NCBI RefSeq assembly: GCF_023734095.1
Contig: NZ_AP024620.1
Coordinates: 2,414,501 to 2,478,500, forward strand
Length of the DNA stretch: 64,000 bases
Source: Moorella sp. Hama-1
GTDB taxonomy: Bacteria; Bacillota; DSM-521; Neomoorellales; Neomoorellaceae
Reading direction: 5' to 3'
Positions 1 to 64,000 of the stretch are shown here, one piece after another. The position numbers and the translations under genes were made by a program. Below the pieces are notes generated by a model. That model had not been told where the DNA came from. It worked only from the letters and a program-made list of their open reading frames with translations, and made no database searches. Numbering within the stretch: the stretch's first letter is position 1; each line of letters starts with the position of its first letter.

Positions 1-376
1 GTCCGGGTATCTCCTCGACTGGCTCACCGGTTTCGGTAAGGACAAAAGCACAGTTTCCGTTTTCCAGTACAGCATGCTGCCACAAAAAATCAACAGTTTT
101 CTTTGCTTGCACGAGGTAGAATTCGGGTTCTTCCGATAAAAGTCCTGCTTGACTTATACGGGCGATTCTGGACCAGATCCAAATAAACCGCCCTTGTGAC
201 CACGTATATTTGTTTTTACTCATTAATTGAGTTCCGGTGTTATCAAAGCATGTGAAAATCCCGCCATGTTCGTTGTCGACCGCACGTTTCCAGAAGGGAA
301 GCAAAGTTTTGGTAGCATGTTCGCGATAAAAGTCAAGCAGGCCCGCGTTAAACACACTTTCTCCTTGGTTTAACAT
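1..376 (-). CDS. N-acylglucosamine 2-epimerase (AGE) family protein, C-terminally cut by window edge
   Basis: The reading frame opens at an ATG at 376, preceded by a strong GGGAGGA site, and runs off the left edge, so about 125 N-terminal residues are visible. The translation contains FYREHATKTLLPFWKRA, HGGIFTCFD and KYTWSQGRFIWIWSRIA, which are typical of the alpha/alpha-barrel N-acylglucosamine 2-epimerase / cellobiose 2-epimerase superfamily. Members interconvert C2 epimers of free or N-acetylated sugars in the cytosol. The gene lies just downstream of a sugar-acid-type symporter, in a hexuronate neighbourhood, so a sugar or uronate isomerase role is plausible; the substrate cannot be read from this fragment. 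Confidence 0.8.
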   Translation of the reverse strand, partial: MLNQGESVFNAGLLDFYREHATKTLLPFWKRAVDNEHGGIFTCFDNTGTQLMSKNKYTWSQGRFIWIWSRIARISQAGLLSEEPEFYLVQAKKTVDFLWQHAVLENGNCAFVLTETGEPVEEIPG

Positions 377-400
377 GTTTTCCTCCCTCATTTCATTTAA

Positions 401-449
401 ATTTAGTCATCGAACACCGAACGTTGGGTTTGGTGTTCGATGACTAAAT
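401..449. repeat. 18-bp perfect inverted repeat
   Basis: The arms at 401-418 and 432-449 are perfectly complementary (ATTTAGTCATCGAACACC and its reverse complement) around a 13-nt loop. It lies in the 150-bp gap between the symporter gene and the epimerase gene. There is no clear U-run in either direction, so it is not an obvious terminator. It may be an attenuator, an mRNA-stabilising hairpin or an element end. Confidence 0.8.
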
Positions 450-528
450 AAAAGGATCCTTCATTAAAAAATTTCTTGTTATTTAGAGGTAAATCCTTCC
501 TGATGAAATTTTACCTTACCAAGGATTA

Positions 529-2019
529 TTAAGCTGTCGGTTTAGATATGGAATCGTAGCTTAACGCCTCCATCATATGACTGACTTCTGCAGGCAATTC
601 CCGTCCGCGAGAAAGCAGTCCAAGAAGGACAAATAACACCATGGAAACAAGAACCGGCATCGCAACCGTTACGGCAAGACTGGATGCAAAGGCATATTTA
701 ACAACGGCAAATGCAATAATTCCCCCGACCCAGGATACAATAGCTGCAGTAACGCCACTATGTCTGAAAGCCGGTAACAGTCCGAAGAGCATTGGAATTG
801 AAATTGGGCCAACCAGGGCACCAAACCAGGTCAGAATAAGACCCAAAACCCCGCCGAATTTGTCCTGCTCGGCGGCTATAACCATTGTGAGCGCAATGAA
901 GATAAACGTGGTAACCCGGGCCGCTTTCAAAGAACTTTCACTGGAAAAATTACGGGCTTTTTCCCAAATGACTGGAAGGATGTCCCGTGTTATAACGGCT
1001 GAAATGGCATTGGCATCCGACGTAGTCATGGCCATCGTATGACTAAACATACCAGCTAATACCAGACCGACTAAGCCGGGCGGCAAAAGATTTTTGGCCA
1101 ACATTGCATAGGATTGGCTGGGGTCCTTTAATCCTGGTAAAAGAAGTGGCGCAGCCCACATCGGAAAGAAGAGGACGAGAGGCCAGAGCAAGTACAAGAA
1201 GCCGGAAAGAAGGGCCGCTTTACGGGCCTCTGCACCAGTAGGTGCAGCAATATAGCGTTGTGCCAGGTTCCAGGTTCCTCCGTTATAACTGAGGAAGTCA
1301 ATCAACAAGTACGCTAGGAAGAAACTCAACGTAAATGGGCCTGTCAAGGGGTAATGATGGCTCGGGGGCAACTGGTTCCAAATCCCGAAAATTGCACCCA
1401 AACCGCCAAACTTGGCTAAAACAATAAAGAACAGAACGAGTCCTGCCGCTAATTGAATAACAAACTGGGCAAAATCAGTTAAAGCATCTGCCCATAATCC
1501 GCCAATGGTACAATAGATCAAAGAAACCCCGCCCGTTAAAATAATCCCAACAATCAATGGAAGACCGGTAAATACTTGCAGGATGATAGCGACGGCAGCC
1601 CATTTGGCTCCGACGTCAAAAACCTTGAGCAAGGCACCGCTCCAAGCCATCAACTGTTGAGTCGGGACATTGTATCGGGTTGCTAAGTACTCCATCGGGG
1701 AACCGATATTATACCGTGCCCGTAATCGGGCCCATCTCGGTGCGATGGTAAATGCGCCGAAAAACACTGCAATAGACACTGGAATAGCCCACCAGACATA
1801 AAGGGTAAAACCGTACGTATAAGCGACTGCAGCATAACCGACAAATACAACTGCACTATAACCGGACATATGGTGCGAAACCCCAGAAAGCCACCACGGC
1901 ATTTTCCCTCCCGCAGTAAAGTAGTCATGGGAGTCACGGATTTGACGATGCGACCAAATCCCGATTCCAACCATAACTAGAAAAAAGAGTCCCAATACAA
2001 TCCAATCAGCCAACGGCAT
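529..2019 (-). CDS. Sodium:solute symporter (SSS) family transporter
   Basis: This is a 496-residue protein with about 13 hydrophobic segments and the usual SSS length. The N-terminus (WIVLGLFFLVMVGIGIW, then SHDYFTAGGKMPWW) is the standard SSS opening, in which the residues after TM1 lead into the re-entrant core. It should import an organic solute with Na+ across the cytoplasmic membrane. The ATG follows AGGAGGGGCATGGT. It is flanked by an AGE-family epimerase and by UxaE, so hexuronates or related sugar acids are likely substrates, but this is inferred from context only. It is not close in sequence to the second SSS protein at 23.4-24.9 kb. Confidence 0.9.
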   Translation of the reverse strand: MPLADWIVLGLFFLVMVGIGIWSHRQIRDSHDYFTAGGKMPWWLSGVSHHMSGYSAVVFVGYAAVAYTYGFTLYVWWAIPVSIAVFFGAFTIAPRWARLRARYNIGSPMEYLATRYNVPTQQLMAWSGALLKVFDVGAKWAAVAIILQVFTGLPLIVGIILTGGVSLIYCTIGGLWADALTDFAQFVIQLAAGLVLFFIVLAKFGGLGAIFGIWNQLPPSHHYPLTGPFTLSFFLAYLLIDFLSYNGGTWNLAQRYIAAPTGAEARKAALLSGFLYLLWPLVLFFPMWAAPLLLPGLKDPSQSYAMLAKNLLPPGLVGLVLAGMFSHTMAMTTSDANAISAVITRDILPVIWEKARNFSSESSLKAARVTTFIFIALTMVIAAEQDKFGGVLGLILTWFGALVGPISIPMLFGLLPAFRHSGVTAAIVSWVGGIIAFAVVKYAFASSLAVTVAMPVLVSMVLFVLLGLLSRGRELPAEVSHMMEALSYDSISKPTA

Positions 2020-2128
2020 ACCATGCCCCTCCTTGTCAAGAATATAGTTGCTTTATTAATACCGGTAGAAATAAAGTTATTTTTTATACTTAAATTTCCC
2101 ACCTCCAGAACTGCTTTTTTATTAATTA

Positions 2129-3670
2129 TCAACGCATCCCCCCCTTAGAGGATTGCCCCATATTGATTAACTCAATATGCTTACTGAAATGTTTTTTTAA
2201 TATATCTAAGTAAGCCTCTTCATTGTTTTTTAGCAATGAATATATTTTTTCTCTAAATACACCTGCTTCTGGATGGAGAAAAAATCCATAAGTTATATGC
2301 ATTAATTGCCTGGTATCGTCTTGTCTCAAAATGCTCTTAACATTATCTTCAGTTACTGTCTCTGGAGCAGGCATTTTCGTGATGTCCATGCCAACTTGAT
2401 AATAACTTCTTGCTTTATCTACATGCATAAGAGCATGCCTATACATAGCACATAAAAGTTGGGGTTGGTACCTAGCAACTACTTTCAATGCCTCAAGCCA
2501 GCTCGTACCTGCCGTCTTGAGATGCAACCTTTCTCTCGTATATTTTCCAATAATAGGAAAAACCTTAAATTTATCACTACCGGAATGAATGCTTAATTTA
2601 TATCCAAAAAAGGCAGCAATGGCGGCATGTATCATAAATTGTTTCTCAAATTTACTAATATCGCCAATATAATCAATTCCCTTTTGAAATTCCCCAATAA
2701 AGCGAGGAGCTATACTTGTTACTTTTATATCGCGTCGTTCAAGTTCCGCAGCTACAAAGAAATGAGCTTCCGGCGAAGTAGGAAAAGTAGTTTCATCAAT
2801 TGAAATTTCAAAATCGATTTCTTTGCAACGCGACATTATATTGTTTTTATAAATATTTTCTATATGATTAATAGCCGGCAGATAGGTAAGAACAATTTTT
2901 TTAAAATTCAATTCGTCCAAATATAATTTGTATCTACCAAATGTAAGGTTTTTTTCTAAGTAAATATCTTCTAGCTTATATGCTATATCAGTTTTTTGCT
3001 TATTATAGACCTCCGCTATTTCGCTTGACGCTTTAGTACCAATAGTGTTATCTAGTTTTTCGGAGCAATCCAAGGTAATCATAGTATAACCTGCGTCCAA
3101 AGCTTCTTTGACTTCATTTTCATGTTTAAGATGATCTCCATCCGCCCCAAAGCCACTTTGGTAACCTTCTTGAAACACTCCCCAAGTTACATCATCTAAG
3201 ACCTCAGTAAAACTCCTGCCGGTTAAAGTCAGCTCCCGTATCGATTGTTGAGCAAAAACAGGTTTAATCCCTGTACCGTCAATGGCTCTCACATGACCTG
3301 GTGTTGCTAAACCCAATCTGTCTCCCATTCCCATACTACAGCCGTTATTACCAAGGGGCATCGGTGCTGTAAAAGGAAAGTACCAGCGTAAGGCGCATGC
3401 GTTTTCATGGTTGGTAGGAGCTATTTTTACTTTACTCCCTCCAATTTTCATTTCATTGCCGGAAAAATCGTTGTAGCCGAGCCAGTTAGTGGCATTAATA
3501 AGCAATAAAACCTTTTCACCTCCTATTTTGGCCAAAGTTATATACCCTTTTTCAAGCCTTTGTAATGATTTAGGATAAATATATTTGTTCTGTCTAGTTT
3601 TTTCCCCCATCTCTTCTATTATTGAAGATAGCATCTTATTTGTTTCCTCAAACACTTTTTTCAACCCCAT
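2129..3670 (-). CDS. uxaE: Tagaturonate/fructuronate epimerase UxaE
   Basis: The 513-residue protein carries the conserved blocks of the UxaE family, first characterised in Thermotoga maritima: GDRLGLATPGHVRA near residue 118, FAQQSIREL, VLDDVTWGVFQEGYQSGFGA near 160, LSIHSGSDKFKVFP near 365 and HLKTAGTSWLEAL near 390. Clustered His/Glu/Asp residues are consistent with a metal-dependent C4 epimerase that converts D-tagaturonate to D-fructuronate. This links galacturonate breakdown to the mannonate/KDG branch, consistent with the KDG kinase and KDPG aldolase 2 kb away. The ATG at 3670 has no good ribosome site; an ATG at 3634 preceded by GAGGAAAC is an alternative. Base composition is lower in GC than most of the window, a possible sign of transfer. 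Confidence 0.88.
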   Translation of the reverse strand: MGLKKVFEETNKMLSSIIEEMGEKTRQNKYIYPKSLQRLEKGYITLAKIGGEKVLLLINATNWLGYNDFSGNEMKIGGSKVKIAPTNHENACALRWYFPFTAPMPLGNNGCSMGMGDRLGLATPGHVRAIDGTGIKPVFAQQSIRELTLTGRSFTEVLDDVTWGVFQEGYQSGFGADGDHLKHENEVKEALDAGYTMITLDCSEKLDNTIGTKASSEIAEVYNKQKTDIAYKLEDIYLEKNLTFGRYKLYLDELNFKKIVLTYLPAINHIENIYKNNIMSRCKEIDFEISIDETTFPTSPEAHFFVAAELERRDIKVTSIAPRFIGEFQKGIDYIGDISKFEKQFMIHAAIAAFFGYKLSIHSGSDKFKVFPIIGKYTRERLHLKTAGTSWLEALKVVARYQPQLLCAMYRHALMHVDKARSYYQVGMDITKMPAPETVTEDNVKSILRQDDTRQLMHITYGFFLHPEAGVFREKIYSLLKNNEEAYLDILKKHFSKHIELINMGQSSKGGMR

Positions 3671-3867
3671 TTCATGTTGCGGAGTAAAATATCTTAGCCT
3701 CGTTTGGTCAAAACCATAAGCTAATCTCTACTTTTAGCGTTCTTTTAAAAACATCTGAGTAGGAATTCCATGTTATAAGGTAGCTGTCCAGACGAAGAAG
3801 AACCTAATTTTTTGTTTACATGTTTAAATTATTGGGTTTTACCCTACCAGTGTTAGCCCACATACCA

Positions 3868-5100
3868 TTAAACATCCAACAGTGCATCGCCCCCTCCCTC
3901 AAAAAGAGCTTTGATTGCCACAGCACACGCACCATAAAAACCTGTATTCTTCCTCATGGATGAAAGTTCAATTTTCACCTCACGTATTAGCTCCGGTAAA
4001 GCATGTTTTTGTACACTTTCAGTCAACGGTTCCATCAAAGTATTGCCAGCTTCGGCTAAAATGCCACCAATAAAAATAGCTTCCGGATTAAACACATTAA
4101 TAATGGCCGCCACACCTTTGCCAATATACCAACCAGCCTGCCGTACTAGTTCCCAGGCATATGTATTAGCTTCATTAGCATTTGCAATAATATCTTCTAT
4201 CGTAACATTACCCTTTTCTAACCATATTGCTTTCAAAGTATCTTTTTGATTATATAAAGCAAGCTCATTATTAGCCTTGCGTACCAGTGCTGGTACCGCA
4301 TACAAACTTTCAAGGCAACCATTATTACCGCAGTTACAAAGAGGACCGTCTTCGTATATAACAAGATGGCCGATTTCGCCGGTATAGCCTTTAAACCCAT
4401 AAGCCAGCATACCATTAAGAATAATACCCGCACTGATACCTTCGCCCAAGTTAATATAGGCCATATTTTTAGTTTCTTTACCCCGGCCTAAAATATATTC
4501 AGCCAAAGCTGCCGCATTAGAATTATTTTCAACAAAGACCTTAATTCCAATTTTATCCTGCAGCCAGTTTTCTATTGAAATATCACGCCATTTGTTACCT
4601 AAATTGGATGAACGTTTTACTACCTTTGTAGTAATGTCAACCAATCCCGGGTAGGCCACTCCCATACCCAAGATTTTCTTTCTATCAATGCCGCTTTCAA
4701 TTATCATTTTTGCAACTTCGTCTGCAAGCAGGTCTAGTCCTTGCTGAGGCTCAGTCATGTCAATACTATATTGTTTTAGCATCACAGGTTTTGCGTCGAG
4801 GTTCACTACCCCCAAAGTAGCATTTTTTCTTGTTATTTCAGCCCCAAATACATAACCGGAATCCGGGTTAAATTGCAACTTAACAGGGCGCCTTCCACCG
4901 CTAGATTTTCCAAATCCTGTTTCAACAACGTAGCCTGTTGCAACCAGATCACGGATAATTCCCGTTATCGCCGCCGGCGTAAGACCGGTCAACTTAGCTA
5001 ATTGCTGTCGAGAGATGGTATTATGCTCCCTGATAATATTAAGGATGCCAATCCGGTTTAGCTTCTTTACTAGTTGCAGATTTCCTACTTCATTGCCCAT
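3868..5100 (-). CDS. ROK family transcriptional regulator (NagC/XylR type)
   Basis: The 410-residue protein has an N-terminal winged helix-turn-helix (ISRQQLAKLTGLTPAAITG, about residues 28-47) and a ROK sugar-kinase-like fold. The ROK signature GEIGHLVI near residue 240 and the zinc-binding motif CNCGNNGCLES near 255 are intact. Such proteins bind operators and release them on binding a sugar or sugar derivative. A clean AGAGGAAGAG site precedes the ATG. The gene is divergent from the KDPG aldolase/KDG kinase genes and follows uxaE, so it probably controls hexuronate genes. The ligand is unknown. Confidence 0.9.
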   Translation of the reverse strand: MGNEVGNLQLVKKLNRIGILNIIREHNTISRQQLAKLTGLTPAAITGIIRDLVATGYVVETGFGKSSGGRRPVKLQFNPDSGYVFGAEITRKNATLGVVNLDAKPVMLKQYSIDMTEPQQGLDLLADEVAKMIIESGIDRKKILGMGVAYPGLVDITTKVVKRSSNLGNKWRDISIENWLQDKIGIKVFVENNSNAAALAEYILGRGKETKNMAYINLGEGISAGIILNGMLAYGFKGYTGEIGHLVIYEDGPLCNCGNNGCLESLYAVPALVRKANNELALYNQKDTLKAIWLEKGNVTIEDIIANANEANTYAWELVRQAGWYIGKGVAAIINVFNPEAIFIGGILAEAGNTLMEPLTESVQKHALPELIREVKIELSSMRKNTGFYGACAVAIKALFEGGGDALLDV

Positions 5101-5531
5101 ATATTGCTCTTCCTCTCAGCAAAAATAGCTTCATCATCAATCAAGTTTCTTGTTTAACTTAATTAATTTTATGTTGTTGAAGGGTTTATCTTATTAGAAG
5201 AAGCTATTAGGGTTTTTTAAACAATTTGTACTCCAACTTTTTAACACTTTTTTAACAGCGTTTATTATATTCGACGTCCGTCATCATATTCCTGCTGGTT
5301 TTTATGACCTTTAAAAATTTTTTTGGTTCGTTTTTTGTGCCTAATTGTATAAGAAAGGCTTGGTTCAATGGAATAAAGTTCAAATTTGCTCGAGTTTAAT
5401 TTATATAACGAAGTAACAAAAATTGGACATACGAAAACTTTAGTAAAACAGCAGGAGTTTTTTGCCGGGCAGCGAATATATTTAATATAGCAAACCGATG
5501 TTTCACAATATAAACCGAGGAGGGTATGGCA
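5101..5531. other. AT-rich divergent intergenic region between ROK regulator and KDPG aldolase
   Basis: This stretch of about 430 bp is far more AT-rich than the flanking genes. It holds a SigH-like promoter for the aldolase at 5451-5479 and probably the promoter and operators for the ROK gene. I see no convincing gene. Tracts such as TTAACACTTTTTTAACAG near 5240 may be regulator sites, but I cannot define an operator by eye. Confidence 0.5.
5451..5479 (+). promoter_or_regulatory. SigH-like promoter for eda
   Basis: GCAGGAGTT (5451-5459) and AGCGAATAT (5471-5479) are separated by 11 nt and fit the Bacillus SigH pattern RnAGGAwWW-N11/12-RnnGAATww with one mismatch. The position is about 50 nt upstream of the aldolase start. 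Confidence 0.55.
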
Positions 5532-6176
5532 ATGCAAAAACTAAAGGTAATGCAGAGGATTATTGACTGCGGTATTGTAGCGGTAGTAAGGGCCGAGAAT
5601 CCCGAGCAGGCGCTAAAGATTGCCGGGGCGGTAAAAGCAGGAGGGGTGGAGGCTATTGAAATCACCTTAACTGTACCGGGGGCCCTGGACGTTATCCGGG
5701 AACTGGCCACCACCTACCGGGAAGGTGAAATCTTAATTGGTGCCGGTACAGTCCTGGATGCTACTACTGCCAGGATGGCCATCCTGGCCGGGGCCGAATT
5801 CCTCGTCAGCCCCTGCCTGGACGTGGAGATGGTAAAGACCTGCAACCGCTACCAGAAGGTCTGCATGGCCGGGGCCATGTCCATAAGAGAAATAGTTGAA
5901 GTTATGGAAGCGGGCAGCGATTTCGTTAAGTTTTTCCCAGGCAGCGCTTTTGGCCCGGAAATGGTTAAAGCAATCAAAGGGCCATTGCCCCAGGCGCCAA
6001 TTATACCCACCGGTGGTGTCAGCCTGGAAAACGTCGCCCAGTGGATTAAAGCCGGATGCGAAGCTGTAGGAGTCGGCGGCGAGTTGATCAAAGGAGCCAA
6101 AACCGGCGATTACGAGCTGGTAGAAGAAACAGCCCGGAAGTTTGTATCCGCCATCCGGGCCGCCAGGGGATTATAG
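5532..6176 (+). CDS. eda: 2-dehydro-3-deoxy-phosphogluconate (KDPG/KHG) aldolase
   Basis: The product is a class I aldolase that cleaves 2-keto-3-deoxy-6-phosphogluconate into pyruvate and glyceraldehyde-3-phosphate. The family motifs are present: GIVAVVRAENPEQAL at the N-terminus, the catalytic Glu in VEAIEITLT, GAGTVLD, SPCLD, the Schiff-base Lys in DFVKFFPGS, and the phosphate-binding PTGGVSLEN. The length of 214 residues is normal. Two ATGs occur, at 5526 and 5532; the GAGGAGGG site ends at 5524, so the second gives correct spacing and is chosen here. It is followed 100 nt later by KDG kinase, the preceding step of the pathway. Confidence 0.93.
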   Translation: MQKLKVMQRIIDCGIVAVVRAENPEQALKIAGAVKAGGVEAIEITLTVPGALDVIRELATTYREGEILIGAGTVLDATTARMAILAGAEFLVSPCLDVEMVKTCNRYQKVCMAGAMSIREIVEVMEAGSDFVKFFPGSAFGPEMVKAIKGPLPQAPIIPTGGVSLENVAQWIKAGCEAVGVGGELIKGAKTGDYELVEETARKFVSAIRAARGL

Positions 6177-6278
6177 TTTTAAAGCAGATCCAACCCAGAC
6201 AGGATGAATGCCAGGAGCCCCGCTGCACGGGCACGTGACTTTTAACTTTATTAATTAAAAACAAGAGAGGGTGTTTTT

Positions 6279-7301
6279 ATGGCCAAGGTTATTACCTTTG
6301 GAGAAATCATGTTGCGTTTATCGACGCCGGAGTACCAGCGTTTTGTTCAAGCAGAATCCTTTAACGTTACTTACGGGGGCGGTGAGGCCAACGTCGCCTG
6401 TTCCCTGGCCAATTATGGTGCCGGGGCCGCTTTCGTCACCAAAGTCCCGGCCAACCCTTTGGGCCAGGCAGCTATCAACCACCTGCGCCGTTATGGCGTG
6501 GATACCAGCCATATCCTCCAGGGGGGCGAACGCCTGGGGATCTATTTCCTGGAAACCGGGGCCTCCCAGCGACCTTCAAAAGTTGTTTATGACCGTAAGT
6601 ACACCAGTATCGCCGGGGTACAGCCGGGTGAATTTGACTGGGCCAGGATTTTTTCCGGAGGCTCCTGGTTTCACTTTACCGGCATTACCCCCGCCCTGGG
6701 AGAAAATGTAGCCACCGTCACCCTGGAAGCTGCCCGGAAGGCGAAAGAAATGGGCCTCACAGTCAGCTGTGACCTTAACTACCGCAAGAACCTCTGGACT
6801 CCCGAGCAGGCTAGGGCGACCATGACGAAATTAATGACTTATGTAGACGTAGCCATCGGCAACGAAGAAGACGCGGAGAAGGTTTTCGGCATTAGAGCGG
6901 CTGCTTCCGATGTTACCAAAGGGGAGATCAACGAAGAAGGTTACCGCCAGGTGGCCCGGGAGTTATTAAACCGCTTTAACCTGCAAAAAGTAGCCATCAC
7001 CCTGCGGGAGAGTTTTTCAGCCTTTGATAACGGCTGGTCGGCCCTCCTCTATGACGGCCAGGAGTTTTACCGCTCGCGCCGTTACCAGATCCACATTGTG
7101 GACCGGGTCGGCGGCGGTGACGCCTTCGCCGGCGGCTTAATCTACGCCCTCACCGAAGGGTTTACCCCGGCTGAGGCCCTGGAATTTGCCGTGGCCGCTT
7201 CCTGCCTGAAGCATACCATTCCCGGCGATTTTAACCATGTCACCCGCGAAGAAGTTTTAAACCTCATGCGCGGCGACGCCTCCGGCAGGGTACAGCGGTA
7301 A
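6279..7301 (+). CDS. kdgK: 2-keto-3-deoxygluconate kinase (PfkB family)
   Basis: The 340-residue ribokinase/PfkB-family protein starts with VITFGEIMLRLSTPEYQRF and contains YGGGEANVACSLANYG, the substrate-binding first PfkB signature. The C-terminal DRVGGGDAFAGGLIYAL motif contains the catalytic Asp and anion hole. KDG kinases have this arrangement and a large region that interacts with the sugar acid. It phosphorylates KDG to KDPG, the substrate of the upstream aldolase. A GAGAGGG site lies about 8 nt before the ATG. An intrinsic terminator follows directly after the stop codon. Confidence 0.92.
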   Translation: MAKVITFGEIMLRLSTPEYQRFVQAESFNVTYGGGEANVACSLANYGAGAAFVTKVPANPLGQAAINHLRRYGVDTSHILQGGERLGIYFLETGASQRPSKVVYDRKYTSIAGVQPGEFDWARIFSGGSWFHFTGITPALGENVATVTLEAARKAKEMGLTVSCDLNYRKNLWTPEQARATMTKLMTYVDVAIGNEEDAEKVFGIRAAASDVTKGEINEEGYRQVARELLNRFNLQKVAITLRESFSAFDNGWSALLYDGQEFYRSRRYQIHIVDRVGGGDAFAGGLIYALTEGFTPAEALEFAVAASCLKHTIPGDFNHVTREEVLNLMRGDASGRVQR

Positions 7302-7310
7302 ACAAAAAAC

Positions 7311-7333
7311 CCCTGGAGTTTAAAGCTCCAGGG
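7311..7333 (+). terminator. Intrinsic terminator after kdgK
   Basis: CCCTGGAG and CTCCAGGG form an 8-bp stem with a 7-nt loop ten bases after the kdgK stop codon, followed by a T-rich stretch. Confidence 0.75.
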
Positions 7334-7506
7334 TATGCTTTAAATTTATTTAGCTTATTTTCGGAAAGCCAATCACGGTGACCCATGCTCCTCAGCGAAC
7401 CATTAAATCACCAGCGGCAAACAGCATAAATAACAAGGAAGCGAAATTTAGCCTAATAAATTATATGGGCAGGGTAAAAATCTATTTGTAGAGGTGAAAG
7501 CGAAAA

Positions 7507-7722
7507 TGGAGCTGTTTCCCCTTTTTCCCCGTGGACATCGGTAAACCCGAGGTATTTGTGGGCGCCTTTATCGCCGCCATGATGGTCCTGCTCTTCAGCT
7601 CAACCGCCATTCGTGCCGTAGGCAACGCCGCCCAGTACGTCATCCTGGAAGTCCGGCGCCAGTTTAAAGAGATTCCGGGTATTATGGAAGGCACGGCCAA
7701 GCCGGAGTATGGTGCGGTTTAG
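7507..7722 (+). pseudogene. Fragment of membrane-bound proton/sodium-translocating pyrophosphatase (hppA remnant)
   Basis: The 63-residue stretch from 7531 contains GKPEVFVGAFIAAMM, FSSTAIRAVGNAAQYV, EVRRQFKEIPGIMEGTAKPEY, a block highly conserved in H+-PPase (HppA) proteins of about 650-700 residues. Nothing of the remaining enzyme is found nearby on either side. An ATG at 7506 after GAGGTGAAAG reads out of frame and stops within 13 codons. I read this as a relic of a deleted or rearranged hppA gene between the kdgK terminator and the IclR gene, although a short expressed peptide cannot be ruled out. Confidence 0.75.
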
Positions 7723-7756
7723 GCCGGGAATTTATAATAGCATATGCGGCGCTGTA

Positions 7757-7786
7757 TTGACCCCGGGGCCGTTATCTCATTAAAAT
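7757..7786 (+). promoter_or_regulatory. Possible SigA-type promoter for the IclR gene
   Basis: TTGACC (7757-7762) and TAAAAT (7781-7786) are 18 nt apart, about 100 nt upstream of the IclR-family start. This is a weak call based on hexamers only. Confidence 0.35.
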
Positions 7787-7883
7787 GATAACCTTCTACT
7801 ACGCAACCTTTACTATAGGCAAAAATCGATTAACAAAGGTCTTACCGTAATCCCGTACGATTTTACTTATGGAGTGAATAGCG

Positions 7884-8669
7884 TTGTCCCAAATTGAAGG
7901 TCATGTCCAGTCGCTGGAGAAGGCCCTCAAAATATTAGAAGCTCTGGCGGCGGCCGGAGAGGGAATCGGTTTAAGCGAGCTCAGCCGCCGGCTGAACCTG
8001 AATAAAAGCACCGTTTACCGCATGCTTTCCACTTTAAAGGCGTACGGTTACGTTGACCAGGAGGAGGCCACGGAAAAATATGTCCTCGGCTTGAAAATCC
8101 TGGATCTAAGTGGCAGCCTGTTAGGAAGGCTTGATGTCCGGGCCATTGCTCACCCCTACCTCAAGGAACTGGCTGACGCAACTCAGGAAGTAGCCCATAT
8201 GGTTATCAGGGATGGTGCTGAAGCTGTTTATATTGACAAGGTTGAGGGTAATCGCACCATTCGCATGCACTCCCAGATTGGGCGCCGGGTGGCTCTGCAT
8301 TCTACTGCTGTGGGTAAGGCCATCCTTGCCTTCCTGCCGGAGCAAGAGGTAGTAAAGATTGCCATTGACAGGGGTTTGCCCCGCTTTACACCGCGAACCA
8401 TTACTACTATAGTAGATTTACAGGCCGAACTGGCCCGTGTAAGGGAACAGGGATATGCAGTGGACGATGGCGAAAATGAAGAAGGGATTCGTTGTGTCGG
8501 GGCACCAATCTTTGATCATAGCGGCCAGGTAGTGGCTGCTTTAAGCGTTTCCGGCCTAACTATAAGCGTTACACCGGAAAGGGTACCAGAGTTGGGAAAA
8601 ATGGTCGGCCACGCTGGGCAGGAGATATCCCGGCAACTGGGTTATAAACCGGCGACCGCGAAGCGCTAG
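7884..8669 (+). CDS. IclR family transcriptional regulator (KdgR-like)
   Basis: The 261-residue protein has an N-terminal winged helix-turn-helix (GLSELSRRLNLNKSTVYRML, about residues 32-51) followed by an IclR effector-binding domain (VDDGENEEGIRCVGAPIFD, ALSVSGLTISVTPERV). The start is a TTG at 7884 with GGAGTG seven bases upstream. Close relatives include the KDG-responsive KdgR repressors. The location immediately after eda-kdgK supports control of hexuronate/KDG genes, but the effector is not determinable from sequence alone. Confidence 0.9.
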   Translation: MSQIEGHVQSLEKALKILEALAAAGEGIGLSELSRRLNLNKSTVYRMLSTLKAYGYVDQEEATEKYVLGLKILDLSGSLLGRLDVRAIAHPYLKELADATQEVAHMVIRDGAEAVYIDKVEGNRTIRMHSQIGRRVALHSTAVGKAILAFLPEQEVVKIAIDRGLPRFTPRTITTIVDLQAELARVREQGYAVDDGENEEGIRCVGAPIFDHSGQVVAALSVSGLTISVTPERVPELGKMVGHAGQEISRQLGYKPATAKR

Positions 8670-8689
8670 AAGGAAGAAATAGTTATTGC

Positions 8690-9002
8690 CCAGGGGGTTG
8701 TCGACGGTGGCCGCACCAGGGTGGCCAGGGTGCCGCTTTCTTGACGCTACCGGCGGTACCCAGGGGCTGATCCTCGACAAAGTAATGCAGGTGCAGGCCG
8801 AAATCGCCGCCGTCACCAGAGTATTCCTCAATTAAGCGCGGTAAGTACTGCAGTTTACCCCTACTTCGCGAATACCCGGGTCGCGTAGCAGGTGCACGCA
8901 GCATTCCATCACCGGGCGGTTGGCCACCGGCACCAGGGGTTTGGGCCGCTTGCAGGTCAGGGGCCTGAGCCTGGACCCTTCCCCGCCGGCCATGATGATT
9001 AG
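8690..9002 (-). pseudogene. Degraded sugar-phosphate nucleotidyltransferase (mannose-1-P guanylyltransferase-like)
   Basis: Reading leftward from 9002, one frame gives LIIMAGGEGSRLRPLT, then CKRPKPLVPVANRPVME, the NTP-transferase N-terminus. It ends at a stop near 8840. A second frame picks up as YLPRLIEEYSGDGGDFG and HLHYFVEDQPLGTAGSVKKA, the next conserved block of the same family. At least one frameshift is present, and the remaining two thirds of the protein is absent beyond about 8700. The gene is therefore a remnant. It lies downstream of a membrane glycosyltransferase gene on the same strand, suggesting a decayed polysaccharide locus. Confidence 0.78.
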
Positions 9003-9106
9003 ATAAAAAATTCCCGGCGTTCCCTCCTTTACGGAAGACTGCCGGGAATAATCTCTTGCCCAACCTAACTATAACAATACTCGATGCTTTATACCAATTT
9101 CCGCCT

Positions 9107-9286
9107 CTAACCCAGGGCTGCCCGGGCCCATTCCCACCATTTATGGGCGTTTTCCAACAGGCGCCACAGGCCCAGGTTACGATAATAAAGAAAGGTAATC
9201 ACCAGGGCCGCGCTGATGTAGAAAAACGACCAGTAAGGAGACAACCGGTCGTCATGTTCCCGGCCCCTGACATACCTTGTAGACAT
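9107..9286 (-). CDS. Small membrane protein, 59 residues, overlapping the glycosyltransferase gene end
   Basis: An ATG at 9286 follows AAGGAGAG with 7-nt spacing. It opens a 59-codon frame that overlaps the last 35 bases of the upstream glycosyltransferase gene. The product has a charged N-terminus (MSTRYVRGREHDDRLSP), one predicted transmembrane helix (YWSFFYISAALVITFLYY) and an amphipathic Trp-rich tail (LLENAHKWWEWARAALG). I do not recognise a family. The overlap and good ribosome site suggest translational coupling to the glycosyltransferase, perhaps as an accessory subunit. Confidence 0.6.
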   Translation of the reverse strand: MSTRYVRGREHDDRLSPYWSFFYISAALVITFLYYRNLGLWRLLENAHKWWEWARAALG

Positions 9287-11276
9287 TAAGCATCTCTCCT
9301 TTCTGCAAAGGTACCAGTAAATCCGGTGACGAACGCGCCCAGGCATCATAGGCGCCGTACTGGGGATTGGTAACAACATACTCATCCCTTTGCCTGATGA
9401 TGGCTTCCCGCCAGGAAGCCGCCGAGTTGCCATCGACCAGCTCCACCTGATTCTTGAGGCCGCCATAAAGGGGGTAGATCCAGGCCATAGGGGTATACCC
9501 GATGCGGCTGGGGGGCACCCGGTCCACCCAGGCATAATCGCTAAAGTATAATTCCCCGAAGGTCCGCTGCGCGGGAGGCAACAGCATGGCGGCGGGCAAC
9601 TTGTCCAGGGTTTCTACCAGGGTTAAACCGGTGGCCACCACCAGGTTCAAGATTAGGATGCCGGCCACTGCCGTTTTCAACCTGATTTCGAGGCGCTCAT
9701 AAACCCAGGCCAGGGCCGCCAACCCCACCGGTACTATGTAAAGGACGTAGCGCGGCCACCAGGCGGCCGGTTGCACGATTAAAAAGAGCAGGGTCAGGCC
9801 GACCATCCAGAGGACCGGGGCCCGGCGGCGCCGCCAGGCCGCCACTGTAAAGGGTAGAAGGGCCGGCAGGGCCAGGGCCGCCCAGACCGGCCCTAAGCCG
9901 CGGGTGCGGGAGTAATAGTTATAGGATTCGTTGCCCAGTTCCAACCAGGAGGTCAGGATATTGAGGATCATATTGCGACCGCGGTAGGCCTCCGGGGTAT
10001 TGGCGGTCATAAAAAGCTGGGAAACACTCCCCAGGCCCGTAAGGCTCCAGCCAAGCACCTTTAGCTGGACGGGGTAAATGGGGTTGCCGTAAAACCACCA
10101 GGTACGCAGGTACCAGAAAGAACCGGTGGCCAGCAGGGCCAGGAGAATGATCGTTACCTGCAGTCCCAGGGCCCTTTTCCTAAATAACCCGCACCGGTAT
10201 TGCCAAAAACCGGAACTCAGGATGGCCAGGACCAGGATGGCGGCAAAGGCGACCCCCGTAGACTTCATACCCATCATTAGCCCTAAGGCCAGTCCCAGGA
10301 TCAGGGCGTAACCGGAGTTGCGTTCCCCCTGCCACCGCAAAAACAGGTAGAGGGAGGCGGCGACCATGGACCCGAAGGCGGCGTCGACATAGGCCACCCG
10401 CAGGTGGATCAGGACCATAGGGGTCAACAGGAAGAGCATGCCAGCCAGCACCGAGGTCTTCCGGCGGGCGTCCCCCGCCCTGCTCAGACCATAGGTGGCC
10501 AAGGCGCCGGTTAGAACATAGGGGAACTGGGTGGCATCGACCAGGAGGTCGTTACCCGTCAGGACCATAATCCACAGGGCATTGAGTTCGGTGTTAAGGG
10601 GATAAACATTGGCCCAGTTAAAGGCCACACTAAGATCCAGGGCCAACTCTTTGGGAGTTACCCGGCTGGGATCGTAGTGCTGCCAGAGGAGAGCCTCCGG
10701 CAGCCGGGTAATGGCCCCCTGCTTGAACCATGCGGCCATGGGGGTCAGGTGGTACCAGATCTCATCCCAGGCAAAGGGAGGAAGATAAATCCACCCCACG
10801 ACCAGGGCCACCAGGCTGCAGGCCAGGATAACGCCGGTTACCCTGAGGAGATGGTCGGTAAAAATATCCTCCGGTTCTACCGGTTCTACCGGGTGGTTCT
10901 CGGCAACCCCTCTCCTGCCGGGGCCGGTTGCCCGGGTTACCGCGGTTCTTCCAGCGGAGATACTCCCGGCATCTAAAATATCCCCGGATATACCGGTTTC
11001 TTCGCCGGCACGTAAAAAGGGGGACTCTGTTTTATTCTTCCCCCGGCTCCGGACCAGCAACCCCAGGCCGGCCCAGCCCAGGGCCAGGAGGAACACTGTC
11101 ACCAGGTTGAGCTGCCGCAATGATACCCCCGCCAGCAGGAGAATCAACACCTGCCCGGCCATGGTCAGCACGCCGATGGCCAGCCAGCCATCGACCTTCG
11201 TCTTTAGTTCCATCCGGGCCGCCATAAGCCCTGACCCGGTAATAAGGGCCAGGGTGGCCAGGGAAAACCACAACAT
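9252..11276 (-). CDS. Multipass membrane glycosyltransferase (GT-C / ArnT-PMT-like)
   Basis: The 674-residue protein has about 12 hydrophobic segments and, near residue 168, the acidic loop motif FAWDEIWYHLTPMAAWFK that resembles the catalytic first extracytoplasmic loop (Asp-Glu) of GT-C transferases using lipid-linked sugars. A charged linker at about residues 77-125 is unusual. The ATG has GAGGAGAG upstream. It probably transfers a sugar from a polyprenyl phosphate on the outer face of the membrane to a glycan or protein. The downstream nucleotidyltransferase remnant suggests a formerly larger glycan locus. Acceptor and donor are unknown. Confidence 0.7.
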   Translation of the reverse strand: MLWFSLATLALITGSGLMAARMELKTKVDGWLAIGVLTMAGQVLILLLAGVSLRQLNLVTVFLLALGWAGLGLLVRSRGKNKTESPFLRAGEETGISGDILDAGSISAGRTAVTRATGPGRRGVAENHPVEPVEPEDIFTDHLLRVTGVILACSLVALVVGWIYLPPFAWDEIWYHLTPMAAWFKQGAITRLPEALLWQHYDPSRVTPKELALDLSVAFNWANVYPLNTELNALWIMVLTGNDLLVDATQFPYVLTGALATYGLSRAGDARRKTSVLAGMLFLLTPMVLIHLRVAYVDAAFGSMVAASLYLFLRWQGERNSGYALILGLALGLMMGMKSTGVAFAAILVLAILSSGFWQYRCGLFRKRALGLQVTIILLALLATGSFWYLRTWWFYGNPIYPVQLKVLGWSLTGLGSVSQLFMTANTPEAYRGRNMILNILTSWLELGNESYNYYSRTRGLGPVWAALALPALLPFTVAAWRRRRAPVLWMVGLTLLFLIVQPAAWWPRYVLYIVPVGLAALAWVYERLEIRLKTAVAGILILNLVVATGLTLVETLDKLPAAMLLPPAQRTFGELYFSDYAWVDRVPPSRIGYTPMAWIYPLYGGLKNQVELVDGNSAASWREAIIRQRDEYVVTNPQYGAYDAWARSSPDLLVPLQKGEMLNVYKVCQGPGT

Positions 11277-11423
11277 CCCGTTTCTCTCCTCAATTTGCCC
11301 TTAAAGATCTTTTTTACCTGATGCTACCAGGTATGCTTGACTGGAAACCAAGGGGCACCCGCCCTGGATACTCAGGCAGATCATACTACTTAGTTTCTAC
11401 GTTATCCCGGCAAACCCTTCTTA

Positions 11424-11455
11424 AGGCCCATTTTTTACCATAACAAAAATGGGCC
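11424..11455. terminator. Hairpin, possible bidirectional terminator
   Basis: AGGCCCATTTTT and AAAAATGGGCCT are complementary arms around 8 nt. This is one of two tandem stem-loops in the 350-bp gap between a glycosyltransferase gene and a gntR remnant; I see nothing else in that gap. Confidence 0.6.
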
Positions 11456-11460
11456 TACCA

Positions 11461-11491
11461 AAAAACCCTTCCTTGCCCGGGAAGGGTTTTT
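11461..11491. terminator. Intrinsic terminator hairpin, symmetrical
   Basis: AAAAACCCTTCC pairs with GGAAGGGTTTTT around a short loop. The A and T tracts on either side make it functional in both directions, ending the gntR-remnant transcript on the minus strand. Confidence 0.75.
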
Positions 11492-11630
11492 CCTGGATGG
11501 CCATGTAAGGGGGTCAGACATTAAGTTCCATAGACAAGCTGCTGCTTCCAGATTGTCGGGACTATTGTCGTTCTTCATTCCTGCCTGTAGCCGGCTATCA
11601 ACTGCAAAGGACTGGCCTGCCATCGGGTTA

Positions 11631-12089
11631 CTACTGATCTTCATCTCCGCCGGTAGGGGGCTGCCCCTCTGCGGTTTTTTCGCCCTGGGTCAGGCTCTCA
11701 AGGTGCCTGACCCGGCCGGCCACGTTATTGATATGTTTAATCATGGCCCGCCGGGCGTCCCGCGGTTGCTGTTTGCGAATGCTTTCGATGATATTCCGGT
11801 GTTCTTCGACAACTAGTTCCCGGTGCCATGGTAGGGTTCTACCGTAGCGCAAGCTCAATTGAAAGTACTCCTGTAATATAGGGGCGATGGTGGTATAGGC
11901 CTGGGAGAAAATCGGGTTCTGGGTGGCCAGGGCGATGCGATAGTGAAACTGGTAGTCAGGGTCGACGGTAATCGCCCCCAGGGCGATCTCCCCTTCCAGG
12001 CGTTTTTCGGCCTCTTCCAGGGCTAAAATATCTGCCTCGCTTCTTCTTTCGGCCGCCAGGCTGGCCGCCGTAGGGGCTGGCGGGTACAA
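11631..12089 (-). pseudogene. GntR/FadR-type regulator remnant (FCD ligand domain only)
   Basis: The frame encodes the all-helical FCD effector domain of FadR-subfamily regulators (DYQFHYRIALATQNPIF, VVEEHRNIIESIRKQQP, ARRAMIKHINNVAGRVRHL). The winged-helix DNA-binding domain that should precede it is missing. The first about 15 codons (YPPAPTAASLAAERR) are translated from the end of a palindromic intergenic repeat at 12066-12133 rather than from a regulator, so the gene appears to be truncated at its 5' end by that element or by an accompanying deletion. It could still encode a ligand-binding fragment, but no DNA-binding regulator. Confidence 0.75.
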
Positions 12090-12133
12090 GCGGAGGGCGA
12101 CTTGGTTCGAGGCGTAAGCAAAAATAGTTGTGT
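12066..12133 (-). repeat. Palindromic intergenic repeat, copy A (one end only)
   Basis: On the minus strand this reads GCCTCGAACCAAGTCGCC, then CTCCGCTTGTACCCGCC, AGCCCCTAC, matching the right-hand end of the repeat family seen complete at 62.0 and 40.6 kb. The other half is absent. It abuts the truncated gntR remnant. Confidence 0.75.
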
Positions 12134-12173
12134 GGGGCTTTTGACTAAAAAAGTACTATAAGGCAAGATCGTA

Positions 12174-12201
12174 AACAGGGAAGCGGCATCGCCTCCCTGT
12201 T
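12174..12201 (-). terminator. Terminator-like hairpin after the DUF438 gene
   Basis: AACAGGGA and TCCCTGTT, with an inner GCG/CGC continuation, form a stem about 60 bp beyond the stop codon of the minus-strand gene at 12261. Confidence 0.55.
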
Positions 12202-12260
12202 CTATTTCCCCCGGGATCTGATTCCCGGTGCTTTCGCCCCCAAAAACGCTGCTGACCTGT

Positions 12261-13484
12261 TTAATCCATAATCCGCTTTTCCCCGCTGATGGCCTGCAGG
12301 GGTTTAATATCCATACTCACTTCCAGGGTGCCGGCGAAGTCGCCCTGCTCGTCCCGGACGGCAAAGTACTGGATGAGGACGTACTTGTCCCCCAGGTGCA
12401 GCCAGAAGGCTTCGCTGTCTTTGCGGCCGCTGCGGAAATCGTCGACGAGTTTTTCCACCACCTGGACGCTGGCCGGTGGATGGCAGTTTTCCACCCGGCG
12501 GCCGATGACCGCCCGGCTGCGGGTGAAGATGCGCTCCCGGGTGTTGGAGAAATACTTGACAATATTATCCTTATCGACGAAAGTTATATCTACTGGCAGG
12601 TGATCGAAGATCAGGCTGATCTCCCGGGGGGTCAGGATGCCGGTATCAAACTTGATATAACCCCGGGTCTCCTCGCCGGCAATAGTCGCCGCGGGATTAG
12701 TTTTAGCCTGCGCCGGCCGCCACTCCTCCCGGGGCTCAATCAGACAGTAGCCGATTTCGGGGCTGTCCTGGAGTATCCGGTACCATTCATCCTCCGTCAG
12801 GCTTTCCAGGGCCATGGGGAAGAGAATCCTTTCTTCCTTAAAGATCATTTCCTTGATCTTAGCCAGGGCGGCCTCCGTTTTAGCAATGAGCTCTTTCTTA
12901 TGACCCGGAGGATAATTCACCGCCAGGTCCCGGGCTCCCTTTATGAGTTCCCGGATCTCGTCGTCGACACCCCACATGACCTTGGGCGGCCCGACAATCT
13001 GGTAGCGTTCCAGGTAGGGGAAGAGGAGATTCTCTTTGCGGCTGTAATGCTTATCCACATCCCGGAGGAGGTTAAGCTTCTCCGCCAGCTGCAGGACCAG
13101 TTCCTTTTCCCCCGCCGCCGGCGCCCGTTCCAACTCCGCCAGCAAGGGCTGGATTTCCTTTTTCATCAATTTCTCCAGGGCCCGGTTCTCCTCTTTAAAG
13201 GTATGGACCGGGTGGCCGGGGATGGTCTCCGGTTGGGGCGCTTTTTCCAGGGACTCCTTGAAGACCGCCGCGTGGACGTCGCAGAGGCGCTGGACCTCCT
13301 CTACCGGCAGTCCCTCGTTGATCAGGGCCTGCTCCATGAGGGAGATCTCCGCCGGGGCCACGTCTTTGATCAGTTCATTGAACCTGGCCTTGACCTCGGC
13401 CACGCTCTTGCCCTGGTGCAGTTCCCGGATTATTTCTTTTAAAGCCTCTTTGCGGTGGTCCTGATTGTTAATCAGTTCAGTCAT
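12261..13484 (-). CDS. DUF438 / hemerythrin HHE / PAS domain protein
   Basis: The 407-residue cytosolic protein has three parts. Residues 1-80 match the DUF438 helical domain. Residues about 90-225 form a hemerythrin-like bundle with candidate di-iron ligands in HPVHTFKEENRAL, DVDKHYSRKENLLFPYLE and FKEERILFP. Residues 285-400 form a PAS domain (LPVDITFVDKDNIVKYFS, ending GTLEVSMDIKPLQ). Proteins of this layout are common in anaerobes and are thought to sense O2, NO or redox state; no output domain is present, so it may act through a partner. A GGAGGTGTAGG site precedes the ATG, and a SigH-like promoter lies about 85 bp further up. Confidence 0.88.
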   Translation of the reverse strand: MTELINNQDHRKEALKEIIRELHQGKSVAEVKARFNELIKDVAPAEISLMEQALINEGLPVEEVQRLCDVHAAVFKESLEKAPQPETIPGHPVHTFKEENRALEKLMKKEIQPLLAELERAPAAGEKELVLQLAEKLNLLRDVDKHYSRKENLLFPYLERYQIVGPPKVMWGVDDEIRELIKGARDLAVNYPPGHKKELIAKTEAALAKIKEMIFKEERILFPMALESLTEDEWYRILQDSPEIGYCLIEPREEWRPAQAKTNPAATIAGEETRGYIKFDTGILTPREISLIFDHLPVDITFVDKDNIVKYFSNTRERIFTRSRAVIGRRVENCHPPASVQVVEKLVDDFRSGRKDSEAFWLHLGDKYVLIQYFAVRDEQGDFAGTLEVSMDIKPLQAISGEKRIMD

Positions 13485-13567
13485 GGCTACCTACACCTCC
13501 AAGTTTATTTTTTATTCTGCCCTCGCCCGGCGTTTAATTTTCCATTACCTACTATTTCACCATCTAC

Positions 13568-13596
13568 TATTTCGCTGACTCGCCGGTAAATCCTGC
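13568..13596 (-). promoter_or_regulatory. SigH-like promoter for the DUF438 gene
   Basis: On the minus strand, GCAGGATTT (13596-13588) and AGCGAAATA (13576-13568) are 11 nt apart. The -10 has GAAA rather than GAAT. Confidence 0.5.
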
Positions 13597-13643
13597 CGGG
13601 AATGGCTGCTGCCAGGACCGGTTGTAATAGCGCAAACCAATTT

Positions 13644-13668
13644 AAAGCCCCCGCGTAACGGGGGCTTT
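13644..13668 (-). terminator. Intrinsic terminator after SLH-domain gene
   Basis: AAAGCCCCCG and CGGGGGCTTT form a 10-bp stem with a 5-nt loop just past the stop of the minus-strand gene at 13712. Confidence 0.75.
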
Positions 13669-13711
13669 GCTAGCATAGCTACCGGTGCCGCAATGGCGCT
13701 TACAGCCATCT

Positions 13712-15901
13712 TTACGGTTTAACGCTCAGGGTGCGCACCAGGGCGGCGGCGGCTTCGGCCCGGGTCACCTGGTGGCCGGGCTCAAAGGTGGTGCCATTGC
13801 CCTTCAAGATACCCAGGCCCCAGGCCAGGGCCACGTAGCCCAGGGAGCCGGGCGCCAGGGAAGCGGCGTCGGTATAGGGCACCTGGTAAATCCCCTCGAT
13901 CCGGGCGACATGATCCAGGTTGAGGAGGCGGATCATGAGCCTGGCCAGGTTCTCCCGGGTAATGCTATCACCGGGCTGCAGGTCTTCCTTCAGCCAGCCC
14001 TGGTCCCGGGCCCGTTTGAGAACCTCCTCATCCTTGAGATCGCTGTTGCCCTGGACGCCGTTTTTCGCCATGAGCATGGCCCGCAGGAGGGAAACGGCGG
14101 TGATATTTTCATCGGGATGGAAGGTGGCGCCGTACTCGCCGAAAAGGCCGGCCTGGCCCAGAAGGTTAATCTCCTTTTCCGCGAAGTTGCCGGCGATGTC
14201 GTTAAAGCGATAGGGCCGGGAGGCCTGCTTCAAGGGGTTCCCCTGCCAGTCCAGGGGCTGGCCGTTCCGGGCGTCGACCATGGCGGCCGCCGGGGTGCCC
14301 GGTGCCGCCACAGGCTGGTAGACCAGGCGGACTTCCCCCGGGCCATTGGGACCGAAGATCCGGGTGTAGGTCAGGGTTAAGGGCCGGTACTTCAGGAAAG
14401 CCTCAGTGGCCTGACCCGCTGGCAGCAGGTTATCCGGGGCGGGAAAATCGAATTGCCCCCAATTTAAGTTATAATGGGTGATGCGTTTGGCCACCGTATC
14501 TACCGTTACGTTAATGCCGCTGGCCGGGAAGGGGATGCCGTTGACCAGCCGGCGGTAATTGAAGTACTGGACGGGCGGGTTTTGCCCTGCTTTTAAAGGA
14601 ATGGGTCCGGGGCCGTACCTGGAGTTAGCATCCAGTTTGACCTCCCGGAAGCGTTCCGGTTGGACCTGGCGCAGGAAATCCTCGGCCATTTGCTGCGCTC
14701 CCTGGCGGTCCAGTTGTCCCGGCTTGTCCTCGGAGGACGGGTAGGCCAGGTCGAAGCCTACCAGTTCCCCGGTGGTGGCGTCGACCCGGGCGGTCATATA
14801 ATTGACCTGGCCGGGGTCGGGTTTACTGGCGTTCCAGGACAGGTTCCAGATACGGGTTGCCGGATCCTGCCAGTCGGTGGCCAGGTTGGCGCTACTTAAG
14901 GTCAGGTTGGCCGGGATCGGCAGCCATTTCTTGACGGCAGCGATGGCGGCATCCTGGCTGATCATTTTGGCCGTTTTCTCGATTTCCTTTATTTCCTCGG
15001 GGCTCAGGGGCTTGGCGGCACCCTGGGAGGCAGACCCGTCGCGCAGCTTGGCGATCTCGCCCATACCCCCGGCGCCGTCTTTGAACCACCGGCCGTCATC
15101 CATTACCAGGGGCTCGCCCGTGAGGGCGTCAATCAAGCCGTTGGAGGGGTGGTTGAGGATATAGACCAGTTGCGGGCTTGGTTTCTGGCCGGCGTTCAGG
15201 GGCCCTGGTTGGGGCGGCAAATAATACTGTAGCTCCAGCATACCGGCCTTACCAAAGGCCTGCCGCGCCTTTTCCGGGGTGATGGCCCCGGTGGCGGCAG
15301 GAAAAGGTGCCACGGTCCAGTTGAGGTTATAATTGACCACCCGGCCGTCATCGCCCCGGACACCGATGTTCACGCCGTTTTCCGGGAAGGGGATGCCGTT
15401 GACCAGCCGCTGCCAGCTGAAACCATAAGTAACGGGCCCGTAGTTGTTGAGGGGAATGACCTGGTCGGTAGCTGGCACCGCCTGCAGGTCAGCGAGGTGG
15501 TTGGCGGCCAGCTTTTTGAGGACTTTCTCGGCCGCCTGCCGGGCTTCGTCCTGGGAAATGGCCGGTACTTGCAAACCGGGTTCGGGCCTGTCAACAGGCT
15601 GCCACAGATTCATGTTGATGATCTCGCCCGTGGCGGCGTCCACCTGGGCGTTGAAGCCACCTCCCTTACCATCGGTGGCGTTCCAGTTCAGGGACCAGGT
15701 AGAACGGCCGTCATAGCTGTTGAAACTGGAAGTAAAGCTGGTAAAATCCCCAGGGATGTCAAAGTTGTCTTTCACTGTGCGAATGGCCTGCTCTAAAGAG
15801 ACCGCCGGCTTGTCACCGGCCCAGACGCCGCCGGGAAAGAGGGTTACCAGGAGCAGAACCACCAGCCCCCACACGAGCAGACGTTGCCCCAATCGCCGCA
15901 T
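13712..15901 (-). CDS. Secreted YcdB-repeat protein with three C-terminal SLH domains
   Basis: The best start is the ATG at 15901, nine bases after AAGGAGG; upstream in-frame ATGs lack a site. The 729-residue product begins with a signal peptide (MRRLGQRLLVWGLVVLLLV, cleaved near GVWAG). Two long repeats follow, each with DATTGEI/ELVG and RLVNGIPFP...YNLNW blocks, like the YcdB/PepSY-type extracellular domain. The C-terminal 200 residues hold three SLH modules (FNDIAGNFAEKEINLLGQAG; a divergent middle copy; YTDAASLAPGSLGYVALAWG) for attachment to secondary cell-wall polymer. It is probably an S-layer-associated cell-surface protein; the biochemical function of the repeats is unknown. Confidence 0.85.
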   Translation of the reverse strand: MRRLGQRLLVWGLVVLLLVTLFPGGVWAGDKPAVSLEQAIRTVKDNFDIPGDFTSFTSSFNSYDGRSTWSLNWNATDGKGGGFNAQVDAATGEIINMNLWQPVDRPEPGLQVPAISQDEARQAAEKVLKKLAANHLADLQAVPATDQVIPLNNYGPVTYGFSWQRLVNGIPFPENGVNIGVRGDDGRVVNYNLNWTVAPFPAATGAITPEKARQAFGKAGMLELQYYLPPQPGPLNAGQKPSPQLVYILNHPSNGLIDALTGEPLVMDDGRWFKDGAGGMGEIAKLRDGSASQGAAKPLSPEEIKEIEKTAKMISQDAAIAAVKKWLPIPANLTLSSANLATDWQDPATRIWNLSWNASKPDPGQVNYMTARVDATTGELVGFDLAYPSSEDKPGQLDRQGAQQMAEDFLRQVQPERFREVKLDANSRYGPGPIPLKAGQNPPVQYFNYRRLVNGIPFPASGINVTVDTVAKRITHYNLNWGQFDFPAPDNLLPAGQATEAFLKYRPLTLTYTRIFGPNGPGEVRLVYQPVAAPGTPAAAMVDARNGQPLDWQGNPLKQASRPYRFNDIAGNFAEKEINLLGQAGLFGEYGATFHPDENITAVSLLRAMLMAKNGVQGNSDLKDEEVLKRARDQGWLKEDLQPGDSITRENLARLMIRLLNLDHVARIEGIYQVPYTDAASLAPGSLGYVALAWGLGILKGNGTTFEPGHQVTRAEAAAALVRTLSVKP

Positions 15902-16399
15902 GGAGCTCATCCTCCTTTTTGATACTTTTAGAAACTTTTTACATACCTCTCTGCAGGGCTCTTCACGAAAATCATCCCCCTGACAGGACTGCACCGCCAT
16001 GAACTAAACCCCACGCTTCCAGGATGGATGGTTATATGCATCCGCACGCTACTGGCGAGGCCTGGTCCCCGCGCGTTAAGCGGCTCTAAACATCCTGAAC
16101 GTTAGCGGCGACGCCTATGGGGGGATAACTCCCGTCCGCACCCCTCCCTTCCAGCTGTTTCCTCATCCCTTACCTAATATATTGACGCCGGGGTTGCTTT
16201 AAAAGTTCCCGCCCCAGAAAGTTTTTCTTGTTCCCTGAAACTCCTTTATTCCCGGGAAGGTAGCAAAAAGATCGGTTTATTCGCGCAGATTAAGTCCTCA
16301 CCCCTGGAACCATATGACCGTACTGGGTATAATATGGATACGGCCCTGTTACCGTAAACCATGGTCTTAAAGGGTTAATAATAGCTGGAGGGAGTAGTT
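15902..16399. other. 500-bp intergenic region with GC-rich complementary segments
   Basis: No gene is evident. The central 16050-16170 segment is GC-rich with several short complementary blocks (for example GGCGACGCC and GGGGGGATAACTCCC), and could be a structured 5' leader of the SLH gene (minus strand). I could not match it to a riboswitch class. A TATAAT at 16328-16333 may be the -10 box for the MarC gene, whose start is 70 bp further on. Confidence 0.4.
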
Positions 16400-17035
16400 G
16401 TGTCCGTCTTTTTCCTCCACGCCTTGGTATCCATGCTGGCCATTATGAATCCCATTGGTAACTTGCCCATTTTTATTTCTCTGGTCGAAGGGGAGACGCC
16501 GGCTTACCAGATCGCCACCGCCCGACGGGCTACCCTGACCGCCTTTAGTTTTCTCACCCTCTTTGCCTTGCTGGGCAATAATATCCTGCTATTCTTCGGC
16601 ATTACCCTGGCCGCCTTCCGGGTGGCCGGTAGTATTATCCTCTTCGGCATCGGGCTGAAAATCCTCCAGGGCCGGAATATCCACAGCAGTCACAACCTGT
16701 CGTCGGCTATTAATGAAGACATCCTGGCGAAGGACGACGTAGCTATCACCCCCCTGGCCACCCCCATCCTGGCCGGCCCCGGTTCCATAACCACCGTCAT
16801 GCTCTTGGTGGGCGCCGAGTGGCAAATCCAGACTATTCTCCTGACCATCGCCGCCGTAGCCATCGTGAGCCTGGGCACCTACCTGGTATTTCGTTACTCC
16901 ACCCTGATTACCCGCTATCTGGGACCCCTGGAGATGAACATCATCAGCCGCGTTATGGGCCTCCTCCTGGCGGTGATCGCCGTCCAGATGGGCGCCTCCG
17001 GTTTGCTGGAACTCTTCCCGTGCCTGGGTAGGTAA
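16400..17035 (+). CDS. MarC family (UPF0056) integral membrane protein
   Basis: This 211-residue protein with six predicted transmembrane helices begins with a GTG at 16400 after GGAGGGAG. The N-terminus FFLHALVSMLAIMNPIGNLPIFISL is the family hallmark (Asn-Pro in TM1). The central VAITPLATPILAGPGSI is the second conserved block. The family resembles small-molecule transporters, but its substrate is unknown; early links to multiple antibiotic resistance were not upheld. It stands alone, with its own terminator. Confidence 0.9.
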   Translation: MSVFFLHALVSMLAIMNPIGNLPIFISLVEGETPAYQIATARRATLTAFSFLTLFALLGNNILLFFGITLAAFRVAGSIILFGIGLKILQGRNIHSSHNLSSAINEDILAKDDVAITPLATPILAGPGSITTVMLLVGAEWQIQTILLTIAAVAIVSLGTYLVFRYSTLITRYLGPLEMNIISRVMGLLLAVIAVQMGASGLLELFPCLGR

Positions 17036-17069
17036 TCCTGGCCCGACTTCATTGAGTCGCCATTAAAAC

Positions 17070-17106
17070 TGGGGTAGCTACAGAGCTACCCCATACTTTT
17101 GTCTTA
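17070..17106 (+). terminator. Intrinsic terminator after MarC gene
   Basis: TGGGGTAGCT and AGCTACCCCA pair around a 4-nt loop and are followed by TACTTTTGTCTT. Confidence 0.85.
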
Positions 17107-17117
17107 AAGCCCCCTAT

Positions 17118-18467
17118 TTACCCCTCGCCCCGGCCCCGGTGCTGGTTGACCAGATTGGCCCGATACCGGGCCAGGTCATAACGCCCGCCCAGGGGCAGGG
17201 GCTGTTCCCGTTCCTGGCCCCTCTCCTCCGCCGAGGTGGGTGTAAAGCGCCACAGGCGGGCTATGACCGAGGGCCGCTCCGGCCAGGGGGTGCGCCGGTA
17301 CTGGTTGTAAACCTCCCGGTAAACGTCAACCGTGCGCCGGGCGATATTCTCCCAGTCGTAGACCTCTGTAACCAGGCGGTGGCCGTTGGCCCGCAATCTC
17401 TCCGCCAGGGCGTCGTCACCCAGGACCGCCAGGATGTTGTCTGCCAGGGAGCCGGCGTTGCCGGGATAGGCGCGCATGCCGTCGACGCCGTGGGTGATTA
17501 TCTCCGCCAGGCCGCCGGTTTCGCTGGCCACCACCGGCGTGCCGGCGGCCATGGCCTCCAGGGCGACGATGCCAAAGGGCTCATACAGGCTGGGGAAAAC
17601 GGCCACCCGGGCGGCCCGGTAGAGCTGGTTGCGGGTGCGATCGTCGATATAGCCGGCAAAACAGACTTTATGGGCAACGCCCAGTTCCCGGGCCCGGTTC
17701 TGAAGCTGGCCCTCCATGGGCCCCCGGCCGGCGATCACCAGCTTGGCCTCCGGGCAGGCGGCCAGGATGCGGGGCATAGCCTCCAGGAGAACCTGGACGC
17801 CCTTTTCGATGACCAGGCGGCCGACAAAGAAGAGAATTTTTTCATTAGGTGCGGCGTAACGCTGCCGGATCTTCGGGTCGACTATACCGGCCCGAAATTT
17901 TTTACTGTAGACCCCGTTGGGGATAATGGTGATCTTATCCGCGGGCAGTTGGAATAACCCCTGGACCTCCTGGCGCATATGCTGGCTGCAGACGATGACC
18001 CGCCAGGCCTCATAGGTCAGCCACCACTCAACGCTGTTAATGTAACGCTGCAGGTCGTTATGGAGGCCGTGGTTGCGGCCGGCCTCTGTCGCGTGGATGG
18101 TGGCGATGAGGGGTAAATGATAGGCATGCTTCATAGCCCGACCGGTGAAGGCCACCAGCCAGTCGTGGGCATGGATAATTTGAAAGGGGCCGTACCGGCG
18201 CATGAGGATCATGGCCTCTTCCAGGAAGCGGGCGTTGAGCTGCAGCACCCAGACGAGAAAGTCCGGGGTATGAATGGGGTAGGCCTCCACCCGGTGGACG
18301 GTCAGGCCGTTCTCCCGGCTTTCAGCGGCCTCGCCGGGCCGACCGATGGTCAGGACGTGGACGTCGTGGTGGGCTTCCGCCAGGGAGATGGCCAGGTCCT
18401 CCACGTGGCGGGCCAGCCCGCCGACACTCTGGGGCGGGTATTCCCAGGAAAGCATTAAGATCCGCAT
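17118..18467 (-). CDS. Glycosyltransferase family 4 (glycogen-synthase-like GT-B)
   Basis: The start is placed at the ATG at 18467, six bases after GGAGG; an upstream in-frame ATG at 18497 has no site. The 449-residue protein has the GT-B layout: N-terminal MRILMLSWEYPPQSVGGLAR with the glycine-rich acceptor loop, HAHDWLVAF near residue 100, and C-terminal FVGRLVIEKGVQVLLEA plus the E-x7-E retaining-GT4 motif in EPFGIVALEAMAAGTPVVAS. Relatives are annotated as glycogen synthases or alpha-glucosyl/mannosyltransferases of thermophilic Firmicutes. Donor and acceptor cannot be fixed from sequence; it is distinct from the GT5 glgA at 27.6 kb. Confidence 0.85.
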   Translation of the reverse strand: MRILMLSWEYPPQSVGGLARHVEDLAISLAEAHHDVHVLTIGRPGEAAESRENGLTVHRVEAYPIHTPDFLVWVLQLNARFLEEAMILMRRYGPFQIIHAHDWLVAFTGRAMKHAYHLPLIATIHATEAGRNHGLHNDLQRYINSVEWWLTYEAWRVIVCSQHMRQEVQGLFQLPADKITIIPNGVYSKKFRAGIVDPKIRQRYAAPNEKILFFVGRLVIEKGVQVLLEAMPRILAACPEAKLVIAGRGPMEGQLQNRARELGVAHKVCFAGYIDDRTRNQLYRAARVAVFPSLYEPFGIVALEAMAAGTPVVASETGGLAEIITHGVDGMRAYPGNAGSLADNILAVLGDDALAERLRANGHRLVTEVYDWENIARRTVDVYREVYNQYRRTPWPERPSVIARLWRFTPTSAEERGQEREQPLPLGGRYDLARYRANLVNQHRGRGEG

Positions 18468-18856
18468 AACCTGCCTCCGGAAATTTGGTTTTGGCACGAA
18501 CGATCATTATTGGCAACCTTTCTCGATTGGCAACCTTTCTCGGTTCGCGGAAGGGATGTCAAACCCCGTCTGTTATTCTGGCACTAGCGGCGGGGTTTAA
18601 TACCTTTAAAAACGTCTAAAAACGTTGAACCGGTCCTGTCAGTATGGAAGATATCGCTGAGCTGCAATACCCCTCTCTAAAAACGCATTAACCGCATAGT
18701 CTGCCCGGGCGCACGGCGTCTGGTGAATAACAAATTAAGCCGGGATTGACCATCCCGGCTTCAAACTTTCGCTTATTCTGGTCCTGGAGACTGACCGTAC
18801 TGGTGGAACTACAAAAGCATGTCCTCATGGAGGGAAGGTTATGAAGCCCCGCAGCA
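18468..18856. other. Intergenic region with tandem duplication and hairpins
   Basis: A 17-bp unit ATTGGCAACCTTTCTCG is present twice in tandem at 18509-18525 and 18526-18542. AAACCCCG (18561) and CGGGGTTT (18591) form a loose hairpin. A compact terminator for the dgaF-like gene lies at 18737-18761. No gene is seen. Confidence 0.6.
18737..18761 (-). terminator. Intrinsic terminator of the dga-like operon
   Basis: AAGCCGGGAT and ATCCCGGCTT form a perfect 10-bp stem with a 5-nt loop about 95 bp past the dgaF stop on the minus strand. Confidence 0.7.
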
Positions 18857-19606
18857 TCAGCCCAGCTTCTGCAACTTCACCATTATCTCCTTAACCGCCG
18901 CCACATTGGTCAGGCCTGTCCTTTTATCTACCAGAGCACCGTAGATATGGGGCGTGACCACCTGGCATCCTTCCTCCAGGCAGGCGGCCACCACTTGGTC
19001 AACGTTGTCCGGGGTTAAGCCTCCCGTGGGCTCGAACATGGTAATACCGGCTTGGACGGCGGCCCGGGCCATGGCCCTAACTTCATCCAGGTGTTTGGTT
19101 CCCTCGATGGGGAAGAATTTAATGGATTGCCCCCCGATCTCCTTAACCATGGTGGCGGCAACCTCGGCCGGGACTACGGCCTGCTCCTGGCACTTTTCGC
19201 TCAGGGGACCAGTAGAAATACGCACCCATCCCGGTTTGCCCGACGGCGCAACCAGGGCATTGACAATCTGGTGGTCCAGGCCCCGAGCTTTGAGTAAACC
19301 TATGGTGTAAGCAGTTGCCGGAAACACCTGGTTAACATGACCGGCATCGACTCCCGCTGCCACTGTAGCGACCCGCTGCCAGGCACCAGGATCACCCTGG
19401 CCCAGGCCAATGGAAACGACGTCGACGACCCCCTGCAACTGCCGGATATAGTCGATGCACTCATCGTCAGTAGGAAATTTTTTAACCAGGACGCCAATGA
19501 TGATACTTCCTTCAGCTGCTTCATAAAGCTCCCGGGCATTATCCGGGTCCCGGGCCAGGACGTTGACGGCACATTTACCGTTAATTAACTTAATCCTTGT
19601 TTCCAT
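18857..19606 (-). CDS. dgaF: DgaF-like 2-dehydro-3-deoxy-phosphogluconate aldolase
   Basis: The start is set at the ATG at 19606 behind GGGAGGAAAG. The 249-residue product matches the DgaF family, which in Salmonella cleaves KDGP in D-glucosaminate breakdown. Visible blocks are KLINGKCAVNVLARDPDNAR, GHVNQVFPATAYTIGLL, SGKPGWVRISTGPLS, the probable Schiff-base Lys in SIKFFPIEGTKHLDEV and MFEPTGGLTPDNVDQVV. It is unlike the Eda protein at 5.5 kb apart from the shared barrel. It is the last gene of a tightly packed operon, right after its partner lyase. It would yield pyruvate and glyceraldehyde-3-phosphate. Confidence 0.85.
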   Translation of the reverse strand: METRIKLINGKCAVNVLARDPDNARELYEAAEGSIIIGVLVKKFPTDDECIDYIRQLQGVVDVVSIGLGQGDPGAWQRVATVAAGVDAGHVNQVFPATAYTIGLLKARGLDHQIVNALVAPSGKPGWVRISTGPLSEKCQEQAVVPAEVAATMVKEIGGQSIKFFPIEGTKHLDEVRAMARAAVQAGITMFEPTGGLTPDNVDQVVAACLEEGCQVVTPHIYGALVDKRTGLTNVAAVKEIMVKLQKLG

Positions 19607-19723
19607 AATGTATCTTTCCTCCCGTGAATAAACTCTGCTAGAACTAGAAATTGTACTCTTGGTGGAGATATATCCCCACAATATGCCCAGACGCTGGCAG
19701 GGCGATGGTCCCATGAGGACTCC

Positions 19724-20815
19724 TCACTTCAAGATTTCATTGATACGTTTGATGATAATCTCAGCATCTCCAGGCTGCAGGGGCCGGGGATCGATGGCCA
19801 CAATGCCCACGTCGGCCTGGTGATTGCGGGTCTTAATACATATGGGGCCCGTTTCGAGTTCTTTAATTAATTCTTTGGCGGCGTTCCTTTCGTCGTTGAC
19901 CGGCAATAAAAGCTCCAGGCGGTAAATGGGCCGGGTGGCGTCCTTGGCGATTCGAGTGTTGACGCCCTGCAAGCCAGCTCTGATTTTCTCCAGCAGCGCC
20001 AGCTGCCGCTCCTGCTCAGCCTTAGAGTCTTTACGGGCGTATTGCTGCAGGGCCACCAGCAGGCCGACCATGGCCTCTTTGCCGATTTTCATCGCCCGGG
20101 CCATACCTTTGGCTTGGAGAAGGCAGGCGGCGATCAAATCCTTCTTGCCGCAGATAAAGCCCGAGGTAGGAGCACCCACAGCCTTCTGACCGCTGTAGAT
20201 AACCAGGGAAGCCCCTACGGCTATATATTTCCGTAAATCCGTCTCGGCAGCGGCGTCAACTACTACCGGTACCTGCCGGGCGGCAGCTATGGCCACAACC
20301 TGCTCCAGGGGCAGCATGCCCGCCTGCACGGTATGATGGGAGACTACAAAAAGAATAGCCGCCGTCCCTTCATTGATAGCTCCCTGGAGCTGGTAATCCT
20401 TCGTTTCATTACAGGAGCCGATTTCTTTGAGCCGGGCGCCGGTCATGCCGGCGATCTGGGTAATGTTGGCACCAAAGTTGACGGTGTGGCCCTTTTGAAT
20501 AATCACTTCCGCCGGCCGCCCACCTGTATCGGGGAGGCCCTCCACTGCCGCCAGGTCTGTCCCTGTCAAGGTCGCGGCTATAGCCGTGGCTATACCGGCG
20601 GCAGCACAGGAGGTAATCATCCCGGCCTCGGCACCCGTCAAATCGCTGATAACCCGGCTGGCAGCCTCCTGTAAACGCTCCATTTCGATATAACTGTGGC
20701 CGGCCTCGGCCATGGCTGCCAGGACTTCTTCACTTATGGTCGAACCACCCAGGTAGGTCATCTTGCCGGCCGCATTCACTATCTTTCTTAAGCCCAGTTC
20801 CTGTAAATAGCCCAT
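19724..20815 (-). CDS. dgaE: DgaE-like PLP-dependent ammonia-lyase (SelA superfamily)
   Basis: The 363-residue protein belongs to the selenocysteine-synthase-like PLP fold used by D-glucosaminate-6-phosphate ammonia-lyase DgaE. It has VNAAGKMTYLGGSTISEEV at the N-terminus, SYIEMERLQEAASRVI, the Asp of VVDAAAETDL and the PLP Lys in LVIYSGQKAVGAPTSGFI. The reaction would remove ammonia from a 2-amino-2-deoxy sugar-acid phosphate to give KDGP for the next gene product. The ATG at 20815 is preferred because GAGGG lies eight bases upstream; a GTG at 20830 overlaps the kinase stop. The family also includes enzymes acting on other amino acids, so the exact substrate is inferred from the aldolase partner. 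Confidence 0.82.
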   Translation of the reverse strand: MGYLQELGLRKIVNAAGKMTYLGGSTISEEVLAAMAEAGHSYIEMERLQEAASRVISDLTGAEAGMITSCAAAGIATAIAATLTGTDLAAVEGLPDTGGRPAEVIIQKGHTVNFGANITQIAGMTGARLKEIGSCNETKDYQLQGAINEGTAAILFVVSHHTVQAGMLPLEQVVAIAAARQVPVVVDAAAETDLRKYIAVGASLVIYSGQKAVGAPTSGFICGKKDLIAACLLQAKGMARAMKIGKEAMVGLLVALQQYARKDSKAEQERQLALLEKIRAGLQGVNTRIAKDATRPIYRLELLLPVNDERNAAKELIKELETGPICIKTRNHQADVGIVAIDPRPLQPGDAEIIIKRINEILK

Positions 20816-20826
20816 CTGTAGATCCC

Positions 20827-22293
20827 TCACATTAAGTCGGCGTTGCGACGATAGATTTCCCGGTAGCGGTAAAACCCTTGATCATAGACTTCCCGGTATT
20901 CCTGCCTTGGTAAACTGATCGAGCTATAATGGACCATGGCACCGGCGGCGGCCAGGTCGTTATACATCCCCAGGCCCACTGCCACCAACATGGCTGCACC
21001 CAGAGGAGTGCCATCGGGGGGAGAATCGACGACCTTTTTATCCAGAACATCGGCTAGAATCTGACGCCAGACCCCGCTCTTACTACCGCCCCCCGTGGCC
21101 TTGATCACTTCGATGGCTATCCCCATATCCTCTAGGCGCTCCTGGATATCTTTCAGGGAATAGGCCACCCCTTCCATGACAGCCCGGGCCAAATGGCGGC
21201 ATTCATGGTCCATGGTCAGGCCCCAGAAAACCCCCTTGGCATTAGGGTCCCAGATGGGAGCGCGTTCACCCATTAAATACGGTAAAAAGATGAGGCCTCC
21301 AGCCCCCGGAGGGGCTTTCAGGACGTCGTTATTGATAAGGTCATAGGTCGCCTCCCGGTAAAAGCGGGACTTAAACCAGGCCAAAGAATTGCCGGCGGCG
21401 TTGGTCGCCCCGCCCCCCAGCCAGACGCCGGGCTGCAGGCAGTAGCAGAACAATCTCCCCTTTTTATCCCGGACCGGCCGGTCGGCCGTTATACGTAAGA
21501 CCCCGCTGGTGCCCAGGGTCACGCAGGCCTGGCCTGGTTCGATGGCCCCCGCGCCCAGGCTGGCGCAGACCCCGTCACCGGCCCCCACTGCTACCGGCAG
21601 ACCGGCAGATAACCCCAGGGCGGCCGCCGCCGCCCCGGATAAAGGATGAACAGCGGTAGACGGCTGGACTTCCGGTAATTGCGCTGTGGTGATCCCCACA
21701 TACTTCAAGATCTCTTCTTCCCAGCGACATTCAACGATATTAAAGAACTGGGTAGTCGAGGCACTGGAAGGGTCGGTGATGAAGCGTCCCGTCAGGCAGT
21801 AGAATAGATAATCCTTGACCCCCAGGATCTTGCCAGCCCTTTGATAAATTTCCGGATGGTTATTCTTCAGCCAGAGGAGTTTGGCCGCCGGATAGCTGGG
21901 GTCGATATGGCAGCCAGTACGCCGGTAAACAGTTGCGGCCCCGAATTTCCCGGCCAGTTCCTTCGCTTCATCTTGACTGCGACGATCTAACCAGATCAAG
22001 GCCGGCGCCAGGACCTCACCGGTGGCATCCGTGAGGACCAACCCGGCCATCTGGCTGCTCAGGGATAGGCCTATTGGCTGGTGGTCATCTTTTTTTAAGT
22101 CCGCCAGTATCTCCTTGATGGCGTTTACGGACGCCTCCCACCAGGCTGCCGGGTCCTGTTCCGCCCAATCGGGCCGGGGCTGGTTCACCGGATAAGTCCC
22201 GGTCCGGCTGCTTAAAAATTTACCTTCAGGAGTGATGGCTGTTACTTTGCAACTACTGGTGCCCAGATCAACGGCAATGATATAACGGCTCAA
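20827..22293 (-). CDS. FGGY-family carbohydrate kinase
   Basis: The start is a TTG at 22293 (LSRYIIAVDLGTSSCKV), with GGGGTGAGGG just before it, overlapping the end of the previous gene's mRNA leader. The 488-residue product has the FGGY ATPase fold: DLGTSS phosphate-1 motif, WLDRRSQDEAKEL, GAGDGVCASLGAGA, the adenosine motif TGGGSKSGVWRQILADVL. It resembles xylulokinase/gluconokinase-type enzymes. Between a DUF4392 gene and a DgaE/DgaF pair, it is the obvious candidate to phosphorylate an amino sugar acid that enters without a PTS. Sugar specificity is not readable by eye. Confidence 0.88.
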   Translation of the reverse strand: MSRYIIAVDLGTSSCKVTAITPEGKFLSSRTGTYPVNQPRPDWAEQDPAAWWEASVNAIKEILADLKKDDHQPIGLSLSSQMAGLVLTDATGEVLAPALIWLDRRSQDEAKELAGKFGAATVYRRTGCHIDPSYPAAKLLWLKNNHPEIYQRAGKILGVKDYLFYCLTGRFITDPSSASTTQFFNIVECRWEEEILKYVGITTAQLPEVQPSTAVHPLSGAAAAALGLSAGLPVAVGAGDGVCASLGAGAIEPGQACVTLGTSGVLRITADRPVRDKKGRLFCYCLQPGVWLGGGATNAAGNSLAWFKSRFYREATYDLINNDVLKAPPGAGGLIFLPYLMGERAPIWDPNAKGVFWGLTMDHECRHLARAVMEGVAYSLKDIQERLEDMGIAIEVIKATGGGSKSGVWRQILADVLDKKVVDSPPDGTPLGAAMLVAVGLGMYNDLAAAGAMVHYSSISLPRQEYREVYDQGFYRYREIYRRNADLM

Positions 22294-22300
22294 GTGACCC

Positions 22301-23311
22301 TCACCCCTTGATCCAACCCTGCAGAGACATGGTAACAATCATGGCCATCATAGTGATAAGGTAACCATTGATGGCTGCGGGTGTGCCGTCCACCAGGGGA
22401 TCCGGCCGGGCTGAAAGGCCGTCGATGGCGCCCTTGTTAACGCAGACTTCAATGATTCGCTCGACATTTACTTTATTTAAAAGCTCTGGTTTCTGAGTCA
22501 GGGCGGCTAGGGCGGCGGCCACACCGTAGGCGCCCCAGTTAGAGATGCAGGCGGCTACCAGGATATCCGCGCCGGTCGCCGCCCCCGAGTAGGCGCCGTG
22601 GGGGACATATTGGGCCACCGCGGCCCTGATATTGCCCATACCGATTTCATTACCGCCATCGCCAATACCAATGGTGAGAATGCCCTGCCGGCGGGCAGCC
22701 TCAACCAGGTAATCAGTTTTGGCCACCAGGTGATCCGGGATCTCCCGGCCAGTGACATTATGATACTTGCCGTCATCCCCCCGGCCGGGCATTTCGATGG
22801 CCAGTACGGCTGCAGGTTGCAATTGGTCCAGTACTTCCTCCGCCGCAGCGGTGGCCCTGGCGGCATCGGTGGTGAAGGGAAGCACCGCCGTGGCTGCGGC
22901 TTTGGGCGGACCCGGTTTGGAGTGCAGGGTTTTATCCAGGTCGGTGACTATTAAACCAGCGGCCGTGCAACAGGCTTCGCTATACCCCATCAATCTCTCT
23001 TCCGTAACGATAATGGGGATGCAGTCCAAAGCCTCTTCGACTACCCGGGCCAAAAGTGCCGTACCCACCGGCCCATCAGTCTCGGTCAGCCCTTCAATCA
23101 GCCAGGACCGGGAGGGCCAGCCGGTAATGAGGATCACCCGATCACCGGGTTTTACCCTCGCTTTTAAAGCTGCGGCGGCCGCCATGGTCAGGGGACCATC
23201 CTGTAGCTCCCGGGCAGCTTGATAGAGCTTGTCGACCACACCCCGGGCCGTGATATCCATACTCACCAGTTTATCCAGGGATTCACCGATGGACACAAAT
23301 TTAGGATCCAT
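22301..23311 (-). CDS. DUF4392 / D-glutamate cyclase-like protein
   Basis: The ATG at 23311 follows AAGGAGG with good spacing; the longer frame is not used. The 336-residue protein matches the DUF4392 family, whose mammalian member interconverts D-glutamate and 5-oxo-D-proline (a lactam). Conserved blocks are GDRVILITGWPSRSWLIEG, ALLARVVEEALDCIPII, VLAIEMPGRGDDGKYHN and the phosphate-like loop IGIGDGGNEIGMGNI. In this operon a lactam- or lactone-forming or -opening step on an amino sugar acid would make sense, but that is inference. The FGGY start lies 8 bp past its stop. Confidence 0.78.
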   Translation of the reverse strand: MDPKFVSIGESLDKLVSMDITARGVVDKLYQAARELQDGPLTMAAAAALKARVKPGDRVILITGWPSRSWLIEGLTETDGPVGTALLARVVEEALDCIPIIVTEERLMGYSEACCTAAGLIVTDLDKTLHSKPGPPKAAATAVLPFTTDAARATAAAEEVLDQLQPAAVLAIEMPGRGDDGKYHNVTGREIPDHLVAKTDYLVEAARRQGILTIGIGDGGNEIGMGNIRAAVAQYVPHGAYSGAATGADILVAACISNWGAYGVAAALAALTQKPELLNKVNVERIIEVCVNKGAIDGLSARPDPLVDGTPAAINGYLITMMAMIVTMSLQGWIKG

Positions 23312-23344
23312 ACTTTTTTCCTCCTTCAGTGACAGCAATACTTT

Positions 23345-23395
23345 CCGGTAACCGGCGACGGGTCGCCCTGGGCCAGGGTGACCCGCCGCCGCTAC
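23345..23395 (-). other. Intra-operon GC-rich hairpin
   Basis: Around GGGTCGCCCTGG / CCAGGGTGACCC the 76-bp gap between the symporter and DUF4392 genes can fold into a strong stem. There is no T-run, so it may be a processing or stabilising element setting the ratio of transporter to enzymes. Confidence 0.5.
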
Positions 23396-23414
23396 CGCTA
23401 AAGTTCAGGCTTGG

Positions 23415-24878
23415 TTAGGCTTTAAAGAAAGGATCCAGGGCTTCCTTGGATACCGGGGCAGTAAACAGACTGGCAATGGCCACTACCAGAGCCGATACCA
23501 CTACCCCCGGGATAACCGGTGAGACGTTCCAGGGAGCCACATTCTTCATTAACAATACCTGGTAGACCACACTGACGACGAAACCGGTCAGCACGCCGGC
23601 CCAGGCCGCACTGGTAGTCGCCCGGCGCCAGTACAGGCCCATATAAAGCGGGGCGAAGAAGGTAGATGCATAGACCCCCCAGATGAAAATGGACATAATG
23701 GCCAGGAGGTTCCAGCCGTAGCGGGTCAAAACGGCGCTCAGGACACCGCTGACGACGATCATCACCCTGGCTACCAAGACTTCTTCCCTGTCTGTGGCCT
23801 CCGGTCGGATTATACCTTTATAAATATCATGGCTGGCGTACATGCCGATCACCAGCAGGATGGAGTCGACGGTGGCGACGATGGTTGCTAAAATGGCCAG
23901 AGCGGTAACTGCACCCAGCCAGGATGGCATAAGCTGCATAATGGCCGTGGGGAAAGCAGTATCCGGGTTGCTCAGGGTAGGCAGCAATACCTTCAGAGCC
24001 AGGCCGATGACGGTTACCGCCAGGGCAAAGGGGATCATATAAAGGGCCCCCACACCGATAATGCCCCTGGCCGCGTTAACGTCTTTGGCCCCCGAGAACA
24101 TGGTCAAATAATAACTGTTACTGGGGATCACCAGCAGGGTGGTAATGGTCCCACCAAGTAACTGGCCGGTGCCGCCCGGGAAATGGCCGCCGAATAACGG
24201 GTCCAGCAGTTTGGGATCAACAGCCGCCAGCTTTTGGTTGATGGTCGCCAAACCTCCCGCGGTGGGAATAATCCACCCGGCGGCGATTAAGACACCGATA
24301 ATCATAATTACGGCACTCAGGGTGTCAGCCCAGCCTACAGTCTTCATGCCGCCCAGGGAGACGTAGATGATAATCAAGGCAGCGATCAGACTTACGGAGA
24401 CCATAAAGGGGATACTGGTCAGGGTCTCCAGGAGGAGACCGGCGCCCCGCAATTGCAGGGTCAAAAGGGCGATATTGATGATAATCACCATCAGCGATGT
24501 TAAAACCTTCAGCCCTTTGCTTTCATAACGAACCTCAAAAATATCGGGAACAGTGATACGGCCGAACTCCCTGATCTTCCGGGCCGCTAAGAGCATGACC
24601 AGGATCAGACCCAAACCAGTGCCAATATGGTTGTACATAATCAGGGCGTAGCCGTATTTCCAACTATACCCCGTCCAGCCCAGGATAGTCAGGGCGCTAA
24701 AGAAGGTGGCCATAAACATACCGCCGCCGATGATGGGCCCCAATTCCCGGCCAGCTACGGACCATCCCGCCGCCTGGTCTTTTCCTTGTTTAAGCGCACT
24801 GTAACTACGCCACCCCAGGTAGATATACCCCAGGGCCAGAACTAAGAACATAATTATAAAGAAAGTGGTTCTTTCCAT
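23415..24878 (-). CDS. Sodium:solute symporter (SSS) of the dga-like operon
   Basis: The 487-residue protein has 12-13 hydrophobic segments and SSS motifs: WRSYSALKQGKDQAAGWSVA near the N-terminus, the core GGMKTVGWADTLSAVIMI near residue 180, and SHDIYKG / YAFALAVT-type intracellular loops. It has a GGAGGGG site. It is expected to import the operon substrate with Na+. It is preceded by a 34-residue membrane protein gene whose kind is often found next to SSS transporters. Its substrate would be an amino sugar acid if the DgaE/DgaF assignments hold. Confidence 0.9.
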   Translation of the reverse strand: MERTTFFIIMFLVLALGYIYLGWRSYSALKQGKDQAAGWSVAGRELGPIIGGGMFMATFFSALTILGWTGYSWKYGYALIMYNHIGTGLGLILVMLLAARKIREFGRITVPDIFEVRYESKGLKVLTSLMVIIINIALLTLQLRGAGLLLETLTSIPFMVSVSLIAALIIIYVSLGGMKTVGWADTLSAVIMIIGVLIAAGWIIPTAGGLATINQKLAAVDPKLLDPLFGGHFPGGTGQLLGGTITTLLVIPSNSYYLTMFSGAKDVNAARGIIGVGALYMIPFALAVTVIGLALKVLLPTLSNPDTAFPTAIMQLMPSWLGAVTALAILATIVATVDSILLVIGMYASHDIYKGIIRPEATDREEVLVARVMIVVSGVLSAVLTRYGWNLLAIMSIFIWGVYASTFFAPLYMGLYWRRATTSAAWAGVLTGFVVSVVYQVLLMKNVAPWNVSPVIPGVVVSALVVAIASLFTAPVSKEALDPFFKA

Positions 24879-24906
24879 TGATAAGCCCCTCCAACCTTAC
24901 TTGAGT

Positions 24907-25011
24907 TTACTTTTTGGTGACCATAACCCGCCAGATAAAAAAGGGTCCCATCCACAACGCTATCCAGAGGATAATCCACATCCAGGTCGCCGCAGGAAGA
25001 TTCAAAAACAT
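24907..25011 (-). CDS. 34-residue small membrane protein, symporter accessory type
   Basis: An ATG at 25011 sits seven bases after AGGAGGTGAG, one of the strongest ribosome sites in the window. The peptide starts MFLNLPAATWMWIILW, has one hydrophobic helix and ends with a basic tail MVTKK. Short single-helix proteins with a proline-tryptophan N-terminus and lysine tail are often encoded directly before SSS symporters (symporter small accessory protein). The stop lies 28 bp before the symporter start, so the two are very probably co-translated and form a complex. Confidence 0.8.
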   Translation of the reverse strand: MFLNLPAATWMWIILWIALWMGPFFIWRVMVTKK

Positions 25012-25174
25012 TTTCTACTCACCTCCTTCTTCCGGCCTGCCCCGTAGACTCACCCCCCTCGGGTTTAAAAACGTGACCGTTTATCTATACCTTCTTCTTG
25101 AAAGCCTTTACTATAATTCTTTCGAGATAATTTTTATTTTGCTGCTTCTCTTTCCTTCCCCCTCAAACTTCTTG

Positions 25175-26062
25175 CTAAAACCTCTTATCCGTTGTGTTGT
25201 GCCTGATCTTGCGCAGGTTTTCTAAAAAGGTTTTATCCAATTCCAGGGCCACTTTGACATACAGGGTATCGATAATAGTCAGCTGGGCGATCCGGGAGGA
25301 CATGGCTTCTGTGCGGAAGGCCGTTTCCCTGGCGCTGGTAAAGAGACAGATATCGGCGTGTTTCACCAGGGGCGATTTGGAATACTGGGTAATAGCAATG
25401 GTCGTAGCGCCATTTTCCCGGGCCAATTCTGCCGCCTGGACCACGTCCTTTGAGCTACCGGAGTGGGAGATGGCGATTACGACGTCATCAGGAGTCGCCA
25501 GGGAGGCCCCCACCACCTGGGAATGGCCGTCAGTGAATAGGGAACAGGGGATGCCGGTCTTCAAGAATTTAAGATAGGCGTCGTGGGCGATGCAGCTTGA
25601 CCCGCCAACGCCCATGAACTGGATCCGCCTGGCCGCTACGAGGGCTCCGGCGGCCCGCTCCAGTTCCTCATCGGCGACCGTCTTCAAGGTATCCTCCAAA
25701 GCCAGCAGGTTACTACGGAAAACCTTATCCTTAATCTGGCCTATAGCATCCTCCGGCGTTACCTCTTCGTGGATATTTTTTATCGGGGCCACCAGGTCCT
25801 GGGCAAAGGTTATCTTCAAATCCTGATAGCCATTAAAACCCAGTTTTTTACACAGGCGGACGATAGTAGCCTCGCTCACCTGGCTGGCGTCCGCCAGGTC
25901 GGATATGGACAGATGGATTATAGCCTCCGGGTTGGCCATGATATAGTCGACGACCTTTTTTTCTGAGGCCCGCAGGTTCCTATAGATACCCCGAAGTCTG
26001 GCCATAAAAGAACTAGCTGATAGCTGGCTGTTGCTTACATCGGGAACGCCCACCGGCACCAT
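25175..26062 (-). CDS. MurR/RpiR family transcriptional regulator
   Basis: The start is the ATG at 26062 (MVPVGVPD), eight bases after AAAGGAGG. The 295-residue protein has an N-terminal RpiR helix-turn-helix (LSISDLADASQVSEATIVRLCK, positions about 47-68, followed by LGFNGYQDLKI) and a C-terminal SIS sugar-phosphate isomerase-like domain (RRIQFMGVGGSSCIAHDAY, DVVIAISHSGSSKDVV). Such regulators sense phosphosugars. It stands at the head of the dga-like operon in the same direction and most likely controls it, responding to the phosphorylated amino sugar acid or KDGP. Confidence 0.9.
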   Translation of the reverse strand: MVPVGVPDVSNSQLSASSFMARLRGIYRNLRASEKKVVDYIMANPEAIIHLSISDLADASQVSEATIVRLCKKLGFNGYQDLKITFAQDLVAPIKNIHEEVTPEDAIGQIKDKVFRSNLLALEDTLKTVADEELERAAGALVAARRIQFMGVGGSSCIAHDAYLKFLKTGIPCSLFTDGHSQVVGASLATPDDVVIAISHSGSSKDVVQAAELARENGATTIAITQYSKSPLVKHADICLFTSARETAFRTEAMSSRIAQLTIIDTLYVKVALELDKTFLENLRKIRHNTTDKRF

Positions 26063-26474
26063 TTTTCCGGCCTCCTTTGTCGATTCATTTCCTTTTTCTA
26101 TATTATACAGCGTAATAAACTTTCCTTCAAGATTTAATTGCAATCTAAGAAAATATTTTTCCCATTCTTGAAGGAAGATGGCAGAACCTTTTTATAACGG
26201 CCTGCATTAATTATTAATATCCTTCCCCATACGCAATTATCGTTAATAAAGATACGGCAGCCCAGCCGTTTGGACCGGCTCACCGGCTCATATCTCAGCG
26301 CATAATTACTGCTCTGGAGATAAAACCTAGTAGCGACCAGAAATCAAAGATAGAAAATCAGGGGTCAGAAATCTGTGTTACTGGCTACGCCAGTTCCTGA
26401 TTCCAATTTACCTTGTTAGTTATTTCTACTGGTGTCGCGTAAGCGGCATGAGTATCTTATCTGGAGGTTCTATA
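26063..26474. other. Divergent intergenic region, RpiR gene to galT
   Basis: The 410 bp hold the two divergent promoters, which I could not define convincingly. ACTGGC/GCCAGT (near 26382-26396) and AATCAGG/CCTGATT (26358/26397) form a weak nested hairpin before galT. No gene is seen. Confidence 0.4.
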
Positions 26475-27497
26475 ATGCCCGAATTACGCCAGGACCCGGT
26501 CAGTGATCGCTGGGTGGTTATAGCCACCGAACGCGCCCGCCGGCCTTCGGATTTCAAGGCGCCCCGGGAAGAAAAAAAAGGAGCCGCCAGCTGCCCCTTC
26601 TGCCCCGGTCACGAAAAGGAGACGCCGCCGGAGGTGCTGGCCTTTCGTGCCGAAGGCACTGCGCCCGACACCCCCGGCTGGCAGGTGCGGGTGGTGCCCA
26701 ATAAATTTGCCGCCCTCGCTCCCGGCGGCGAAGTAACCACTGAAAGCAAGGGGTTATACCAGACCATGAGTGGTACCGGCGCCCACGAGGTCATTATCGA
26801 GGGTCCGGAACACAATACCTTTTTCGTCGACCTGGCGCCTGACCACGCCATCCAGGTCCTCAAGGCCTGGCGCCAGCGTTACCTGCAGCTGAGCCGGAAT
26901 AAGAACCTGAAGTATATCCAACTATTTAAAAACCATGGCCGCACGGCCGGGGCCTCCCTGGAACACCCCCACAGCCAGATAATCGCCACTCCCCTGGTGC
27001 CTGCCGCCGTTAACCAGGAAATCCAGAGACTGCAGGATTACTGGCAGGAAAAAGAGAGCTGCCTCCTCTGCGACTTGATGGAAACCGAACTGGCGACGGG
27101 TACCAGGATTGTCGCCTTCAATAAAGAATTCCTGGCCTTCTGCCCCTTTGCCTCCCGTTTTCCCATGGAGATGCTGCTCCTGCCCCGGCGGCACCAGGCC
27201 GGCTTCGACAGCTGTGATGACGGGCAGCTGGAGCAACTGGCAGCCATCCTCCAGGATATCTTAAGCCGCCTGAAACAGGTGGCCGGCGACCCGCCCTTTA
27301 ACCTGGTTCTGCACACGGCCCCCCTGCACCAGGAGGACGCTATCTACCACTGGCATTTGGAACTCCTGCCCCGGCTGACTATTGTCGCCGGGTTTGAATG
27401 GGGTACAGGGATGTACATCAACCCCACCCCGCCGGAAATCGCCGCCCAATCCCTAAACGAAATAGAGCGGGGAAGTTCAGATAAAGCTACCAGTTAG
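26475..27497 (+). CDS. galT: Galactose-1-phosphate uridylyltransferase (GalT, HIT superfamily)
   Basis: The ATG at 26475 follows CTGGAGG by seven bases. The 340-residue protein starts MPELRQDPVSDRWVVIA, contains the zinc-binding CPFCPGHE and the nucleophilic His in NHGRTAGASLEHPHSQ (HPHSQ), and ends with a HWHLE-type second His cluster (YHWHLELLPR). It exchanges UMP between UDP-glucose and hexose-1-phosphate. Directly upstream of glgA, it may act in glucan or UDP-sugar metabolism as much as in galactose use. Closely related genes also encode ADP-glucose:phosphate adenylyltransferases, an alternative that fits a glgA neighbour. Confidence 0.87.
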   Translation: MPELRQDPVSDRWVVIATERARRPSDFKAPREEKKGAASCPFCPGHEKETPPEVLAFRAEGTAPDTPGWQVRVVPNKFAALAPGGEVTTESKGLYQTMSGTGAHEVIIEGPEHNTFFVDLAPDHAIQVLKAWRQRYLQLSRNKNLKYIQLFKNHGRTAGASLEHPHSQIIATPLVPAAVNQEIQRLQDYWQEKESCLLCDLMETELATGTRIVAFNKEFLAFCPFASRFPMEMLLLPRRHQAGFDSCDDGQLEQLAAILQDILSRLKQVAGDPPFNLVLHTAPLHQEDAIYHWHLELLPRLTIVAGFEWGTGMYINPTPPEIAAQSLNEIERGSSDKATS

Positions 27498-27606
27498 GCG
27501 TGGCCACAAACGGCCTGGCTGTTAAAAAGATAGCGCTGCAAATATACACGAATAAGGGCGGAAGAACCCTCCGGGCGAACAGAAAATGCAGATTGGAGGA
27601 AGCGCG

Positions 27607-29070
27607 ATGAAAAAACCCTTGAAGATCTTGCTGGTTTCTCCCGAGGTAGCGCCCCTGGCTAAGACCGGCGGCCTGGCTGATGTGGCCGGCAGCCTGCCCA
27701 AGGCCCTGGCCGCCCGGGGCCATGAAGTCCGGGTTGCCATGCCGCGCTACCGCCAGGTTAAGGATGTTGACTACCTTACCGACCTGCCGGTAGAGATGGA
27801 CGGCAGCTTGGAGACGGCCATTATCCGCCAGGCGAAACTCCCCGGTGAAGCCGGGGTGCCGGTATACCTGATTGACAACTACAAGTTTTTCTACCGCGAT
27901 GGCCTGTACGGTTACGGCGACGACGGCATGCGTTTCAACTTTTTCTGTAAGGCTATCTTGTCTATGCTGCCCTGGCTGGAGTTTCAGCCGGACATTATCC
28001 ATTGCAACGACTGGCAGACCGGACCCCTACCCCTGTTCCTCAAGGTCAAACACGAGGATAATCCCTTTTACCGGGAGACGGCTACCATCTATACCATTCA
28101 CAACTTGCAGTACCAGGGGACTTTCCCCCGCAGCATTCTCAAAACCATGGCCCTCGGCGAGGAATTCTTCTCCCCGGAGCGCCTGGAGTTTTACGGCCAG
28201 GTAAGTTATATGAAGGCCGGCATCCTGTACGCCGACCTGGTCAACACCGTCAGCAAGAAATACGCCCTGGAAATCCAGACCCCGGAGTACGGCGAGCGCC
28301 TGGACGGTTTGCTCCGCAAAAGGGCTGCCGACCTGCGGGGCATCCTGAACGGCATCGATTACGAAGAATTCGACCCGGACACCGACCGGCGCCTGGCCGT
28401 TAATTACAACTCTAACCATATGGAGAAAAGGAAGGAGAACAAGACGGCCCTGCAGCGGGAGATGGAACTGCCCGTCAAAGACGTTCCCGTCCTGGGGCTA
28501 ATCTCCCGCCTGGTGAGCCAGAAGGGCCTGGACCTCCTGGCCGCCATCCTGGACCCCCTGATGCAGCAGGACCTGCAGTTTGTCCTCCTGGGAAGCGGCG
28601 AGGACTACTACCAGCAGCTCTTCTCCCGCTACAAGGTCAAGTACCGGGATAAAATGGCCGTCAAGATCGGTTTCGACCCGGTCCTGGCCCAGCATATCTA
28701 CGCCGGCTGCGATATCTTCCTGATGCCCTCCCGCTTCGAGCCCTGCGGCCTGGGCCAGATGATCAGCCTACGCTACGGCGCCGTCCCCGTGGTCCGGGCC
28801 ACCGGCGGCTTGGAGGATACCATCAAAGACTTTCACCAGTTTCCGGGCGTGGGTAACGGCTTCTCCTTCCGCGACTACCAACCCCAGGCTCTCCTGGATA
28901 CTATCAACCGCGCCCTCCACGTCTACCGCCACGAACCCGATGAATGGCGCCAACTGGTGCGGCGGGGCATGGCCGCCGATTTCTCCTGGAACGCCTCGGC
29001 CGGCCACTACGAGGAGATGTACCGGGAGGCCCTGGACAAACGCCGGGCCGCCATGTTTAAGGTGGGATAA
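27607..29070 (+). CDS. glgA: Glycogen/starch synthase, ADP-glucose type (GT5)
   Basis: The ATG at 27607 follows TTGGAGGAAG; the longer frame from 27586 starts before this site. The 487-residue enzyme has the GT5 ADP-glucose loop KTGGLADVAGSLPKAL near residue 20, HCNDWQTGPLPL, GLISRLVSQKGLDLL, and RFEPCGLGQMISLRYGAVPV near the C-terminus. It elongates alpha-1,4-glucan from ADP-glucose in the cytosol. The galT stop lies 110 bp upstream and a starch-binding protein gene follows convergently, so this is a small glucan locus. Confidence 0.95.
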   Translation: MKKPLKILLVSPEVAPLAKTGGLADVAGSLPKALAARGHEVRVAMPRYRQVKDVDYLTDLPVEMDGSLETAIIRQAKLPGEAGVPVYLIDNYKFFYRDGLYGYGDDGMRFNFFCKAILSMLPWLEFQPDIIHCNDWQTGPLPLFLKVKHEDNPFYRETATIYTIHNLQYQGTFPRSILKTMALGEEFFSPERLEFYGQVSYMKAGILYADLVNTVSKKYALEIQTPEYGERLDGLLRKRAADLRGILNGIDYEEFDPDTDRRLAVNYNSNHMEKRKENKTALQREMELPVKDVPVLGLISRLVSQKGLDLLAAILDPLMQQDLQFVLLGSGEDYYQQLFSRYKVKYRDKMAVKIGFDPVLAQHIYAGCDIFLMPSRFEPCGLGQMISLRYGAVPVVRATGGLEDTIKDFHQFPGVGNGFSFRDYQPQALLDTINRALHVYRHEPDEWRQLVRRGMAADFSWNASAGHYEEMYREALDKRRAAMFKVG

Positions 29071-29231
29071 AACCGGGGTAAAGCCTATTTTTCGCGGTCG
29101 TTACCAGGGAACCGAAGCCACCTGGTCGCAGTTCTTCGGTCGGCTCAATGCGGGGGCTTCAAAGGAATGTACCAGGTTTTCTTGGATGATAAAGTGCAAG
29201 AAGATGCTTGTAACTATGCCGGCAAATATTT

Positions 29232-29258
29232 AACCCCTTGCGTTTCCAGCAAGGGGTT
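29232..29258. terminator. Bidirectional terminator between glgA and CBM gene
   Basis: AACCCCTTGC and GCAAGGGGTT form a 10-bp stem with a 7-nt loop between convergent genes. Confidence 0.75.
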
Positions 29259-29263
29259 CTTCA

Positions 29264-29653
29264 TTACCTGCGTCCCGGCAGTTCGCCATTATGAATCTCA
29301 AAGCTCCAGTTGAGGCCGTTGTTGTTGTCCCAGTTGTCGGCGCTGTCCTTGAAGCAGATGTTCAAACGGCTGGTGTCCTCGACCCGGATATTCTTCACCC
29401 AGCCGTAACCGGTGCGTTCCATGCGGTAATCGCAAATATCCCGCCAGTTATTGGCATCACCATAACCGGTGCGCATCCATACCTGGTCGGCGCCGCAGTT
29501 ATCCAGCAGCCCGTGGTAGAGAACAGTCACCTCATCACCGGCGGTGATAGGCACCGGGTCGACCACCACCCCACCGGGATACTCGGCCGCCCGCATTTGT
29601 TGCAATCTCGTCCGTTCGTCGTTAACAAAGCGGCTGCGGTTTTTATCGCCCAT
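29264..29653 (-). CDS. Stand-alone starch-binding domain protein (CBM25-like)
   Basis: The 129-residue protein has GGGAGGTAATT before its ATG. After a basic N-terminus (MGDKNRSRFVNDERTRL) there is a beta-sandwich-like region with ITAGDEVTVLYHGLLDNCGA, VWMRTGYGDANNW and CFKDSADNWDNNNGLNWSFEI, the spacing of Trp, Tyr and Asn residues seen in CBM25/CBM53 starch-binding modules. No catalytic domain or signal peptide is attached. Convergent with glgA, it may bind intracellular glycogen as a scaffold or regulator. Confidence 0.72.
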   Translation of the reverse strand: MGDKNRSRFVNDERTRLQQMRAAEYPGGVVVDPVPITAGDEVTVLYHGLLDNCGADQVWMRTGYGDANNWRDICDYRMERTGYGWVKNIRVEDTSRLNICFKDSADNWDNNNGLNWSFEIHNGELPGRR

Positions 29654-29722
29654 GATAATTACCTCCCAGGGAAAGTTTCTTAACTTAGCTTTCCCTGGCT
29701 GGAGGTCAAGCTATACAGCCGG

Positions 29723-30865
29723 TTACATGGCCGCTTTTTTCTTCTCTTCCTGCAGATCATCGTAGATATGGGCCAGTTCTTTATCAAAGAGGGGCCGCTT
29801 CAGTTCCACCGCCAGGGCCCGGACCCGGGCCAGGATGGCTGCGGCTTCCTCTTCCTCCAGGTGGACGCCGTATTCGGCAAACTTGGCCTTGATGGCTGCC
29901 GTACCGGAATGCTTACCAATGACAATCTGCCGTTCCAGGCCAACCTCTTCCGGTTTCATGACTTCATAGGTGCGCGGGTCCTTCAGGGCGCCGTCGGCAT
30001 GAATACCCGATTCGTGGGCGAACATGTTGCTCCCCACAATGGCCTTCCAGGCCGGCAGTTTGCGGTGGGCAGCCATGGAGACGTACTCGGCCAGTTCGCG
30101 GAACTGCTCCGTTTTGAAGTTCAGGTCGATATCGGCCAGGTATTTCAGGGCCATGACTACTTCCTCCAGGGCGGCGTTGCCGGCCCGTTCGCCCAGGCCC
30201 ACCACCGTCACCCCGGCATACCTGGCCCCGGCGCGAATGCCGGCCAGGGTATTGGCCGTAGCCATGCCGAAGTCGTTGTGCATGTGCATCTCTACATCCA
30301 GGCCCACTTCTTCGATCAACCATTTTATTTTTTCATAAGTGCCGAAGGGATCCATAATGCCCACCGTATCGCAGAAGCGCAGGCGGTCGGCGCCGGCCTC
30401 CCGGGCGGCCCGGGCAAACTGGAGCAAATAGTCCGGGTCGGTGCGGCTGGCGTCCTCGGCATTAACGGAGACGTAGAGGCCGTGTTTCTTAGCGAAGGCG
30501 CAGGCCCGGGACATGGACTCAATAACCTTTTCCCTGGTACTGCGCAGCTTGTGCTCGATATGGATGTCGGAGGTAGAAATGGAAACAGCCACGGCATCGC
30601 AGCCACAGTCGAGGGAGTGCCGGACATCGTCGATGACGGCCCGGTTCCAGCCCATGATACTCGCCCGTAAGCCGGCGTCGACAATATCTTTGATCACCTT
30701 TTTCTCGTCGCCACCCATGACCGGGACCCCGGCTTCAATTTGATCGACACCAATGGCGTCCAGCATCTTGGCAATGCGCAGTTTTTCACTGTTGGCAAAG
30801 ACCACTCCGGCCGTCTGCTCGCCGTCCCGGAGGGTGGTATCGACGATTTTAATCTTCCCGTCCAT
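29723..30865 (-). CDS. nifV: Homocitrate synthase-like (NifV / LeuA family)
   Basis: The 380-residue protein has the DRE-TIM metallolyase motifs: KIVDTTLRDGEQTAGVVF at the N-terminus (metal Asp and catalytic Arg), VSVNAEDASRTDP, the HMHNDFGMATAN metal-binding His pair near residue 197, GLGERAGNAALEEV and the SGIHADG C-terminal segment. It lacks the long LeuA regulatory domain, which fits NifV-type homocitrate synthase. It would condense acetyl-CoA with 2-oxoglutarate. No other nif gene is in view, so a role in another 2-oxoacid extension is possible. A SigH-like promoter is at 30910-30938. Confidence 0.82.
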   Translation of the reverse strand: MDGKIKIVDTTLRDGEQTAGVVFANSEKLRIAKMLDAIGVDQIEAGVPVMGGDEKKVIKDIVDAGLRASIMGWNRAVIDDVRHSLDCGCDAVAVSISTSDIHIEHKLRSTREKVIESMSRACAFAKKHGLYVSVNAEDASRTDPDYLLQFARAAREAGADRLRFCDTVGIMDPFGTYEKIKWLIEEVGLDVEMHMHNDFGMATANTLAGIRAGARYAGVTVVGLGERAGNAALEEVVMALKYLADIDLNFKTEQFRELAEYVSMAAHRKLPAWKAIVGSNMFAHESGIHADGALKDPRTYEVMKPEEVGLERQIVIGKHSGTAAIKAKFAEYGVHLEEEEAAAILARVRALAVELKRPLFDKELAHIYDDLQEEKKKAAM

Positions 30866-30909
30866 CTTTTCACCCCTTTGTGAAGGTTTTACGCCAGCGT
30901 ATCTAGTTT

Positions 30910-30938
30910 AATTTCGCCATAAAAACGTTGAATCCTGC
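30910..30938 (-). promoter_or_regulatory. SigH-like promoter for nifV-like gene
   Basis: On the minus strand, GCAGGATTC (30938-30930) and GGCGAAATT (30918-30910) are 11 nt apart, 45 bp upstream of the start; the -10 has GAAA instead of GAAT. Confidence 0.45.
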
Positions 30939-30973
30939 CTGGTACCGGATAGAATCCTGTATACTTGCCCGTT

Positions 30974-31795
30974 TTAGCGCCGGTGCAGCCACTCCTCGCC
31001 GGCATATTTGGCCTTTAGCTCTTCCAGGCGCCCCTTTTCCCCTTCCGTCAGGCCGGACGTAACGAATTCGATCCCGTAGAGCCTGCTAAAAGCCCGGACT
31101 ATACCCGTTTTTATCTCAGCGGCTGCAACACTGCGGCCCAGTATCTCCGCCAGGCCGCAGGCCTGGCGATAAAACTTCGCCTGGAGGCGCCGGCGGACGG
31201 CTTCCGCAGGCATTTTCAGGACGGCGAAGAGATCCTCCCCATTGAGGTTGATAACTATGGAACCGTGCTGGAGGACCACGCCGCCCTTGCGGGTCTGGGC
31301 GCTGCCGACCAGCTTGCGGCCGCCGCAGGTAATCTCATACCAGGAGGGGGCGTCAAAGCAGGCGGCGGTGGAGTGCTCCTCGTGGGCCCCTTTGCGGCCC
31401 GAGGCGATTTCCACCGGGGCCCCCAGCTCCCGGAGCCCCCCGGCCAGGGCCGCCGCCAGGCGCAGGTAGGAGGGGCGAATGCCACCGAGCATCAGGGGGT
31501 GGTCTTCCCGGGCCACCACGCTATAGGTGACCTCGTCGTCGTGGAGGACGGCCCGGCCGCCCGTCAGGCGCCGCACCAGCCCCAGGCCCCGCTCTTTCAC
31601 GGCCTCCAGATCGATTTCTTTCTCTAACTGCTGGAAATAACCCAGGGAAATGGTGGGCGGCGACCAGGCATAGAAGCGCAACGTCGGCGGCGTCTGTCCC
31701 CCCTGGTGCTCCAGGAGGATGGCTTCGTCGATGGCCATATTGGTATAAGGGTCGGCCACGTCGGTATCGAGAAGGCGCCAGGTTTCCGCCGGCAT
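30974..31795 (-). CDS. lipM: Octanoyltransferase LipM / lipoate-protein ligase A family
   Basis: The 273-residue protein has the BPL/LplA fold: RLLDTDVADPYTNMAIDEAI, PPTLRFYAWSPPTISLGYFQ, RRLTGGRAVLHDDEVTYSVV, and the LipM-type segment CFDAPSWYEITCGGRKLVGS followed by AQTRKGG and LQHGSI. The cysteine in CFDAPSWYE is the expected acyl-enzyme residue of LipM. It loads octanoyl (or lipoyl) groups on a carrier; the natural client is GcvH, whose operon ends 640 bp upstream on the same strand. Confidence 0.87.
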   Translation of the reverse strand: MPAETWRLLDTDVADPYTNMAIDEAILLEHQGGQTPPTLRFYAWSPPTISLGYFQQLEKEIDLEAVKERGLGLVRRLTGGRAVLHDDEVTYSVVAREDHPLMLGGIRPSYLRLAAALAGGLRELGAPVEIASGRKGAHEEHSTAACFDAPSWYEITCGGRKLVGSAQTRKGGVVLQHGSIVINLNGEDLFAVLKMPAEAVRRRLQAKFYRQACGLAEILGRSVAAAEIKTGIVRAFSRLYGIEFVTSGLTEGEKGRLEELKAKYAGEEWLHRR

Positions 31796-31832
31796 AGATA
31801 GACCTCCCTGAACTTGAACGGACTATATCGCA

Positions 31833-32090
31833 TTAATACTTCTTAAGGATATCGTGATGACCGCAGGCTAATAATACCAGAGTATCACCGGTCCGCTCAA
31901 AAATAACCCGGATGCTGATGCTGGCATAGGCTTCCCAAAAGGGTGTTCCTTTAATACCATGTACCTTGAGGGAAGGATGGCCCGGGTTTTGAGCCAGGAA
32001 GCGTATGGTTTTCAACACGTGCTTTTGAGCTTCTTTGCTTAACTCTTGAAACTGGTCCAGGAAACTATCAGTCCTTATTATCTGAGGCAT
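31833..32090 (-). CDS. RelE/ParE-superfamily toxin
   Basis: The 85-residue basic protein (LDQFQELSKEAQKHVLKTIR, HPSLKVHGIKG, AYASISIRVIFERTGDTLVL, then LACGHHDI) has the length and pattern of a RelE-fold toxin. It probably cleaves mRNA at the ribosome or otherwise blocks growth. Its start overlaps the antitoxin gene by 23 bp, with GGAG upstream, so the two are translationally coupled. Confidence 0.82.
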   Translation of the reverse strand: MPQIIRTDSFLDQFQELSKEAQKHVLKTIRFLAQNPGHPSLKVHGIKGTPFWEAYASISIRVIFERTGDTLVLLACGHHDILKKY

Positions 32091-32376
32091 GCTCCAGTTC
32101 TCCTATTAATTCTTCGACATCACCATAACTCTTTACCCGCTCTTCCGCCAGATCCTGCAAGCTCTTTTGCATTCTTTCCTGCCATTCCTCGCTCCAGAAA
32201 TATTCCTGTTGCCTGGGGTGCCAGTCAACCGGGACAAGGCGAAGGCTGTTGCTATCTTCGGCCAACTCTAAACGTACATAATCACCCTCTTTAAGGCCCA
32301 GTTTCCTGGCCAGCTGGCCTATACTGATAAGCATCCTTTTCTGCACTTGCTGAATTATTGCTGGTTCCCGATTCAT
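32068..32376 (-). CDS. AbrB/MazE-type antitoxin
   Basis: The 102-residue protein begins with a swapped-hairpin AbrB-like segment (QQVQKRMLISIGQLARKLGL, then KEGDYVRLEL). Its acidic C-terminus is typical of the toxin-wrapping tail of antitoxins. It precedes and overlaps the RelE-like toxin gene. It should bind its own promoter and neutralise the toxin. A TATAAT box on the minus strand at 32417-32412 lies 36 bp upstream of the start. Confidence 0.8.
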   Translation of the reverse strand: MNREPAIIQQVQKRMLISIGQLARKLGLKEGDYVRLELAEDSNSLRLVPVDWHPRQQEYFWSEEWQERMQKSLQDLAEERVKSYGDVEELIGELEHASDNKD

Positions 32377-32411
32377 CTCTAGTGCACCTCTTATTGATTC
32401 TGTTTTTCTGT

Positions 32412-32440
32412 ATTATAACACAACGCTCTATAATTAAAAA
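32412..32440 (-). promoter_or_regulatory. Probable promoter of the toxin-antitoxin pair
   Basis: A perfect TATAAT on the minus strand (32417-32412) with an AT-rich region 17 nt upstream; the -35 (TTTTTA) is poor. Confidence 0.4.
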
Positions 32441-32463
32441 GCCGGCAAGATAGGGCTTGCCGG
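32436..32463 (-). terminator. Intrinsic terminator of the gcv operon
   Basis: GCCGGCAAG and CTTGCCGGC pair around 5 nt, followed on the minus strand by TTTTTAATTA, right after the gcvPB stop. Confidence 0.85.
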
Positions 32464-32488
32464 CCAAAATTTAAGTTCTCCGCGCTGC

Positions 32489-33946
32489 TTACTTTTCCTG
32501 CCAGCGTAAGACCGGGTTCCTGGCGGCGCCGACTTCGTCCAGGCGCCGCACCGGGGTGTTGTGGGGCGCACTGTGCAGGACCTCCGGGTCCTCGACTGCT
32601 TCTTTACTGATGGCAATCAAAGCATCGCAGAAGGCGTCCAGGGTCTCCTTCGGCTCCGTTTCCGTGGGCTCGATCATCATGGCTTCGTGGACAATGAGGG
32701 GGAAGTAGATGGTCGGGGCATGGAAACCGTAGTCCAGGAGGCGTTTGGCTATATCCAGGGTGTGGACGCCGGCGTCATTGACTTCCTGGGGCGGGGCGAT
32801 GACGAATTCGTGCTTGCACACCCGGTCAAAGGGCACTTTGAAATAGGGTCGCAGCCGCGCCAGCATGTAGTTGGCGTTCAAGACGGCCTGTTCGCTGACC
32901 CTTTGCAGACCCGGGGCCCCCAGGGAGCGGATATAGGTGTAGGCCTTGACCATGACGCCGAAGTTGCCGTAGAAGGAACGGACCTGGCCGATGCTCTGGG
33001 GCCGGTCGTAATCCAGGTAATACTGGCCGTCCTCCCGGCGGGCCACCACCGGCACCGGCAGGAAGGGTGTCAGGTGCTCCTGCACCCCCACCGGGCCGCT
33101 GCCGGGACCACCGCCGCCGTGGGGGGTGGAAAAGGTCTTGTGCAGGTTCAGGTGGACCACATCAAAACCCATATCCCCCGGCCGGGTGATACCCATGACG
33201 GCATTCAGGTTGGCGCCGTCATAATAAAGGAGGCCGCCGGCTGCATGGACAATGGCCGCCATTTCTTCAATATTGCTCTCAAAAAGGCCCAGGGTGTTGG
33301 GGTTGGTCAGCATCAGGGCGGCGGTCCAGGGACCGACGGCCGCCCGCAGGGCTGCCAAATCCACCAGGCCCCGCTCATCGGAGGGTACCTGGACTACCTC
33401 CAGGCCGGCCATGGCGGCACTGGCCGGGTTGGTACCGTGGGCAGAATCCGGGACCAGCACCTGGCGCCGCTCCAGGTCGCCGCGGCTGCGGTGGTAGGCG
33501 GCGATGATATCCAGGCCGGTATATTCCCCGTGGGCCCCGGCCGCCGGCTGCAGGGTGACGGCGGCCATACCGGTAATCTCTGCCAGGTATTGCTGCAGGT
33601 TATACATGAGTTCTAGCGCCCCCTGGGCGGCCTCAGCCGGAACATACGGGTGCAGGCTATTAAAGCCGGGCAGGTTGGCTGCCGCCTCGTTCACCTTGGG
33701 GTTATACTTCATGGTGCAGGAACCCAGGGGATAGAAACCGGTGTCCACGCCATAGTTCAGGCTCGATAAATGGGTAAAGTGGCGCACTACCTCCACTTCG
33801 CTCAATTCCGGCAGGGCGGCGTCGGCCTGGCGGCGAGTAGTCTCCGGCAGGTAATCCTCCACCTTCCCCGGTACGTCACATTCCGGCAGGGTATAACCCC
33901 GCCGTCCCGGGGCACCGAGTTCAAAGAGTAAGGGTTCCGTCTTCAT
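32489..33946 (-). CDS. gcvPB: Glycine dehydrogenase (decarboxylating) subunit 2, P-protein beta
   Basis: This 485-residue subunit of the two-part P-protein carries the PLP site: [20 protein letters not shown] near residue 265, with Lys in [14 protein letters not shown]. Other blocks are [18 protein letters not shown] and [20 protein letters not shown]. It decarboxylates glycine and passes aminomethyl to lipoyl-GcvH. The start overlaps the gcvPA stop by four bases (ATGA). It is the last gene of the operon before the terminator. Confidence 0.97.
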
Positions 33947-35277
33947 GCCAGCATCCCCCCCATGGCCGCCACCAGGGCGTCTATTTCTTCTCTGGTCCGG
34001 ACTTCAGTGACGGTAAAGAGCAGGGCGCCCTTGAGTTCGTGATAAAAGCGTCCCAGGTCGAACCCGGCGGCAAATCCCTTCTCCGCCAGGCTCCGGGCTA
34101 CAGCGGCGGGCGCCAGCTTTGTTTTTAAGACAAATTCATGGAAGAATGGCCCGTTAAAGAGCGGCGTCACCCCGGGCAGGGCAGCCAGCTGCTTTTGGGC
34201 GTAATGGGCCTTCAACAGGCACTGGCGGGCTACCTCACGCAGGCCTTCCTTACCCAGGTCCGCCAGATAGATGGTGGCCGCCAGGGCGCAGAGGGCCTCG
34301 TTGGAACAGATGTTGGAGGTGGCCTTTTCCCGGCGGATATGCTGCTCCCGGGCCTGGAGGGTGAGGACGTAGGCGCGTTTGCCGTCCACGTCCGTGGTCT
34401 GGCCGACGATGCGGCCCGGCAGGCGCCGCAGCAGCTTCTCCCGGGCGGCGATAAAGCCCAGGTAGGGACCGCCGAAGTTCAGGGGATTGCCCAGGCCCTG
34501 GCCCTCGCCTACGGCCAGGTCGGCGCCATATTCGCCCGGGGCCGCGAGCAGCCCCAGAGAAATGGGGTCGACGACGGCAATACTTAAAGCCCCGGCTTTG
34601 TGAGCCAGCTCAGCGGCCGCAGCCATAGTTTCAATTTGACCAAAGAAATTGGGACTCTGCAGGATTACCCCGGCGACGTCCTTGCCCGCCAGTTTTTCCA
34701 GGGCCGCCAGATCCGTCCGGCCGTCCTGCAGGGGTACCTCCCCCAGTTCCACGCCCTGACCCCGGGCATAGGTGGTCAGGACCGTCCGGTACTGGGGGTT
34801 TACAGCCCGGGAGACCAAAATTTTGGGCCGCCGGGTGGCGTTGCAGGCCACCAGGGCCGCCTCGGCCGTAGCCGTGGCCCCGTCGTAGTGGGAGGCCGTG
34901 GCCACATCCAGGCCCGTCAATTCGCAAATTAATGATTGGAACTCAAAGATCGCCTGGAGGGTCCCCTGGCTGATCTCCGGTTGATAGGGCGTGTAGGCCG
35001 TGTAAAACTCGGAACGGGCCAGGAGGTGGCCGACCACGCTGGGAATGAAGTGTTCGTAGGCCCCGGCCCCCAGGAAGGAAACCAGCCTTTTGTTTTTCCC
35101 GGCCAGTTCCTCCAGGTGGCGCCAGACCTCAGCCTCCGCCATGGGCCGGGGGAGATCGAGCTCCCGGCCCAGGCGCACGCTGTTAGGTATATCACTGAAA
35201 AGCTCTTCCATCCGGTTGGCACCGCAGGCCGCCAGCATCTGCTGCTGCTCCGCCGCCGTGGTGGGAATGTAGGTCAT
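33943..35277 (-). CDS. gcvPA: Glycine dehydrogenase (decarboxylating) subunit 1, P-protein alpha
   Basis: The 444-residue protein starts [18 protein letters not shown] and contains [38 protein letters not shown] and [18 protein letters not shown], the conserved blocks of the alpha half of the split P-protein. It pairs with GcvPB to make the PLP decarboxylase. The gcvH stop is five bases upstream of its ATG and GGAGAAGGGGGAG serves as ribosome site. Confidence 0.97.
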
Positions 35278-35281
35278 CCCC

Positions 35282-35674
35282 TTACTCCCCCTTCTCCTCC
35301 TTCACCAATTGCTGGTAGGCACCAGCATCCATGAGGCTCTCTACTTCACCCGGGTCGGTTAATTCCAGTTCAATCATCCAGCCCTTGCCGTAAGGGTCGG
35401 TGTTAATGTCCTGGGGGGCATCCAGGAGGGCTTCGTTGACGGCGACGACCTTGCCCCCTACCGGAGCGTAGACGTCGGAAGCCGACTTGACGGACTCGAC
35501 GACGCCAAAGCTGTCACCGGCGGACAGTTCGTCACCGACCTGGGGTAATTCGACGAAGACGATGTCTCCCAGGGATTCCTGGGCGTAATCGGTGATACCG
35601 ATGCGGGCCCGGTTGCCATCCATTTCCACCCATTCGTGGTCCTTACTGTAGTGTAAATTGGCGGGGAAATCCAT
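35282..35674 (-). CDS. gcvH: Glycine cleavage system H protein
   Basis: The 130-residue lipoyl carrier has FPANLHYSKDHEWVEMDGNR at the start and the lipoyl Lys in FGVVESVKSASDVYAPV (ESVKS). It shuttles the aminomethyl group between the P- and T-proteins. A 222-bp gap with inverted repeats separates it from gcvT upstream. LipM nearby probably loads its octanoyl/lipoyl group. Confidence 0.97.
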   Translation of the reverse strand: MDFPANLHYSKDHEWVEMDGNRARIGITDYAQESLGDIVFVELPQVGDELSAGDSFGVVESVKSASDVYAPVGGKVVAVNEALLDAPQDINTDPYGKGWMIELELTDPGEVESLMDAGAYQQLVKEEKGE

Positions 35675-35710
35675 GCGGGCAATTCCTCCTTTGAATGAGA
35701 TGTGGGAAGT

Positions 35711-35784
35711 GAGAGGTGGGAGGTGGGATACCTGTCGAAACTGGTTGCACCAGTTTCAGATTAAAGCTGTTGAGCCCACCTCTC
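35711..35784. repeat. Nested inverted repeats between gcvT and gcvH
   Basis: GAGAGGTGGG (35711-35720) pairs with CCCACCTCTC (35775-35784). Inside, GAAACTGGT (35737-35745) pairs with ACCAGTTTC (35749-35757) around TGC. A second set, TGATGGTGT/ACACCATCA-like, lies at 35847-35880. The gap may contain an mRNA processing or attenuation structure. Confidence 0.7.
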
Positions 35785-35896
35785 GCTGCCCTCATTTGTA
35801 GATGCGACTCGCCACTTTGGGTAAGTCCCTGCATTTACACCTCTGCAATGATGGTGTATTGCAACATCATGGTGACACCAGAGACGATTCTGCTTG

Positions 35897-36994
35897 CTAT
35901 TGCGGGCGGCGGTAGAAGGGGAGTTTCACCACCAGGGCGCGGTTGGCGCGGCCGCGAATGCCCACTTCTAGTTCGCCGCCGACGGCAGCAGTTCCTGCCG
36001 CTACCAGGGCCAGGGCGATATTTTGTCCCAGGGTCGGTGCCGGGGAGCCCGAGGTCACCTGGCCAATCTCCCGGCCCCCCGCCAGGACGGGGTATCCCGG
36101 CCGGGGAATCCCCCGGTCGATCAAGGTTAGCCCCACCAGTTGCCGTTTGACCCCGGCTGCCTGCTGGGCCGCCAGGGCCTCCCGGCCGTTGAACTCGCCC
36201 TTATCCAGGCGCACGAAACGGCCCAGGCCCGCCTCCAGGGGGCTGATGGTCGGGCTCAACTCGTGACCGTAGAGGGGCAGGGCCGCCTCCAACCGCAAGG
36301 TATCCCGGGCCCCCAGGCCGGCCGGCACCAGGCCCGCCTCTTGACCTGCGACCAGGAGCTGGCGCCACATAGCCGGGGCCGCGGCCGCCTCAAAGTAAAG
36401 CTCGAAGCCGTCTTCACCGGTATAGCCGGTGCGGGAGATCAGGCAGCCCACTCCCAGGACCTCCCCCTCGGTCCAGCGATAATAACCCAGGGGAGCCAGG
36501 TCGACCTTCGTTAACGGCTGGAGGATCGCCAGGGCCCGGGGTCCCTGCAGGGCCAGCTGGGCCGTGGCCGGGGAGATGTTTTTAACCTCTACCTGGAAAC
36601 CGGCGGCCTGCTCCTGGATCCAGGCGAAGTCCTTGTCGATGTTGCCGGCGTTGACCACCAGGAGGTACTCCCCTTCCCTCCGGGGATAGATCAACAGGTC
36701 ATCGACCACGCCTCCGTCCAGATAGCACATAGGGCTGTATACCACCCGGTCGCCGGTGGCCCGGCTGGCGTCGTTGGTAACCAGTTTCTGGACCAGCTGC
36801 AGGGCGTCGGGACCCTTAATGATAATCTCCCCCATGTGGGAGACGTCGAAGAGCCCGGCAGCTGTGCGCACCCGCTGGTGCTCTTCGATAATGCTGCTGT
36901 ACTGGACGGGCATGAGCCAGCCGCCGAACGCCACCATTTTCGCCCCGGCGGCCACGTGTTCCTCATACAAGGGCGTCTGCTTTAAATCTGCCAC
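35897..36994 (-). CDS. gcvT: Glycine cleavage system T protein (aminomethyltransferase)
   Basis: The 365-residue THF-dependent enzyme starts with GTG at 36994 (ADLKQTPLYEEHVAAGAKMV) after GAGGTGGGG. It has GLFDVSHMGEIIIKGPDAL, GYTGEDGFELYF near residue 200 and the C-terminal T-protein domain with GRIGQVTSGS-like GREIGQVTSGSPAPTLG. It releases ammonia and yields 5,10-methylene-THF, which in an acetogen feeds the methyl branch of the Wood-Ljungdahl pathway. It is the first gene after the glycine riboswitch. Confidence 0.96.
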   Translation of the reverse strand: MADLKQTPLYEEHVAAGAKMVAFGGWLMPVQYSSIIEEHQRVRTAAGLFDVSHMGEIIIKGPDALQLVQKLVTNDASRATGDRVVYSPMCYLDGGVVDDLLIYPRREGEYLLVVNAGNIDKDFAWIQEQAAGFQVEVKNISPATAQLALQGPRALAILQPLTKVDLAPLGYYRWTEGEVLGVGCLISRTGYTGEDGFELYFEAAAAPAMWRQLLVAGQEAGLVPAGLGARDTLRLEAALPLYGHELSPTISPLEAGLGRFVRLDKGEFNGREALAAQQAAGVKRQLVGLTLIDRGIPRPGYPVLAGGREIGQVTSGSPAPTLGQNIALALVAAGTAAVGGELEVGIRGRANRALVVKLPFYRRPQ

Positions 36995-37027
36995 TTAACC
37001 CCACCTCGCTGTCATTAGTATGTCCAC

Positions 37028-37062
37028 AAAAAAAGCCATCCCCGTTAAAAAACGGTGATGGC
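37028..37062 (-). terminator. Riboswitch-controlled terminator of the gcv operon
   Basis: GCCATCaCCGTT / AACGGGGATGGC forms a 12-bp stem on the minus strand followed by TTTTTTT, between the second glycine aptamer and gcvT. It is the likely expression platform. Confidence 0.85.
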
Positions 37063-37063
37063 C

Positions 37064-37318
37064 TCTGTCCTGGTACCTGAGAGATTAGGCAGTTGCCTGC
37101 CTTCCCCTTTGGTGTTCCCTAAAGCCCGTTGTCTCCAGGTCAGGCTGGCGCCTGCACCCGGGATACTGGAGCAAGCAAATAGCCCGCGGCTTTAAAGAAA
37201 CTCTCCAGAGTTGGGTCCGGGAGTAGTACTTTTGCCTGAGAGGTTCCTTTCCCCGTCACCTGCCGGGGAAAATTGCTCCTTCGGCGCCCCGCAAAAGGGT
37301 CTCTTCCACTCCCCTCAT
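37064..37318 (-). ncRNA. Tandem glycine riboswitch
   Basis: On the minus strand two glycine aptamers follow one another. The first has AGAGACCC ... GGCGCCGAAGGAGCAA ... CCTCTCAGGCAAAAG; the second has CTGGAGAG ... GGCGCC ... AATCTCTCAGGTACCAGGACAGAG. These are the signature elements of the class (gcvT RNA). A terminator follows and then gcvT. By established knowledge glycine binding turns on the cleavage operon. Confidence 0.95.
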
Positions 37319-37345
37319 CCGCCCGGTATGTGGTTGTATAATATG

Positions 37346-37374
37346 ATATTCTCTCCCGGGGGAGAAATTCCTGC
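37346..37374 (-). promoter_or_regulatory. SigH-like promoter for the glycine riboswitch/gcv operon
   Basis: On the minus strand, GCAGGAATT (37374-37366) and AGAGAATAT (37354-37346) with an 11-nt spacer fit the SigH consensus without mismatch, 30 bp upstream of the first aptamer. No good SigA -35 fits here. Confidence 0.65.
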
Positions 37375-37473
37375 TACGTCATAAAACTTTTCAGGTATTT
37401 TTTGTGGGTGAACATATCAGGCAAAATTGTAGTTTGATTAAATGCCGAGCCCTACCTTTGTCATTGATAGCCG

Positions 37474-38628
37474 TTACTCTTTATATGCAAAAACCTCTGC
37501 AAACAGCCCCTGGCAATCAGCTACACTGACCACCCGCGGGTTGGCCCGGCAGATAAACATGGCCACTGCCTCCCGGGCGAATTTCTCCATGTCGGCCGGG
37601 TCTCGCAGGTAGTCCTTCAGGGTCGGCTGGATCTGCAGGTCGGCCTGGAGTTCCTGGACGGCCCGGACGGCCTCCAGGGCCGCCGCCCGGGCCGTCAGGT
37701 TCTGGACCGGCACCCCCAGCAGGCCGGCGATAAAGGCGTACTTCTCGGGTACAGCCACCAGGTTATAGCGCATGCCCAGGGGCAGGACCACGGCATTGGC
37801 CAGGCCGTGGGGGATGTTGTAATAACTGCTCAAAGGCCCGGCCATGGCGTGGACCACTCCCAGGCCGGCCTGGTCCATGGCCACCCCGGCCAGGGTGCTG
37901 GCCAGGGCCATGCCCTCCCGGGCCTCCAGGTCGTCGCCGCAGGCAAAGGCCCGGCGCAGGTATTTAGCAATCAGGCGCACGGCCTCGGCCGCCAGGGCAT
38001 TGGTAAAGGGGTTGGCTCCCCTGGCTACTAAAGCTTCTACGGCGTGGGTCAGGGCGTCCATCCCGGTGGTGGCGGTAATGGCCGGCGGCAGGCTGGCCAT
38101 CAGCTCCGGGTCCAGCAGGGCCGCCCGGGGCAGGAGTTCGTCCCCGACGATACCCTGCTTGGTGTCGCGGTCGATAATCACCGCCGTCGCCGTCCCCTCG
38201 CTGCCGGTCCCGGCAGTGGTAGGCAGGACGATTAACTTCAGGCCCGGCCAGGTAAAGGGCTTGCGCTCCCACTGGTAATCAGCCAGGGTACCCGGGTTGG
38301 TCAGGAGGACGCTGACCATCTTGGCCACATCCATAGGGCTGCCGCCGCCGACGGCCACCACTGCCGTGGCCCCGCAAGCCCGGGCCGCCCGGCAGGCCGC
38401 CTCGACATCCGCCGCGTGGGGGTTGACCGGCACCTGGCTGAAGACCTCCCAACCGGCCACCCGGCCCTGCAATACCTCTTCCACCATAGCCACTACCCCG
38501 GCTTTTACCAGCCCGGCATCGGTGATAACGATCACCCGGTCTTCTGACTGCACCAGGCGGGTGATTTCCTTCCTGGCGCCCGGCCCGAAGCTGAATTCGG
38601 TGCTTAAGAAAAAGCGCTGTACCGGCAT
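37474..38628 (-). CDS. Iron-containing alcohol dehydrogenase
   Basis: The 384-residue protein belongs to the group III Fe-ADH family: VVAVGGGSPMDVAKMVS (NAD-binding), VLPTTAGTGSEGTATAVII, MDALTHAVEALVARGANPF and the metal-binding HAMAGPLSSYYNIPHGLANA. It oxidises or reduces a primary alcohol/aldehyde with NAD(P). Substrate is unknown; Moorella encodes several paralogues. It has a good SigH-like promoter 80 bp upstream and no operon partner. Confidence 0.92.
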   Translation of the reverse strand: MPVQRFFLSTEFSFGPGARKEITRLVQSEDRVIVITDAGLVKAGVVAMVEEVLQGRVAGWEVFSQVPVNPHAADVEAACRAARACGATAVVAVGGGSPMDVAKMVSVLLTNPGTLADYQWERKPFTWPGLKLIVLPTTAGTGSEGTATAVIIDRDTKQGIVGDELLPRAALLDPELMASLPPAITATTGMDALTHAVEALVARGANPFTNALAAEAVRLIAKYLRRAFACGDDLEAREGMALASTLAGVAMDQAGLGVVHAMAGPLSSYYNIPHGLANAVVLPLGMRYNLVAVPEKYAFIAGLLGVPVQNLTARAAALEAVRAVQELQADLQIQPTLKDYLRDPADMEKFAREAVAMFICRANPRVVSVADCQGLFAEVFAYKE

Positions 38629-38709
38629 TCTTTATTCCTCCCTGGGCGTAGTTGCCCTTGATTTACGCCTCCCTATGCGATGAAACCTTACTATTTCCAT
38701 CGATAATAT

Positions 38710-38738
38710 CATTTCGACACCCCGGTTCATTTTCCTTC
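38710..38738 (-). promoter_or_regulatory. SigH-like promoter for the Fe-ADH gene
   Basis: On the minus strand, GAAGGAAAA (38738-38730) and GTCGAAATG (38718-38710), 11 nt apart. The -10 has GAAA. Confidence 0.45.
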
Positions 38739-38869
38739 CCCAGTTGCTAAATATGGTTTACTTTTCGACTAAAAGTGTTAGTAAAGCTTAATCCGACGGG
38801 GCGTTGGCTGCCAATATGCGAGGCTAATTTGCCTGGACTCTCGCCAGCACTGATTTGCGGGACTAGAAA

Positions 38870-38906
38870 CCCCGGTACCCGCGGGATAGACCCGTGGGCA
38901 CCGGGG
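38870..38906 (-). terminator. Intrinsic terminator after sdaAA
   Basis: CCCCGGTaCCCGCGGG pairs with CCCGTGGGcACCGGGG around ATAGA, 33 bp past the sdaAA stop on the minus strand. The rest of the 310-bp gap to the Fe-ADH gene holds only that gene's promoter. Confidence 0.7.
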
Positions 38907-38938
38907 CTTACTTTTTGCAGGCTTTATTTTGGAGGGCT

Positions 38939-39823
38939 TTACTGGGAAGAAGCCTGATCCAGGGTCTTGATCCCGATCTGTTCCGCCAGTTTCCGGGCCG
39001 TGGGGCAGGCGGCTATCCCGCCGGTACCGGTTTCCCGTAAAGCCGGTGGCAGGGCGCGACCGACCTGGACCATGGCTGCTACTATCTCATCAAAGGGTAA
39101 ATAGCACTGGACCCCGGCCAGGGCGATATCTGCCGCTACCAGGGCCTGGGCCGCGCCGGCAGCGTTGCGCTTGACGCAGGGGATCTCCACCAGGCCGCCC
39201 ACCGGATCGCAGACCAGCCCCATTAGACCCTGGAGGGCTATCCCGGCGGCATCGGCGGCCCGTTCCGCTTCCCCGCCAACCATCTCCACGGCCGCTGCCG
39301 CCGCCATGGCGGCGGCTACCCCAACCTCGGCCTGGCAGCCCAGGGCGGCCCCGGAAAGGGAGGCCTGCCGGGCGGCCACCATACCGATGCCGGCGGCGGC
39401 AAAGAGCCCATCCACGAGCCGGTCTTCATCTAAACCCTTTTCCCCTTCCAGGGCCAGGAGAACGCCGGGGAGGATACCGCAGGAACCGGCCGTAGGCGCG
39501 GCCACCACCCGGCCCATGGAGGCGTTAACCTCGGCTACGGCCATGGCAATGGCTATTGCCCGGGCTATGGTACTGCCGCAGAGGCTCTGGCCGTTCAAAC
39601 GCCTTTCCTCCAGTAATTTGCCACCGCCCCCCACCAGGCCGCTGGGGGAACGGAGCTCCTCATTGAGGCCCTTCCGAGCTGCGGCCCGCATGACCGCCAG
39701 CCGGTCGGCCATGGACTGGCGGATCTCCTGTCTGGTTTTCCCTTCCAGCTCTTCCTGGTAACGGATGACCACCCCGGCCAGGGTCAACCCCGCCTCTCCA
39801 GCTATTTGCAAGAGTTCAGCCAT
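38939..39823 (-). CDS. sdaAA: L-serine dehydratase, iron-sulfur-dependent, alpha subunit
   Basis: The roughly 294-residue protein has the [4Fe-4S]-ligating pattern of the alpha chain: APTAGSCGILPGVLLAL, LVCDPVGGLVEIPCVKRNAA. It converts L-serine to pyruvate and ammonia. The ATG at 39823 (MAELLQIAGEAGLTL) lies 10 bp past the sdaAB stop; a TTG at 39847 inside sdaAB is a weaker alternative. The oxygen-sensitive two-subunit form is standard in anaerobes. It can drain serine formed from glycine. Confidence 0.94.
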   Translation of the reverse strand: MAELLQIAGEAGLTLAGVVIRYQEELEGKTRQEIRQSMADRLAVMRAAARKGLNEELRSPSGLVGGGGKLLEERRLNGQSLCGSTIARAIAIAMAVAEVNASMGRVVAAPTAGSCGILPGVLLALEGEKGLDEDRLVDGLFAAAGIGMVAARQASLSGAALGCQAEVGVAAAMAAAAAVEMVGGEAERAADAAGIALQGLMGLVCDPVGGLVEIPCVKRNAAGAAQALVAADIALAGVQCYLPFDEIVAAMVQVGRALPPALRETGTGGIAACPTARKLAEQIGIKTLDQASSQ

Positions 39824-39833
39824 GCTCTGAAAG

Positions 39834-40490
39834 TTATACCGGGTCAATCTGGATCACCCGCTCCATCATTGGTAAGGTCCGCATGGCCGGCACCAGTCCC
39901 GGCGGGATGGCCTGGTCGGTTTCGACGACCATCAGAGCCCGTTCACCTGCTTCCCTGCGGGAAACCCGCATACCGGCAATATTTACCCCCACCCCGGCCA
40001 GCAGGGCCGTCACTGCGGCAACTATTCCCGGCCGGTCGGGGTAAGCCGCCACCAGGGTCGGCAGGTCGCCACTCAGTTCTACTTCGAAGTCGTCGATTCG
40101 CCTGACCAGCACCTGGGCCCCGCCCAGGGAGGAGGCCACCACCTGGACCCCCCGCTCCGGACCCTGGAGATTCAACTGTACCGAATTGGGGTGCACATCG
40201 CCCAGGTCCTTCTCGCCGAAGATAACCTCCAGGCCGGCCGCCGGCGCCAGTTCCAGGGCCTCCCTCACCCGCTCATCGGCAACATCGAAACCCAGGAGGC
40301 CGGCCACCAGGGCGCGGTCGGTGCCGTGGCCGCGGAAGGTGCGGGCGAAGGAGCCGTGGAGGAGGATCTCCGCCCGGACGGGTTGCTCGCCCAGGATGGC
40401 CCGGGCCAGGCGGCCGATGCGCACCGCCCCGGCGGTATGGGAACTGGAAGGCCCGATCATTACCGGGCCGATGATTTGGAAGGCATCCAC
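39834..40490 (-). CDS. sdaAB: L-serine dehydratase, iron-sulfur-dependent, beta subunit
   Basis: The 218-residue beta chain starts with GTG at 40490 behind GGAGGGGCGACAGGT and reads DAFQIIGPVMIGPSSSHTAG, the serine-binding loop. A C-terminal ACT domain follows from about residue 145 (TLVAAYPDRPGIVAAVTALL). The order beta then alpha is usual in Firmicutes. Upstream lies a palindromic repeat (copy B), so the promoter may be inside or near that element. Confidence 0.94.
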   Translation of the reverse strand: MDAFQIIGPVMIGPSSSHTAGAVRIGRLARAILGEQPVRAEILLHGSFARTFRGHGTDRALVAGLLGFDVADERVREALELAPAAGLEVIFGEKDLGDVHPNSVQLNLQGPERGVQVVASSLGGAQVLVRRIDDFEVELSGDLPTLVAAYPDRPGIVAAVTALLAGVGVNIAGMRVSRREAGERALMVVETDQAIPPGLVPAMRTLPMMERVIQIDPV

Positions 40491-40499
40491 ACCTGTCGC

Positions 40500-40823
40500 C
40501 CCTCCGCAAATAGACCTCTGTCAAATCAGGCAATTGTTAGTCGTCGTTATGGGGGGCTCGAGGGTACAGGCTCCAGGCTCCGTGGTTCTCGGCGAGCAAA
40601 CTTAGCGCTCAGCCTTCCGCGGCGACGGGGGTGGCCTAGATTTATCCCTTTGTTCAACCGTGACGGGGCATACTACTTCCCGTTCTTAAAGCAGGGTTAC
40701 GATCCCCATTCCGTTCACCGTCGCCTCGCCGCGGCTTCGCGCAAGTATCTTATGCCTCGAACCAAGTCGCCTTTTGCCTGTACCCTCGAGCCCTTTGCCT
40801 CAACCTACATTATTTTTGCTCAA
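40500..40823 (+). repeat. Palindromic intergenic repeat, copy B
   Basis: Between arcC and sdaAB. The core arms are GGGCTCGAGGGTACAGG (40554-40570) and CCTGTACCCTCGAGCCC (40777-40793), a perfect 17-bp inverted repeat. Inside are the family segments GTGGTTCTCGGCGAGCAAAC, CGATCCCCATTCCGTTCACC and CCTCGAACCAAGTCGCC. The outer right flank is TTTGCCTCAACCTACATTA. Confidence 0.88.
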
Positions 40824-40834
40824 CACTCTCGCCT

Positions 40835-41779
40835 TTACCCGGCGACGATTTCCGTACCGGAGCGGCCGGCAACCGCTTCGGCGGCCCGGGCCAGGGAGCC
40901 GATAATCGCCTTCTCGCCTCCGGCTTCCACAAAGTTGATGGCCGCTTCCACCTTGGGCCCCATGCTCCCCGGGGGGAACTGGCCCTCGGCCAGGTAGCGG
41001 CGGGCTTCGCTAACCGTTAACCTGGCTACTTCCCGCTGGGTGGGTAGGCCGTAATCCAGGCAGACCCGTTCGACATCGGTGAGCAGGAAGAGAACCTCCG
41101 CCTCGACCTGTCTGGCCAGGATGGTGGCGGCCCGGTCCTTGTCGATAACGGCCTCGACGCCTTCCAGGCTGCCGTCGTCCCGGCGCACCACCGGGATACC
41201 ACCGCCCCCGGCGGCCACGACAATAATGCCCGCCCGGGTGAGGGCTTTAATGGCTTCCCGCTCAATGATCTCCAGGGGTTTGGGCGAGGGAACCACCCGC
41301 CGCCAGCCGCGGTGGCTGTCCTCAACCATGCGGTAACCCCGTTCCCGCATTAGTTTCTCGGCTTCCTCCTGGCTGTAAAAGGGACCTACCGGCTTGGTGG
41401 GGTTCTGGAAGGCCGGGTCATCGGCTGCTACTACCACCTGGGTAACTACGGCTGCCACCGGAACTCTTAAACCGTGGCTGGCCAGTTCATACCCCAGGGC
41501 CTGCTGGATGGCGTAACCAATGGAACCCTGGGTGTTGGATACCAGGACGTCCAGGGGCATGGCCGGCACAACATCTTTAGCCATTTCGTTTTTAAGTAGC
41601 ATATTGCCCACCTGGGGACCATTGCCATGGGTCAAAACCAGGCGATACCCCGCGCGGGCGAGATCGACCAGCTGCCGGCAGGTAGCAGTGACATTGGCCT
41701 TCTGCTCGGCAAAGGTACCCTTCTCGCCGGGGCGGGTGATGGCGTTACCGCCAAAGGCCATAACTACGGTCCGGGGCAT
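40835..41779 (-). CDS. arcC: Carbamate kinase
   Basis: The 314-residue amino-acid-kinase fold protein starts with VMAFGGNAITRPGEKGTF and contains LVLTHGNGPQVGNMLLKNE, RRVVPSPKPLEIIE, VVAAGGGGIPVV and GSMGPKVEAAINFVE. It makes ATP from ADP and carbamoyl phosphate. No arginine deiminase gene is present. Beside a purine-degradation cluster it fits the ygfK/ssnA-type loci in which carbamate kinase gains energy from purine or allantoin breakdown. A SigH-like promoter lies 40 bp upstream. Confidence 0.95.
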   Translation of the reverse strand: MPRTVVMAFGGNAITRPGEKGTFAEQKANVTATCRQLVDLARAGYRLVLTHGNGPQVGNMLLKNEMAKDVVPAMPLDVLVSNTQGSIGYAIQQALGYELASHGLRVPVAAVVTQVVVAADDPAFQNPTKPVGPFYSQEEAEKLMRERGYRMVEDSHRGWRRVVPSPKPLEIIEREAIKALTRAGIIVVAAGGGGIPVVRRDDGSLEGVEAVIDKDRAATILARQVEAEVLFLLTDVERVCLDYGLPTQREVARLTVSEARRYLAEGQFPPGSMGPKVEAAINFVEAGGEKAIIGSLARAAEAVAGRSGTEIVAG

Positions 41780-41819
41780 TATTATCCCTCCATGTAACCA
41801 CGCTTTACTTGGTACTTAT

Positions 41820-41848
41820 TAATTCAATATGAATTTAATTTTTCCTGC
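41820..41848 (-). promoter_or_regulatory. SigH-like promoter for arcC
   Basis: On the minus strand, GCAGGAAAA (41848-41840) and ATTGAATTA (41828-41820), spacer 11, full match to the SigH consensus, giving a leader of roughly 35 nt. Confidence 0.65.
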
Positions 41849-41879
41849 CGGCAGCTAGAGATTTTTAAATAAAATTAAA

Positions 41880-41907
41880 AACAGGGGCGATTATAAGCAC
41901 CCCTGTT
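41880..41907 (-). terminator. Intrinsic terminator after ygfK
   Basis: AACAGGGG and CCCCTGTT pair; on the minus strand TTTTTAATTTTATTT follows. A second GC-rich hairpin (41913-41951, AAGCCC...GGGCTT with GGGGCC/GGCCCC inside) precedes it, giving tandem stops. Confidence 0.85.
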
Positions 41908-42013
41908 AAATTAAGCCCCCGGGGGCCGCCATACGGCCCCGGATGGGCTTCCAGGTTACTCGAATATAACCATACCTTGACCAGCAGGAATTCCCTGCGC
42001 TAGTACTGCCAGC

Positions 42014-45000
42014 CTAAAACAGGTGCCGGTAGCCCTGGTACGTAGCCAGGATCAGGTCCGCAACTCCTTTATCCAAGCCGGCACCGGTCCGGCCGGCGGC
42101 ATCGAACTTAACCTCCAGCACCCGGCCGTCGAGCCTGACTTTAAAGGCCGGTTCCTCCCCATCCTCCAGGAGCAGGAAGCCGTTATTCTGGCTGTTGTTG
42201 AAATCCTCCTCGCTCCAAAAGAGGGTCAATTTGTCTTTATACGGGGCGCCGTCGTAGGGGCAGAAGGTGGCGCAGTTGCCGCATTCGTTACACATACCGT
42301 CAACGTGGATGATCTGGTTACGATTACGGAAAACGGCGTTACCCCTCTGGACGGCGACGTTGGCCCGGTTGGGGCAGACCTCCGTGCAGATGTTGCAGAT
42401 AAAGTCGCACTCCAGGCAGCGCGGCGGCTCCTGGCCCGGATCGTTAGAGGGGCCCTGGAGGAGGCCCTTCTTCTGGTTAACCTCCCTGAGCCTCTGATCA
42501 TCATCGAAGGCCACCCTGGCCGCAGCGGGCGGCGTCAGGCCTTCCCGGGCGAGGATCGCCGCAGCCGCTTTACGGCCATCGGCAATGGCTTCTACTATAG
42601 TGGCCGGGCCGCGCAGGGCGTCACCGCCGATAAAAACATTAGCTACCCTGGTCTCATTGGTATCCTGGTCGACAACAACCCGGCCCCGGGCGTCCCTGGT
42701 GATACCGTTACGCTCCAGGAAGGCCCCGTCCACCTCCTGGCCGGTGGCGGCCAGGACGGCATCAACGGCCAGGTCTTCAAACTCGCCCTCCCGGGCGACT
42801 ACCCCCGGTCGCCCCGAGGCATCCGGTGCAGCCAGTTGCATCTTCTGGCACCTCAATATCCCTGCCGACCAGGAGTAGGGGGCCAGGAGTTCTTTCAGGA
42901 TTATACCCTCAGCCAGGGCCTCCTGGAGTTCTTCCCGGCTGGCCGGCATATACGCCCGGGTACGGCGGTAGATGATAAAGACTTCCTCAACGCCGGGGAC
43001 CCGCCGGGCCGCCCGGGCGGCGTCCATGGCTGTATTGCCACCGCCGATGATGGCCACCCTTTTACCCAGGCGTACCGCCTGCGGGTCAGCTTTAAAGCGG
43101 GCCAGGAATTCCACGGCGCCGGTAACCCGTTCCCCGCCGCCCTTTAGTTGCAAGGTTTGGGATTTCCCGGCCCCCGGGGCCAGGAAGACGTATTTAAAGC
43201 CTTTTTCCCGGAGTTGGGCCACGGTCAGGTCGGGGCTGGCCCCCAACTGGAATTTGACACCCGTGGCCTGTACCAGTTCCAGGTCCCGGTTGATGGCCTC
43301 ACCGGAGATGCGGAAATCCGGGATCACATAAGCCACCGTACCGCCCGGCTTTTCCCTTTGATCAAAGATGGTAACCCCCAGGCCGGCCCGGGCCAGGAAG
43401 TAACCGGCCGCCAGGCCCGCCGGGCCCGCCCCGATCACGGCCACGCGGGTTGAAGACTGTACCGGCGGTCCGGCCTTCCCGGCCAGGTAGCCTTTGACAG
43501 CCGCCACCTTCTTCATCGACCGGATAAGTACCGGTTCATCGTAATCCAGGCGGGTACATTTGGCGGCACAGTGCTGGGTGCAGATGCTGCCGGTGATAAA
43601 GGGCAGGGGATTCTTAGTGGTTATCAGTTCAAAGGCCTCGTGGTACCGCTTCTCACCCACCAGCCGGATGTACTCCGGTACATCCTGGCCAATGGGACAA
43701 CCGACGGTGCAGGGCGCGACAAAACAGTCCGTCAGGGGTAGTTTCCGGTTCAGCTTGCGGCTGGGGACGGCCTTTTTCTCCTTGCGGAAGTTAGGGTCCT
43801 TCACGGCCCCGGCTGCCAGCCCGGCCAGCCTGGTGACATCTACACCGTCAACATCCGCCAGCCGGGCGGCCAGTTCCGCGGCTATTTGCTGCAAGCGCAG
43901 GTAGCCGCCTGGCTTTAGCAGGGTTGTGGCCACGGTGATGGGCCAGATGCCCGTTGCGAAGATACCAGGGATGTTCCAGGCGTCACCCCCGCCGGCGTAG
44001 GAGATCTTGAGCTGGCCATTGAATTCCCGCGCCAGCCGGGCGGCCAGGTTGATGGTCAAGGCATAAAGGGCCCGGCCCGACATATACATCTCCTCGCCGG
44101 GGAGCTCACCCCGGGTGATTTGCGCCGGCAGGGTGTTGGAGAGTTTAACGCCAAAGCCCCGGCCCTGCTCCCGGGCGAACTCCTGCAACCTCTGCACCAG
44201 GGCCAGGCCGTCGGCGTACTGCAGGTCATGGCTGAAGGATTCCTCTTTTAACTGGACATAGCCATAGCCCATCTTATCCAGGGTTTCCCTGACAAAGTCA
44301 TAGCCTAGGAGGGTGGGGTTCAATTTGACAAAGGTGTGCAGCTTCTTCTCCGCCAGCAGATAACGACAAATGGTTTCGATCTCTGCCGGCGGGCAGCCGT
44401 GCATGGTGGAAAGGGTAACGGAGCTGCAGATGTGGGGTGAAATGCCGTCGATAAAACCGGCATCTACGGCTGCGAAGCGGTCAACTTCCTCCTTGAGGAC
44501 TGCCCGGCACTCCTGGAAGATGGCAGTAGACGAGGCGTCCTTCAAACCCTCGATAAAGCCGTCGACCTTGGGGGATTTGATCCCCTGCAGGTCATAGCCG
44601 ACGCTCATATTGAACATGAAGCCGCGCCTGTCGGTGCCCCAGAGTTCTTTCTGTAAAACATGGAGCAGGAACCAGGCCTTGACGTACTCCGCAAAGGCTT
44701 CTTCAATGGCCAGCTCAGTTGACCATTCGACGTTATAACACTCATCAGCCGCATTGATGCAGGGTTTGGGGAGTTCTAGCCGGTCCAGGATCTGGACCGT
44801 CTTCAGCTCAAAGAACCGGCCCCCGGCCAGGTAGGCGGCGACGATATTCTGGGCCAGCTGGGTATGGGGACCGGCCGCCGGCCCGATGACACTCTCCAAA
44901 TATTCCCCAAATAATTGCCGGTAAATACCTTTTTCCGGCCGGAAAAATTTCTTCCGGGGTATGCCAAAGATGCTGTGGAACTTCTGGTTTTCCTCCAGTA

Positions 45001-45049
45001 TCCAATTCAGGAGTTTTCTGAAAGGTATTGGCCGCATTACGTCACCCAT
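42014..45049 (-). CDS. ygfK: YgfK-like iron-sulfur flavoprotein oxidoreductase (putative selenate reductase subunit)
   Basis: The ATG at 45049 is preceded by GGGGGAAGAGGA; the frame could extend to 45166 but without a site. The product of about 1011 residues matches YgfK size. The N-terminal third resembles dihydroorotate-dehydrogenase-like barrels (SLGYDL/YAGGGDAWNIPGIFA). Then come GltD-type Fe-S cysteines (CTVGCPIGQDVPEY, CTQHCAAKCTR), an FAD site (VAVIGAGPAGLAAGYF), an NAD(P) site (RVAIIGGGNTAMDAARAAR), and C-terminal ferredoxin motifs (CNECGNCATFCPYDGAP). In E. coli ygfK adjoins ssnA and xdhD. Here it probably moves electrons for purine hydroxylases. The selenate reductase name is historical and unproven. 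Confidence 0.88.
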   Translation of the reverse strand: MGDVMRPIPFRKLLNWILEENQKFHSIFGIPRKKFFRPEKGIYRQLFGEYLESVIGPAAGPHTQLAQNIVAAYLAGGRFFELKTVQILDRLELPKPCINAADECYNVEWSTELAIEEAFAEYVKAWFLLHVLQKELWGTDRRGFMFNMSVGYDLQGIKSPKVDGFIEGLKDASSTAIFQECRAVLKEEVDRFAAVDAGFIDGISPHICSSVTLSTMHGCPPAEIETICRYLLAEKKLHTFVKLNPTLLGYDFVRETLDKMGYGYVQLKEESFSHDLQYADGLALVQRLQEFAREQGRGFGVKLSNTLPAQITRGELPGEEMYMSGRALYALTINLAARLAREFNGQLKISYAGGGDAWNIPGIFATGIWPITVATTLLKPGGYLRLQQIAAELAARLADVDGVDVTRLAGLAAGAVKDPNFRKEKKAVPSRKLNRKLPLTDCFVAPCTVGCPIGQDVPEYIRLVGEKRYHEAFELITTKNPLPFITGSICTQHCAAKCTRLDYDEPVLIRSMKKVAAVKGYLAGKAGPPVQSSTRVAVIGAGPAGLAAGYFLARAGLGVTIFDQREKPGGTVAYVIPDFRISGEAINRDLELVQATGVKFQLGASPDLTVAQLREKGFKYVFLAPGAGKSQTLQLKGGGERVTGAVEFLARFKADPQAVRLGKRVAIIGGGNTAMDAARAARRVPGVEEVFIIYRRTRAYMPASREELQEALAEGIILKELLAPYSWSAGILRCQKMQLAAPDASGRPGVVAREGEFEDLAVDAVLAATGQEVDGAFLERNGITRDARGRVVVDQDTNETRVANVFIGGDALRGPATIVEAIADGRKAAAAILAREGLTPPAAARVAFDDDQRLREVNQKKGLLQGPSNDPGQEPPRCLECDFICNICTEVCPNRANVAVQRGNAVFRNRNQIIHVDGMCNECGNCATFCPYDGAPYKDKLTLFWSEEDFNNSQNNGFLLLEDGEEPAFKVRLDGRVLEVKFDAAGRTGAGLDKGVADLILATYQGYRHLF

Positions 45050-45325
45050 TCCTCTTCCCCCCGTTAATAAAATGTGCGCGGGTGAGATAAGGGGGGCAAA
45101 CTGCCTCCCAGGTGGGCGCCAGCCGCCCTTACCCTCTGCACCCTGGATATTCTTTGCAATTAGCAATTAAACCTTATTCGACACCTGCTGCCCGGAATTC
45201 CCAGTTAAACCCTCAGGCTGGAGGGCAACTCCCGCAAGTCGCCTATGCCGCCGGACGGCACCAGCAGCGATCGTGCTACCTCTGACCACATCGGCAATTT
45301 GCTATCAACACAGTTTTATATATAT
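45050..45325 (-). other. Long GC-rich 5' leader of ygfK
   Basis: About 270 nt separate the SigH-like promoter from the ygfK start. The leader contains self-complementary blocks (GCCGTCCGGCGGC; CCCTCCAGCCTGAGGG; AATTGCTAATTGCAAAG). It does not show the purine-aptamer signature seen elsewhere in the cluster, and I could not assign it to a known riboswitch. Confidence 0.45.
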
Positions 45326-45354
45326 TAATTCGACCTAAGTTTATTTAATCCTGC
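45326..45354 (-). promoter_or_regulatory. SigH-like promoter for ygfK
   Basis: On the minus strand, GCAGGATTA (45354-45346) and GTCGAATTA (45334-45326), spacer 11, full consensus match. Confidence 0.65.
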
Positions 45355-45420
45355 TTACTCGAACGTAATTTTTAAGGGTGCTGCTCATCCCGTTGCGGTC
45401 TCGAAGCTCTGCCCCTTTGA

Positions 45421-46356
45421 TTACCTCTCCTCCCGGTCGTAGGGTATGGACAGGGCCCCCGGCGCGCCTACATGCTTGACCATGGTCTGGCGGGTAGCGA
45501 TGATCAGGACGATTACCGTCAGGATATAGGGCAGCATCTTCAGGAAGAAGGAAGGGATAGCGATCTTCGTCGCCGCCTGGAGGGTGTAGGAGAGGGCGTC
45601 GACACCTCCGAAGAGGTAGGAGCCCAGCAGCGCCTTGACCGGGTCCCAGACGGCGAAGATTACCAGGGCCACGGCAATCCAGCCACGGCCGGCAGTCATG
45701 TTCTCCAGCCAGCTGGGGGCATAGGCCAGGGAAAGGAAGGCGCCCCCGGCCCCGGCCAGCATGCCGCCGATGATCACGTAGATATAGCGCAGGGCAAAGA
45801 CATTGACCCCTAGGGCGTCAGCCGCCGCCGGGTTCTCCCCTACCGCCCGCAAATTCAGGCCCGGCCGGGTGCGGTAGAAATAGTACCAGAGGATGGGGAT
45901 TAAGATATAGCTCAAGTAAACCAGGGCGTCATGCCGGAAGAAAATCGGGCCCAGGATCGGGATCTGGGAGAGGACCGGGATAGCTATCGGCTTAAAGCTC
46001 ATGGGCAGGGGAATCCCCACAAAGGGCTTCCCCAGAAAGCCGCTCAACCCGGTGCCGAAGATAGTCAGAGCCAGGCCCGTGACTACCTGGTTGGCCCGCA
46101 GGGTAATGGTTAAAAAGGCGAAAATCAGGGCCGTCGCCCCGGCGGCCAGCAGGGCTACCAGGAACCCCAGCCAGGGGTTGGCGGTCTTGACGGCGACCAT
46201 AAAACCCGTCACCGCCCCGACGAGCATCATTCCCTCCACCCCCAGGTTGAGGATGCCGGCCCGTTCAGCGATAATCTCCCCCAGGGCGGCAAAGAGGATA
46301 GGCGTACCGGCGGTAATGGCCGCCGCCAGGGTGGCAATCCAAACCGAGTTTTCCAT
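45421..46356 (-). CDS. ABC transporter permease, nucleoside/purine type (NupQ/YufQ-like)
   Basis: The 311-residue membrane protein (about 9 hydrophobic segments) has ILFAALGEIIAERAGILNLG near the N-terminus and the ABC-binding loop GENPAAADALGVNVFALRY. This is the shorter permease of the BMP-dependent nucleoside importers (family of RbsC-like permeases). It pairs with the next permease and the double-cassette ATPase upstream. It is the last gene of the three-gene operon. Confidence 0.9.
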   Translation of the reverse strand: MENSVWIATLAAAITAGTPILFAALGEIIAERAGILNLGVEGMMLVGAVTGFMVAVKTANPWLGFLVALLAAGATALIFAFLTITLRANQVVTGLALTIFGTGLSGFLGKPFVGIPLPMSFKPIAIPVLSQIPILGPIFFRHDALVYLSYILIPILWYYFYRTRPGLNLRAVGENPAAADALGVNVFALRYIYVIIGGMLAGAGGAFLSLAYAPSWLENMTAGRGWIAVALVIFAVWDPVKALLGSYLFGGVDALSYTLQAATKIAIPSFFLKMLPYILTVIVLIIATRQTMVKHVGAPGALSIPYDREER

Positions 46357-46357
46357 G

Positions 46358-47503
46358 TTATTTACCCTCCTTGATGCCGAAATGCAGCCGGTAGTGGGTC
46401 AGGATCTCGCCCCCGAGGACAAAGAAGAGGATGGCTCCCTGGAGCATAGAAACCGTCGCCGCCGGCACCCCGGAGGTCTGGACGCTGTAGCCACCGACAA
46501 TCAGACCGCCGAAGAGGATGGAGACCAGGATAATGGTTGCCGGGTGGAGCTTGGCCAGCCAGGCGACGATAATAGCAGTATAGCCGTAGCCCGGGGAGAT
46601 GCCGTGCTGGAGGCGGTGGGTGATACCGGCCACCTCGCTCATGCCGGCCAGCCCGGCCAGGGCGCCACTGAGGAGCATAACCAGGATAATATTGCGCTCG
46701 ATATTCATGCCGGCATAACGGGCGGCCCGGGGACTCTCGCCGATAACCCGGATCTCGTAGCCCCAGCGCGTGCGCCAGAGGATAATTGCCAGGATTACGG
46801 CCGCCACCAGGGCAAAGATCAAGCCCAGGTGCACCCGGGTGCCGGCGATGGTCGGCAACGTGGCGGCGTCGCTAAAGGGAGCAGTCAGGGGAAAGTTGAA
46901 TCCCTTGGGGTCCTTCCAGGGGCCGTAGACCAGGTAATCCACCCAGAGGATGGCTACATAGTTTAGCATCAAAGTGGTGATGACCTCGTTGACACCCCAT
47001 TTCGCCCGGGGCAGGGCCGGGAGCAAGCCCCACAGGGCTCCCATCAGGCATCCAGCCAGGAACATGACCGGCAGCATTATATAGGCCGGTAAATGAGGAA
47101 AGGTCAGGGCTACCCAGCTGGCGCCAAAGGCGCCCATATAGAACTGGCCCTCAGCGCCGATGTTCCAAAGGAGCATGCGGAAGGCCACCGAAACCCCTAA
47201 GCCCGCCAGCATCAGGGGGATGGCCTTGACGATGGTCTCCGAGATGCCGTACTTGGAGCCGATAGCTCCATTGAGCATACTCTGGTAGACCTTCATGGGT
47301 TGAAAGCCGGTGGCCGCCAGGAAGATGGCGCCTACGGCCAGGGCCAGGACGACAGAGATAACGGGAACCACTACAGCCATGAAGCGTGAGGGCTCCAGGC
47401 GCTTTTCCCAGGTTATGAAAGGTCTGGAAGTAGCCCCTGAACCCTGGCCGGTACTTTTGGATTTAGGTGCAGGTGCAGGTGTAGGTGTAGGTGTAGCTGG
47501 CAT
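46358..47503 (-). CDS. ABC transporter permease, nucleoside/purine type (NupP/YufP-like)
   Basis: This 381-residue permease shows GYEIRVIGESPRAARYAGMN, the coupling-helix motif, and NIGAEGQFYMGAFGASWVAL. Its cytosolic N-terminus carries a run of Pro-Thr and Pro-Ala pairs (PATPTPTPAPAPKSKS) encoded by 6-bp DNA repeats (GGTGTA/GGTGCA, about 47466-47500). The start overlaps the ATPase stop by one base (TGATG). It is followed by the second permease after one base. Confidence 0.9.
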   Translation of the reverse strand: MPATPTPTPAPAPKSKSTGQGSGATSRPFITWEKRLEPSRFMAVVVPVISVVLALAVGAIFLAATGFQPMKVYQSMLNGAIGSKYGISETIVKAIPLMLAGLGVSVAFRMLLWNIGAEGQFYMGAFGASWVALTFPHLPAYIMLPVMFLAGCLMGALWGLLPALPRAKWGVNEVITTLMLNYVAILWVDYLVYGPWKDPKGFNFPLTAPFSDAATLPTIAGTRVHLGLIFALVAAVILAIILWRTRWGYEIRVIGESPRAARYAGMNIERNIILVMLLSGALAGLAGMSEVAGITHRLQHGISPGYGYTAIIVAWLAKLHPATIILVSILFGGLIVGGYSVQTSGVPAATVSMLQGAILFFVLGGEILTHYRLHFGIKEGK

Positions 47504-49020
47504 CAGGCTCCGACCTCCATTCTTTTCGCCCCGGCCATCATCAGGCCCAGTTCCTCGATACTGGCTTTTTCGGTAGCCACCAGGCCCATAACCTGGCCCT
47601 CGTACATAACGGCGATGCGATCGGCCAGGCGGAAGAGCTCTTCCAGGTCCTCAGAAATCAGGAGGATGGCCGTACCGGCGGCCCGTTGCTCCAGGAGCAG
47701 GCGATGGACGGCCTCGGTGGCGCCCACATCCAGGCCCCGGGCCGGGTAGACCGCCACCAGCAGGCGCGGCCGGGAAGAGATCTCCCGGGCCAGGAGCAAC
47801 CGCTGCAGGTTGCCGCCGGACATCATCTTCACCGGTGCCTCCAGCCCGGCCATTTTGACTTTAAAATGTTCCACCAGTTCGTTGGCCCACTGGCGTGCCG
47901 CCCGGCGGTTCATCAGGGTCTTACCCCAGCGGGCATGGCGATACTCCTTCAGGAGCAGGTTGTCCACGGCGCCCAGGTTGGGTATCAGCCCCGTACCCAG
48001 GCGGTCCTCGGGTATATAACCTACCCCGGCCTTGATGACCCGGCAAGGGTCGCACTGGCCGAGTTCCTGGCCGGCAACAGTAATGCTCCCCCCGCGGCGG
48101 GGCCGTAAGCCGGCAATAACCTCCGCCAGTTCCCGCTGGCCGTTACCGGCCACCCCGGCAATACCCAGGATCTCTCCGGCGTAGACCTCCAGGTTTATAC
48201 CCTGCAGGGCCGGCAGGCCCTTATCGTTTAAGGCCCTTAAATCTTTAATCTCCAGGATTTTGGCGCCCCTCTGGGCGGCGGGCTTATCCCCCTGCCAGGC
48301 TATCTCCCGGCCGACCATCATCCGCGCCAGTTCTTTTTCGCTGGTTTCGGCCTTCGGCACCGTGGCCACTGTTTTACCGCCCCGGAGAATGGTAATGGTA
48401 TCGGAGGCGTCCATGACCTCCTGCAATTTATGGGTGATGAAAATTACGGCGCAACCCTGGGCGGCCATTTTCTTCAAGGTCAGGTAGAGATCCCGGGCCT
48501 CCTGAGGAGTCAGTACGGCCGTCGGCTCATCCAGGATCAAAACCCGCGCTTTCCGATACAGGAGCTTGATAATCTCCACCCGCTGTTGCTCCCCTACTGA
48601 GAGCTGCCAGATTCGGGCCTGGGGGTCCACCTGGAGGCCGTACTCCCTGGAGAGGCTGGCTATCTCCCCGGCCAGCTGATTTAGATTGAGTTTAAGGCCC
48701 CCTTTGAGCCCCAGGGCGACATTCTCCGTTACCGTAAAGGGCGCCACCAGGCGAAAGTGCTGGTGGACCATACCGATACCCGCCGCAATGGCGTCCCTGG
48801 GGGAACGAAAGTTGACCCGCTGCCCGTCCAGGTAGATCTCGCCGCCGTCGGGCCGGTAGAGACCTGTCAGGACGCTCATGAGGGTGCTCTTGCCGGCCCC
48901 GTTCTCCCCCAGCAGGGCGTGAATCTCACCGGAGTGAACGGCCAGATTAACCCCGTCATTGGCCACCACACCCGGGAAAACCTTGGTGATCCCCCGCATC
49001 TCAACCAGCGGTACTGTCAT
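47503..49020 (-). CDS. ABC transporter ATP-binding protein, two cassettes (NupO/YufO-like)
   Basis: The 505-residue protein holds two ABC domains: Walker A GENGAGKSTLMSVLTG and signature LSVGEQQRVEIIKLLY with LILDEPTAVLTPQEA in the first; GVAGNGQRELAEVIAG (degenerate Walker A) and MSGGNLQRLLLAREI in the second. The layout is that of sugar/nucleoside importers served by BMP-type binding proteins. An AAGGAGG site precedes the ATG. The first gene after a SigH-like promoter at 49192-49221. Confidence 0.93.
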   Translation of the reverse strand: MTVPLVEMRGITKVFPGVVANDGVNLAVHSGEIHALLGENGAGKSTLMSVLTGLYRPDGGEIYLDGQRVNFRSPRDAIAAGIGMVHQHFRLVAPFTVTENVALGLKGGLKLNLNQLAGEIASLSREYGLQVDPQARIWQLSVGEQQRVEIIKLLYRKARVLILDEPTAVLTPQEARDLYLTLKKMAAQGCAVIFITHKLQEVMDASDTITILRGGKTVATVPKAETSEKELARMMVGREIAWQGDKPAAQRGAKILEIKDLRALNDKGLPALQGINLEVYAGEILGIAGVAGNGQRELAEVIAGLRPRRGGSITVAGQELGQCDPCRVIKAGVGYIPEDRLGTGLIPNLGAVDNLLLKEYRHARWGKTLMNRRAARQWANELVEHFKVKMAGLEAPVKMMSGGNLQRLLLAREISSRPRLLVAVYPARGLDVGATEAVHRLLLEQRAAGTAILLISEDLEELFRLADRIAVMYEGQVMGLVATEKASIEELGLMMAGAKRMEVGA

Positions 49021-49191
49021 GCCCGTATTCCTCCTTGAGAGGTAAACGTATATCCTGCGGTAACCCCATGGATCTGCACGGCCTCATATCATAATTTCCC
49101 TGTTTCCTCCGGTCGTACCCGGTAGTTCCCGGGCAATCACCCCGGGGGTAGCACCAGGCACTACCCCTCCCGAAAACCAGGTTTATTAATT

Positions 49192-49221
49192 AAATTCGCG
49201 GCGGCCAGTTCGAATTCCTGC
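49192..49221 (-). promoter_or_regulatory. SigH-like promoter for the ABC transporter operon
   Basis: On the minus strand, GCAGGAATT (49221-49213) and CGCGAATTT (49200-49192), spacer 12. The rest of the 316-bp gap to the lipoprotein gene contains its terminator and no gene. Confidence 0.55.
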
Positions 49222-49292
49222 CCACCGCAGTTATTTATCATTAAATTTTTGAGTAATTATTATTATGACATTTAACCCGGTAACTATGGTAA

Positions 49293-49319
49293 GGGCCGTG
49301 GAAATAAATCCCACGGCCC
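49293..49319 (-). terminator. Hairpin after the BMP lipoprotein gene
   Basis: GGGCCGTGG and CCACGGCCC form a perfect 9-bp stem with a 9-nt loop 18 bp past the stop. There is no strong T-run, so termination is likely but not certain. Confidence 0.6.
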
Positions 49320-49336
49320 CACCTTTAAAGAGACCT

Positions 49337-50479
49337 TTATTTCGGGATTTCGCCCTCGACACCTTCGACGAACCAGTTGAAGCCCAGGATTTCGTCCATG
49401 CTCATCTTCTGCCCTTCCTGGACCCGGACCTTACCGCTCTGGTCCTTAATGGGGCCCTGGAAGACGAAGAATTTGCCGTCAATAATCTCTTGCTTCTTCT
49501 TTTCTACCAGGTCGCGGACATCCTGGGGCACCATCTTGTTGAAGGGCGACAGGCCGATGATCCCGTCCTTCAGGGTCCCATAGTACTGGTCAGGTTTCCA
49601 GGTACCGTTTTTCACGGCTTCTACCGTCTTCACATAGTAGGGGCCCCAGTTCCAGATAGGGGAAGTCAGGGTGGCATTGGGGGCGAACTGGCTCATATCG
49701 CTATCATAGCCGATACCGTAGGCACCTTTCTCCTGGGCTGCCTGTTGCGGTCCCGGGGTGTCCTGGTGCTGGGCGATGACATCGCACCCGGAATCCAGCA
49801 GGCTCAAAGCCGCCTGCTTTTCCGCCGCCGGGTCGTACCAGGTATTGGTCCAAACTACCTTCACCTTAACATTGGGGTTAACCGAACGCGCCCCCAGGGT
49901 AAAGGCATTGATGCCACGGACGACCTCGGGTATGGGATGGGCAGCGACAAAGCCCAGGACATTTTTCTTGGTCATCTTACCGGCCACCATACCCGAGAGG
50001 TAACGGGCTTCTTCCATGGCGCCGAAGTAGGTCCCCACATTATCTGCCGTCTTGTAACCGGAGCAATGCATAAAGATAACGTTGGGATATTTCTTGGCTA
50101 CGTTGATTACGTAATCCATGTAACCGAAGCTGGTGGCAAAGATGATTTTATTGCCTTTTTCGGCCAGTTCGGTGAGCACACGCTCAACGTCGGCCCCTTC
50201 GGGAACGTTCTCCATGTAGCTGGTCTCTACCCAGGGTAGTTTTTGTTCCAGGTACTTGCGTCCCTGGTCATGCTCCCAGCTCCAGCCGGCGTCACCCACC
50301 GGACCTACATAAACAAAAGCCACCTTCATTTTCTGGTTCTGATCCTGGCCGCCGCTGGCCGCCTTATCGCCGCTCTTATTATCAGTAGCAGCTTTCTCAC
50401 CGCCGCCGCAACCGACGCCAGCCGCCGCTACTACCAGGGCCAGCAACAGGATAACCAGCATCCGTAATCCTTTCCTCAT
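49337..50479 (-). CDS. BMP family basic membrane lipoprotein, purine nucleoside binding
   Basis: The 380-residue precursor has a lipoprotein signal (MLVILLLALVVAAAGVGCGG) and a Ser/Lys-rich linker, then a BMP/PnrA fold: MKVAFVYVGPVGDAGWSWEH, NKIIFATSFGYMDYV, VIFMHCSGYK, NVGTYFGAMEEARYLSGMVA, CDVIAQHQDTPGPQQAAQ, GIGYDSDMSQFAPNATLTS. It captures purine nucleosides or bases for the ABC importer encoded just downstream. A purine riboswitch precedes it. It forms a separate transcription unit from the ATPase/permeases. Confidence 0.92.
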   Translation of the reverse strand: MRKGLRMLVILLLALVVAAAGVGCGGGEKAATDNKSGDKAASGGQDQNQKMKVAFVYVGPVGDAGWSWEHDQGRKYLEQKLPWVETSYMENVPEGADVERVLTELAEKGNKIIFATSFGYMDYVINVAKKYPNVIFMHCSGYKTADNVGTYFGAMEEARYLSGMVAGKMTKKNVLGFVAAHPIPEVVRGINAFTLGARSVNPNVKVKVVWTNTWYDPAAEKQAALSLLDSGCDVIAQHQDTPGPQQAAQEKGAYGIGYDSDMSQFAPNATLTSPIWNWGPYYVKTVEAVKNGTWKPDQYYGTLKDGIIGLSPFNKMVPQDVRDLVEKKKQEIIDGKFFVFQGPIKDQSGKVRVQEGQKMSMDEILGFNWFVEGVEGEIPK

Positions 50480-50641
50480 ACGCTCCCGCAGCTTGTTAGC
50501 TACGGACTACACCTCCTTGATTTTGGATTGTCCTACTGCCAACTTGTTACTCTCCTCCTATCCGGCCAGCTACCCCTCACTTTCGCACCCCTCACCTCCT
50601 AAAAGGTTTTAAAACTTTTACACAGAAACCTTAATATAATG

Positions 50642-50713
50642 AAAAACCAGGTATACCGCCAGGCTACAATAGAGAATAACCCTTCGTAGCCAAGGTGATT
50701 CCGGTCACCTGGT
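50642..50713 (-). terminator. Candidate alternative terminator of the purine riboswitch (BMP gene)
   Basis: On the minus strand ACCAGGT (50713-50707) can pair with ACCTGGT (50652-50646), followed by TTTTT. Inside, GGCTAC (50691-50686) pairs with GTAGCC (50667-50662). Forming this stem destroys P3 and the J3/1-P1 strand of the aptamer. Confidence 0.55.
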
Positions 50714-50749
50714 AGAAACCCCCGAACCCATTTCCGGGATTATACGAAG
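50682..50749 (-). ncRNA. Purine riboswitch, guanine-type, upstream of BMP lipoprotein gene
   Basis: On the minus strand the P1 strands CTTCGTA and TACGAAG enclose TATAATCC, a P2 hairpin with loop AATGGG, the invariant J2/3 GTTTCTACC, a P3 hairpin with loop CCGGAA, and the J3/1 GGCTAC. The C in GCTAC matches the specificity-determining position 74 (C = guanine/hypoxanthine, U = adenine). The gene starts about 200 nt downstream. Confidence 0.92.
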
Positions 50750-50788
50750 ACTCCTGTAAAGGAAGACTTCCATTTTTTAATGTTTATT

Positions 50789-50817
50789 AAGTTCGCCGTC
50801 CAGGCGCAAAATCCTGC
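50789..50817 (-). promoter_or_regulatory. SigH-like promoter for the BMP riboswitch transcript
   Basis: On the minus strand, GCAGGATTT (50817-50809) and GGCGAACTT (50797-50789), spacer 11. The -10 reads GAAC rather than GAAT. It lies 40 bp upstream of the aptamer. Confidence 0.5.
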
Positions 50818-50959
50818 TAGATTCTTAAAAGTTGACCGGATAAAGTTGTTGTTTTAAATGTATACTGTATAAAAGTTTTCTTTTTTAAAGGAGATCACAT
50901 CCCGGCGTCGAATATAATAGTGATAATAAAGCTGTACTTAATTTTTGGAGGGATTCTTG

Positions 50960-51949
50960 ATGGCTAAATGGAACGTTTACGTTACCCGCCTGGTGCCCCA
51001 GCCGGCCCTGGATCTCCTGGCCGAATACTGCGACCTGGAGATCAACCCCGAAGACCGGGTCCTGACCAGGGCCGAACTCCTGGACAAGGTCCGGGGCCGC
51101 GATGCTGTCCTCTGCCTCCTGACGGACATTCTGGATGACGAGGTATTTACCGCTGCTAAAGGGGCCAAAATCTTTGCCAACGTGGCCGTCGGCTTTAACA
51201 ATGTCGATCTGGAAGCAGCCACCCGCCACGGCATCATGATCAGCAATACCCCGGGCGTCCTGACGGAAGCTACGGCCGATATGGCTTGGGCCCTGCTCTT
51301 TGCCGTCGCCCGGCGGGTAGTGGAGGGCGATAAATTCACCCGCGCCGGCAAATACAAAGGCTGGGGTCCCCTGCTGATGCTCGGTCAGGAGATTACCGGT
51401 AAAACCCTGGGGGTTTTCGGCGCCGGCCGCATTGGTACTGCCTTTGCCCGTAAAGCGAAGGGCTTCGATATGAAAGTCCTCTACCATGATGTTCAACCAA
51501 GTAAGGCCTTCGAAGAGGCCACCGGCGGCACCTTCGTCGACAAGGAAACCCTGCTCAAGGAAGCTGATTTCATTTCCCTGCATGTACCGTTAATGCCCTC
51601 CACCACCCACCTTATCAGCGCGCCGGAACTGAAACTGATGAAGAAATCGGCCATTCTGATTAACACCTCCCGCGGTCCTGTCGTCGATGAACAGGCCCTG
51701 GTCCAGGCCCTCCAGGAAAAGGAGATCTGGGGCGCCGGCCTGGATGTCTTCGAGAACGAGCCGCAACTGGCCCCGGGCCTGGTCGACCTGGAGAACGTGG
51801 TGGTCTGCCCCCACATCGCCAGCGCCACCTGGGAAACCCGCACCAATATGGCCCTTATGGCCGCCCGCAACCTGCTGGCCGCCCTGCGGGGCGAACTGCC
51901 GCCCCAGTGCCTGAACCCGGAGGTCTACTACCAGCAACAGGGTAAATAA
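50960..51949 (+). CDS. D-isomer-specific 2-hydroxyacid dehydrogenase (hydroxypyruvate/glyoxylate reductase type)
   Basis: The ATG at 50960 follows TTTGGAGGGATTCTTG. The 329-residue protein has the Rossmann motif GVFGAGRIGTAFARKAKGF, catalytic Arg in INTSRGPVVDEQAL, and Glu and His in FENEPQLAPGL and VVVCPHIASAT. It most resembles D-glycerate dehydrogenases, which reduce hydroxypyruvate or glyoxylate with NAD(P)H. It is followed 33 bp later by a class I aminotransferase, so the pair may interconvert serine, glycine, glyoxylate and glycerate, linking to purine-derived carbon. Confidence 0.87.
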   Translation: MAKWNVYVTRLVPQPALDLLAEYCDLEINPEDRVLTRAELLDKVRGRDAVLCLLTDILDDEVFTAAKGAKIFANVAVGFNNVDLEAATRHGIMISNTPGVLTEATADMAWALLFAVARRVVEGDKFTRAGKYKGWGPLLMLGQEITGKTLGVFGAGRIGTAFARKAKGFDMKVLYHDVQPSKAFEEATGGTFVDKETLLKEADFISLHVPLMPSTTHLISAPELKLMKKSAILINTSRGPVVDEQALVQALQEKEIWGAGLDVFENEPQLAPGLVDLENVVVCPHIASATWETRTNMALMAARNLLAALRGELPPQCLNPEVYYQQQGK

Positions 51950-51982
51950 GTTAACACCCTATTTTTTAAGGAGGAGAAACCC

Positions 51983-53158
51983 ATGTTTGAAAACATCCTG
52001 GCCGACAAAATGGCCAACCTGGGGACGGAAACTGCCTTTATGGTCCTGGCCAAGGCCAAAGCCCTGGAGGCCCAGGGTAAAGAGATTATCCACCTGGAGA
52101 TCGGTGAACCCGACTTCGACACGCCGCGTAATATCATCGACGCCGGCATCCGCGCCCTGAACGAGGGTTACACCCATTACACCCCTGCCCCCGGCCTGCC
52201 CGAGGTCCGAGCGACCATTGCCGAGTATGCCACCCGGCAGAAGGGCGTCCATTACGACCCGGAAGAGGTCGTCATTGTCCCCGGCGGTAAACCCATCATG
52301 TTCTTTACCATCCTGTCCCTGGTAAACCCTGGGGATGAGGTTATCTATCCCAATCCCGGCTTCCCCATTTATGAATCCGTCATTAACTTCGTCGGTGGTA
52401 AGGCAGTTCCCCTGCCCATCCGGGAAGAGAATGACTTTCGCCTGGACGTCGATGAACTGGCGAGTCTGATTACCCCGAAGACTAAACTCCTAATCATCAA
52501 CTCCCCGGCTAACCCCACCGGCGGTGTCCTCACGGCCGAAGATATCAGCCGGATTGCCGACCTGGTCAGGGGTAAGAACATTATCGTCCTGGCCGATGAA
52601 ATTTACGACCGGATCGTTTACGACGGGGCCCAGCCGGTATCCATCGCCTCCCAGCCGGATATGAAGGACTGGACCATTATCCTTGATGGTTTCTCTAAGA
52701 CCTACGCCATGACCGGCTGGCGTATCGGCTACGGCCTCATGCACCGGGAGCTGGCCGAGCGTATCGCCCAGCTGATGGTCAACTCTAACTCCTGTACCGC
52801 TGCTTTCACCCAGAAGGCCGGCCAGGAAGCCCTCACCGGGCCCCAGGACGCCGCCGCGGCTATGGTGGCCGAGTTTAAGAAGCGGCGGGACATCATCGTT
52901 GACGGCCTGAACAGCATTCCTGGCATTACCTGCAAGCGGCCCCTGGGTTCCTTCTATGTTTTCCCCAACATCAAGGGCCTGGGGCTCTCAAGTCAGGAAT
53001 TGGAGACCTTTTTGATGGAAAAGGCCGGCGTAGCCGCCCTGAGCGGCACGGCCTTCGGCAAGTACGGGGAAGGTTACTTGCGCCTCTCCTATGCCAACTC
53101 AGTGGCCAACATTGAGAAGGCCCTGGCGAAAATCGCGGCTGCTGTCAAAGAGCTATAA
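51983..53158 (+). CDS. Class I/II PLP-dependent aminotransferase (aspartate aminotransferase-like)
   Basis: The 391-residue protein begins FENILADKMANLGTETAFMV, has IHLEIGEPDFDTPRNI, YTPAPGLPEVRATIAEY, INSPANPTGGVL and the PLP Lys in GFSKTYAMTGWRIGYGL. The C-terminus contains LRLSYANS with the carboxylate-binding Arg. It uses a dicarboxylate or alanine as amino donor. The GGAGGAG site and the short distance to the reductase gene suggest one operon. Substrate is inferred only from this pairing. Confidence 0.9.
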   Translation: MFENILADKMANLGTETAFMVLAKAKALEAQGKEIIHLEIGEPDFDTPRNIIDAGIRALNEGYTHYTPAPGLPEVRATIAEYATRQKGVHYDPEEVVIVPGGKPIMFFTILSLVNPGDEVIYPNPGFPIYESVINFVGGKAVPLPIREENDFRLDVDELASLITPKTKLLIINSPANPTGGVLTAEDISRIADLVRGKNIIVLADEIYDRIVYDGAQPVSIASQPDMKDWTIILDGFSKTYAMTGWRIGYGLMHRELAERIAQLMVNSNSCTAAFTQKAGQEALTGPQDAAAAMVAEFKKRRDIIVDGLNSIPGITCKRPLGSFYVFPNIKGLGLSSQELETFLMEKAGVAALSGTAFGKYGEGYLRLSYANSVANIEKALAKIAAAVKEL

Positions 53159-53196
53159 GCTTTAGGCCGGAACAGGTTCCGCAGGATATACAGGGT

Positions 53197-53228
53197 CAGG
53201 GGTCGGGCTTGCACCCCTGGCTTTTGTT
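53197..53228 (+). terminator. Intrinsic terminator after the aminotransferase gene
   Basis: CAGGGGT and ACCCCTG pair around a 9-nt loop and GCTTTTGTT follows. Confidence 0.75.
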
Positions 53229-53244
53229 ATCATCACTCCTCCAT

Positions 53245-53640
53245 CGAGAATAGTGTTAGACCAAAAACGGTGCCTTCTGGTGGGTATATGTCCCTGCACC
53301 GCGAAAGATACTACGCGCCGACAGGGCTACGGCTCGGTTCGGGCCGCTGCTCGCCGCCTGCGGATTGCCAAAGGAAGAGGCTTCCTGCTCCGCTGGCCCG
53401 GACCATTCTATGCGGTCACGTTGTATTCCTCGCTAAGGTACGCTCAGGCGTCCTCGGCGTCGGCAGCGCTTGCCCCACCTCGTCTGTTCTTTTGACCTTC
53501 GCTCCACTATTCGCGGCTCCGGGACATTTCCCACCCATAACAGCCGCCTCCCTACGGCTTCGCTGAGTTTGCTTTACGCCTCGGACCAAGTCGCCCTCCG
53601 CCTGCAACCTCCAGCCCCTGCTCACCTGCATTTTCCCAGG
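53245..53640 (+). repeat. Palindromic intergenic repeat, copy C (diverged)
   Basis: This copy shares its left end with copy E (CCAAAAACGGTGCCTTCTGG, TATGTCCC) and its right end with the whole family (CGGCTTCGCTGAGTTTGCT, CGGACCAAGTCGCCCTCCG, CCTCCAGCCCCTG). The middle 200 bp is unlike the others. It fills most of the 580-bp gap between convergent genes. Confidence 0.7.
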
Positions 53641-53644
53641 GCCT

Positions 53645-53690
53645 AAAAAAGCGCCTACCTCGAGGGCCCCATTCCCCTCATGTAGACGCC
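53645..53690 (-). terminator. Terminator after the lone FAD-subunit gene
   Basis: On the minus strand GCGTCTAC pairs with GTAGGCGC, followed by TTTTTTA, 50 bp past the stop at 53738. Confidence 0.65.
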
Positions 53691-53737
53691 TTTGTCTGCC
53701 ATAAATTTAATACCTGGTATTTGCTTTCACAAACTAA

Positions 53738-54625
53738 CTATTCGCCATGAAGCGCGATTTTCCTGCTGGTTGCCCGGGAAAAAGCTGCGCCCAGGGCCCG
53801 GGCTACCAGGACCGCAGTCATATCTTTGCGGTAGGCGCTGGAGCCCCGGAGGAGGCTATCCCGGGGCCGGGCCGCGGCAGCTGCGGTTGCAGCAGCCCGG
53901 GTTATCACCCCGGCGTCCGGCTCCTGTCCCACCAGGACGGCGGCAGCCTCCTCGCACAGGAAAGGTTGCGGCGCCACCGGGGCGACGCAGATACGCGCCC
54001 GGGTGCACCGGCCGTCAACCACCTGGACCCGCACGGCCACATTGAGCATAGGCAGGGACAGGGCACGCCGGGGTGACAAGCGGGCGAAGGCCGAAGCCTC
54101 GCCCTCGCCCCACAGGTCAACGGTGAACCTGGTGATCATCTCGCGACCGGGATCTACCAGGGAACGGCCGACCCCGGCATAAAGGTCGGCTACCGGCACT
54201 TGACGTTCGCCCTCCAAGCCCAGGATGGTAGCCACACCTCCCAGGGCCACCAGGACCACGGCCGTGTCGGCCGCCGGCTGGGCGTTAACTACGTTACCGG
54301 CCAGGGTGCCGACATTGCGCACCTGAGGGGAGCCGACGGCGGCAGCCGCAGCGGCCAGGGCAGGGAGTTTCTCCCGGATGAGGGATGAGGTAGCAATCAT
54401 GGTATGGGTGACAGCACCACCCAGGACAATCTGGTCGTTTTCCTCACGAACTATTTTTAGCTCGGGAATGCGGGTGATATCTACCAGGGTGGTCACCCGG
54501 CGTTTCTCTTCCTTGAGGTCGATGACCAGGTCGGTTCCCCCGGCAATTATCCGTGCTCCCGGGTTGGCTGCCAGCAGTTCCAGGCATGCGGCCGTTGTGG
54601 TGGCGAAAAGGTACTGCTGGGGCAT
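53738..54625 (-). CDS. FAD-binding subunit of a molybdenum hydroxylase (second set)
   Basis: The 295-residue protein has the PCMH-type FAD site: ANPGARIIAGGTDLVIDLKE near the N-terminus and AAVGSPQVRNVGTLAGNVVN (the second FAD motif) near residue 95, then a CO-dehydrogenase flavoprotein C-terminal domain (LSPRRALSLPMLNVAVRVQV). It passes electrons from the Fe-S subunit to NAD or another acceptor. In E. coli terms it corresponds to ygfM beside ssnA. It follows ssnA by 370 bp (repeat copy D lies between) and has GGAGGGGATAAG before its ATG. Confidence 0.9.
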   Translation of the reverse strand: MPQQYLFATTTAACLELLAANPGARIIAGGTDLVIDLKEEKRRVTTLVDITRIPELKIVREENDQIVLGGAVTHTMIATSSLIREKLPALAAAAAAVGSPQVRNVGTLAGNVVNAQPAADTAVVLVALGGVATILGLEGERQVPVADLYAGVGRSLVDPGREMITRFTVDLWGEGEASAFARLSPRRALSLPMLNVAVRVQVVDGRCTRARICVAPVAPQPFLCEEAAAVLVGQEPDAGVITRAAATAAAAARPRDSLLRGSSAYRKDMTAVLVARALGAAFSRATSRKIALHGE

Positions 54626-54644
54626 CTTATCCCCTCCATAGATA

Positions 54645-54992
54645 GGGTTCTGCCTAAAAAATGTCCTCTTGGTTAAGCTGTAAATCAGTTCCTGGGGGCT
54701 GGAGGTTACAGGCGGAGGGCGACCTGGTTCGAGGCGTCAGCAAACTCAGCGAAGCCGCGGCGAGGCGGCGGTGAACGGGATGGGGATCGTAACATAATTA
54801 TTGTAGGGACTAGGAGTTCCGTCCACTGCCGCGTTTATTCAAAGAGATAAAGGCAGCCACCCCCGCCGCCGAGCAAGGCTGAGCGCCAAGTTTGCTAGCC
54901 GAGAACCACCGGAGCCCGGAGCTGTACCTCCAGCCCCCATTTAGCCTAGATTTTCCTGGTTAGTTGTGGGCGCGTCAGCCCCCATGAACGGC
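54645..54992 (-). repeat. Palindromic intergenic repeat, copy D
   Basis: Opposite in orientation to copies B and F. The arms are GGGGGCTGGAGGTTACAG (54694-54711) and CTGTACCTCCAGCCCCC (54922-54938), complementary except for one extra T. Family segments TGGTTCGAGGC, CAGCAAACTCAGCGAAGC, AAGTTTGCT and CGAGAACCACCGG are visible. It lies between ssnA and the FAD-subunit gene. Confidence 0.88.
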
Positions 54993-54996
54993 TCTT

Positions 54997-56322
54997 CTAA
55001 AATCTTTCCCACACCTTTAACGCCTGTTCCCGAGCTTTGGCGGCGATAGCTGCTTCGTCCAGGTGCTGGAGCTGCCGCCCCCGCATGAGGACCCGGCCGC
55101 CGATGATGGTGGTGTCCACCAGGCCGCCGTTGAAGCCGAAAAGCAGGTGGCCGAACCAGTTTGCCGCCGTTAGGGGTGTCGGCGCCTGATAATCGACCAG
55201 GATCACGTCGGCATAGGCCCCGGGTTCCAGGCGACCAAGGGGCCGGTGGAAGAACCGGGATAGGATGCGCCGGTTATTAGCAAAGGCCAGGGCCGGCACC
55301 TCCACCCAACCGGCGCCGGGGTCGCCGGAAACAAACTTGCGCAGCACATTGGCTGTCTTCAGGGATTCAAACATATCGCTGGTATAGCCGTCCGTTCCCA
55401 GGCCGACGGTGACTCCAGCGGCCAGCAGGTCGCCCACCGGGGCGCAACCCACGGCGTTACCCATGTTGGATTCCGGGTTATGGACTACCAGGGTGCCCGT
55501 TTCTTTGAGGATGGTTATTTCCTTTTCCGTTACATGGACGCAATGGGCGGCAATGGTATCCGGGCCCAGGATGCCGCTGGCGGCCAGGCGTTCGACTACC
55601 CGTTTACCGTATTTGGCCAGGGAGTCTTCAACGTCCTGGATACCTTCGGCCACGTGGATGTGAAAGCCGCTCCCCACCTCGCCGGCGGCCTCCCGGCAGG
55701 CGGCCAGGGTGGCGTCGGACAGGGTCAGGGAGGCGTGGAGGCCGAAGGTGGCTGAGATTAAATCATTCTGGCCGCGATACTTCTTGATGGCGGCGACGTT
55801 TTCAGCGATACCCTGGCGCATAATCTTCTCGCCGTCGCGGTCGGAAACTTCGTAGGCCAGACAGGTCCGCACCCCCGTTTCCCGGGCGGCATGGGCGATG
55901 GTCTCCAGGCTGCCGGTCACGGCGTGGGGGCTGGCGTGATGATCCAGGATGGTGGTGGTACCGCTCTTGATACAGTCAATCATGGGCAGGAGGGCGCTGT
56001 AGTAGACGTCATCCAGAGTCAGGGCCTTATCCAGGCGCCACCACAGGCGCTGGAGGATCTCCAGGAAGTTAGTCGGCGGTGGGTCCTTCAAGGCTATGCC
56101 CCGGGCGAAGGTGCTGTAAAGGTGCATGTGGGTGTTGGTCATGCCGGGCATAATAACCATGCCCCGGGCGTCCAGCCAGTCGGCTTCCGGGTAGCGTTTT
56201 TTGAGTTCAGTCGTGGTCCCGGTGGCGACAATCCGGTCATCCTCCACGGCCACCGCCCCGTCTTCCTGGTAGGGTTTTTCCGGCACCAGGGAAAGCAGGC
56301 GGCCGTTACCGATTAGCAGCAC
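54997..56322 (-). CDS. ssnA: SsnA-type aminohydrolase (amidohydrolase superfamily)
   Basis: The 441-residue protein starts with GTG after GAAGGAGGGGG. It has the metal site THMHLYSTFARGIALKD, the TTTILDHHASP segment, FHIHVAEGIQDVEDSL, HCVHVTEKE, and LGTDGYTSDMFESLK with the metal-binding Asp. It fits SsnA and related guanine/adenosine-type deaminases. In the purine setting it probably deaminates an aminopurine or opens a ring, but the substrate of SsnA itself is not established. It follows the Mo-FAD-FeS hydroxylase genes with a 16-bp gap. Confidence 0.88.
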   Translation of the reverse strand: MLLIGNGRLLSLVPEKPYQEDGAVAVEDDRIVATGTTTELKKRYPEADWLDARGMVIMPGMTNTHMHLYSTFARGIALKDPPPTNFLEILQRLWWRLDKALTLDDVYYSALLPMIDCIKSGTTTILDHHASPHAVTGSLETIAHAARETGVRTCLAYEVSDRDGEKIMRQGIAENVAAIKKYRGQNDLISATFGLHASLTLSDATLAACREAAGEVGSGFHIHVAEGIQDVEDSLAKYGKRVVERLAASGILGPDTIAAHCVHVTEKEITILKETGTLVVHNPESNMGNAVGCAPVGDLLAAGVTVGLGTDGYTSDMFESLKTANVLRKFVSGDPGAGWVEVPALAFANNRRILSRFFHRPLGRLEPGAYADVILVDYQAPTPLTAANWFGHLLFGFNGGLVDTTIIGGRVLMRGRQLQHLDEAAIAAKAREQALKVWERF

Positions 56323-56338
56323 AGGGTCCCCCTCCTTC

Positions 56339-56800
56339 TTATTCCTTAATGGCCTTTTCTACGGCCTTAATGATGTTCTGGTAGCCGGTACAGCGGCAGA
56401 GATGACCGGCGAGTTCCTTTTTGATCTCTTCCCGCGTATACTTTTTACCGCTGTTGACTATGGCCGTGGCCGTCATAATATAACCTGGGGTGCAGAAGCC
56501 GCACTGGACGGCTCCCTCTTCAATAAAGGCCTTCTGCACTTTGGAAAGCTCGCCGTTTTTAGCTATACCCTCGACAGTAACTATATCTTTGCCGTCGGCC
56601 CAGACGGCCAGGTAGATACAGGAGTCAATGGGGGTACCGTCGATCAGGACGGTGCAGGCGCCGCACTCGCCCACGCCGCAGCCCTTTTTTACCCCAGTAT
56701 AGCCCAGGCGGTTGCGCAACACCTCCAGCAGGGTTTCCCGCACGTCGACCTCCAGATTTACCGGTGTGCCGTTGACCGTCCAAGAAATCTTTTTAAGCAA
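56339..56800 (-). CDS. [2Fe-2S] subunit of a molybdenum hydroxylase (first set)
   Basis: The 153-residue product begins at a TTG (56800; LKKISWTVNGTPVNLEVD) that overlaps the upstream stop, with GGGGGGTGAAGGGA before it; a GTG at 56809 is possible. Two [2Fe-2S] clusters are indicated: the plant-type CGVGECGACTVLIDG and CIYLAV, and the C-terminal CGFCTPGY with CRCTGYQN. It relays electrons from the molybdenum site to the flavin subunit. Longer upstream codons belong to the flavin gene in another frame. Confidence 0.92.
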   Translation of the reverse strand: MLKKISWTVNGTPVNLEVDVRETLLEVLRNRLGYTGVKKGCGVGECGACTVLIDGTPIDSCIYLAVWADGKDIVTVEGIAKNGELSKVQKAFIEEGAVQCGFCTPGYIMTATAIVNSGKKYTREEIKKELAGHLCRCTGYQNIIKAVEKAIKE

Positions 56801-57677
56801 TCCCTTCACCCCCCGCTCTGCTGATGGCCGCCCGCAGGGCCCGCCGGGTAAGCTCCGCCACCAGGTGCTCCCGGTATTCTTTCGAGGCCCGCCAGGAGGT
56901 CCGGGCCTGGGTTGACTTAACAGCCAGCCGGCCGATGGCCTTGATAGTTTCCGGAGTAGCTGTCTTGCCCCGGGCGTAATCTTCGGCCGCCGGGCACCTG
57001 CGGGGCGTCGGTCCGGCCACCCCCAGGCCAATCCGCACGTCCGCTAAAACGCTGCCTTCCTTTATCTTGCACAGCACCGCCACGCCCAAGGTGGCAATAT
57101 CCATGGCCTTACGCATGGAGAATTTAATATAACGGCCGCCGTAACCCTGGTAATCCGCCGGGGCTATGGTGATCGCCGTCAGGAGTTCACCGGGTTTTAA
57201 ATCCACTCTACCCGGCCCCAGGTAGAACTCCTGGATGGGAACCACCCGCTCACCCTGCCGGGACTGCAGTCTTAACCGGGCGTTCAGGGCAAAGAGGGCC
57301 GGGGCGCTGTCGGCGGAGGTGGCGCCGTTGCAAATATTACCGCCGATGGTAGCCACATTGCGAATCTGGGGCCCGCCCATGGAGGCGGCGGCTTCCGTTA
57401 AGACGGGTATCTTCCCCTGGATAACCTGGTCATTAATTACCTGGCTAAAGGTCGCCAGGGGCCCGATAACAATGGTGCCGTCATCCATCTGCTGAATACC
57501 CTGGAGGGATTGGATTCCCCTGATGCTCAGCAACCGGGCCCTTTCCAGCTGGCCGTGGTGCATTTTGATCAGGACATCAGTACCGCCGGCAATGACGGTC
57601 AGGCCGGGATGGGCCGCCAGCAGGTCCAGGGCTTCGGCTACGGTAGCCGCCTCAAAGTATTCCTCAAAGTTATACAT
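56793..57677 (-). CDS. FAD-binding subunit of a molybdenum hydroxylase (first set)
   Basis: This subunit of about 294 residues has HPGLTVIAGGTDVLIKMHHG and SMGGPQIRNVATIGGNICNG as FAD motifs, followed by the C-terminal CO-dehydrogenase-type domain (KFSMRKAMDIATLGVAVLC). The ATG at 57677 overlaps the stop of the molybdenum-subunit gene (TGATG). The set Mo-FAD-FeS is transcribed in that order and is complete. Confidence 0.93.
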   Translation of the reverse strand: MYNFEEYFEAATVAEALDLLAAHPGLTVIAGGTDVLIKMHHGQLERARLLSIRGIQSLQGIQQMDDGTIVIGPLATFSQVINDQVIQGKIPVLTEAAASMGGPQIRNVATIGGNICNGATSADSAPALFALNARLRLQSRQGERVVPIQEFYLGPGRVDLKPGELLTAITIAPADYQGYGGRYIKFSMRKAMDIATLGVAVLCKIKEGSVLADVRIGLGVAGPTPRRCPAAEDYARGKTATPETIKAIGRLAVKSTQARTSWRASKEYREHLVAELTRRALRAAISRAGGEGIA

Positions 57678-59983
57678 CAATCCTCACCGCCTTCCTGGAT
57701 TAACCCGGCTTCCTTGAACTTCTCGAAGACCAGCTGGGGTTTCAGTGGTAACCTATTAAATGCCACCCCCGTAGCGTCTAAAACGGCATTGCGAATGGCC
57801 GGGGCGACGGGGATGGTCGGCGGCTCACCCAGGGATTTGCAGCCGAAGGGATGGGTGGGTTCAAAGGTTTCCACGAAATCCACCCCAATCTCCGGGACAT
57901 CCATAATCGTCGGCAGTTTGTAGTCCAGGAGGTTGTTGTTCAGGGGCCGGCCCGTTTGTTCATCAAACAGCATCTGCTCGGATAAGGCGTAGCCCAGGCC
58001 CATGCTGACACCGCCGTGGACCTGGCCCGCGGCCAGCAGGGGGTTGATAATCTGGCCGGAGTCGTGGACGTTATAGATCTCCAGGACCTCGATTTTGCCA
58101 GTCGGCAGGTCGACCTCCACCTCGGCAAAGGTGACGCCGAAGACGAAGGCGTTGACCCGGGCGTTATTGGAGGTATCGCTGGTTATCGGTTCGGCCAGGG
58201 CCAGATCGTAATAGCTCTGCAGGGCCACCTCGGCCAGGGGCATGACCACCTCCCCCGAGTGCTTATATACGATATTCTGTTCCCGGATATCCAGGGCGTG
58301 GGTGGGTATATCGGTCATCTTCTTGACGAAATCCAGGATCTTCTTTTTGACCTCGGCTGCTGCTTTAGCCACGGCCATACCGGTGACATAGGTCTGCCGG
58401 GAGGCATAGGCGCCGGTGTCAAAGGGGGCGATGTCCGTATCCTGGGTGGAGACGACATGGACCATATCCACCGGCAGGCCCAGGGTCTCGGCCACCATCT
58501 GGGCGAAGATGGTATCGCTGCCCTGCCCGATCTCCGTAGCTCCAAGTTGCAGTTGCACGGAACCGTCCTGGTTCAACACAATCCGGGCCCCGGCAATCTC
58601 CAGCCCCACCGGGTAGGTGCCGGAACCATAGCTGAAACAGGCCATGCCCAGGCCCCGGCGTTTGTCGCCGGTCTGGTTCTTATACTGCTCTTTCTTCTCG
58701 TCCCATTTGATAAGCTCCTTACCTTTGGCAATGCACTCGCGGATGCCGCAGCTCCGCACCTTGTTGCCGTTCAAGGGATCGACATAGCCCTCGGTAACCA
58801 GGTTTTTCAGGCGGAACTCAAGGGGATCCAGGTTGAGTTTACGGGCGATGTTGTCCAGGTGGCTCTCCACAGCGAAGGTTATCTGGGGCGAACCATAACC
58901 TCGCATGGCCCCGGCCACCGGCAGGTTGGTATAGACGGTACAGGGTTCGTATTTCAGGGCCGGCATGGGATAAAGGATCCGGAACTTGGAGCCCCCGGCC
59001 ATGGCAATGGAATGACCGTGGGAGGCGTAGGCCCCGGTGTTAGAAATGGCCTGGATAAGCATGCCAGTCAGCTTGCCATCTTTGGATATACCTGCCTTCA
59101 GCTTAAATTTAAAGGCATGGCGGGTACGGGTATCAATCATACATTCTTCCCGCGATAGTTCCAGCTTGACCGGCCGGCCCCCCACAGCCAGGGTCATGGC
59201 TGCGGCTAAGGGTTCAGTGCAGACGTCCTGTTTGCTGCCGAAGCCGCCGCCGATATAGGGTTTGATGACCTTGACCCGGCCCCAGGGGATACCTAAGGCC
59301 TGGCCGACGATCCTGCGGACGATATGGGGGATCTGGGTGGAGGTGATAATGACGATGCGGCCGTCGCTGTCGACGTAGGCGATGGAGATATGGTTCTCCA
59401 GCTGGCAATGCTGGACAATACTCGTCTCCAGTTCGTCCTCAAAGGTATAGTCTGCTTCCCGGAAGGCCGCCTCAACGTCGCCGATGGTATAACCGTTGGC
59501 ATTAAGGATATTCCGGGGAGCGTCTTCATGGATTAAGGGCGCGCCTTCTTTCATGGCTGCTTCCGGGGTGAGAAGGGGCTCTAATTCTTCATACTCGACT
59601 TTAATCAGCTTCAGGGCTTCTGCCGCTACCAGTTCGTCCCTGGCTACCACGGCGGCCACAGCGTCGCCGACAAAGCGGGCTTTATCGGTCAATATGGTCC
59701 GGTCGGCTTTGTCCCTGTGTTTTGGGTCCAGGGCATAGGGATGCCCGGCGGTGGGAAACTTATGGTGCGGAACGTCTTGATAGGTTAAAACAGCCTCCAC
59801 GCCGGGCAGCGCCCGTGCCCGGCTGGTATCGATACTTTTAACAAGGGCGTGGGCATAAGGGCTCCTCAATATCTTGCCCACCAGCATGTCCCTGGGCCTA
59901 AAATCACCGGTATATTTGGCTTGCCCGGTGACCTTGGCCACAGCGTCAACCCTGGTTACGCTCTTCCCCACTACGGCTGCCAT
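57677..59983 (-). CDS. Molybdopterin-binding subunit of xanthine dehydrogenase-type hydroxylase (first set)
   Basis: The ATG at 59983 follows GGAGGGGATAAA. The 768-residue catalytic subunit shows VGKSVTRVDAVAKVTGQAKY, IGGGFGSKQDVCTEPLAAAM, AGAMRGYGSPQITFAVE, the pterin motif LGATEIGQGSDTIFAQM and the catalytic Glu in KSLGEPPTIPVAPAI. There is no CO-dehydrogenase AYxCSFR loop, so a purine or other N-heterocycle hydroxylase is likely. In this kind of cluster the enzyme may be selenium-dependent (SDMH), but no selenocysteine codon is required for that and none is seen. Confidence 0.92.
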   Translation of the reverse strand: MAAVVGKSVTRVDAVAKVTGQAKYTGDFRPRDMLVGKILRSPYAHALVKSIDTSRARALPGVEAVLTYQDVPHHKFPTAGHPYALDPKHRDKADRTILTDKARFVGDAVAAVVARDELVAAEALKLIKVEYEELEPLLTPEAAMKEGAPLIHEDAPRNILNANGYTIGDVEAAFREADYTFEDELETSIVQHCQLENHISIAYVDSDGRIVIITSTQIPHIVRRIVGQALGIPWGRVKVIKPYIGGGFGSKQDVCTEPLAAAMTLAVGGRPVKLELSREECMIDTRTRHAFKFKLKAGISKDGKLTGMLIQAISNTGAYASHGHSIAMAGGSKFRILYPMPALKYEPCTVYTNLPVAGAMRGYGSPQITFAVESHLDNIARKLNLDPLEFRLKNLVTEGYVDPLNGNKVRSCGIRECIAKGKELIKWDEKKEQYKNQTGDKRRGLGMACFSYGSGTYPVGLEIAGARIVLNQDGSVQLQLGATEIGQGSDTIFAQMVAETLGLPVDMVHVVSTQDTDIAPFDTGAYASRQTYVTGMAVAKAAAEVKKKILDFVKKMTDIPTHALDIREQNIVYKHSGEVVMPLAEVALQSYYDLALAEPITSDTSNNARVNAFVFGVTFAEVEVDLPTGKIEVLEIYNVHDSGQIINPLLAAGQVHGGVSMGLGYALSEQMLFDEQTGRPLNNNLLDYKLPTIMDVPEIGVDFVETFEPTHPFGCKSLGEPPTIPVAPAIRNAVLDATGVAFNRLPLKPQLVFEKFKEAGLIQEGGED

Positions 59984-60002
59984 TTTATCCCCTCCGAAAA
60001 TA

Positions 60003-60200
60003 GGGTTCTGCAAAAAATAGTGCTTTCTGATGGGGCTATGTCCCCACCTAGTTTCACACTTGCGTTCCGATCCCCATCCCCTTCACCGCCGCCTCGCCGC
60101 GATTTCGCGCAAGCACCTTGCTCCTCGAACCAAGTCGCCTTCCGCCTGTACCCGCCCAGCCCCTTACCTCAACCTACATTTTCAAACCTTCTGGTAGGTC
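60003..60200 (+). repeat. Palindromic intergenic repeat, copy E (left part altered)
   Basis: The left end TGCAAAAAATAGTGCTTTCTG, GGGGCTATGTCCCC resembles copy C. The right part ATCCCCATCCCCTTCACCGC, GAACCAAGTCGCCTTCCGCC, TGTACCCGCCCAGCCCC and CCTCAACCTACATTTT matches B and F. It is shorter than B and F and separates two hydroxylase genes within one operon. Confidence 0.8.
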
Positions 60201-60202
60201 CC

Positions 60203-60688
60203 TTAGCCCCCATGATGGGCTCCTGCCATAATTGATGCCGCCTTTTCTACGGCCGTAATTATTTTAGTATAGCCGGTACAGCGGCACAAATTGCCCGCTA
60301 GGGCCACCTTGATTTCCTCGCGACTGGGGTGAGGATTGCTGTCCAGGAAGGCCTTGGCACTCAGGATCATCCCCGGGGTGCAGAAGCCGCACTGGACGGC
60401 CCCTTCGGTAATAAAGGCCTCCTGGAGGGGATGCAGTTTGCCGTCTGGCGCGGCCAGGCCCTCGATGGTCAGGACCTCGGCACCCTCCGCTTTGGCGGCC
60501 GGGATCAGGCAGGAGTTAACCGCCCGGCCGTCCAGGAGCACAGTACAGGCACCGCACTCGCCCTTGCCACACCCCTCCTTGGTACCGGTAAGGCCCAGAT
60601 ACTCCCGCAACAACTCCAGCAGGGTAACATCCGCCGGGGCCTCGACCCGGTATTCCTGGCCGTTGACCTTCAAGTTGAACAGGCGCAT
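60203..60688 (-). CDS. [2Fe-2S] subunit of a molybdenum hydroxylase (second set)
   Basis: The start is the ATG at 60688 (MRLFNLKVNGQEYRVEAP), five bases after GGGGGGAG; an ATG at 60703 lies on the far side of that site. The 161-residue protein has CGKGECGACTVLLDG, CLIPAAK and CGFCTPGMILSA with CRCTGYTK. A purine riboswitch sits directly upstream, so this gene and the four after it are likely controlled by purine. It is a paralogue of the protein at 56.3 kb. Confidence 0.93.
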   Translation of the reverse strand: MRLFNLKVNGQEYRVEAPADVTLLELLREYLGLTGTKEGCGKGECGACTVLLDGRAVNSCLIPAAKAEGAEVLTIEGLAAPDGKLHPLQEAFITEGAVQCGFCTPGMILSAKAFLDSNPHPSREEIKVALAGNLCRCTGYTKIITAVEKAASIMAGAHHGG

Positions 60689-60705
60689 GATTGCTCCCCC
60701 CATAT

Positions 60706-60739
60706 AAAGAAACCAGCTGACCGCCCTCCTCGTAGCTGG
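60706..60739 (-). terminator. Candidate ligand-responsive terminator of the second purine riboswitch
   Basis: On the minus strand CCAGCT (60739-60734) pairs with AGCTGG (60718-60713), followed by TTTCTTT. The 5' arm is the J3/1 region of the aptamer, so stem and ligand-bound aptamer exclude each other. Confidence 0.65.
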
Positions 60740-60793
60740 GTGATTACGGTCACCTGGTAGAAACCCCCGATCCCATTACCGGGGATATACGAG
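60728..60793 (-). ncRNA. Purine riboswitch, guanine-type, upstream of hydroxylase operon
   Basis: On the minus strand: P1 CTCGTA ... TACGAG, TATATCC, P2 with loop AATGGG, J2/3 GTTTCTACC, P3 GGTGA/TCACC with loop CCGTAA, and J3/1 CAGCTAC with C at the specificity position. P2 shows a U-A pair where the copy at 50.7 kb has A-U, so the stem is conserved by covariation. Confidence 0.92.
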
Positions 60794-60802
60794 TCTTATT
60801 AA

Positions 60803-60831
60803 TAATTCGCCGCCGGCATATTTAATCCTGC
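60803..60831 (-). promoter_or_regulatory. SigH-like promoter for the second purine riboswitch transcript
   Basis: On the minus strand, GCAGGATTA (60831-60823) and GGCGAATTA (60811-60803), spacer 11, full consensus match. Transcription would start only a few bases before the aptamer. Confidence 0.68.
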
Positions 60832-60954
60832 TAACCATTCTACTTTTTTATTTAGTAACTTTGTAGTTTCCTGGTCGGCAATAGATGGTACAGGTAAAAC
60901 CGCATGTGGGTTTAACCCGCTACCGGCCGATGTCACCCCCTTCCTGGCAGGATG

Positions 60955-61224
60955 CTAACTTTCCCGTTCTAAGGTGACAACTACCCGGCTCTTAGCGTCA
61001 GGACAGGCGATGGTCGCCCGGCCGTTTTCTTCCCAGGGAAAACTGCCTTCATAAGCCATGGCCATGGCTGCCGGAATGATGGCGTGAATTAGTTCCAGGC
61101 AGACGCCCTTGCCCCCTTCCAGCACCAGGCAGGGGTCATTGTTAACATAAAAGTTATCTCCGGCCTTGAGGCCGCCCGAGCAAGGTTCGGCAACCGAAAC
61201 AACGGTAACTTTGATTCGGCTCAT
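60955..61224 (-). CDS. Small TIGR04076-family protein
   Basis: The ATG at 61224 lies eight bases after AGGAGG. The 89-residue protein (SRIKVTVVSVAEPCSGGLKA, CLELIHAIIPAAMAMAYEGS, ATIACPDAKSRVVVTLER) matches the TIGR04076 family of small cysteine-bearing proteins found in anaerobes. Function is unknown. The conserved Cys residues (EPCSGG, DPC, VCLEL, IACPDA) could bind metal. It sits 28 bp downstream of the flavoprotein gene and is likely co-transcribed with it. Confidence 0.72.
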   Translation of the reverse strand: MSRIKVTVVSVAEPCSGGLKAGDNFYVNNDPCLVLEGGKGVCLELIHAIIPAAMAMAYEGSFPWEENGRATIACPDAKSRVVVTLERES

Positions 61225-61258
61225 GGGCATCTCCTCCTTTTAACTTTAAATTTTAACT

Positions 61259-61930
61259 TTAAATCTGATGATCCCGGATGGGGCCGGCCTCGCCTAGGCC
61301 GAGGGCGGCTTTTTTCGTTGCCCAGGCTTCCCGGCCCAGGGAGGTGACCATGGTGGCCTCCGCCACTGCCCGACCCAGACCCCTGACTGTGCCCATGCCG
61401 ACTTCATCCTCAGCCGCACCCTTGGCCAAGCCGTCCCGGGTCCAGACCTTGCCGCCGGAATAACAGCCGCCGGTACCACCGCAGACCAGCATCTCGTGCA
61501 TGAGAAAGAAATCGATGATGGAGATGAGAGCCGTTTCCTGGCCGCCGTGGCGAGTGCCGCCCAGGGTAATGGCGCCGGCGGCTTTGTTGCGCAAGGCGCC
61601 GGGGTGGACCAGGAAGATGGGGCGCAGGCGGTTAAAACAGGCCGTCAGCTGGGCGGTGATATTCATGTCATAGACCGGCGAGCCGACGATAAAGCCATCG
61701 GCCTCCAGGACCAGCTGCTCCAGCTCTTTGACGTCGTCTTCTTTGTAACACATGCGTTTTTCGCGGATACAGCGGTCGCAGTGGGTGCAAAACTGAATTT
61801 TTTTCGCCCGCACCGTCCAGAAACGGGTCGTGATCCCCGGGATTTCGGCGGCGGCCTTGAGGGCCTCCTGGACGGCGTACTCCGTGGCTCCTTTACGGGG
61901 GCTGCCGCTGATGCCTAAGATTACCGGCAT
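61259..61930 (-). CDS. Flavodoxin-fold NAD(P)H-dependent FMN reductase / iron-sulfur flavoprotein
   Basis: The 223-residue protein begins VILGISGSPRKGATEYAV, the FMN phosphate loop, and has a compact cysteine motif FCTHCDRCIREKRMCYKEDD that could carry a [4Fe-4S] cluster as in iron-sulfur flavoproteins. DGFIVGSPVYDMNITAQL is the second FMN loop. It may deliver or receive electrons for the adjacent molybdenum hydroxylases. The ATG has AAGGAGTGAG upstream. Confidence 0.85.
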   Translation of the reverse strand: MPVILGISGSPRKGATEYAVQEALKAAAEIPGITTRFWTVRAKKIQFCTHCDRCIREKRMCYKEDDVKELEQLVLEADGFIVGSPVYDMNITAQLTACFNRLRPIFLVHPGALRNKAAGAITLGGTRHGGQETALISIIDFFLMHEMLVCGGTGGCYSGGKVWTRDGLAKGAAEDEVGMGTVRGLGRAVAEATMVTSLGREAWATKKAALGLGEAGPIRDHQI

Positions 61931-61954
61931 GGTATCTCACTCCTTGGAAAATAG

Positions 61955-62330
61955 ACTCCTCCGAAAATAGACTTCTACCAAAAATGGTTGCAACTTACAG
62001 TAACAGCTGCGGGGCTGGCTGGTACAGGTCTCCATGCTCCGTGGTTCTCGGCGAGCAAACTTGGCGCTCAGCCTTCCTCGGCGGCGGGGGTGGCATGACT
62101 TTATCTCTTTGATAACCGCAGCGGGGAGCGGAACTCTTCGTTCCTCAACTTACGTTACGATCCCCATCCCGTTCACCGCCGCCTCGCTTCGGCTTCGCTG
62201 AGTTTGCTGTGCGCCTCGAACCAAGTCGCCTTCCGCCTGTACCAGCCAGCCCTTGCCTCAACCTACATTTTCATTGTTCGCTGGCGGGGGCGTCAGCCCT
62301 CATGAGGGGCTCCTTGGAAATAGAAATTAG
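61955..62330 (+). repeat. Palindromic intergenic repeat, copy F (most complete)
   Basis: The core arms GGGCTGGCTGGTACAGG (62012-62028) and CCTGTACCAGCCAGCCC (62236-62252) are perfectly complementary. Further inside, TGGTTC/GAACCA, AGCAAACT/AGTTTGCT and GGCGGCGG/CCGCCGCC also pair, so the whole unit can fold into one long hairpin. AAAATGGTTG and CAACCTACATTTT mark the outer flanks. Confidence 0.9.
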
Positions 62331-62336
62331 GGGTCC

Positions 62337-64000
62337 CTAAACCTGCTTCCCTAAGGCGGTCAGGATCTTCTCCGGCGTTACCGGCAGGTCGTTAAACTCC
62401 AGTCCCAGGGCGTCAGCCACGGCGTTGACCACCGCCGGCGCCACGGCCACTGTAGCTGCCTCGCCGATACTCTTGGCGCCGAAGGGGCCGTGTTCCTCAC
62501 CCTTTTCCACCAGGATGACATCTATATGCGGCATATCGGCGGCCTTGAAGAGGTGGTATTTTTTTAGGGAGGGGTTCAGGACCCGGCCTGTAGCGGGATC
62601 AATCTGGAGTTCCTCGCTCAGGCCGTAGCCCAGGCCCATCTGGATGCCGCCTTCAATCTGGCCTGCGACCTGAAGGGGGTTGATGGCCCGGCCGACGTCG
62701 TGGGCGGCGACAAAATTCAGCACCCGGACGGCTCCTGTCTCAGTATCGACTTCCACCTCGGCAAAGTCGGCAGCGTAGGAACCAGGGCCAAAGACAGAGT
62801 GATAGCTTTCGTAGGCCTTAATCTCCCGCTGGTCTGGACCCTGCTGGGCGGCAATGACGATTTCACCCAGGCTCACCCGCTTGACCGGGTTTTTCCGGAC
62901 ATAGACGTAGCCCCCCCCCAGTTCCAGCTCCCCGGCCGGTTCCGCCAGCAGGCGAGCTGCTTCCTCCAAGAGTTGCTCCCGGACCTTCTCGGCGGCCTTT
63001 TTGGCGGCGTTGCCGCCCACCCAGGTCACCCGGCTGGCGTAGGTGCCGACGTCCCAGGAAGTCAGCTCGGTGTCGGCCTCCACGACTTCAACCTGATCGA
63101 GTTCCAGGCCCAGGACTTCAGCTGCAATCAGGCTTAAGGCGGTGCTGCTGCCCTGGCCAAGATCCTGGTTCCCGGTGAAGAGGGTGCAACTGCCGTCTTC
63201 ATTCATCTTCAGGGCGACGGTCGTTAGATCCACATGGACGCCGAAAACGCCGGTACCGTGATTGCCGGAGGCGACGCCGATACCGCGGCGGTAGCGCCCG
63301 GTATCCTTCGGCCTGCGCCTTTTCTCTTCCCAGCCGAAACGCGCCGCCCCTTCTTCCAGGCAGTCCAGGGGCCGGCAGTTGCCCAGGGTCTTGTTAAAGC
63401 GGGGATTGATATCGCCAGGCCGGACCAGGTTCTGGCGGCGGAAATCCACCGGGTCGCGCCCCAGGGCCCGGGCAATATGATCCAGGTGCATCTCCCTGGC
63501 GGCCATGAGTTGGGGCGAGCCGTAGCCGCGCATAGCCCCGCCGATGGGGTTGTTGGTATATACCGGCAAAGCGGTAATTCGCAGGTTCGGGATCCGGTAA
63601 AGCTTGAAGGCCTTATCGTTCATGGCTGAAGTCACGTTGAGGGCGCTGGTGGCGTAGGCCCCCTTGTCCATGACGGCCTTGATCTCCTGGGCTACTATGG
63701 TGCCGTCCCTTTTCAGGCCGGTCTTGAGGTAGAAGACGGCGGCGTAACGGGTGCGGGTGGAGACCATGACCTCCCGGCGGGTGAGCTCCAGGCGCACCGG
63801 CCGGCCGGTCTTCAGGGCCAGGAGGGCGGCTACCGGTTCCAGGACGGCCTCCAGCTTGCCGCCAAAAGCACCGCCAACCGGCGGTTTGATAACCCGGACT
63901 TTATTTAAAGGTAACCCCAGGACCTCGGCCAGGATGAGGCGGGTGGCGAAGATATTCTGGTTGGCCGACCAGACCGTCAGCTTACCGTTACTGTATTCGG
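62337..64000 (-). CDS. Molybdopterin-binding subunit of a xanthine dehydrogenase-type hydroxylase (second set), partial
   Basis: The gene runs off the right edge; 554 C-terminal codons are visible, with an uninterrupted frame up to the last complete codon. Motifs are KPPVGGAFGGKLEAVLEPVA, GGAMRGYGSPQLMAAREM, TGNQDLGQGSSTALSLIAAE (pterin) and the catalytic Glu in FGAKSIGEAATVAVAPAVV. It is a paralogue of the subunit at 57.7-60.0 kb and could pair with the Fe-S subunit at 60.2 kb and the FAD subunit at 53.7 kb. Substrate is probably a purine or another N-heterocycle. Confidence 0.9.
   Translation of the reverse strand, partial: EYSNGKLTVWSANQNIFATRLILAEVLGLPLNKVRVIKPPVGGAFGGKLEAVLEPVAALLALKTGRPVRLELTRREVMVSTRTRYAAVFYLKTGLKRDGTIVAQEIKAVMDKGAYATSALNVTSAMNDKAFKLYRIPNLRITALPVYTNNPIGGAMRGYGSPQLMAAREMHLDHIARALGRDPVDFRRQNLVRPGDINPRFNKTLGNCRPLDCLEEGAARFGWEEKRRRPKDTGRYRRGIGVASGNHGTGVFGVHVDLTTVALKMNEDGSCTLFTGNQDLGQGSSTALSLIAAEVLGLELDQVEVVEADTELTSWDVGTYASRVTWVGGNAAKKAAEKVREQLLEEAARLLAEPAGELELGGGYVYVRKNPVKRVSLGEIVIAAQQGPDQREIKAYESYHSVFGPGSYAADFAEVEVDTETGAVRVLNFVAAHDVGRAINPLQVAGQIEGGIQMGLGYGLSEELQIDPATGRVLNPSLKKYHLFKAADMPHIDVILVEKGEEHGPFGAKSIGEAATVAVAPAVVNAVADALGLEFNDLPVTPEKILTALGKQV

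Follow-up and report, generated by a model that had tools for sequence, protein, structure and literature searches.

Guanine riboswitches are textbook OFF switches. This direction of control is also how they are described in published work (PMC9295807, PMC11477304), and in the guanine-PRPP tandem guanine promotes termination, giving an OFF output (PMC5912903). Among the variant classes, guanine-II aptamers of Paenibacillus are predicted to be ON switches (PMC9295807), as are xanthine-II aptamers, which precede xanthine dehydrogenase and allantoinase genes (PMC9295807). For the pbuE riboswitch, a mismatch in P3 was reported to matter for strand exchange (PMC7707468).

Here, we analyzed a stretch of 64,000 nucleotides of the Moorella sp. 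Hama-1 genome (the window), in which a guanine-class aptamer stands before a xanthine dehydrogenase (XDH) operon. From the aptamer, the alternative terminator overlapping it, the fold energies, the conservation with compensatory changes and the operon itself, all of which were observed, we consider it very likely that this leader is a transcriptional ON riboswitch controlling the operon.

Aptamer, promoter and operon

Using cmscan with Rfam 15, the Purine aptamer RF00167 was detected at 60812-60713 on the minus strand with 57.0 bits (gathering score 37; E 3.9e-7), the match spanning the full model (1-102). The ligand-contacting nucleotides U22, U51 and C74 of guanine-I are all kept, by which a guanine-type pocket is supported at the sequence level. 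The earlier note, made from the letters of the window, had called the aptamer guanine-type, and the full-length match above threshold together with these three nucleotides confirms that assignment.

60713..60812, minus: guanine-class riboswitch aptamer (RF00167; cmscan, 57.0 bits)
60793-60788 with 60734-60729, minus: P1, CUCGUA/UACGAG (from the sequence)
60735 (C), 60759 (T) and 60787 (T), minus: C74, U51 and U22 (from the sequence)
60803..60831, minus: SigH-type promoter GCAGGATTA-N11-GGCGAATTA, about 10 nt 5' of P1 (exact match to RNAGGAWWW-N11-RNNGAATWW)
60203..60688, minus: xdhC-type [2Fe-2S] subunit, operon gene 1 (Fer2_2 117 bits; XdhC_XDHase 195.5 bits, under the cut-off of 217)
57677..60013, minus: xdhA, Mo-binding subunit of xanthine dehydrogenase (PRK09970 equivalog, 1282 bits, cut-off 916)
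56793..57680, minus: xdhB, FAD subunit (PRK09971 equivalog, 430 bits, cut-off 287)
56339..56821, minus: second xdhC subunit (XdhC_XDHase 257.6 bits, cut-off 217)
54997..56322, minus: ssnA aminohydrolase (TIGR03314, 701.7 bits, cut-off 455.5)

The xdhC-xdhA-xdhB-xdhC'-ssnA operon starts 25 nt past the aptamer end, and xdhA, xdhB, the second xdhC and ssnA all four score above their curated NCBIfam cut-offs; an additional FAD subunit gene follows ssnA. The "hydroxylase operon" of the earlier note is thus xanthine dehydrogenase, and its statement that the aptamer precedes a purine oxidation operon holds by the NCBIfam equivalogs. The window also contains ygfK, carbamate kinase and a BMP-type ABC transporter. 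Taken together, the regions 37474-45166 and 53738-60688 carry a gene set resembling the ygfK-ssnA-xdh purine region of E. coli (ygfK, 1612 bits; ssnA, 702 bits; carbamate kinase; XDH subunits), and next to it lie genes for glycine cleavage and a serine dehydratase-like function, as would suit the anaerobic breakdown of purines. A single glycine riboswitch aptamer (37214-37318, minus, 62.8 bits) lies beside gcvT and is immediately preceded by a SigH-type promoter.

With the SigH consensus RNAGGAWWW / RNNGAATWW as quoted in PMC8510167 and a spacer of 11, five exact matches were obtained in the window against 0.00 expected, all on the minus strand (5267-5295, 37346-37374, 41820-41848, 45326-45354 and 60803-60831). 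Four of them precede the glycine riboswitch, carbamate kinase, ygfK and the XDH riboswitch, which suggests that purine and glycine catabolism may be read from SigH promoters. Genome-wide, the N11 pattern yielded 67 matches versus 1 for the reversed pattern, and a gene for SigH is present there (378 bits, cut-off 294.8). In Moorella and its family, allowing a spacer of 11 or 12, the box was present before 10/10 XDH-small-subunit, 8/11 BMP, 7/13 XDH-large-subunit, 1/7 NCS2 and 0/13 purE leaders. The promoter supports the strand assignment and gives a short leader starting near P1; the XDH leader would presumably be controlled by SigH itself. A near SigH-type box is also located at 50817-50789, by the second (BMP) riboswitch.

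Terminator and direction of control

60758-60747, minus: J2/3 (from A52) and P3 5' strand ACCAGGUGACCG, the aptamer part doubling as terminator 5' arm (MFE fold; partners +2..+11 from C50)
60723-60712, minus: terminator 3' arm CGGUCAGCUGGU (MFE fold, arm-swap and covariation tests)
60702..60712, minus: U-rich tract UUUCUUUAUAU, its first U common to the terminator arm (from the sequence)
60694..60701, minus: Shine-Dalgarno sequence GGGGGGAG, immediately 3' of the U tract and outside the terminator (from the sequence)
60734..60739, minus: CCAGCU, 5' arm proposed in the earlier note, an alternative weak stem with 60718-60713 (fold energies, orthologue comparison)
60735..60737, minus: J3/1, A72 G73 C74, with the A72 G73 order in no other of 75 tabulated aptamers

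In the duplex ACCAGGUGACCG:CGGUCAGCUGGU, which is followed by UUUCUUU, 11 of 12 positions are paired and the remaining one is a G.G. The terminator built on it is the minimum-energy fold of the leader at -35.9 kcal/mol, 6.4 kcal/mol below the best fold keeping P1, P2 and P3 (-29.5 kcal/mol), and the hairpin on the P3 5' arm amounts to -22.2 kcal/mol, all energies being computed at 37 °C without tertiary contacts for a thermophilic genus. When the stretch downstream was shuffled 5000 times with dinucleotides preserved, 0.04% of the shuffles attained the duplex energy of -20.1 kcal/mol, and only 0.05% of 4000 other segments preceding U tracts matched the leader's own segment in pairing with the P3 arm; the leader as a whole folds better than its shuffles (z -2.25). 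In predicted folds of growing transcripts, numbered from 60797, the complete aptamer appears at about 70-78 nt and the terminator from 80 nt on. A generic promoter and terminator scan missed this terminator, since only loops of 3-8 are permitted there. Sequestration of the Shine-Dalgarno sequence was rejected, as the latter lies 3' of the U tract and outside the hairpin.

By predicted folds and pairing scan, the terminator shares sequence with the aptamer, as required of an ON platform of the pbuE type, and to this extent the likeness to pbuE drawn in the earlier note stands; the part that does not is the route of invasion, as the 5' arm is formed by J2/3 and the P3 5' strand and not by the 3' strands used in an invasion through P1.

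We infer the ligand, the direction of control in vivo and the kinetics as follows. Transcription would begin just 5' of P1, and P1, P2 and P3 would fold first. A bound purine (guanine, hypoxanthine or xanthine) would lock the aptamer, so that P3 remains paired and the polymerase reads through. Without ligand, the emerging CGGUCAGCUGGU would pair with the P3 5' strand and J2/3 and invade P3, thereby destroying the binding pocket and building the 12-bp terminator 5' of UUUCUUU. Anatomy, energetics and conservation in 16 genomes all support the prediction that ligand should raise expression, and the remark that such logic suits catabolism fits an operon whose products oxidize hypoxanthine and xanthine.

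The same ON output had been ascribed to another stem, in which CCAGCT (60739-60734), including J3/1 and C74, pairs with AGCTGG (60718-60713) ahead of TTTCTTTATAT. This complementarity is real, takes in C74 and gives a hairpin of -8.6 kcal/mol by itself, but the hairpin on the P3 5' arm reaches -22.2 kcal/mol, and the best fold holding the proposed stem (-27.5 versus -35.9 kcal/mol) lies 8.4 kcal/mol over the minimum. Neither is the stem conserved: no orthologue has CCAGCU, the same site reading CCGACU, UCGACU, UCGGCU or CUGACU, and the terminator CUGG is kept in these orthologues nonetheless, because it pairs with CCAG of J2/3. A switch acting through the J3/1 stem is therefore highly improbable, and as the main terminator it was rejected on energy and conservation; the idea that the ligand-bound aptamer excludes the terminator survives, with the P3 5'-strand helix in place of CCAGCU:AGCUGG. 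The dinucleotide before C74 is GA in 36 and GG in 37 of the 74 other aptamers (one row is mis-anchored). In the window copy a GA-to-AG swap breaks the P3 closing pair C54-G72, leaving C54.A72 where orthologues keep G72, and by itself creates CCAGCU, so that the stem is a species-specific by-product.

The swap also bears on the question whether the window copy still responds. It may weaken the aptamer, and C54.A72 leaves ligand binding by this copy in doubt, judging from the sequence, with the orthologue family unaffected; the ON conclusion for the family is independent of the A72 G73 oddity. The leader could then be a constitutive attenuator, its junction damaged by C54.A72 and G73, which would agree with the absence of A72 before C74 from all other correctly anchored tabulated aptamers and with the lowest bit score among the five RF00167 aptamers of the genome. 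However, P1, P2, a shortened P3, U22, U51, C74, the loop GG/CC and the matching terminator arm are all retained, which is not expected of a fully decayed switch, and we regard such a loss of response as unlikely. An OFF switch, in which ligand-stabilized P1 permits a small hairpin GAGG.CGG-UCAG-CUG.UUUC before UUUAUAU, has very little probability: the hairpin does occur in the aptamer-enforced fold (about -5 kcal/mol), but it is weak and GU-rich, the orthologous stretches form different hairpins of -2 to -5 kcal/mol, and the conserved P3-complementary arm would be left meaningless. Throughout the Moorella small-subunit leaders, the 16-17 nt between P1 and the U tract yield only -2 to -5 kcal/mol, which is too little for an OFF terminator. 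It is possible, though on the doubtful side, that the ON switch answers to xanthine, hypoxanthine or another oxidized purine rather than guanine, given that the downstream enzymes act on hypoxanthine and xanthine, that J3/1 is altered in the window copy and that related variants 5' of xdh sense xanthine (PMC9295807); against this, the xanthine-II hallmark of U51G with a two-nucleotide J2/3 insertion is missing, and C74, U51 and U22 are those of guanine-I.

Conservation and opposite layouts in Moorella

The source genome carries five RF00167 aptamers, and 42 were found in 11 genomes of the genus, among them M. thermoacetica DSM 21394, M. stamsii, M. mulderi and M. sulfitireducens. Their downstream genes fall into five classes, namely purE, XDH large subunit, XDH small subunit (the kind in the window), BMP transporter and NCS2 permease. 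The XDH-small-subunit leader is present in 9 of the 11 genomes, the two without it being incomplete assemblies.

In all 26 XDH leaders, which come from 16 genomes, one of these being a MAG, the arm ahead of a U tract pairs with J2/3 and the P3 5' strand (+2 to about +14, counted from C50), one leader being mixed (L089) and one pairing only at a later U tract (L080); a further leader (L134) has the same layout by eye. Also, the terminator is fitted better by the leader's own P3 arm than by the mean of swapped-in arms in 26/26 cases. For the XDH-small-subunit leaders, the pre-terminator fold has both P1 and P3 in 9/10 and the longer fold is the terminator in 10/10, where the wrong U tract was used for L085 and L095 lay outside the set. 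Across 21 distinct arm pairs, 20 cells were changed on both sides, a value reached by 0 of 500 shuffles, which is a count and not a probability as related sequences share ancestry; sliding the partner by 1-3 columns left at most 5 such cells. At columns 7 and 8, the substitutions UA to CG and GC to AU correspond to P3 variants in which GUGA has become GCAA or GUAA; both the P3 3' strand and the terminator arm follow these changes, so that three strands covary.

A scan of an 85,000-genome collection for CTACCAGG...CTGGTTTYTT returned seven Moorella stretches and one Bacillota MAG (L095), where an XDH gene likewise follows this layout. Another match, in Christiangramia lutea outside Bacillota (L098), is probably due to chance. 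Two more distant leaders, L107 (G242) and L113 (G105), have XDH-like genes about 1.2 kb downstream and terminators outside the aptamer, and are possible OFF counterparts; the ON layout is therefore characteristic of Moorella and its relatives, and XDH-linked aptamers do not all share it. The second XDH operon of the source genome has its own leader (L002, G000:C1:1393940-1394041), in which G72 is kept and the terminator combines a perfect 12-bp P3 5'-arm helix with a nested anti-P1 hairpin, and which lends itself better to testing than the window copy.

Of the five aptamers in the source genome, the one before purE has an OFF layout and the other four an ON layout. Moorella purE leaders carry a strong terminator about 95-100 nt past C74, wholly outside the aptamer; in the one of the source genome (L001, G000:C1:2630355-2630457) an RF00442 match of 53.6 bits, below gathering score, overlaps the aptamer 3' end, and this ykkC-like domain is probably of the PRPP type. 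One aptamer class thus appears to have opposite outputs in one cell. The second riboswitch of the window belongs to the BMP class:

50667..50767, minus: second guanine-class aptamer, before the BMP-type ABC transporter (RF00167, 61.3 bits; terminator partners +2..+10)
50646..50658, minus: terminator 3' arm CGGUAUACCUGGU of the second riboswitch, pairing with 50713-50701 (pairing analysis)

Having the same kind of P3 5'-arm terminator, this riboswitch (50767-50646, minus) is probably also an ON switch. In Moorella, leaders of the BMP class employ the P3 5' arm and those of the NCS2 class a pbuE-like P3 3'/P1 3' arm, and elsewhere in the phylum leaders of both classes have mostly downstream terminators, in a classification that leaves about 20 leaders, mostly purE, unclassified and in which labels of single weak cases are unreliable. 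An A55.C71 mismatch was found in 15 of 29 distinct ON-type leaders versus 2 of 60 with downstream terminators, and may be the same strand-exchange device as in pbuE. On balance, we favor the reading that in Moorella and relatives a guanine-class aptamer with an unchanged pocket governs purine metabolism across the whole cell in both directions (OFF for purine synthesis, purE; ON for the two XDH operons, the BMP-type ABC transporter and the NCS2 permease), the BMP and NCS2 transporter families being flipped from the layouts, mostly of OFF type, that they have elsewhere in the phylum, and XDH and BMP being ON through P3 5'-strand invasion.

Comparison with known systems

Among open-access papers, to which the search was confined, none was found to report a guanine-I-type aptamer standing in an ON layout ahead of xanthine dehydrogenase, a riboswitch of Moorella xdh, or an ON switch that keeps the guanine-I pocket unaltered and works by invasion of the P3 5' strand; given this scope, such absence is weak evidence. 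If true, the present reading would describe a natural family in which the same pocket has a reversed output in one genome, showing that a riboswitch regulon can change sign via the expression platform alone. It would also supply natural parts for guanine-inducible ON control, thermophilic acetogens included, and a case of three-strand covariation for the study of strand invasion.

The window aptamer has the architecture of guanine-I (B. subtilis xpt type, RF00167), with U22, U51, C74 and the three-way junction. Most known guanine-I riboswitches act as OFF switches on synthesis, salvage or uptake genes (PMC9295807, PMC11477304), whereas the window leader stands before a catabolic operon in an ON layout and, unlike them, has A72 G73. 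Xanthine-II shares scaffold and xdh context and is predicted ON (PMC9295807), but has U51G and junction insertions, both missing here; with U51 kept and J2/3 of model length, lacking the two-nucleotide insertion, this identity was ruled out. Guanine-II of Paenibacillus likewise combines a guanine pocket with a predicted ON output (PMC9295807), but precedes phosphoribosyltransferase genes and has a J2/3 insertion that the window aptamer lacks; this identity (one-nucleotide J2/3 insertion plus J3/1 insertion) was ruled out by the same model-length J2/3. The guanine-PRPP tandem is resembled by the purE leader of the source genome in terminator position and ykkC-like domain, and its output is opposite to that of the XDH leader in the same genome. 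As in the adenine ON switch pbuE, the ligand-free terminator forms by strand invasion of the aptamer, and the P3 mismatch affecting exchange there (PMC7707468) is echoed by A55.C71 in the window leader; pbuE, however, has U at position 74 and is invaded through P1, whereas the window aptamer has C74 and its leader is invaded at J2/3 and the P3 5' strand.
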